Source: a virus. Taken from it: a DNA stretch of 21,840 nucleotides. The stretch is from the IMG/VR virus record IMGVR_UViG_3300020437_001549, positions 1-21,840 of that record. One strand, given 5' to 3'. Positions 1-21,840 of this stretch are shown in pieces. The notes under the pieces are model-generated. The model had not been told where the DNA came from, did not search any database, and saw only the letters and a program-made list of their open reading frames with translations. Both the position numbers and the translations under genes were made by a program. The number at the start of each line of letters is the position of its first letter. Within the stretch, counting starts at the first letter, position 1.

Positions 1-3000
1 CCAGCCGCTGGAAATGGTGATAACGGTATTCCAAATGAAGAAGAAACCATGTTCTTTTTAGATAGTGGTGTAATGATCGAAGGTTTATTACTGAAAGGTC
101 TAACAGGTTATCAAATTGGTACTCCAGGTGATCCAACAACAAGCACAGTTAAAGGTTGCTATTTAAGATTGAAACCTGGTGCAACAATACTTAAATCACC
201 ATATATCAAAGAATCAAGTGCATTTAGTACTGGTGCCGTAGGAGCAATTATTGATGGTTCAGTAGTTGCCGCAGGTACACCAGGCAGTATGGTATTTCAT
301 ACATTTACACAAGTACACGATGGTGGAATAGGTTTTTGGGTAAGCAACAACGGTTTAAGCGAGATTGTTTCTTGCTTTACTTACTATTGTGATTATGGAT
401 ACGCAACTACAGGCGGAGGTAAAATCCGTGCATTGAATGGTAATAACAGCTATGGTAGATATGGTGCCTTAAGTGCTGGTTATGATGCAAGTGAAGTTGC
501 GGCAACTGGATACATTTTTGGTGATACAATAAGATATACAGCAAGCACACTGAATACTTCAGACGGATTTACAGTTGGAGATACACTTACTTACGGTAGT
601 GCAAATACAGACACAGCACCATTTACGGCTGTAAGTATTGATCCACAAATGAAAATTACAACACAACTAGATGCTACTGTAACAGGAATCACAGCCGCAA
701 ATCCGGGTGTAGTGACAGCTACAGCTCATGGATTTGCAACAGGACAATCTATTAGTTTTGCTAACGTTGCCGGAATGACAGAAGTAAACGGAAATGCTTA
801 CACAATCACAGTGATTGATGCAGACAGTTTTAGTATTGTAGATACTACAACATTTACTGCATATACAAGCGGTGGTACAGCTACATTGGGCGGAGTGCAT
901 GGATTATCTGACGGTGATATGGTTGCATTCAAAGATGTTCTTCCAAGTGCATGGGCACTAACACTAGGTAGTCATGGCACTACAAATGTTTACAACAGAA
1001 CTTGGTATGTTGATGTTATAGATACAACAAGTTTTAAGGTTTGTACCAACCCTGATTTAACAAATTATTTTGACAGTAGTAGTATTAATGGATGGAGTAC
1101 ACAGACAGAAACAATTAGTGATGCTACAAGAGCCAATCCAGTTGTTGTTACAATGACAGGACATGGATATACAAATGGACAACTAATAAAAAATATTAAT
1201 GGTGTTGTTGGTATGACAGAACTAAATGGAAATGATTATTATGCCAACAATGTTACAGCAAATACAGTTGAACTTTACAGTGATGCTGGACTTACAACTA
1301 CAGTAGATGGAACAGGATTCTCTGCATATGTAAGTGGTGGTACAGCAAGTAGATTGGTCACAGGTACATCGTTTAGTACAGGTAAAATGATTAAAATTTT
1401 ACAAACACAATCTAAAATTGCAAATATTCAAACAAACATTCAACCAAGCACAGAACATAGACTTGTTGTAAATGAAACTGTAAAAGGATACACAGGAAAA
1501 ACAATCAAAGTATCAGTTAGAAACAGTGGTGCTGGTAATAGATATCTTTTCGATGGTGAAGAACTAGGATCACAAGAACTAGATACAAAACATAGATTAT
1601 ATATATTCGAACAAAATGATGACAGTAATGACAACCATCCGCTTTACTTTAGCGAAACACAAGATGGTATACATGGGGGTGGAACAGAATATGCTCCAGC
1701 CAAAGATGCCGCAACTGGTTTGTCAGGAAATGCAGTTGAATATTATTTAGATGGTGTTAAGCAAGCATCATTGGCTGATTATAATACAGGATTTAATGCC
1801 GCAACTGCAAGAGAGGTATGGGTTGTAGGAGCCGCACCAGCAAGTGCAAAACTTTATGCAGTATGTTATAATCACTCAGGTATGGGTGGTGGACAAGGTT
1901 ACACATCCTCAAATGCCGTGTATGCACCAACAACAGGTATTTTAGAAATTACAATTGGTTCACATAATTTACAAGTGGGCGATAATATAGAAATTTTACA
2001 AGACAGTATGAGATTTACTTGTGCTCAGGACAGTCATGCGACCAATCACGATTATCCAAGAAGCTCTGATCCTGCAAAAGCAAGTGTATTTGTGAAAATA
2101 CTGCAAAGAACTTCTACTACAGTCACAGTCAATGTTGGTATAAGCAGTAATGTTACAGATCACATCTATACAGGAACACCAATTACAAATAATATACAAA
2201 CAGCAACAAGTGATAAACCAACTATTGTGTATAGAACAACTACACAACACAGTACAGATAGTGCTTATTGGGAAAGATTTAGCGGAATGTATAGAACTGA
2301 ACTGGTCACAGCTGGTAGTACAATTACCGCACAAGATGGTCAGAGTGCTACTGTAGCCAATGTAAATGGTAGCAAAGGTCAATATGGTTTTAGTCTTGTC
2401 CTTGCAGGACTATCTGAAGTACCAAGAGCAGGTGCAAGTATTGAATTTGTAACAGGACCAACATATTCACCAATAGACAACGCTGATATCGGTGCAACGC
2501 AAAATACAGGTTTAGACACAGTAAGTTATATTGTATCTAATGTTACTGGATATATTGCAAGTAGTGATCCTACAATATTAGGTACAGCAACAGTTACTAT
2601 AGCCACTGAAAAACCAGTCACAAGTGATACATATTATGGACAGATGTTTAGATTACGATACAAGTATAGTCAAACACGATTAACTGGTCATGACTTCTTG
2701 AGTATAGGTACTGGCGGTAGGGCAACAACCAACTATCCAGGAGAGCCTACACAACCACCTGCTCAAGGACAAGAAGTAACAGAGACATATCCAGGTCGTG
2801 TTTATTATGTTAGCACAGACCAAGATGGTAACTTTAGAGTTGGTAACTATTTTAGAGTTGACCAATCAACTGGTAGAGCTACATTAGATGCAAGTGCATT
2901 TGATTTAAGTGGTTTGACAAGTTTGAGATTGGGTAGTATTGGTGCTCAGCTAGGTGAAAGTATTAACGAATTTAGTAGTGACGGAACACTTGCAGGTAAC

Positions 3001-3303
3001 AGTAATACAGCGGTGCCAACTGAACAAGCTGTAAAAACTTATGTTGATACACAAACACAGACAGCAATCGCGGCGGCGAACAATGCTAGATTATCAGCAC
3101 CGTTTGATAGTAGTAATGTAACAAGAAATGCATCTGGACAACTTACTGCGGCAGTAAATGAAACAGTAACATATTCAAACATTGCTTACAATTCAGATAA
3201 TAATATTACAGGTTACGATGAATTATCACAAACAGGTACGCAAAAATCAATTGCCGCAACTTATGATAGTGACGGTAAAGTATTGACAGTTACGGTAACA
3301 TAA
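1..3303 (+). CDS. Large phage tail-fibre/baseplate-associated structural protein (5' end outside window)
   Basis: The reading frame is open from base 1, upstream of the first ATG at 49, so the gene enters from the left and 1,100 codons are visible. Composition is that of a virion fibre: rich in Thr, Ser, Gly and Asn, poor in Cys, with many short beta-type segments. Two internal repeats of the 'ANPxVVTxTxHGxxxGQ...GMTExNGN...YxSGGTA' type (visible residues about 225-296 and 371-452) resemble the FCCH-like beta repeats common in phage tail proteins. The segment from about residue 931 (PGRVYYVSTDQDGNFRVG, then a T/S-rich stretch ending TEQAVKTYVD) matches a C-terminal module I know from structural proteins of marine T4-like phages. 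The last 80 residues are low complexity. Two fibre-like genes follow at once on the same strand. Role inferred: receptor-facing fibre or wedge-fibre connector. A specific T4 gene number cannot be assigned. Confidence 0.8.
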   Translation, partial: PAAGNGDNGIPNEEETMFFLDSGVMIEGLLLKGLTGYQIGTPGDPTTSTVKGCYLRLKPGATILKSPYIKESSAFSTGAVGAIIDGSVVAAGTPGSMVFHTFTQVHDGGIGFWVSNNGLSEIVSCFTYYCDYGYATTGGGKIRALNGNNSYGRYGALSAGYDASEVAATGYIFGDTIRYTASTLNTSDGFTVGDTLTYGSANTDTAPFTAVSIDPQMKITTQLDATVTGITAANPGVVTATAHGFATGQSISFANVAGMTEVNGNAYTITVIDADSFSIVDTTTFTAYTSGGTATLGGVHGLSDGDMVAFKDVLPSAWALTLGSHGTTNVYNRTWYVDVIDTTSFKVCTNPDLTNYFDSSSINGWSTQTETISDATRANPVVVTMTGHGYTNGQLIKNINGVVGMTELNGNDYYANNVTANTVELYSDAGLTTTVDGTGFSAYVSGGTASRLVTGTSFSTGKMIKILQTQSKIANIQTNIQPSTEHRLVVNETVKGYTGKTIKVSVRNSGAGNRYLFDGEELGSQELDTKHRLYIFEQNDDSNDNHPLYFSETQDGIHGGGTEYAPAKDAATGLSGNAVEYYLDGVKQASLADYNTGFNAATAREVWVVGAAPASAKLYAVCYNHSGMGGGQGYTSSNAVYAPTTGILEITIGSHNLQVGDNIEILQDSMRFTCAQDSHATNHDYPRSSDPAKASVFVKILQRTSTTVTVNVGISSNVTDHIYTGTPITNNIQTATSDKPTIVYRTTTQHSTDSAYWERFSGMYRTELVTAGSTITAQDGQSATVANVNGSKGQYGFSLVLAGLSEVPRAGASIEFVTGPTYSPIDNADIGATQNTGLDTVSYIVSNVTGYIASSDPTILGTATVTIATEKPVTSDTYYGQMFRLRYKYSQTRLTGHDFLSIGTGGRATTNYPGEPTQPPAQGQEVTETYPGRVYYVSTDQDGNFRVGNYFRVDQSTGRATLDASAFDLSGLTSLRLGSIGAQLGESINEFSSDGTLAGNSNTAVPTEQAVKTYVDTQTQTAIAAANNARLSAPFDSSNVTRNASGQLTAAVNETVTYSNIAYNSDNNITGYDELSQTGTQKSIAATYDSDGKVLTVTVT

Positions 3304-3306
3304 ATA
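3299..3306 (+). promoter_or_regulatory. Possible T4-late-type promoter (CATAAATA)
   Basis: CATAAATA straddles the stop codon of the preceding structural gene. It differs from the T4 late consensus TATAAATA only at the first base, which is known to vary in marine T4-like phages. The expected start point, about 6 bases downstream (near 3312), would leave a leader of about 15 nt that still contains the AGGAATAGGAA ribosome-binding region before the ATG at 3327. An 8-mer in AT-rich DNA can occur by chance, so position is the main support. Confidence 0.4.
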
Positions 3307-3326
3307 TAAAGGAATAGGAATTACAC

Positions 3327-4763
3327 ATGGCAGATATACTAGTACATAATGCAATTAAAGATGTTCAGCAAGCTATTAATGAAGGTACAACCAATATTAT
3401 ATACAAGCCAATACTTGGCTCTGAACTTTATGATTATGTCAAAGCAATAATTGATGCAAACAAAACTACTGGTCCTTATAATACCGGTGGAGGCGGTTCA
3501 GCAACTCAGCCAATAAGTGATCTTTCATGCTCAGAAAAAATATCATTATGTACATGTAGTTTCTCTGGATCAGGAACAAGTTGTACATCTCATTGTATGG
3601 GTGGACAAGGTGTTTGGAGAGATGGTACAGTGTTACCAGGTAATCCAGGTGGAGCATCACAAACACCAGCACAAATCAGAGCGGCAATATTAACTAAAGA
3701 AGCTTCAGTGAATGGAATTAAATTACTGGATTCAATGTATGGAGCAGATAACACTAATGTACAAAATGATATAATATTAGTCTATTGGAGACTATTAAAA
3801 TTTTATACAGATGCCGCTGATACACAGGTTTTACAATTTTGGTATGGAGTAGGTGGTAGTTTCCCACAGGGATCTAGAATCAGTAATTCAAACTATCTCA
3901 AAGTATGTGGTGGCAGTTGGAGAAGCGGAGAAGGTGCAACATGTACATGGACTGTACCAGCTGGAGCAACTTGTGCCAGATTTCAGGTATGGGGAGCAGG
4001 CATGGGATCTAATCCAGGTTGTTGCTGTGGAGGTTCCAATGGAGGTTCTCATGGAGCATATGCAGAAATGACAATAAAGGTTACACCCGGAGATCAGTAT
4101 GTAATGTGTGCCGGATGTTCTTGTTCAATAATGTGTTGTTCAAATGTAACTCCAGGATACGGTTGTATGTCAGGTGTAACAGGAAATGGTATATGTTGTT
4201 TGAAAGCAGACGGTGAATTTTGTTACAATGGAAACTGTTATAATCTAAGTTGTACAAGAGTCAAAAGTGGACATGCTGGTGCATCATGTTGGTATTGGGG
4301 AAGTACTTATTGTACAAACTCAGGACATTGTTGGTGTAGTTACAGTGAATATTGTGCAGTAGGTTGTAGCACATGTGGGGTAGTAGAAGTTTATCCAAAT
4401 TGTTGGACTGATGGTGGAGGACAGTTTTGTAACTGTGCAACTACGGCATGTGTAATAACAGACGGTGGTTGCTACGGACACAGAGGATTATATGGTGGAG
4501 GTTGTACTGACACAAACCATTACGGATATCATGTTAGAGCACCAGTAATTGATGCAGATACAGGACGGATGTTTGCAGATAATCAAGGTTGTTTCTGTTT
4601 TTACTTTACAAGTGGAAGTTGTTGTGGCGGAACACTTGCAACTGGGTGGACAAAGCATCCAGGAATGGGCGGAACAGCTACACACGTTATGGGCGGAGCC
4701 AATCAGTTTTATGGTGAATACGGAACTGGAGGAATGGTACAAGTATCATGGGTAACAAGTTAA
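3327..4763 (+). CDS. Cysteine-rich adhesin-like virion protein (paralogue 1)
   Basis: 478 aa. No family name can be given with certainty. Residues 1-55 (MADILVHNAI...DANKTTGPY) form a short helical N-terminus shared with the next gene, plausibly a virion attachment or trimer module. From about residue 205 there is a TWTVPAGAT...FQVWGAG motif typical of glycine-rich phage adhesin domains, but many of the expected glycines are replaced by cysteine: PGCCCGG, CAGCSC, MCCSN, GICC, CWC and SCCGG. I count 39 Cys (about 8%), 34 of them after residue 190. No signal peptide or membrane helix is visible. An AGGAATAGG ribosome-binding region precedes the ATG. The gene lies between a large fibre gene and its own paralogue. 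Inferred role: distal tail adhesin whose tip is stabilised by disulfides or bound metal. Confidence 0.75.
   Translation: MADILVHNAIKDVQQAINEGTTNIIYKPILGSELYDYVKAIIDANKTTGPYNTGGGGSATQPISDLSCSEKISLCTCSFSGSGTSCTSHCMGGQGVWRDGTVLPGNPGGASQTPAQIRAAILTKEASVNGIKLLDSMYGADNTNVQNDIILVYWRLLKFYTDAADTQVLQFWYGVGGSFPQGSRISNSNYLKVCGGSWRSGEGATCTWTVPAGATCARFQVWGAGMGSNPGCCCGGSNGGSHGAYAEMTIKVTPGDQYVMCAGCSCSIMCCSNVTPGYGCMSGVTGNGICCLKADGEFCYNGNCYNLSCTRVKSGHAGASCWYWGSTYCTNSGHCWCSYSEYCAVGCSTCGVVEVYPNCWTDGGGQFCNCATTACVITDGGCYGHRGLYGGGCTDTNHYGYHVRAPVIDADTGRMFADNQGCFCFYFTSGSCCGGTLATGWTKHPGMGGTATHVMGGANQFYGEYGTGGMVQVSWVTS
4161..4192 (+). repeat. 32-bp exact direct repeat, copy 1
   Basis: This 32-bp stretch, encoding the GCMSGVTGNG region of the first Cys-rich protein, is identical to 5595-5626 in the second. 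A second shared block of 21 bp encodes PGCCCGG (4014-4034 and 5448-5468). The flanking DNA is clearly diverged, so these are islands of identity between paralogues. Confidence 0.85.
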
Positions 4764-4787
4764 ATAAAATAAAGGAATGGATCAAAA

Positions 4788-6197
4788 ATGGCTGATATTC
4801 TAGTACAAAATGCAATAGACAAAGTTGCTTCAGCGGTTGCCGGCGGAGCAGGAAAGATTGATTATAGAACAGTCTTTAACGGACTCAGCATGAAGCAAAA
4901 AGTAAAAGAAATTATCGATGCCAATCCAGGAACAGGACCTTATCAAGTTGGATCAGGTAGCGCCAAGCTATGTGATTTAACTGATCATTGTTACATGTCT
5001 TTGTGTGTATGTCCTTATGCTGGAAGTGGAACTGCATGTGGTTCTGTATACATCGGAAATGGCAGTAATAAATGGACAGACGGTACAATATTAGGCACAG
5101 GTGGTAGTACACCAAGTGTATCTGATATTAGAACTGCGATCACAAACTTAGATAAAACTATTGAAGCTGTGTATGACATAAGCAACACAGTGGTTCAAAG
5201 AGACATATACTACGCATATTTAGAATTGAGGGCAGATTATTATGCAGGTAACAATACTACTCTAAAACAAGAATGGTATGGTATTGAATTACCAGCTACT
5301 CCAGGACAACCATTAAGTCAAACAAATAGAACTAAAGTTTGCGGTACTAATTGGAAATGTGGGGAAGGTGCAACGTGTACATGGACTGTTCCGGTTGGAG
5401 CCTCCCAAGCAAAATTCCAGGCATGGGGAGCAGGTCAAGGAACCAACCCAGGTTGTTGCTGTGGAGGTGCTAATTTTGGTTTTAACGGCGCATATTCAGA
5501 AATAACAATTAAGGTTACACCAGGAGATCAATATACAATTTGTGCAGGATGCGCCTGTTGTAGATGGTGTTGTAGTAATAACCCCCCAAGTTATGGTTGT
5601 ATGTCAGGTGTAACAGGAAATGGTATTTGTTGCTTTAAAGCGGATGGAGCCTATTGTGAACATCAAGAATGTCATAGTCAAAACTGGCTAAGAGTCAATA
5701 GTAGTGCTCCAGGTATGCCAGGCTCCTCATGTCGTAGACATCAAAACCCATATTGTACAACTTCAGGATCATGTTATTGTAGCTATGGTGGTTGGTGCTT
5801 TAGTAACAGTTGCTCAACATGTGGAGTTTATCCAATAATGATTGACTGTTGTAACTATATCACTTATTGTAGTTGTGCCACTACAGCTTGTAAAGTCGTA
5901 GATGGAGTAGACAATGGATTCAGAGGCATGGGCGGTGGAACATGCTATGATACTAATAACTATGGATGGTACACAAGACCACCACATCTAGATGCAGATA
6001 CAGGGTTGCATTTCGGATGTCAAGTTGGTTGTTCATGTGCGTCTGTATCAAGTAACTGTTGTTGTGGAGGATGTAACGGAACAGGTTGGACATGGCATCC
6101 AGGATTTGGTGGTGCATATACACATACAATGGGTGGTAATAATACTCACAAAGGTGATGTAGGTAAAGCAGGAATGGTTATTGTATCTTGGAACTAA
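4788..6197 (+). CDS. Cysteine-rich adhesin-like virion protein (paralogue 2)
   Basis: 469 aa, a tandem paralogue of the preceding gene. Both proteins share the MADILVxNAI N-terminus, the IIDANxxTGPY segment, the CTWTVPxGA...FQxWGAG core, PGCCCGG, IKVTPGDQY, the GCMSGVTGNGICC block and a C-terminal half full of Cys motifs. I count 42 Cys in 469 residues (about 9%), including CRWCCSN, CSTCG and NCCCGGC. The central 80-190 region, which lacks Cys, is the most diverged between the two. A 24-nt gap separates the genes, with an AAGGAATGG ribosome-binding region before the ATG. Inferred role: a second host-range adhesin produced by duplication, possibly co-assembled with the first. Cys may serve disulfides or metal sites; the sequence alone cannot decide. 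Confidence 0.75.
   Translation: MADILVQNAIDKVASAVAGGAGKIDYRTVFNGLSMKQKVKEIIDANPGTGPYQVGSGSAKLCDLTDHCYMSLCVCPYAGSGTACGSVYIGNGSNKWTDGTILGTGGSTPSVSDIRTAITNLDKTIEAVYDISNTVVQRDIYYAYLELRADYYAGNNTTLKQEWYGIELPATPGQPLSQTNRTKVCGTNWKCGEGATCTWTVPVGASQAKFQAWGAGQGTNPGCCCGGANFGFNGAYSEITIKVTPGDQYTICAGCACCRWCCSNNPPSYGCMSGVTGNGICCFKADGAYCEHQECHSQNWLRVNSSAPGMPGSSCRRHQNPYCTTSGSCYCSYGGWCFSNSCSTCGVYPIMIDCCNYITYCSCATTACKVVDGVDNGFRGMGGGTCYDTNNYGWYTRPPHLDADTGLHFGCQVGCSCASVSSNCCCGGCNGTGWTWHPGFGGAYTHTMGGNNTHKGDVGKAGMVIVSWN
5595..5626 (+). repeat. 32-bp exact direct repeat, copy 2
   Basis: Identical to 4161-4192 in the neighbouring paralogue. See that entry for the companion 21-bp block. Confidence 0.85.
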
Positions 6198-6234
6198 GTA
6201 ATATGCTAAATACATATAAGATAAGGAAAATTAA

Positions 6235-6978
6235 ATGGCAGATGTAGAAATTAAATACACATTCAAAATACCAGATGAACCATATATAGATGATTTCTCT
6301 GGCGGAAAAACCAAAGAGTTCACCTATATCGGGCCTGATGTGTTGAAAGTAACTTGTCCAAACGATAACAATGGATATACTTCACCTTATACACAAAAAT
6401 TAGACGGACCTGTATATGATGGCGAACTATTAGTAGAAATAGATGTAAATGCAAATCCTGAATTGTTACCTATTGCAGATTTATTTTGGGGTAGACAATA
6501 TGATGCTGAAGCTACTTTTGACGAAGTAACACTAGATGATGGAACAGTATATCAAGAACAAAATAACATGACAATACATGATTACTATTGGAAACCAAGA
6601 GGTGAATTAAATGAAGATGGATCATTTAAAGGTTGGATTTTAGACGATGATAATGTACCTGTCTTAGAATTATTCCTAAGAGATCCTCTAACTCCTAAAC
6701 AGAGGACATATCTTGGAAAAGCTGATATGTTTCTTGAAATTTTAAATCAATTTGCATTAGAAAGTTCTGAAGCTACTCTACTTGAAAATTACAAAACTGA
6801 AGTAGAAGCATATAGATCAAAAGTTGCATTACCTTGGAAATACCCAGGAATAAATCCAGTGGATCTTGAAGCACCTAAAATTCCTATGCAGTTGGTCGCA
6901 CAGCACAATGCAATTAAATCAGCTAATTTGGATGCAATGCAGTCAGAAGATGTTGCTGAAGGTCCAATACCAGAGTAA
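6235..6978 (+). CDS. Hypothetical acidic phage protein, likely structural or fibre-associated
   Basis: 247 aa, strongly acidic, with no Cys-rich region, signal peptide or membrane helix. I do not recognise a named domain. The N-terminal 100 residues look beta-rich (VEIKYTFKIPDEPY, GELLVEIDVNANPE). The middle (about 150-195) is helical. The C-terminus carries LPWKYPGINPVDLEAPKIP, a Pro-rich segment I associate with uncharacterised structural genes of marine T4-like phages. It starts with ATG after AAGGAAAAT, 37 nt behind the second Cys-rich adhesin, and is the last gene of the plus-strand fibre block. It could be a fibre-assembly factor for the two adhesins or a minor virion protein; position alone supports this. 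Confidence 0.6.
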   Translation: MADVEIKYTFKIPDEPYIDDFSGGKTKEFTYIGPDVLKVTCPNDNNGYTSPYTQKLDGPVYDGELLVEIDVNANPELLPIADLFWGRQYDAEATFDEVTLDDGTVYQEQNNMTIHDYYWKPRGELNEDGSFKGWILDDDNVPVLELFLRDPLTPKQRTYLGKADMFLEILNQFALESSEATLLENYKTEVEAYRSKVALPWKYPGINPVDLEAPKIPMQLVAQHNAIKSANLDAMQSEDVAEGPIPE

Positions 6979-6993
6979 TTGTAAATTTAACCA

Positions 6994-7022
6994 TTGACAT
7001 TGTTATAACTTACTGCTAAATT
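6994..7022 (+). promoter_or_regulatory. Sigma70-like promoter TTGACA-17-TAAATT (extended -10)
   Basis: A perfect -35 (TTGACA, 6994-6999) is followed after 17 bp by TAAATT (7017-7022), with an extended -10 TG at 7014-7015. It lies in the 86-bp gap before the glycosyltransferase gene. The expected start is near 7029. This suggests transcription by the host housekeeping RNA polymerase, so early expression of the GT9/carbamoyltransferase pair. Confidence 0.6.
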
Positions 7023-7029
7023 AGTAGTA
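7011..7029. promoter_or_regulatory. Palindrome over the -10 element, candidate operator
   Basis: TACTGCTAAATTAGTAGTA has two 9-bp arms around a single central A, with one mismatch (a G-T pair if folded). It covers the -10 element of the promoter upstream of the glycosyltransferase. Its 12-mer TGCTAAATTAGT (7014-7025) recurs exactly at 21311-21322 in another promoter. It may be a repressor or activator site, or part of a phage promoter class. Confidence 0.4.
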
Positions 7030-7064
7030 ATATAATTATGTATTCATAAAAATTGGAGCAAATT

Positions 7065-8105
7065 TTGTCAAAGAAAAAAGCCTTTTTTATTAATGGAGGT
7101 GCAGGTAGAGTTTTATGTGCTATTCCTGCTCTCGAATACTATAAACAAAATACAGACGATTCTGTAGTTATAGTAGCAGAAGGATGGCATGAACTGTTTT
7201 TTGCAAGTGCAATTCTCAGAGAAAATGTATATCCTGTTGGACATAAAAATTTGTTCCAACATCAATTAAAAGATAGAGAAATTGTAAGTCCTGAACCATA
7301 CAGACTTAATGCATATTTCAATCAACAATGTAACATGATTCAAGCATTTGACATGCTTATAAATGGAAACACAGAAGAGATACCTAAAACAAAGTCAATG
7401 GAATTAAGCATTTCTAGAAATGATCAAGCATTTGGGTATAATACAATAAAACAAATCAAACAATCAGTAGGAAAAGAAAAAGCTGTTGTCTTTCAACCTC
7501 TCGGAAGCGGTGCAAAGATAAATGGTGAATTCTTAATTGATGAAAGTGGTAGAAGTATTGAACTTAATGATATAATAACAATAGTAAAAGAACTTTCAAA
7601 ACATTATGCTGTCATTATGATGACTAATGTAAATATACCAGCACAAGAGGCGATGGGTGCGGCTATACCACAAGCAAATCTATTGCAATGGATGGGTATT
7701 GTGAAAGCATGTGATTACTTTTTAGGTTGTGATAGTATGGGACAACACTATGCTCATGCTTTAGGAAAACCAGCTACAGTAATAATAGGTTCAACTTTTC
7801 CTGAAAATATAAGTTATCCAAATACTAAAAATTTTACTATCATTGATAACGGAAAGGATAAAGGCAGACTCTACAATCCTTTTAGAATTACAATGGATTT
7901 TGATTCAGAAAGAGCAAACGAAGATGCTATGGTAATGAATGAGTCACAAGTAAAAGATGTGATAAAAACTGTAACAAATAAATTAGGGCTTACAAAACAA
8001 CCTAAAGAAGACGAACAGAAAAAAGAATTAGATTATATTCAAAAAGCCGTTAATAATTTAGGAAAAAAACAACAACCTTATGCAGTATTAAATCAGAATA
8101 AGTGA
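7065..8105 (+). CDS. Glycosyltransferase family 9 (ADP-heptosyltransferase-like)
   Basis: 346 aa from the TTG at 7065. An earlier in-frame TTG at 7053 overlaps the GGAG ribosome-binding site (7055-7058), which is ideally spaced for 7065, so the later start is preferred. Features are those of the heptosyltransferase (GT-B, GT9) fold. An N-terminal FFINGGAGRVLCAIPAL segment (residues 7-23) resembles the first loop. A second Rossmann half starts near VVFQPLGSGAK, and GCDSMGQHYAHALGKP (221-236) corresponds to the GT9 DTGPMHLAAALG-P nucleotide-sugar motif. The family transfers L- or D-glycero-heptose from ADP-heptose to LPS core or other acceptors. ADP-heptose genes (hldE, hldD) lie 4-5 kb downstream, which supports this donor. 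The carbamoyltransferase starts 7 nt after the stop. The acceptor (host LPS, virion glycan or DNA) is unknown. Confidence 0.75.
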   Translation: MSKKKAFFINGGAGRVLCAIPALEYYKQNTDDSVVIVAEGWHELFFASAILRENVYPVGHKNLFQHQLKDREIVSPEPYRLNAYFNQQCNMIQAFDMLINGNTEEIPKTKSMELSISRNDQAFGYNTIKQIKQSVGKEKAVVFQPLGSGAKINGEFLIDESGRSIELNDIITIVKELSKHYAVIMMTNVNIPAQEAMGAAIPQANLLQWMGIVKACDYFLGCDSMGQHYAHALGKPATVIIGSTFPENISYPNTKNFTIIDNGKDKGRLYNPFRITMDFDSERANEDAMVMNESQVKDVIKTVTNKLGLTKQPKEDEQKKELDYIQKAVNNLGKKQQPYAVLNQNK

Positions 8106-8112
8106 GGAAATA

Positions 8113-9948
8113 ATGGAAAAAACAGGCTATATTTTAGCTATAGCAAGAGGCCATAATGCTGGGGCCTGTTTGCTTAAAGATGGAAAAATAGTTTTCAGCA
8201 TCGAAGAAGAACGTTTAAGCAGAAGAAAGTATGATGGTGGTCCTTATGCGGCTATGGTCAAAACATTAGAATACACTGATAAAGTTGATAATATTGTAGT
8301 AGCACATACTCAATCAATACATGAAACTGGTGCTTTAACAGACTTTACAGGTGACGATGTTTATTCAGCTTTGGGTAGAAAACTAGGATTGATTGATCAA
8401 AATGTTCAATATACAATGGGACAAATGCATGACCAATTAATAGATTTATCTGTAATACATCATAAACTTCATGCCAGTTGTGCATTTTATAGAAGTGGTT
8501 TTGACGAAGCAGTTGCACTAATAGTAGATGGTGCTGGTACATTCTATCCTCTTAATAATTCAGAAGGAACTGTTAAACTTACTGGTTTTGAAGTTGAAAG
8601 TATTTTTAGGTGTAGTTATCCTGCTAATATCGAAACATTGTATAAACACATGGGAACAACAGATGTAAAAGAACATTTTCAAGGTCCTATTACTATAACT
8701 GACCCGCTTATTGGACCTGAAACTTTTGATACTGTAATTTCTGATCGTCCTGGTATTGTAAAAGTTTACGAAGCAGTAACATCTTATTGTGGTTTTAATG
8801 CCATTGAAGCAGGTAAAACAATGGGATTATTTCCGTATGGAAAACCAAATGAGAATATACCAAAATTATTTGATGATTATGGTCTAGATTCTTTTGCAAA
8901 TAGAAATTTAATTATACCTAACTATCCAAACGGCGCATTTGTAAATTATCAAATATATCCAGAATTACAAACTTCTGCTGATCAATTTGCAACACAAGAT
9001 GTGACTACATTACAAAATAGAAGAGATCTGGCATATGCATTACAAACCCAAACACAAGAAGAAATGGTAAAACTAATAAGAAAAGCTGTAGAAGTGGGTG
9101 GTTCAAAAAATGTGGTTATAAGTGGAGGTTATGGATTAAATTGTGTTGCAAACTATCATTATTTAGAAGCACTTAAAGATGATGATATCAATATCTATGT
9201 AGAGCCAGTTAGTAATGATGCTGGTACTGCCATGGGTGCAGGACTATATTTTTATCATACAAATACTGAGTCTATGGAAAAAACTCCATCTAGTTTGTAT
9301 TTGGGTCCTAAATACAATTATTCTGATGATGTAATTAATCAAACTGCTAGCAAGTATAATGCCACAGTAGAAGATTGTGATAATACTAGAGTTGTTGATT
9401 TACTTGTTGAAAGAAACATTGTAAGTATATTCCAAGGACGTTGTGAAAATGGACCTAGAGCATTAGGTAACAGAAGTATACTTTACGACCCAACAGACCC
9501 TAACGGAAAAGATCATGTAAACACTGTAAAAAGAAGAGAATATTTTAGACCTTTTGCAGGCACAATTCTTGCAGAAGATGTACATGAATGGTTTGATTTA
9601 AGAGGTATGAATGATAGTCCTCACATGATGTATGCAGTCAATTGTCAACCTGGTGTGAAAGAAAAGATACCTGCTATTATACATGTTGATGACACATGTA
9701 GAATACAAACTGTAACTTATGAAGAAAATCCTAATTATTATGATTTGATTAATGAATGGAAAACTAGGACAGGCATTCCGATTATTTTTAATACCAGCTT
9801 TAACTTAGGTGGAGAACCTTTGGTTGAAGATTTGAAAGATGCACTATGGACATTGCAACAAAGTGATATTGAATATTTGTATTTGCCAGAGTATAAAAAG
9901 TTATTGACAATTAAGAATGAACCTCAGGAAATAGACAATCCTGTATAA
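8113..9948 (+). CDS. O-carbamoyltransferase (NodU/CmcH/TobZ family)
   Basis: 611 aa, normal full length for the family. The enzyme uses carbamoyl phosphate and ATP to form carbamoyl-AMP, then carbamoylates a hydroxyl group on a sugar or similar acceptor. The Kae1/YrdC-like domains are recognisable: GHNAGACLLKDGKI (13-26) with EEERLSRRKYDG, the metal-binding HHKLHAS (116-122), VDGAGT (138-143), GGYGLNC (338-344), QGRCENGPRALGNRS (441-455), REYFRPFAG and FNTSFNLGGEPLV (559-571). The start is ATG after GAGGAAATA, 7 nt behind the GT9 gene, so the two form an operon. Carbamoyltransferases are frequent in marine T4-like phages, but their acceptors are mostly unknown. Pairing with a heptosyltransferase-like enzyme suggests carbamoylation of a phage-added sugar. 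The 3' end overlaps the convergent bilin reductase gene by 38 bp. Confidence 0.9.
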   Translation: MEKTGYILAIARGHNAGACLLKDGKIVFSIEEERLSRRKYDGGPYAAMVKTLEYTDKVDNIVVAHTQSIHETGALTDFTGDDVYSALGRKLGLIDQNVQYTMGQMHDQLIDLSVIHHKLHASCAFYRSGFDEAVALIVDGAGTFYPLNNSEGTVKLTGFEVESIFRCSYPANIETLYKHMGTTDVKEHFQGPITITDPLIGPETFDTVISDRPGIVKVYEAVTSYCGFNAIEAGKTMGLFPYGKPNENIPKLFDDYGLDSFANRNLIIPNYPNGAFVNYQIYPELQTSADQFATQDVTTLQNRRDLAYALQTQTQEEMVKLIRKAVEVGGSKNVVISGGYGLNCVANYHYLEALKDDDINIYVEPVSNDAGTAMGAGLYFYHTNTESMEKTPSSLYLGPKYNYSDDVINQTASKYNATVEDCDNTRVVDLLVERNIVSIFQGRCENGPRALGNRSILYDPTDPNGKDHVNTVKRREYFRPFAGTILAEDVHEWFDLRGMNDSPHMMYAVNCQPGVKEKIPAIIHVDDTCRIQTVTYEENPNYYDLINEWKTRTGIPIIFNTSFNLGGEPLVEDLKDALWTLQQSDIEYLYLPEYKKLLTIKNEPQEIDNPV

Positions 9949-10588
9949 AATGTTTTACATCTTTTGGATCAAGTCCTAAAGACTCCATAACTTTTGGTGT
10001 ATGAGGATTTTGTTTTTGATAATGACAATATCTATTTTGCTGATCCTTAATTAAGGCAGTATTGTAATTAGTGTTAGTATATTTTGGTAATTCTTCAAAA
10101 TACATGTCTAAATTATCAAGTGCAATTTCTACAACTTGATCCATTTCTTCACTTGTGTTAACATTTCCTACTGCAATCATGTGTCCAGAAAATATTGCTT
10201 TTGCCCAATCAGGCAATTCTCTTTCTTTACGCCATTCTAAATTTTGTACACAATCTCTAAACAGATTACACATAGGATGATTCCAATCTATGGTTGGTGA
10301 ATAGTCATGGAAAGCACCAGTAACTTTCTTTTTACCTGCAATAATATCAAATCCGTATATAGGTGCATCGTTATCAAAGTTTGGAAATACACAAATATGA
10401 GTCATATACAAACCTTTTGTAGCTCTGGCATCAACACTATCAATATGAGCTCGTCTAAAATGCTCTCCTTTAAATACTCGATTGAGCCAATCAAACTCTG
10501 GATCATCGAATTGTTCCACTCCTAAACTAGCACATTTTTCAATTATCTTTTGTTCACATGCTATAAGTTTATCCCATATTTCACTCAT
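9911..10588 (-). CDS. pcyX: Ferredoxin-dependent bilin reductase, PcyX-like
   Basis: 225 aa, the usual size of phage bilin reductases. The family (PcyA, PebA, PebB, PebS, PcyX, HY2) reduces biliverdin IXalpha with electrons from ferredoxin. PcyX, described from marine phages, gives phycoerythrobilin (recalled knowledge). Matching features are [17 protein letters not shown] (about 67-83, the central beta-sheet core), [11 protein letters not shown] with Asp95 at the place of the conserved proton-donor Asp of PcyA/PebS, and a C-terminal [15 protein letters not shown]...VMESLG segment where Asp182 may match the second catalytic Asp of PebS. It resembles PcyA/PcyX more than PebS in the core. The start (ATG at 10588) overlaps the hemA stop as ATGA and is preceded by AGAGGAAG, so translation is coupled to hemA. 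Haem oxygenase, which would supply biliverdin, is not in the window. The product chromophore cannot be proven from sequence. Confidence 0.82.
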
Positions 10589-11769
10589 ATTACTTCCTCT
10601 AATCTTTCTGCAAGATCTGAAATCATCGCGTTGCTATGCATTGGTGTTGGCGCAAATCTTAAACGTTCAGTGCCTTGTGGTACTGTTGGATAGTTAATAG
10701 GTTGTACATAAATGTTGTGATCATTTAGTAATGTGTCACTGATTTGTTTACAACGTACTGCATTTCCTATTAGTACTGGTACAATATGTGTTTCGTTTTC
10801 AATCATATTAATATTCTTATGTCTGAATATTTTCTTTAGTCTATTAGCACGATTTTGATGTTGTTGTCTTAGTTCAACGCCATGTTCACTACGCAAATAT
10901 TTTATACTGCTTAATGCACCTGCACATATTACTGGACTCATACTTGTGGTAAAAATAAAACCACTTGCTACACTTCTAATTGCATCCATAGCCACATCAT
11001 CACCAGAGACATATCCACCTTGACAACCAAAGGCTTTGCCTAATGTACCATTTATAAAATCTACTTGATCTTGTAATCCTTGAAGTTCAAGATAACCTGC
11101 ACCTGTATCACCATATAGTCCAACAGCATGTACTTCATCGCAATAGGTTATAGCATGGTATTCTTTTGCAAGATCAATTATTTCCTTAGCTTTGCTTGTA
11201 TATCCATCCATACTATAGATACTCTCAAAAACAATGCAAGCTGTACCTTCTACTTTTGCTAGTGCTTGTTCTAAACTATCCATGTCATTGTGTTCAAATA
11301 TATGTTTTGGTGCACCACTATGTCTAATACCTTGAATAAGACTTGCATGATTTTTATTATCACTTACAAATTCTATATCTGGCAGTATTTTGCTAAGTGC
11401 AATTAGTGTCCATTCGTTGGCTACATAAGCACTGGAGTATAACAAAGACGACGGTTTGTTGTGTAATTTCGACAGTTCGTATTCTAAGGCAACATGATAA
11501 TGGCTAGTACCTCCTATGTTTCTAGTCCCACCACTGCCTGCACCTGTTTGATCCAGTGCAGTATGCATTGCGTCTAACACAACTTTGTGTTGACCCATAC
11601 CCAAGTAATCGTTGCTACACCAATTGATAATATTTTTAATATTGTAAGGACCGTAGTAAATTGCTTGTGGATATTCTCCACGTTCTCTGAGTATGTCATT
11701 GAATACTCTATAATTACCACTACCTTTTAGATTGGTTATTACGTTCTGAAATCTGTCTTTGTCTATCAT
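10585..11769 (-). CDS. hemA: 5-aminolevulinate synthase (Shemin pathway)
   Basis: 394 aa, close to the alphaproteobacterial enzyme in length and alignable from end to end from memory. It is a PLP enzyme condensing glycine and succinyl-CoA to 5-aminolevulinate, the first committed step of haem synthesis in alphaproteobacteria. ALAS-type signatures are GNYRVF with Arg21, [12 protein letters not shown] (50-61), [13 protein letters not shown] (76-88), [10 protein letters not shown] with cofactor-stacking His141, [10 protein letters not shown] with Asp211 and His214, [14 protein letters not shown] with the Schiff-base Lys245, [20 protein letters not shown] with Arg369. GTRNI and the last block separate it from 2-amino-3-ketobutyrate CoA ligase and AONS (BioF). 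All catalytic residues I can check are intact. The 5' end overlaps the upstream small ORF by about 50 bp and there is no strong ribosome-binding site, so initiation may depend on translation of that ORF. The 3' end overlaps pcyX by 4 bp. Confidence 0.95.
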
Positions 11770-11905
11770 GATATTCGTTGTACATTTCTTTGTCTAAATA
11801 TGTATAAGACCCAAACCATGTGCCTAACGTAAAAAATCCCATTTTGTGAAACTCTTTTGTAGCTTCATTGTAATCTTTTATCCATTCTTTAATGTACTTT
11901 AGCAT
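11720..11905 (-). CDS. Small unknown protein, first gene of the hemA-pcyX operon
   Basis: 61 aa from the ATG at 11905 (an in-frame ATG at 11932 would give 70 aa but lies upstream of the late promoter octamer). The peptide is rich in aromatic and charged residues ([39 protein letters not shown]), ends in a polar tail, and has no clear membrane helix or Cys. I do not recognise it. Its last 50 bp overlap the start of hemA in another frame, which suggests translational coupling. There is no ribosome-binding site; the predicted late transcript would begin at or next to its ATG. It could be a genuine small accessory protein of the tetrapyrrole module or just a leader peptide that delivers ribosomes to hemA. 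Confidence 0.55.
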
Positions 11906-11910
11906 AATTA

Positions 11911-11918
11911 TATTTATA
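11911..11918 (-). promoter_or_regulatory. T4-late promoter octamer TATAAATA for hemA-pcyX
   Basis: Read on the minus strand this is a perfect TATAAATA, the T4 late promoter consensus recognised by phage-modified RNA polymerase. With the octamer at -13 to -6, the start point falls on 11905, the A of the ATG of the small ORF. There is no sigma70-like -35 on this strand at a fitting distance. Confidence 0.6.
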
Positions 11919-11925
11919 GTTAATC

Positions 11926-11954
11926 TTGACATGATAAAATTTTTACTATATAAT
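11926..11954 (+). promoter_or_regulatory. Perfect consensus sigma70 promoter for the hld operon
   Basis: TTGACA (11926-11931), exactly 17 bp of spacer, then TATAAT (11949-11954). Both boxes match the bacterial consensus fully. The expected start near 11961 leaves a leader of about 15 nt holding AGGAG (11965-11969), 6 nt before the ATG of hldD. The -10 lies in a 10-bp palindrome TATAATTATA. This implies strong transcription by unmodified host polymerase, so early in infection. It lies 7 bp from the divergent late octamer. Confidence 0.8.
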
Positions 11955-11975
11955 TATACAAAATAGGAGTCAACA

Positions 11976-12845
11976 ATGCATATCGTCACGGGTGCGGCTG
12001 GATTTGTAGGCAGTAATTTAGTTGCACATTTAAACAAACAAGGACACACTGATGTGTTGTTGGTGGATACTTTGTCAATGAATAAGACAAAAAACCTAGC
12101 AGGATTAATTTTTGAAGACTTTATTAATCCTAGTGAACTATTAGAAATCAACATAGACAAAAGTGATGTTGTATGGCATATGGGTGCTAACAGTAGTACA
12201 AAAGAAACTGACTGGAATAAAATATATTCTAGTAATGTAGACTTTACAAGACAACTTGTAAGTAAATGTAACACAATGGTTTTTGCTAGCAGTGCCAGTG
12301 TGTATGGAGATAATGTAACTACACAAGAGCATCCAATCAACGAAGCTCCAAAAAATTTATATGCAAGTAGTAAATTAATCTGCGATAATATTTTTAGGAA
12401 CACTGTTGGTTGTAAAATACACAGTTGGAGATTCTTTAATGTATACGGAAACAGAGAAAGTCATAAGCAAGCTATAGGCATGGGAAGTCCTTATACAAAT
12501 TTTGTTAAACAAGCAAAAGATACAGGTGTGATTAAGATATTTGAAGGTAGTGACAAAGTTCAACGTGACTTTGTTTGTGTAGAAGATGTTGTTGATATAA
12601 TGTATGATTGTCTACAACATGATGAAAGTTTTATATGTAATCTTGGCACAGGAACAACATATACTTTTGAGTATTGGGCAAAACTAATTGCAAGTCATTA
12701 TAATGCAGTTATAGAACATATTCCAGTGCCTGATGATTTGAAAGGCATTTATCAAATGTACACTTGTAGTAATAATGATAAACTTAACACACTTATCAAT
12801 TATGATTTTACATCTCCAGAAGAATTTGTTGAGGCTAATTTGTGA
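11976..12845 (+). CDS. hldD: ADP-L-glycero-D-manno-heptose-6-epimerase
   Basis: 289 aa, slightly shorter than the bacterial enzyme (about 310). A short-chain dehydrogenase/epimerase that converts ADP-D-glycero- to ADP-L-glycero-beta-D-manno-heptose. It has the N-terminal Rossmann loop TGAAGFVGSN (5-14), ASSASVYG with the catalytic-region Ser106, YxxxK as Tyr129/Lys133 (LYASSKLI), RFFNVYGNRESHK, FEGSDKVQRDFVCVEDVV, NLGTG, and IPVPDDLKGIYQMYTCS. The last block and FEGS...RDFV are specific to HldD among sugar epimerases. The start has a strong AGGAG site and consensus promoter just upstream. The stop overlaps the GTG start of hldE (GTGA), so the two are translationally coupled. GmhA and GmhB, which are also needed for the pathway, are not in the window and may come from the host. 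Confidence 0.9.
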   Translation: MHIVTGAAGFVGSNLVAHLNKQGHTDVLLVDTLSMNKTKNLAGLIFEDFINPSELLEINIDKSDVVWHMGANSSTKETDWNKIYSSNVDFTRQLVSKCNTMVFASSASVYGDNVTTQEHPINEAPKNLYASSKLICDNIFRNTVGCKIHSWRFFNVYGNRESHKQAIGMGSPYTNFVKQAKDTGVIKIFEGSDKVQRDFVCVEDVVDIMYDCLQHDESFICNLGTGTTYTFEYWAKLIASHYNAVIEHIPVPDDLKGIYQMYTCSNNDKLNTLINYDFTSPEEFVEANL

Positions 12846-14002
12846 TTGTAGTAATTGGTGATATTATTATAGATGAATATGTGTATGGTACAAGCACACG
12901 CCTTAGTCCAGAAGCACCAGTGCCTGTTGTAAAACACGAAAAGACAGAACGTAAGCTGGGCGGTGCAGGAAATGTTTACAATAACATAAAAAGCCTTACA
13001 GATGATGTAACACTCATTGGTTATAGAAATGACACTACGGATTGGCCCGTAGAACTGTTTTGTACACACATGCCACTAAAGCAAAGAATTTATGCTGACA
13101 AACATTATATTACTAGAATTGATAGAGAACAAACAATCGACAATAGCACATTGTTTGATTATGTAAAGCAACGTGTTCATAATTGTACAGTGGTCATAAG
13201 TGATTATAACAAAGGTACAATACAAGATCCGCAACGTTTAATAAAGATACTAAAAGGTAATGGCTGTTATGTAATTGTTGATCCCAAACAACATTTGGAT
13301 TTGTATACAGGTGCTGATGTAATCAAACCAAATAAAAAAGAATACGAAGAATACAATAATGGTGTAAAGACAAATATGGTTGTAACAATGGGTGCAGATG
13401 GCTACATGATAAATGGCAAACATTATCCAACACAACAAAAGGAAGTATATGATGTCACAGGAGCAGGTGATACATTTTTAGCAGTGATGTCATACTTTTT
13501 AGACTTTGGCGAAAGTTTAGAGTTTGCTTGTGAAATGGCTAACAAAGGTGCTGGTGTTAGTGTACAACACAATGGGGTATATGTGGTTCATTGGAAAGAC
13601 TTAGATCCTCGTCCTACAGTTGTGTTTACAAATGGTTGTTTTGATTTATTACACAGAGGACATGTGGAAATGCTCAAAGCAAGTAAGGCACTCGGAGAGC
13701 ATCTTGTAGTAGGATTAAATACTGATGCTAGTGTTAAGAGATTAAAAGGTGATACTAGACCAATCAATAACGAAACAGATAGAAAAGTAGTGCTTGAGAG
13801 TTTAGATTTTGTCGATGAAGTTATTTTGTTTGATGAAGATACACCACAGCAACTAATAGAAAGAATACGCCCTGATATCATAACCAAAGGCGGCGACTAC
13901 ACTGTTGATACTGTAGTTGGTAATGAACTTGCAAAAGTTGTAATTATACCAACTGTAGAAAATCAAAGCACTACAAATACAATCAAAAGGATAGTATTAT
14001 GA
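12842..14002 (+). CDS. hldE: Bifunctional heptose-7-phosphate kinase / heptose-1-phosphate adenylyltransferase
   Basis: 386 aa from a GTG start that overlaps the hldD stop. Residues 1-252 form a PfkB/ribokinase-type kinase: GDIIIDEYVYGTSTRLSPEAPVPVV (6-30) is the HldE substrate signature, followed by KLGGAGNVYNN, SDYNKG, and DVTGAGDTF (204-212) with catalytic Asp210. Residues 258-386 form a nucleotidyltransferase: FTNGCFDLLHRGHVEML with the HxGH motif (271-274), VGLNTDASVKRLKGDTRPI and ITKGGDY. It would phosphorylate heptose-7-phosphate at C1 and, after dephosphorylation at C7, adenylylate it to ADP-heptose. E. coli HldE is about 477 aa with a kinase of about 318, so the phage kinase domain is about 60 residues shorter while its key motifs remain. 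The stop overlaps the cupin start (ATGA). Confidence 0.92.
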   Translation: MIVVIGDIIIDEYVYGTSTRLSPEAPVPVVKHEKTERKLGGAGNVYNNIKSLTDDVTLIGYRNDTTDWPVELFCTHMPLKQRIYADKHYITRIDREQTIDNSTLFDYVKQRVHNCTVVISDYNKGTIQDPQRLIKILKGNGCYVIVDPKQHLDLYTGADVIKPNKKEYEEYNNGVKTNMVVTMGADGYMINGKHYPTQQKEVYDVTGAGDTFLAVMSYFLDFGESLEFACEMANKGAGVSVQHNGVYVVHWKDLDPRPTVVFTNGCFDLLHRGHVEMLKASKALGEHLVVGLNTDASVKRLKGDTRPINNETDRKVVLESLDFVDEVILFDEDTPQQLIERIRPDIITKGGDYTVDTVVGNELAKVVIIPTVENQSTTNTIKRIVL

Positions 14003-14376
14003 CACAATTAAATGGTGTGCAAGAAAAAGGATGGGGTCGAGAATTAATTTGGGCTACCAACGAAAAATATTGTGGTAAACTAATGTTCTTTGATCGTAAA
14101 GGCTCTAAGTTTAGCTTGCATTTTCATAAAGAAAAAGATGAAAGTTGGTATGTACTTAAAGGAAGTTTTATGCTACACATACTTGATTGTAGCAATGCAG
14201 AAATGTCTAGTTCAGTTTTAAAAACAGGAGATACTTGGCGTAATTTGCCCATGTCACCTCATCAGTTAGTTGCAATGGAAGACGATAGTATTATAATAGA
14301 AGTCAGTACACCGGACAGTGTTGAAGATAATTTTCGTATTGCAAAAGGTGATAGCCAAAAGTCAAAAAGTGTCTAA
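13999..14376 (+). CDS. Cupin-domain protein, sugar-phosphate isomerase-like
   Basis: 125 aa, a single cupin barrel. The metal-binding motif is complete: HFHKEKDE gives His41, His43 and Glu48, and PHQ gives His88. The flanks (GWGRELIWATNEKYCGKLMFFDRKGSKFSLHFH) resemble the C-terminal domain of type II mannose-6-phosphate isomerases and the small cupins often found in LPS/heptose clusters. It is ATGA-coupled to hldE and is the last gene of the hldD-hldE operon, so a role in sugar-nucleotide or sugar-phosphate handling is likely. Whether it is an isomerase, epimerase or a binding protein cannot be told. Its 3' end overlaps the convergent Nudix gene by 15 bp. Confidence 0.8.
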   Translation: MTQLNGVQEKGWGRELIWATNEKYCGKLMFFDRKGSKFSLHFHKEKDESWYVLKGSFMLHILDCSNAEMSSSVLKTGDTWRNLPMSPHQLVAMEDDSIIIEVSTPDSVEDNFRIAKGDSQKSKSV

Positions 14377-14820
14377 CCAATTTGGCAGATCAGTTTGATC
14401 TTTTTCTCTTTTATATATGGTTGTAAGTTTGTCAACAAGTTGTTTGTTTGATAACACAACTCTTGCTCCTCGATGTAGAGGCTTGGGCCAGCAGTTTATA
14501 CCTACCCATGAATATCCACTGCTTTCATGATTACAACTAGGAATAAATTCTTCAAAAACTGTAACACAAAATGTATTATAGGTAAATTTTTTATCATCAC
14601 TTAAAAACGTGTGCAATGGATGAACTTTTGCAATATCAGGAAGTGGTCCCATTTCCTCTTTGCATTCTCTCAATAGCGTTTCTATAGGACGTTCTTTTTT
14701 ATCAGCTTTGCCTCCCCAAAAACTCCAAGTTAATGGGTGACTGCTTTTTTTACTTCTTTGTTGTAGCATAATCCTGCCTGTATCTAAAGCAAGAAAACAA
14801 CAACCGCTTGCTTGTATCAT
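14362..14820 (-). CDS. Nudix hydrolase
   Basis: 152 aa, one Nudix domain. The Nudix box is intact at residues 37-59: G-KADKK-E-x7-RECKEEMGP, fitting Gx5Ex7REUxEExGU except for Cys at the first hydrophobic position. MLQQRSKK and TWSFWGGK before it are typical of the NTP-pyrophosphatase fold. The family cleaves nucleoside diphosphates linked to another group (dNTPs, nucleotide sugars, NADH, capped RNA). The substrate here is not readable. It starts 1 nt after the stop of the tail assembly chaperone, so it is the last gene of the minus-strand structural operon. ADP-sugars made by the neighbouring hld operon are one possible substrate, but the genes sit on opposite strands. Confidence 0.88.
   Translation of the reverse strand: MIQASGCCFLALDTGRIMLQQRSKKSSHPLTWSFWGGKADKKERPIETLLRECKEEMGPLPDIAKVHPLHTFLSDDKKFTYNTFCVTVFEEFIPSCNHESSGYSWVGINCWPKPLHRGARVVLSNKQLVDKLTTIYKREKDQTDLPNWLDTF
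14387..14412 (+). terminator. Possible rho-independent terminator of the hld operon
   Basis: AGATCA-GTT-TGATCT forms a 6-bp stem with a 3-nt loop and is followed by TTTTCTCTTTT. It begins 10 bp after the cupin stop, inside the 3' part of the convergent Nudix gene. The stem is short and only partly GC, so termination may be weak. Confidence 0.45.
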
Positions 14821-14821
14821 A

Positions 14822-15208
14822 TTATGAAGGTTCTGTTGGCCAAGTTACATCATCAAGTGATGTAGCTGACTCAGTTATATCTCTTAGGGCTTGTCTGTAT
14901 GTACGCCATTCATCTGTCATAGTAACGTCACTGTTAGCCATCCAATCACTAGTGGCAATTCTCATGTTGCGTTCTTCTCTTAATAAACGCATAGGCTCTC
15001 CAGCTTCAAGTTCATCTGCTTTTGCTTTTACATCTTCCCAAGTACAACCCCAATCGCTTTCTTTTGTGCTTTCTATTGCCATACCATTAGCGTCTTCACC
15101 TGTTACTTTGGCATACATTGTAGCAAATTCTTCTTTGGTTGTGGGTTGGCCTCTGAGTACCCAACCGTCTATGCCTAGTTCTGTTAATGCTTTTGCTATA
15201 TATGTCAT
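14822..15208 (-). CDS. Phage tail (fibre) assembly chaperone
   Basis: 128 aa from the ATG at 15208, which has AAAGGA upstream. A longer in-frame start exists at 15301 but would run into the preceding fibre gene. The C-terminal third, RLLREERNMRIATSDWMANSD...WRTYRQALRDI (residues 74-111), is the hallmark of phage tail assembly chaperones (RxxRdxxLxxtDW...YRQaLRDi). The N-terminal part is helical and acidic. It lies directly after the fibre-gene array, as expected for a protein assisting fibre folding or attachment. The host-encoded acceptor and exact partner are unknown. Confidence 0.8.
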   Translation of the reverse strand: MTYIAKALTELGIDGWVLRGQPTTKEEFATMYAKVTGEDANGMAIESTKESDWGCTWEDVKAKADELEAGEPMRLLREERNMRIATSDWMANSDVTMTDEWRTYRQALRDITESATSLDDVTWPTEPS

Positions 15209-15222
15209 TTGTTGTTCCTTTG

Positions 15223-15726
15223 TTATCCTATAAAATTCATTTGCCAATACGTGTGGAATGTATTTGGTTGTATAATTACTTGAGATGCATTGAACACCCA
15301 CATTTGTATTTCATCACCGGCACTAAATCGTTTAGTAATTGCACCTTGATTCATATTAGAAACACCATTGTCAGTGCCTATTGCATCTTCTCTTGTACCA
15401 TTTACATTTACTGCTATTTGATTAGGGTTATTACTAGATGAATAAACATGACAACTAATAAACCATAGACCACCTAGTCCAGAAGGTATAGTATATGTAT
15501 TTGTTGATGTATTAAAAGCACTCATATTATCTTCTGGATCAAACACAAGTGAATTGTTAAAAGAATCAAATGGAACTTTTCCTGAACCAGCAGATATAGT
15601 AGCCGCTGAACTTAATCCAACTTTTAACATTGGAATTATGTTTTTAGTAATTATTCCATCGCTTCTAATCGCGATTGCATTAGTACCGTTTGTGTGTTGA
15701 ATGTTTTCTACTTTTAATGTACTCAT
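15223..15726 (-). CDS. Fibre-like virion protein, cassette 4
   Basis: 167 aa from the ATG at 15726. This start overlaps the previous stop as ATGA and gives the MSTLKVENIQ N-terminus shared with its neighbours; the longer frame to 15825 is ignored. The N-terminal 30-40 residues look like an attachment module. The rest is beta-rich (TISAGSGKVPFDSFNNS, NTYTIPSGLGGLWFISCHVY, QIAVNVNGTRED, GDEIQMWVFNAS), which fits a C1q/TNF-like receptor-binding jelly-roll domain. It lies directly before the assembly chaperone, suggesting it is the distal or last-assembled fibre piece. Confidence 0.72.
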   Translation of the reverse strand: MSTLKVENIQHTNGTNAIAIRSDGIITKNIIPMLKVGLSSAATISAGSGKVPFDSFNNSLVFDPEDNMSAFNTSTNTYTIPSGLGGLWFISCHVYSSSNNPNQIAVNVNGTREDAIGTDNGVSNMNQGAITKRFSAGDEIQMWVFNASQVIIQPNTFHTYWQMNFIG

Positions 15727-16238
15727 TGTGCAATCTCCGTTAAAATCATAGTTGACGTTGGAGTAACATTTCCATTTGAAGGTGCTTGATTCCAATAAAG
15801 AGGATGACCAGCATTTTGTGTCCATCCATATATTGAATATGTAATTTGATTTGTGCTACCAGCTGATTCAGTAAAATTCCAAGTCCAGATAGGACAATAC
15901 CAAAAACCTCTACTGCCAGCGGCGACAAATCCAGATCCAGTATGAGCGGCATTTCTTACCACTATCATTTGATTATGCAAAGATCCATTTTTTGCTAGTT
16001 GAATATATCCATCATAATAATCATGATGAACTGCATACCAATTTACTTGTACATGTATTAGACTGGTTGAAAATTTTGGAGTTATGCTTGTTCCACTCCA
16101 CATTTGTACTGCTGATGTTGAAGTTGTACTACTAGCTGTACTATATTCTCCAGTAACAGTTTGTATTGGATGTCCTGGAATCTTTACACCAGCATTGGTT
16201 GTTTTTTCAATGATGTTATTTACGCTGAGTGTACTCAT
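15723..16238 (-). CDS. Fibre-like virion protein, cassette 3
   Basis: 171 aa from the ATG at 16238 (ATGA overlap with the upstream gene). It has a conserved N-terminus MSTLSVNNIIEKT...VKIPGHPIQTV and ends in LTEIAQ, as cassette 2 ends in VMEIAQ. The middle is Ser/Thr-rich and beta-type with many Trp and Tyr (FWYCPIWTWNFTESAG), typical of a fibre tip. Paralogous to cassette 2: both contain SxSxxxMxxxxGxSxTPKxSTS-like segments after the IPGH motif. Confidence 0.72.
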   Translation of the reverse strand: MSTLSVNNIIEKTTNAGVKIPGHPIQTVTGEYSTASSTTSTSAVQMWSGTSITPKFSTSLIHVQVNWYAVHHDYYDGYIQLAKNGSLHNQMIVVRNAAHTGSGFVAAGSRGFWYCPIWTWNFTESAGSTNQITYSIYGWTQNAGHPLYWNQAPSNGNVTPTSTMILTEIAQ

Positions 16239-16747
16239 TGTGCGATCTCCATAACAACCATTGTATTTGTATCTTGTGCAGAAGTCCAAGTTAAAGTGCC
16301 AGCCCAATTAGTTGGATAATAAACTGTTCCATTAGTAGTAGTACGACATCCTTGTAATTTATAGACACAAGGATCAGTTGTGTTAGGTTCATCTACAAAT
16401 TGCATTGATATAAACTGATATGCGCCACTTAAATACATTCCAGCAGAACCACAAAGTGTCGTAAAACTTCCACCATTTATATTCCGCACTAACCTTAATG
16501 CTATTGCACTATTAGTTCCACTAGAACCGGCATCACCTGCTACTGACCATAAAATTTTACTAGTAGAATATTTTGGTGTAATAGTTACAGAAGCACCGGT
16601 TATATCTGACATTGAAGTTGAACTCGATGACCATTGAGTATTTGCACTCTTAGTGCTACTAACTACTTGAACAACATGTCCTGGAATGTGTACATCTGCG
16701 GCTGTTGATACACCTTGTAGTTGATCTACTTTTAATACACTTGCCAT
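16235..16747 (-). CDS. Fibre-like virion protein, cassette 2
   Basis: 170 aa from the ATG at 16747, which shares one base with the preceding TAA stop (TAATG). N-terminus MASVLKVDQLQG...VHIPGHVVQVV matches the attachment module of cassettes 3 and 4. It has a beta-rich body (VTITPKYSTSKILWSVAGDAG, ALRLVRNINGG) and C-terminal MEIAQ. Inferred to be a short fibre or receptor-binding protein. Confidence 0.72.
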   Translation of the reverse strand: MASVLKVDQLQGVSTAADVHIPGHVVQVVSSTKSANTQWSSSSTSMSDITGASVTITPKYSTSKILWSVAGDAGSSGTNSAIALRLVRNINGGSFTTLCGSAGMYLSGAYQFISMQFVDEPNTTDPCVYKLQGCRTTTNGTVYYPTNWAGTLTWTSAQDTNTMVVMEIAQ

Positions 16748-17769
16748 TACACCACCGTCCAATCACCGCTCACTGTAACTGTTACACCACTTGCAATAGT
16801 TACTGGTCCACCAGATACTGCATTTTCATTTGATGCCACAGTTGTATTTGTACTTATTGTATTACTATGTATTCTAATAGGACTGGTTTTTATTTCAGCA
16901 TCACTGGCTCCTTCTAACACTCCATCTTTTGTTAACTTCATGTTTAATGTAGGTGAACTAGTACCACTATTTGTTGCGAATTCTATATCAGCAGGCATAT
17001 TATTAGCACCCGGTGTACCATTCACTCTTGCTGAAATAGTTGCCCCATATGTATCTAAATCTGTACCATCATCACCAATAAAAAGAATTGATCCAAGTTG
17101 ATCATTGTCTTGCACTATTGTATAGCTTCCAACACTTGTATTTCTACTTTTGACTAAAGCTATTCCTGACGCATATTGTGATGTATCTCGTCTAACAGCC
17201 GCCAAGTAACTATTAAAACCAGAACCTATAACTTGTAATGCTGGTGTACCACCACTTATAGTAGTGTCAGCTGTTGAACTACCAATTACACCTGTGCCAG
17301 ATGCTGTAAGTGTACCAGTAACAGTGACACCAGTATTTGTAGTTTCTAATTTTTGACTTCCGTTGTAATAAAGTTCAACTTCGTAGCCAGGTTTTCCTAT
17401 AATCATATCAGATGTACCAGTTGCGTCTTGGATTCTAACCCAATTACCTCTGATTTGTATACCCGAAGAGTATACATTATTAATAACCATTTGATTCCCA
17501 CCAGGATTAGAAATTTTTAATAATTTAAATTGTGCATCACCACTGACATCTATAGTTCCTGTAATGTCGATATTGCCAGTGCCTGTTATATCATTGCTAT
17601 TCAAATCTAAGTTGCCACCTAGTTGTGGGGTTGTATCATTTACTACATCACCGCCTTGGGCAACTTCTAAACTAACTTTTTTGGTAGCATCATCATAAGT
17701 TAACACATAGTTGTCTTCACTTGATGTACCAGTAGCTGTAACATTTCTTAAATCTCCTGCCCTACTCAT
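16747..17769 (-). CDS. Fibre-like virion protein with NDTTPQLGG repeats, cassette 1
   Basis: 340 aa from the ATG at 17769, which overlaps the gp15-like stop as ATGA and has GGAG upstream. It contains VNDTTPQLGGNLDLNSNDI, ELYYNGSQKLETTNTGVTVTGTL and an AxIxARVNG...DIEFATNSG segment, all modules of marine phage tail fibres. The same modules appear in the 303-aa protein at 19198-20109, showing they are paralogues. No chaperone-type intramolecular peptidase is evident at the C-terminus. Confidence 0.75.
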   Translation of the reverse strand: MSRAGDLRNVTATGTSSEDNYVLTYDDATKKVSLEVAQGGDVVNDTTPQLGGNLDLNSNDITGTGNIDITGTIDVSGDAQFKLLKISNPGGNQMVINNVYSSGIQIRGNWVRIQDATGTSDMIIGKPGYEVELYYNGSQKLETTNTGVTVTGTLTASGTGVIGSSTADTTISGGTPALQVIGSGFNSYLAAVRRDTSQYASGIALVKSRNTSVGSYTIVQDNDQLGSILFIGDDGTDLDTYGATISARVNGTPGANNMPADIEFATNSGTSSPTLNMKLTKDGVLEGASDAEIKTSPIRIHSNTISTNTTVASNENAVSGGPVTIASGVTVTVSGDWTVV

Positions 17770-19169
17770 AAGTATATTCTCCAAAAACCAGGATTGTAAG
17801 TGCCTTCAAAAGCATTGACCCAAGCAGTACCGTCATATTTTAATCTATCTAATGTAGTTGTATTTGTAACATATTGGAAAGTTGAACCATTCATACTTGC
17901 ATCAAAAACAATATTCCATTGATTTGTTCCTACACTGTACTGAATTATATCGTTCTTCTTAGCATTACTACCTAGCCAACCTGCACCTCCGGCTACATCT
18001 TCTGTTAACAAATATCTTTGACCGTCAACCACCGCGGCAAGTGTGCCATCTCCTGGTTGATTTGTTTGTGGATTTATCACAGAATCAACCGCAGTTTGTG
18101 TCATAGTTGGAAATGTATTTGTATCCATTGTTATGTCTAATATATTTGGATCATTGGTATTAACTTTAATTGTACCAACAATATCACCTTCTGTCACTCC
18201 TGGATTATTAGTTTGCTTTAACCTCAATTGACTTATGTCATCTCTAAATTCACCAAAAGGTTTAAATATTTCTTTCCATTCTAAGATACCATTTGGTCCT
18301 GTATTCGTTCCACTTTCGCTTAGTAATTGTGCAGAGCCATCTCCACTAGAGTTCATTGTAAACCGCATTTTGTAATTATCTAGTGTTACAACTTTGTAAC
18401 TTGTAAATAATGGCAAATAACTATTTCCTACTCTTAGTGCGGCTAATCCTGCTTCGTCTGTATCATTGATGTTATCAATAATAGTATGGATAATAGTTTG
18501 CTTTGTAACTTTTGCTGGTGGGTTAATAAGAACAGGCATTGTAAATGTCATCGTACTGATATCTATTATATCATCAACACCACTTGGAATTGCTCTCATA
18601 CTCCATGTGCTTGCAATTAGTTCTACATAGCTTAATGTACTCCAATCCAACGCATTATTACTGGTATGTATATTAAGCGTAGGATTAAACAATACAAGTA
18701 TTTGTTCTAGTAATTGTAATTTTTGTTCTGTATTTGATGTCCATATATCAACTTGCATTGTAAGATTATATGGAACAGGTTGATGTCTCTTTATACTGTA
18801 AGCATTACCTTGCTCATTTACATAACTATTAGTCGCTTCGTCATATTTCTTTTCATATACTGGTAAAGTTTCTTCATATTGAGCAAATGTTCTTCTGTCT
18901 GGTGCAGTTTCTAATCCTGTGACATGACAACTAATAAAAGGCGTTGTTTGAACCATGTTTTCTGAATTTTCTCTTACAATGTGTGCCGCCATTCTACTAA
19001 CATCACCGTAACGTACCGGAGCAGTTTGATAAACAACATTACCTGCACTATCACTGTGCATAGCTACTTGAAAACCAGCAAATATTCTAATAAACTGTTG
19101 AATATATCTACGAAGCTGTTTATCGTAGAAGTAAGGTACTGCTGTTAGTTTTGAGCTTGTATATGCCAT
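17766..19169 (-). CDS. gp15: Tail sheath stabilizer and completion protein (T4 gp15-like) with C-terminal extension
   Basis: 467 aa. Residues 10-225 align with T4 gp15 in outline: YFYDKQLRRYIQQFIRIF at the N-terminus (T4: YFYNSSFRRYATLMGDLF), a PVRYGDVSRM segment, ETLP near residue 100, PVPYNLTMQVDIWTSNTEQKLQLLEQILVLFNPTLNI (T4: MIYELSIFTRYEDDMFQIVEQILPYFQP), then IDDIIDISTMTFTMPVLINPP-like strands. gp15 caps the contracted-type tail and binds neck proteins. After residue 225 there are about 240 extra residues, beta-rich and fibre-like, that T4 gp15 lacks. Neighbours fit the T4 order 13-14-15, with a fibre gene inserted between 14 and 15. Confidence 0.85.
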   Translation of the reverse strand: MAYTSSKLTAVPYFYDKQLRRYIQQFIRIFAGFQVAMHSDSAGNVVYQTAPVRYGDVSRMAAHIVRENSENMVQTTPFISCHVTGLETAPDRRTFAQYEETLPVYEKKYDEATNSYVNEQGNAYSIKRHQPVPYNLTMQVDIWTSNTEQKLQLLEQILVLFNPTLNIHTSNNALDWSTLSYVELIASTWSMRAIPSGVDDIIDISTMTFTMPVLINPPAKVTKQTIIHTIIDNINDTDEAGLAALRVGNSYLPLFTSYKVVTLDNYKMRFTMNSSGDGSAQLLSESGTNTGPNGILEWKEIFKPFGEFRDDISQLRLKQTNNPGVTEGDIVGTIKVNTNDPNILDITMDTNTFPTMTQTAVDSVINPQTNQPGDGTLAAVVDGQRYLLTEDVAGGAGWLGSNAKKNDIIQYSVGTNQWNIVFDASMNGSTFQYVTNTTTLDRLKYDGTAWVNAFEGTYNPGFWRIYL

Positions 19170-19197
19170 ATTATCTTATCTCTCACTTCATCAATGA

Positions 19198-20109
19198 TTA
19201 AACTGCGGCTAGTGCCACTTTCTTCCAACCACTTGCTGTTTTGATATAAAGAAAATTATCATCATAGCGTATTGCGCCTTGATCGCCAGGATCACCGCTT
19301 GCCGTTGGTGCTGTACCTGGTGTAGCTAATACCAATTCACCATTCACTTTAGCACCAGTATATGTAACTCTAAAACGTTCTGCTAAACTGACTCCGTCAT
19401 ATACTTGAAATGCAAGTTCATTTGAAGTTCCTGCTGTACCATCAAAGTCAATACTTGCACCAATAGTGCCTCCTTGTCCTTTGAAACGTAGTGTTGGAAC
19501 ATTGGCATTGTCAGTTCTTTTGAGTGTTAGATGAGGAGTTGCACCTTCTGTGTGCAATTCATCAACTACTGTTACACCACTTGTTGATGTATTCAACTTT
19601 TGTACATCATTATGATAAAGTACAACTTCACCACCGCCAACACCTTTTATCATTTTCTTCGTGCTACTATCAGTAGAAAGTATAACATTATCGTCACTTT
19701 GAAGATATAGGCTTCCGGTTCCTGTTTCTCGTATTATTGAATGACCACCATTGTGGAATATTTTAAGATCACCGTTATCGCCAAACTCTGCATTTACTGA
19801 ATCTGCAAAAGTAATTTTGTTGCCGTTGGTATCTAAATCGCCACCTAACTGTGGTGTTGTATCATTAATTAAATCACTCGAACCTACAATAAATTTGTTT
19901 TGCCCTGCATCATATTTTATAATACTATCTGCTGAAACTCCAGTTAAATCTACATCATTTAGATTACCAATACTAGAACTTGCTACTTGTGATGCTGACT
20001 GATTTGCCATTTCTAGTATGTTTACTCTATTATCTAAATCATCAAAGTTGCCGTCCAACTCTAAATGAGTTAATTCACTTCCTTTAACTAGTCTTTTTAC
20101 TATTGCCAT
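19198..20109 (-). CDS. Fibre-like virion protein (NDTTPQLGG family)
   Basis: 303 aa starting at an ATG with a strong AAGGAG site, 10 nt behind the gp14-like stop. It has an N-terminal helical stretch (ELTHLELDGNFDDLDNRVNILEMANQ, residues 12-37) that could form a trimeric coiled coil, then INDTTPQLGGDLDTNGNKI, GDNGDLKIFHNGGHSIIRE, VVLYHNDVQKLNTSTSGVTVVDEL and a C-terminal AIRYDDNFLYIKTASGWKKVAL. These modules are frequent in tail fibres of marine T4-like phages. Paralogous to the 340-aa protein at 16747-17769. It sits between gp14 and gp15 homologues, so it may be a whisker or collar fibre rather than a baseplate fibre; this is inference from position. Confidence 0.75.
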   Translation of the reverse strand: MAIVKRLVKGSELTHLELDGNFDDLDNRVNILEMANQSASQVASSSIGNLNDVDLTGVSADSIIKYDAGQNKFIVGSSDLINDTTPQLGGDLDTNGNKITFADSVNAEFGDNGDLKIFHNGGHSIIRETGTGSLYLQSDDNVILSTDSSTKKMIKGVGGGEVVLYHNDVQKLNTSTSGVTVVDELHTEGATPHLTLKRTDNANVPTLRFKGQGGTIGASIDFDGTAGTSNELAFQVYDGVSLAERFRVTYTGAKVNGELVLATPGTAPTASGDPGDQGAIRYDDNFLYIKTASGWKKVALAAV

Positions 20110-20119
20110 TTTATTCTCC

Positions 20120-21265
20120 TTAAGATGCTACATAACCTTTTGCGACATAACCTTGTGCAACAAATCCAGATGTCTGGATTTTATTGTCAGGACGGGCAGG
20201 TATTACTCCGCTCATTGCTTGTAGTTCTTTACTTTCTCTATCATTTACTACGGTTGTATTATTGTTAAAGATGTACTCACTTGCATTATAAGTCTTATCA
20301 GTCCAAGTTTGATCTGTAATATTATCATACAATCTGTGCCATCTGTTTCCACGTCTCACAAATAATCTATTAGGATTAAAGTCTGTTCTAATGAAATAAT
20401 CTCCTTCATTTGGATTACTAGGAAATTGATCTCCACTTGCAATACTTTCACCGTGATTGTAATTGCTTTGTTGATTTACAATACCTCCAGAAGTTGGAAA
20501 GTCATAACCAAATAAATGTTCTGTCAATGCAGTTCCTGTTGGATCTTCTGCATCAGCGGCTTCAACAATAGCATCACTTATATTAAATTCTGTTTTATAT
20601 GTACTAAGGTCAGCTTTAAGAGTTTCTTCACTACCATCTCCAAGTATATCGTAGTATTCCTGGCTGTCTGTAAGTGGACTTAGTTTTACTCTCCAAATGT
20701 GTGGATACCAGGTTTGGCTAAAACCTTCTGCACCTCTGTTTGCATCATTTACGACATAATATTTGTTGATTGCTTTTTTGTCTGCATTCAACAATAATGC
20801 ATCTCTTAGATGAGGAAGTTCTAGTACATCACCTGGCATCAATCTTCTGCCCATTATTTCAACCATTTCATTCATATGGAATGTCATATACAACATGTCA
20901 TTGCTAAGAAATAATCCAAATTGTGTCAGGTCAAAATCTGTATCTTGTACATTATATACACCACGTAATTCATAAATGTCTTTATCGTATTTTCTATCTC
21001 TGTTTTCCATAAACAGTAGATCCTGAACTTTAGTTTCATTTATAATGCCTTCAACATTTATAAACTCACCGCTAAGTGGATCTACTTCTCTGCCATCAAT
21101 ATAATTTGGTTGTGCAGGATCATTTTTGTCCTGTGTAACAGCTGGACCTAAATATTTGTGTACATGTACACCTGTACCACCAACACTAAACTGCTCACGG
21201 ATATTGCGATCCATGTAGTGATAATCGTTCGTTTTGGTCGGTTTGTATAAACTTAAACGTGGCAT
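20120..21265 (-). CDS. gp14: Neck protein, T4 gp14-like
   Basis: 381 aa from the ATG at 21265. The frame is open further upstream to 21418, but the extension is Phe/Ser/Cys-rich, runs over a divergent gene, and MPRLSLYKPTKTNDY looks like a natural start. GGTGVHVHKYLGP, LFMENRDRKYDKDIYELRGVYN, FDLTQFGLFLSNDMLYMTFHMNEM and LMPGDVLELPHLRDALLL resemble neck/head-completion proteins annotated as gp14 in marine T4-like phages (GDxLxxPhl..aLf and WxPhIWRVK are the best parts). It lies upstream of the gp15-like gene, as in T4. A tail of short repeats (GFVAQGYVAKGYVAS) ends the protein. The assignment to gp14 rather than another neck protein is from memory and moderately sure. Confidence 0.65.
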   Translation of the reverse strand: MPRLSLYKPTKTNDYHYMDRNIREQFSVGGTGVHVHKYLGPAVTQDKNDPAQPNYIDGREVDPLSGEFINVEGIINETKVQDLLFMENRDRKYDKDIYELRGVYNVQDTDFDLTQFGLFLSNDMLYMTFHMNEMVEIMGRRLMPGDVLELPHLRDALLLNADKKAINKYYVVNDANRGAEGFSQTWYPHIWRVKLSPLTDSQEYYDILGDGSEETLKADLSTYKTEFNISDAIVEAADAEDPTGTALTEHLFGYDFPTSGGIVNQQSNYNHGESIASGDQFPSNPNEGDYFIRTDFNPNRLFVRRGNRWHRLYDNITDQTWTDKTYNASEYIFNNNTTVVNDRESKELQAMSGVIPARPDNKIQTSGFVAQGYVAKGYVAS

Positions 21266-21270
21266 ACACT

Positions 21271-21278
21271 TATTTATC
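21271..21278 (-). promoter_or_regulatory. T4-late-type promoter octamer GATAAATA for the structural operon
   Basis: On the minus strand GATAAATA differs from TATAAATA at one variable base. Placing it at -13 to -6 puts the transcription start at 21265, the A of the gp14-like ATG, the same geometry as before the hemA operon. All genes down to the Nudix hydrolase could be read from here, since most gaps are 0-30 bp. Confidence 0.55.
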
Positions 21279-21291
21279 GATATCTTAGAGG

Positions 21292-21319
21292 TTGACAAAA
21301 TTACAAAAGATGCTAAATT
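21292..21319 (+). promoter_or_regulatory. Sigma70-like promoter TTGACA-16-TAAATT
   Basis: TTGACA (21292-21297) is followed after 16 bp by TAAATT (21314-21319) with an extended -10 TG (21311-21312). The 12-mer TGCTAAATTAGT (21311-21322) is identical to that in the promoter upstream of the GT9 gene. It drives the gene starting at 21350. Confidence 0.55.
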
Positions 21320-21349
21320 AGTTAGTACAGACACGAACAGAGAGGCATT

Positions 21350-21840
21350 ATGGCTATTCCGAAAAGCACAAAAAAACGTAAAGTAAAACTCGCAAGGCGA
21401 AATATTAAAGGCTTGCAAGCACCTAGTTTTGAAGGTTGGGAAAAATTAAGTGGTGAGAAATTACATAGACTTAAACGTAATGTAAACGATTTTTGGTATA
21501 TGAATTACAAACATACTGAAAATATTGAGCATATGTTTACATGGATGAAACAGAATGGATATACAAAGTCAGAAATATCTAGTGCAAAAAAGGCGGCAAA
21601 ACATGAAGGACTTGTAGGCATTTATTGTAAAATGTTGTTAGACGGATGTCCTGATTTTGTACAAGCTGAAGATGATTATTGGCAAACACTTGCCGGCACA
21701 ATGGGCTCAATAAAGCCTATGACAGATTATATCAAACCTAAGGTTGCTGAATTAATTGAACAAGGTCAAGATATAATAGAAGAGAAAAAAGCAGATGAAA
21801 AGTCAAAAAAGAAAGCATATGTCCCAAGTATTCAAGAACG
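21350..21840 (+). CDS. Hypothetical protein, basic N-terminus, 3' end outside window
   Basis: 163 codons are visible from the ATG at 21350, with AGAGG upstream. The frame is open to the window edge. The protein begins with a very basic stretch (PKSTKKRKVKLARRNIKG, residues 4-21) and continues with helical, Trp/Tyr/Lys-rich sequence (FEGWEKLSGEKLHRLKRNVNDFWYMNYK; FTWMKQNGYTKSEISSAKKAAKHEG). Residues after about 130 are charged (EEKKADEKSKKKAYVPSIQER). I do not recognise the family. The basic tail suggests nucleic-acid binding, and YTKSEISSAKKAA resembles a helix-turn-helix-like element, but this is weak. It is divergent from the structural operon and has its own sigma70-like promoter, so early expression is likely. 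Confidence 0.65.
   Translation, partial: MAIPKSTKKRKVKLARRNIKGLQAPSFEGWEKLSGEKLHRLKRNVNDFWYMNYKHTENIEHMFTWMKQNGYTKSEISSAKKAAKHEGLVGIYCKMLLDGCPDFVQAEDDYWQTLAGTMGSIKPMTDYIKPKVAELIEQGQDIIEEKKADEKSKKKAYVPSIQE

Follow-up and report, generated by a model that had tools for sequence, protein, structure and literature searches.

The window analysed here, the whole stretch of 21,840 nucleotides from a marine phage, carries two cysteine-rich genes, A and B, in the company of genes for a tail fibre, a chaperone-like protein and two putative sugar-modifying enzymes:

1..3303, + strand: upstream tail-fibre gene, open at the 5' end of the window (phrog_9851, tail fiber protein, E=5e-141)
3327..4763, + strand: Cys-rich adhesin A, 478 aa with 39 Cys (phrog_35878, E=3.5e-26; single-chain AlphaFold2 (AF2) model with mean pLDDT 70.7)
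4788..6197, + strand: Cys-rich adhesin B, 469 aa with 42 Cys (phrog_35878, E=6e-32; 51% identical to A)
6235..6978, + strand: tail-fibre-assembly-chaperone-like gene, TYxGPD family (AF2 pLDDT 90.8; relatives match PF16778)
7053..8105, + strand: GT9/heptosyltransferase-like glycosyltransferase, phrog_8954 family (phrog_8954, E=1e-129; PF01075, E=2e-4)
8113..9948, + strand: NodU-family carbamoyltransferase (PF16861, E=4e-58; PF02543; phrog_1601)

The tail-fibre gene has an equal position in P-SSM2, S-SSM7 and S-CAM1. A sequence-only reading had described A and B as paralogues with 39 and 42 cysteines, and both coordinates and counts proved exact (8.2% Cys in A, 9.0% in B); with 51% identity over their length the two are paralogues. 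Chance can be excluded as the source of these counts because the 527 other ORFs of the loci compared in this work average 1.0% Cys (length-weighted); the binomial chance is 1e-22 for 39 Cys in 478 residues and 7e-26 for 42 in 469. The motifs CCCGG, CCSN, CxC and CxxC, to which that reading had drawn attention, were all found in A and B, but CxxC and CxC scarcely exceed what Cys content predicts (family ratios 1.15 and 1.21; in A two CxxC were observed and 3.8 expected), while adjacent CC is somewhat enriched (1.46x). Cysteines of A are placed in a linker (residues 68-90, 5 Cys) and in the C-terminal domain (residues 194-433), and the helical N-terminal parts have none. Conservation of the cysteines among homologues had been proposed as a check, and their positions are indeed conserved. 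In a comparison with 74 relatives, no residue type of A is better conserved than Cys (0.60, against 0.54 for Gly), with C206 invariant and C233, C234, C261, C264, C270, C271, C337 and C343 conserved at 91-99%. No clear sequon-like residues were found flanking the cysteines.

The fold class of A was computed directly from the AF2 model, in which the stretch 181-260 reached pLDDT values of 85-97 in blocks of ten residues. Three parts were distinguished:

3327..3884, + strand: N-terminal helical part of A (residues 1-186), which probably serves for docking and contains a Cys linker modelled at low confidence (residues 61-110; AF2)
3885..4112, + strand: predicted TNF-like beta-sandwich of A (residues 187-262; last strand at 4722-4760), from the VIA alignment to the Pam3 fibre
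4113..4721, + strand: glycine-rich insert of A turned Cys-rich (residues 263-465; 13.3% Cys, 18.2% Gly)

Helices were predicted at residues 4-18, 27-43 and 114-173 with moderate confidence, and no strand was predicted before residue 190. Fold comparison was confined to residues 187-478 of the model. This part matched 7ypx_A of phage Pam3 (Foldseek E=1.3e-6; VIA Z 12.6, rmsd 3.5 Å, 192 residues aligned), the Pam3 fibre also at Z 11.7, the Bxb1 tail tip at Z 11.0 and the glycine-rich domains of ALK/LTK at Z 7-9; an S16 gp38-type adhesin was absent among the fold matches listed. Sequence searches of the PDB with A, with family profiles and with the chaperone profile gave no meaningful match, and A and B had no match in Pfam (up to E=1) or NCBIfam, PF21722 (Gly_rich_2) not being reached. 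Relatives did match the latter family, 16 of 24 in the short class and 8 of 74 in the long class. These matches and the Pam3-type fold support the earlier assignment of the paralogues to a glycine-rich phage-adhesin scaffold.

Relatives of A and B occur in P-SSM2, S-SSM7, S-CAM1, S-CAM3 and more than 100 viral contigs, mostly with 6-13% Cys. Homologues are present in both P-SSM2 and P-SSM5 (PSSM2_304 and 306 have 36 Cys each) and also in AG-345 single-cell viruses, and a short triplet form was found in S-SSM7, S-SSM6a, Sf-FS3, S-CAM1 and S-CAM3. Scans of IMG/VR yielded 77 loci for the first alignment and 79 for the short class; the 277 matched stretches of later scans contained 8.3-13.9% Cys. 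As computed directly over these loci, the Cys-rich genes nearly always come in pairs or triplets. A tree of 77 domains kept first and second genes largely apart (6 label changes, compared with 26 in shuffles), and the two copies are therefore mostly old and non-redundant. In the window's clade the two copies lie closer together, through later duplication or gene conversion. A scan of bacterial genomes returned three loci, all in marine MAG contigs and probably phage sequence binned into MAGs.

Of 84 loci, 72 have a member of the chaperone-like family next to their Cys-rich genes, and in about half of the 12 loci without it the sequence ends at a Cys-rich gene. Nine of 51 relatives of the chaperone-like protein matched PF16778, phage tail assembly chaperone (best 2.8e-11), the window protein itself giving no match, and ten of the 51 matched phrog_4912 (tail-fibre-assembly PHROGs). 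In the confident AF2 model, a beta part at the N-terminus is followed by helices at the C-terminus. Foldseek returned nothing for it at E<=0.001, and VIA aligned 73 residues of the helical part with Pam3 gp25 (7ypx_a) at Z 4.6, which is no clear fold match. The best VIA rows were helical lids of DnaK, which were taken as a common helix arrangement and set aside. By analogy with Pam3 gp25, 6235-6978 probably encodes a dedicated folding chaperone of the tips formed by A and B.

Downstream of the chaperone-like gene, the product of 7053-8105 scored 21.1 bits against PF01075 (cut-off 22), and 9 of 17 relatives matched this family, best at 2e-6. The only PDB entries matched by the GT9-like profile were LPS heptosyltransferases, weakly (E 0.13-0.38). 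Genes for the GT9-like enzyme and the carbamoyltransferase were present in all 66 loci with 4 kb of downstream sequence. To guard against circularity, anchors independent of Cys, namely the chaperone and the GT9-like gene, were used as search queries. With the chaperone as anchor, Cys-rich neighbours were found in 24 of 24 loci, down to 25% chaperone identity. The GT9-like anchor gave 80 loci, and a Cys-rich gene lies upstream of it in 61 of the 63 whose upstream sequence is long enough; these counts are not independent, since the 80 loci are the window's nearest relatives and many of them share sequence with earlier contigs. The first exception, L298, has a Cys-rich C-terminus, with 22 Cys, on a fibre of 1801 aa; the second, L242, is a real one in which the GT9-like and carbamoyltransferase genes are duplicated and no Cys-rich tail gene is present in the 6 kb upstream. 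The adjacent GT9-like gene, overlooked by the sequence-only reading, is the strongest correlate of Cys richness.

This association, also computed directly, extends to unrelated folds: Cys richness tracks the GT9-like gene rather than the fold. In six loci (L018, L221, L251, L253, L258 and L278) a different Cys-rich domain (6-13% Cys) fills the corresponding slot; L018 has this domain fused to the N-terminal start MSDVILYAALKEN that glycine-rich members use. Tail proteins of yet other Cys-rich kinds occur in L222 and, beside the GT9-like gene, in AG-345-O18. In the N4-like phages SBP1 (Vibrio) and HJ05 (Aeromonas) the gene adjoins the protein in which cysteines are packed most densely genome-wide (13 and 17 Cys in 150 aa, respectively), and in K479 and D505 it lies beside a stretch of 15 Cys. 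Whole genomes were ranked, a tail protein counting as Cys-dense if a stretch of 150 aa contained at least 12 Cys. Such a protein adjoins the GT9-like gene in five of five positive genomes (P-SSM2, S-CAM1, S-CAM3, HJ05 and SBP1) and occurs in none of six GT9-negative marine T4-like genomes (P-SSM4, P-RSM4, S-SSM4, P-SSM7, ACG-2014j and Mosig); the naive Fisher probability is 0.002, with genomes that are partly related and include related cyanophages. High Cys scores also fell on short ORFs of S-CAM1 and S-CAM3 that lie on the minus strand or overlap in another frame, such as S-CAM3 55005-55508 with 12 Cys in 150 aa; these are probably spurious.

Two further genes of the window bear on a possible sugar donor:

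11976..12845, + strand: ADP-heptose 6-epimerase (HldD)-like, probable donor-sugar supply (TIGR02197, 223 bits, below the 274.6 cut-off)
12842..14002, + strand: HldE-like heptose-7-P kinase/adenylyltransferase, probable donor-sugar supply (PRK11316, 319.5 bits, below the 521 cut-off)

Our leading reading, plausible but tentative, is that the tail fibre carries A and B as two non-identical receptor-binding tips, that the chaperone folds them, and that their cysteines bear S-linked sugar, possibly carbamoylated heptose. The Tfa-like chaperone (6235-6978) would fold both proteins in the cytoplasm. As in Pam3 gp24, each tip would begin with a helical part for docking, continue with a TNF-like sandwich and carry a glycine-rich domain distally, and it would bind the host. 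We infer that the GT9-like enzyme (7053-8105) acts on A and B and moves a sugar, most likely heptose, onto tip cysteine thiols, after which the carbamoyltransferase might cap the tip sugar. Cysteine is suggested as the acceptor by the association between GT9-like genes and Cys richness, and tip cysteines would be mainly acceptor sites rather than ligands of metal or bilin. ADP-heptose is the probable donor in view of the heptosyltransferase-like GT9 profile (a weak match), the HldE/HldD-like genes of the window and the distribution of hld genes: all three GT-positive cyanophages checked have them, and the GT-negative phages lack them. ADP-heptose would come from the HldE/HldD-like enzymes or, where the host makes it, from the host; HJ05 and SBP1 have no hld genes, and Vibrio and Aeromonas hosts make ADP-heptose for their LPS. 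Several points count against this reading: an hld gene lies close by in only 34 of 57 GT loci with enough sequence, the window enzyme lacks the four-Cys iron finger of known BAHT enzymes, no clear sequon emerged beside the cysteines, several conserved cysteines may be structural, the enzyme could act on Ser/Thr or another target, and its link to the tips could be tip-cassette inheritance. With added reserve, we propose that in several unrelated phage groups the GT9-like enzyme S-glycosylates (heptosylates, sometimes followed by carbamoylation) dense Cys arrays on receptor-binding tips, a glycan-attachment design that would be independent of fold.

The main rival, plausible in an extracellular particle but somewhat less likely than glycosylation, keeps the same tips and has their cysteines form disulfides after lysis; in seawater these bonds would staple the glycine-rich lattice, inside each subunit and perhaps across subunits. 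It gains from the extracellular location of the ALK/LTK glycine-rich domains, the closest eukaryotic fold relatives, and from the core Cys columns, which are 91-100% conserved. A search for a disulfide signature in parity and sister-pair co-change revealed none beyond one borderline pair, columns 290 and 370, whose joint changes in 4 sister pairs reach the 95% limit set by shuffling. Even Cys totals (43) do not clearly prevail over odd ones (31), and the Cys differences between sister proteins are odd as often as even. Disulfides would also leave unexplained why Cys richness tracks the GT9-like gene across folds, including repeat-like stretches with spaced single cysteines. It is improbable, if less so than metal binding, that the GT9-like enzyme and the carbamoyltransferase modify the host surface or another part of the virion and are linked to the Cys-rich tip through cassette co-inheritance. 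Such genes have been described as LPS genes in cyanophages (PMC3037559) and carbamoyltransferases also occur in many phages without Cys-rich genes, but the GT9-like gene accompanies Cys-dense tail proteins of different folds in unrelated phage groups. Binding of Zn, Fe or Cu by the cysteines, a thiolate version of the HxH iron sites suggested for tail fibres of other marine phages (PMC11705849), would fit the high thiol density and the presence of some His. This is quite unlikely: CxxC/CxC spacing is near the level set by composition, close relatives differ in Cys positions and numbers, and Cys richness is common to unrelated folds; nor was a zinc-ribbon or Fe-S motif indicated in the A/B family, CxxC not being over-represented.

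The earlier suggestion that iron or a bilin, the latter in thioether linkage to Cys, connects the tips to the tetrapyrrole operon found no support, and for bilin it was contradicted, so that a covalent bilin is very unlikely: genes for a bilin reductase and 5-aminolevulinate synthase do lie 4-6 kb away in the window, but Cys-rich genes occur without the reductase in the complete 198-kb genome of S-CAM1 and in a contig of 250 kb, the reductase occurs without a Cys-rich tail protein in P-SSM4, P-RSM4, S-SSM4, P-SSM7, ACG-2014j and Mosig, and the module is linked to GT9 and carbamoyltransferase instead. The same genes inform on the source phage. The window's 5-aminolevulinate synthase matched TIGR01821 with 545 bits (cut-off 339), its bilin reductase is closest to that of pelagiphage Mosig (48.5%), and its sheath-like protein to those of Sinorhizobium and Agrobacterium jumbo phages (36-37%). 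Sequence affinity points to an alphaproteobacterial rather than a cyanobacterial host, and the module therefore probably extends beyond cyanophages.

The range of marine bacteria that a phage infects is set by its tail tips. For several orphan families together, the conserved module of Cys-rich tips, chaperone, GT9-like enzyme and carbamoyltransferase suggests a function that can be tested; P-SSM2 and other reference cyanophages have these genes annotated only as hypothetical or LPS genes. If true, the glycosylation reading would explain why cyanophages carry heptose-synthesis genes although the LPS of marine Synechococcus is not known to contain heptose. Glycosylated cysteines would be a new kind of virion modification, and disulfide-bonded ones an unusual case of post-lysis maturation. 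A search of the literature on Cys-rich phage tails or S-glycosylated tails found nothing on point; cysteines as places of sugar attachment on a phage tail, a role they may have here, have apparently not been described before.

Among known systems, a possible model for the GT9-like enzyme is provided by TibC/AAH, bacterial heptosyltransferases that modify adhesins with ADP-heptose as donor (PMC4358343). The likeness lies in a heptosyltransferase that sugar-coats an adhesin. The substrates of TibC/AAH are bacterial autotransporters, however, and these BAHT enzymes possess an iron finger with four conserved Cys (PMC4358343), whereas no CxxC...C...C iron-finger insert was seen on inspection of the aligned GT9-like sequences. 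PSSM2_304 and 306 (T4-GC 299/301; phrog_35878 and phrog_4205) are direct homologues of A and B with a matching neighbourhood and 10.1% Cys, annotated as hypothetical; they are shorter (355 aa), and the chaperone-like gene of P-SSM2 lies between the two copies, that of the window after them. The Gly_rich_2 (PF21722) phage proteins are remote relatives, with Cys-poor paralogues (0-0.7% Cys) in related genomes of the same set. Pam3 gp24 (7ypx, 7yfw) comprises helical docking, TNF-like and receptor-recognising glycine-rich domains (PMC9608196), an arrangement shared by A with its helical N-terminus, predicted TNF-like domain and glycine-rich distal domain. In Pam3, as in the window, the fibre gene adjoins a chaperone gene (gp25) whose product has a beta N-terminus and a helical C-terminus. 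The glycine-rich domain of gp24 contains 39% Gly (49/125) and the paper makes no mention of cysteine, whereas the corresponding region of A has about 18% Gly and about 13% Cys, and, unlike in Pam3, two or three paralogues are present per genome.

Several types of Cys-rich tail protein were found beside the heptosyltransferase-like (GT9-like) gene in other loci:

L018:7422-8159, L221:4618-5475, L253:4514-5401, L278:4523-5422, second Cys-rich tip domain (QYYCS..GCSSGC)
L222:2027-5169, Cys-rich proteins of single-cell virus AG-345-O18, upstream of the GT9-like gene
L224:5742-8519, L223:3306-4985, L406 and L407 from 5747, N4-like phage tail proteins with a Cys-dense segment, directly adjoining the GT9-like gene

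The second domain, apparently unrelated to the first, is accompanied by a small adjoining gene of its own in L018 and L221; L253 and L278 additionally carry Cys-studded N-terminal repeats. The AG-345-O18 proteins (758 aa, 9.6% Cys; 290 aa, 10.7% Cys) represent yet another sequence type, and the segment in the N4-like Vibrio and Aeromonas phages holds 13-17 Cys per 150 aa. In GT9-negative cyanophages, small His/Gly-rich proteins (P-SSM7 50248-50826, P-RSM4 57022-57600, S-SSM4 31490-31981) contain 4-5% Cys and are possibly PAAR-like spike tips. Contigs labelled as Neomarinimicrobiota and Actinomycetota MAGs that carry the Cys-rich module (L114, L115, L116) are probably phage sequence binned into MAGs.

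Further features were located in the window:

9911-11769 (-), bilin reductase and 5-aminolevulinate synthase (ALAS)
11911-11918 (-), T4-late-type TATAAATA, sole occurrence
11926-11954 (+), perfect sigma-70 consensus TTGACA-17-TATAAT, upstream of the HldD-like gene
14822-15301 (-), further Tfa-like ORF (TDEWRTYRQALRDI)
15223-15825 (-), adjoining fibre-like ORF
17766-19169 (-), sheath-like protein

The two promoter-type motifs are neighbours on opposite strands. P-SSM2 PSSM2_312 is annotated 'cysteine dioxygenase', a doubtful label because its window homologue (13999-14376) resembles WbuC-type cupins (weak match, below cut-off).

The bilin reductase shares 48.5% identity with the enzyme of pelagiphage Mosig; together with the 5-aminolevulinate synthase gene it suggests an ALAS-using alphaproteobacterial host. 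Unlike the tip module, which is cyanophage-like, the sheath-like protein has its nearest matches (36-37%) in phages of Sinorhizobium (Phosso) and Agrobacterium (Atu_ph07).

Follow-up and report, generated by a model that had tools for sequence, protein, structure and literature searches.

A phage operon coupling 5-aminolevulinate synthase to a PcyX-like bilin reductase, with haem oxygenase encoded at a distance in related phages

Viral 5-aminolevulinate synthase (ALAS, valaS) genes accompanied by hemO and pcyA/X have been published (Wegner et al. 2024, PMC11480375), which bears out an earlier note on the present DNA that mentioned reports of viral hemA and pcyX. Complete, broken and single-gene valaS-hemO-pcyA/X forms are reported there from aquatic phages, activity is described for a viral ALAS as well as for HemO and PcyA/PcyX of viral origin, and the contigs cluster with pelagiphages by gp13. 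Porphyrins still accumulated when vAlaS was co-expressed with HemO and an FDBR (PMC11480375), which leaves the flow into bilin unproven, and the making of bilins by phages without a photosynthetic host is termed enigmatic by the discoverers of the genes. The sole bacterial example of all three genes side by side is, by the account of PMC11480375, the hemO-pcyA-alaS island of Bradyrhizobium sp. ORS278, which is linked to the phytochrome gene bphP, whereas no phytochrome was found in the phage records searched below. Two further systems resemble the window studied here, an entire IMG/VR record of 21,840 bases, through their bilin reductase. The PcyX of Pelagibacter phage Mosig EXVC030M is 50% identical to that of the window and its hemO-pcyX genes adjoin late structural genes; unlike the window, Mosig has hemO overlapping pcyX, lacks ALAS and carries a ferrochelatase and a 2Fe-2S ferredoxin. 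PcyX_EBK42635 (5owg) shares 47% identity, the fold and the catalytic Asp/His/Asp set with the window PcyX, but belongs to a different sequence lineage.

The window (GC 0.358) contains tail-fibre, LPS-sugar and tail genes and is a fragment, so the lack of a gene there says little. Its operon comprises a small conserved gene of 61 codons, ALAS and pcyX (Table 1), and the overlap of ALAS with pcyX by 4 bp (ATGA) is as previously noted. The carbamoyltransferase gene lies outside the operon, converging on pcyX with a 38 bp overlap at the pcyX 3' end, and serves as a synteny marker; the related contig G005 has this same convergent layout. A search for the gene pair, as the earlier note had proposed, found ALAS directly before pcyX on 28 other viral contigs. 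Median dN/dS values of 0.082 (61-aa ORF, non-overlapping part), 0.055 (ALAS) and 0.105 (PcyX) place all three genes under strong purifying selection, which together with this recurrence argues that the pair did not arise by chance.

Table 1. Features of the operon and its convergent neighbour, in window coordinates
Feature	Position	Strand	Remarks
NodU-like carbamoyltransferase	8113-9948	+	Pfam PF02543/PF16861, phrog_1601
pcyX-like ferredoxin-dependent bilin reductase	9911-10588	-	225 aa, full length
ALAS (valaS/hemA), 5-aminolevulinate synthase	10585-11769	-	394 aa, full length
Small conserved gene, 61 aa	11905-11720	-	first gene of the operon
T4-type late promoter element TATAAATA	11918-11911	-	ends 5 nt ahead of the 61-aa gene

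The published cassettes and the lineage of the window share three enzyme families and a setting in marine myovirus-like phages (PMC11480375). They differ in arrangement: the text of that paper describes hemO joined to pcyA/X with valaS in the vicinity, or else valaS by itself, whereas in the window valaS overlaps pcyX and ALAS, not hemO, precedes it, with the hemO genes of relatives lying near capsid genes. That paper (PMC11480375) already covers the three enzymes as a set, their presence in aquatic phages and activity of a viral ALAS, and single contigs with the ALAS-pcyX layout may be among its data. Added here are the pairing of ALAS with pcyX in one operon while hemO lies elsewhere, the conserved 61-aa gene, the late promoter motif, the co-occurrence of the three genes even where dispersed, and a different phage lineage.

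The identification of the upstream enzyme as ALAS was confirmed by NCBIfam TIGR01821 (545.2 bits against an equivalog cut-off of 338.55), while the models for the sister acyltransferases bioF and Kbl all stayed under their own cut-offs. Alignment to R. capsulatus ALAS (RcA) shows R21, T82, N84, H141, E182, D211, H214, K245, T362 and R371 to be kept, among them the PLP lysine (K245), and the substrate-binding residues are all present. The catalytic residues are intact, as claimed beforehand, although one assignment needed correction: the residue given as Arg369 is not the counterpart of RcA Arg374, which is position 371, both 369 and 371 being Arg within the motif ERLR. The haem-feedback residues are lost, with Arg339 in the place of RcA His342 and a chain that stops before RcA Cys400. 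The viral ALAS described in PMC11480375 likewise keeps the catalytic residues and loses those for haem feedback, and ALA-forming activity has been shown for it; the ALAS and PcyX encoded in the window are probably active too. In our ALAS tree the viral proteins form one group apart from the tested bacterial ALAS (support 97), the nearest of which is 55% identical.

The downstream gene was correctly called a bilin reductase: its product matches Pfam PF05996 (Fe_bilin_red) with 76.3 bits against a cut-off of 31, and also PHROG 7278. PcyX_EBK42635 is its closest solved relative by sequence (E 2.8e-63) and the top fold match of its AlphaFold2 model (pLDDT 90), which also matched PcyA, PebA and PebS. 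Both proteins have an Asp at the position of PcyA Glu76 (Asp50 in the window PcyX, alongside His64 and Asp81). Asp55 is described as a PcyX-specific catalytic residue whose absence was used to explain a phage PcyA (PMC11480375), and to judge by the alignment Asp50 probably occupies the same position. Assignment as a true PcyA (phycocyanobilin:ferredoxin oxidoreductase) was rejected, since the protein scored 96.9 bits with NF002760, under the cut-off of 206. Given its nearest relative by sequence and fold, the Asp at the Glu76 place and this failure of the PcyA model, the window PcyX most likely reduces biliverdin by four electrons, with phycoerythrobilin as the predicted product.

Upstream of the operon's first gene lies a perfect copy of TATAAATA, so the late promoter motif that had been proposed is indeed present. 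It is scarce rather than enriched in the window (one copy against 3.4 expected), its position is fixed in lineage members that have the 61-aa gene, and its distance to ALAS is constant save for a 15-nt insertion in two members. Among 54 distinct viral loci, 10 have ATAAATA at most 60 nt from the ALAS start, where about 0.6% would be expected for each. The 198-kb relative G029 has ten copies of TATAAATA, with five ORFs of at least 100 codons preceded by one at no more than 60 nt (0.2 expected); G030 and G005 each have one copy ahead of the portal gene. The presence of the same rare motif ahead of the portal genes of relatives makes it likely that the operon is read from a late promoter, which would place its expression late.

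The range given in the earlier note ran to 11905, yet its text did not mention the 61-aa gene. This gene and the start of ALAS share 50 nt, which makes translational coupling of the two likely. Homologs occupy the same site before ALAS in the lineage of the window, and more diverged ones precede ALAS in ALAS-only phages (e.g. L098, L100, L129, L144 and L147). No family was found for the protein in Pfam or PHROG, and tblastn against isolated phages gave no match at E 1. Its AlphaFold2 model is a helix-hairpin-helix (pLDDT 85), for which a fold search returned no PDB match with E < 1. In a sister group (L020-L022, L027, L028) another gene, for a small membrane-type protein, replaces the 61-aa gene and overlaps the ALAS start by ATGA.

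The virus had been described as encoding the entry step of haem synthesis together with the final bilin-reducing step. Both are present, but they do not stand alone, as four members of the lineage (G005, G008, G029, G030) encode the middle enzyme, hemO, 19-38 kb from the ALAS-pcyX pair. These hemO genes form one clade (100/99), and in G005, G029 and G030 they sit within a stretch of structural genes, at approximately 4-5 kb from gp23. The window itself yielded no hemO even at E 10, which counts against a role of the operon in a bilin pathway, although at 21.8 kb the record does not extend far enough to reveal the gene; from the spacing in G005, where hemO and pcyX are about 24 kb apart, hemO of this phage is predicted to lie about 14 kb past window base 1. 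In G005 and G029 alike, a subtilase-like gene stands between hemO and gp23, and hemO of G005 is adjoined by a gene for a radical SAM protein (L172:13576-14715, minus strand).

Taken together, these data are best explained if the 61-aa gene, ALAS and pcyX are the late-expressed part of a feedback-resistant phage supply line for reduced bilin, a reading to which we assign a probability of roughly 0.6. The phage ALAS, freed of its haem-feedback residues, would feed the supply of ALA late in the infection cycle; host enzymes would convert ALA to haem; the phage haem oxygenase, encoded tens of kb away in relatives, would open haem to biliverdin; and PcyX would reduce biliverdin to phycoerythrobilin with electrons from host ferredoxin. 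A route leading from ALA by way of haem and biliverdin to phycoerythrobilin is the most economical reading. We infer for it that this phage has hemO, what the product is, that expression is late and that the purpose lies in the bilin and not in iron.

The distribution of the three genes on longer contigs bears on whether they serve one pathway at all. Seven ALAS contigs reach 70 kb or more (G022, G029, G030, G338, G340, G344, G354), and six of them hold ALAS, hemO and pcyX, scattered or not; the seventh, G022, stops approximately 1-2 kb short of the site where G029 has hemO. Of the contigs retrieved through ALAS only, the long ones G340, G344, G349, G354 and G356 have pcyX and hemO elsewhere on the contig and a hemO fragment lies at the end of G366, while G346 and G362 (54 and 60 kb) contain neither pcyX nor hemO. 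This co-occurrence on long ALAS contigs amounts to a strong trend rather than a test. ALAS might instead sustain haem or tetrapyrrole flow while PcyX uses host biliverdin, the two genes overlapping just to save space under one late promoter. Many contigs do carry ALAS without a nearby bilin reductase and the neighbors of pcyX have changed, as such unrelated needs would allow, yet we consider this improbable, since the three genes co-occur on long contigs even when far apart and the ALAS copies of marine phages that are linked to bilin genes form one clade. In the ALAS tree that clade (99) contains the ALAS genes standing right next to pcyX together with the one from the L093 cassette (ALAS-hemO-pcyX), and the sets L046 and L063 from fresh water are placed outside it.

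The changes of neighbor are seen in the PcyX tree, where three hemO-coupled genes (L012, L018, L032) are nested among the ALAS-coupled ones. A first tree that included PcyA and the long-branched L075 rejected a single ALAS-coupled clade (p 0.0002), with long branches at work; once both were left out, such a clade was not quite rejected (p-AU 0.07). It is thus likely, though not proven, that pcyX swapped partners between hemO and ALAS. Such a swap, with the catalytic residues kept, would argue for a pathway ending in bilin, and the presence of ALAS, hemO and pcyX together in genomes where they are scattered likewise argues for one such pathway and against pure iron release.

Iron release had been among the purposes proposed for the gene pair, and an iron supply role is also suggested for the published sets (PMC11480375). 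In a scheme of haem turnover, HemO would take iron from the haem proteins of the host, to be used in making virions or in host metabolism, PcyX would draw biliverdin out of HemO and dispose of it, and ALAS would make up for the lost haem and so keep respiration running. The position of hemO beside capsid genes, with all parts looking late, and an empty search for bilin acceptors in relatives fit this scheme. We nevertheless regard it as somewhat unlikely, because a four-electron bilin reductase with the PcyX-type Asp conserved exceeds the needs of disposal, and because de novo haem synthesis uses up the same iron that HemO returns. Iron release alone would therefore fail to explain ALAS, which points to bilin or to haem replacement rather than to a gain of iron.

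The further suggestions of the earlier note, a chromophore for a host photoreceptor or a bilin bound to a virion protein, found no support: neither phycobiliprotein nor phytochrome was detected in 13 records, an absence that covers the known families and counts against a phage supply of bilin. A match of G045 to a phycobilisome model was rejected as weak, under its cut-off and within a 756-aa frame. The search of 13 records for a phage ferredoxin found one in Mosig only, which also counts against the supply of reduced bilin that we favor. The 18 related records contain no photosystem reaction-centre genes, in agreement with the reported lack of photosynthesis genes.

As for phage lineage, the gp23 of G030 is 69-71% identical to that of PA5oct-type Pseudomonas phages (Wroclawvirus, Arenbergviridae) and of a Vibrio jumbo phage, and the TerL of G029 is 57% identical to that of PA5oct-type phages. 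A Mosig-type pelagiphage was rejected, the capsid and terminase of relatives, on which rather than on the window's own genome this was tested, reaching just 180-266 bits to Mosig. With the gp23 and TerL of relatives nearest to PA5oct-type phages, a pelagiphage origin, as inferred for the published contigs, need not apply to this lineage. A more far-reaching and quite speculative proposal, which we would not expect to hold in full, is that non-cyanophage phages keep a genome-wide, co-inherited late ALAS/HemO/PcyX pathway whatever the gene order, that reduced bilin, possibly bound to a phage or host protein, is needed during virion production, and that the 61-aa protein is a new part of it, e.g. 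an ALAS regulator or a bilin carrier. The concrete gene sets listed here and the predicted location of hemO near gp23 can be checked in complete genomes.

Several neighboring observations accompany these data. An ADP-heptose module (window 11976-14376, plus strand), comprising an epimerase, an HldE-like kinase/adenylyltransferase and a cupin, is divergent from the ALAS operon and stays adjacent to it in relatives. Next to the tail fibre gene, two related glycine-/cysteine-rich proteins with many CC and CXC motifs are encoded at 3327-4763 and 4788-6197 (plus strand), the first of which gave no match in a Pfam search. Freshwater-type viral relatives of PcyX/PcyA (L045, L049-L076) have Glu, Ser, His or Lys at the PcyX-specific Asp position, and may thus form different bilin products. 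In bacterial genomes, the PcyX search returned just distant reductases at approximately 30% identity beyond four contigs (L176, L177, L178, L179) from MAGs of Halobacteroidaceae, Marinimicrobia, Pirellulales and Rickettsiales; these carry sHsp-hemO-pcyX and look like phage contigs, either misbinned or integrated.
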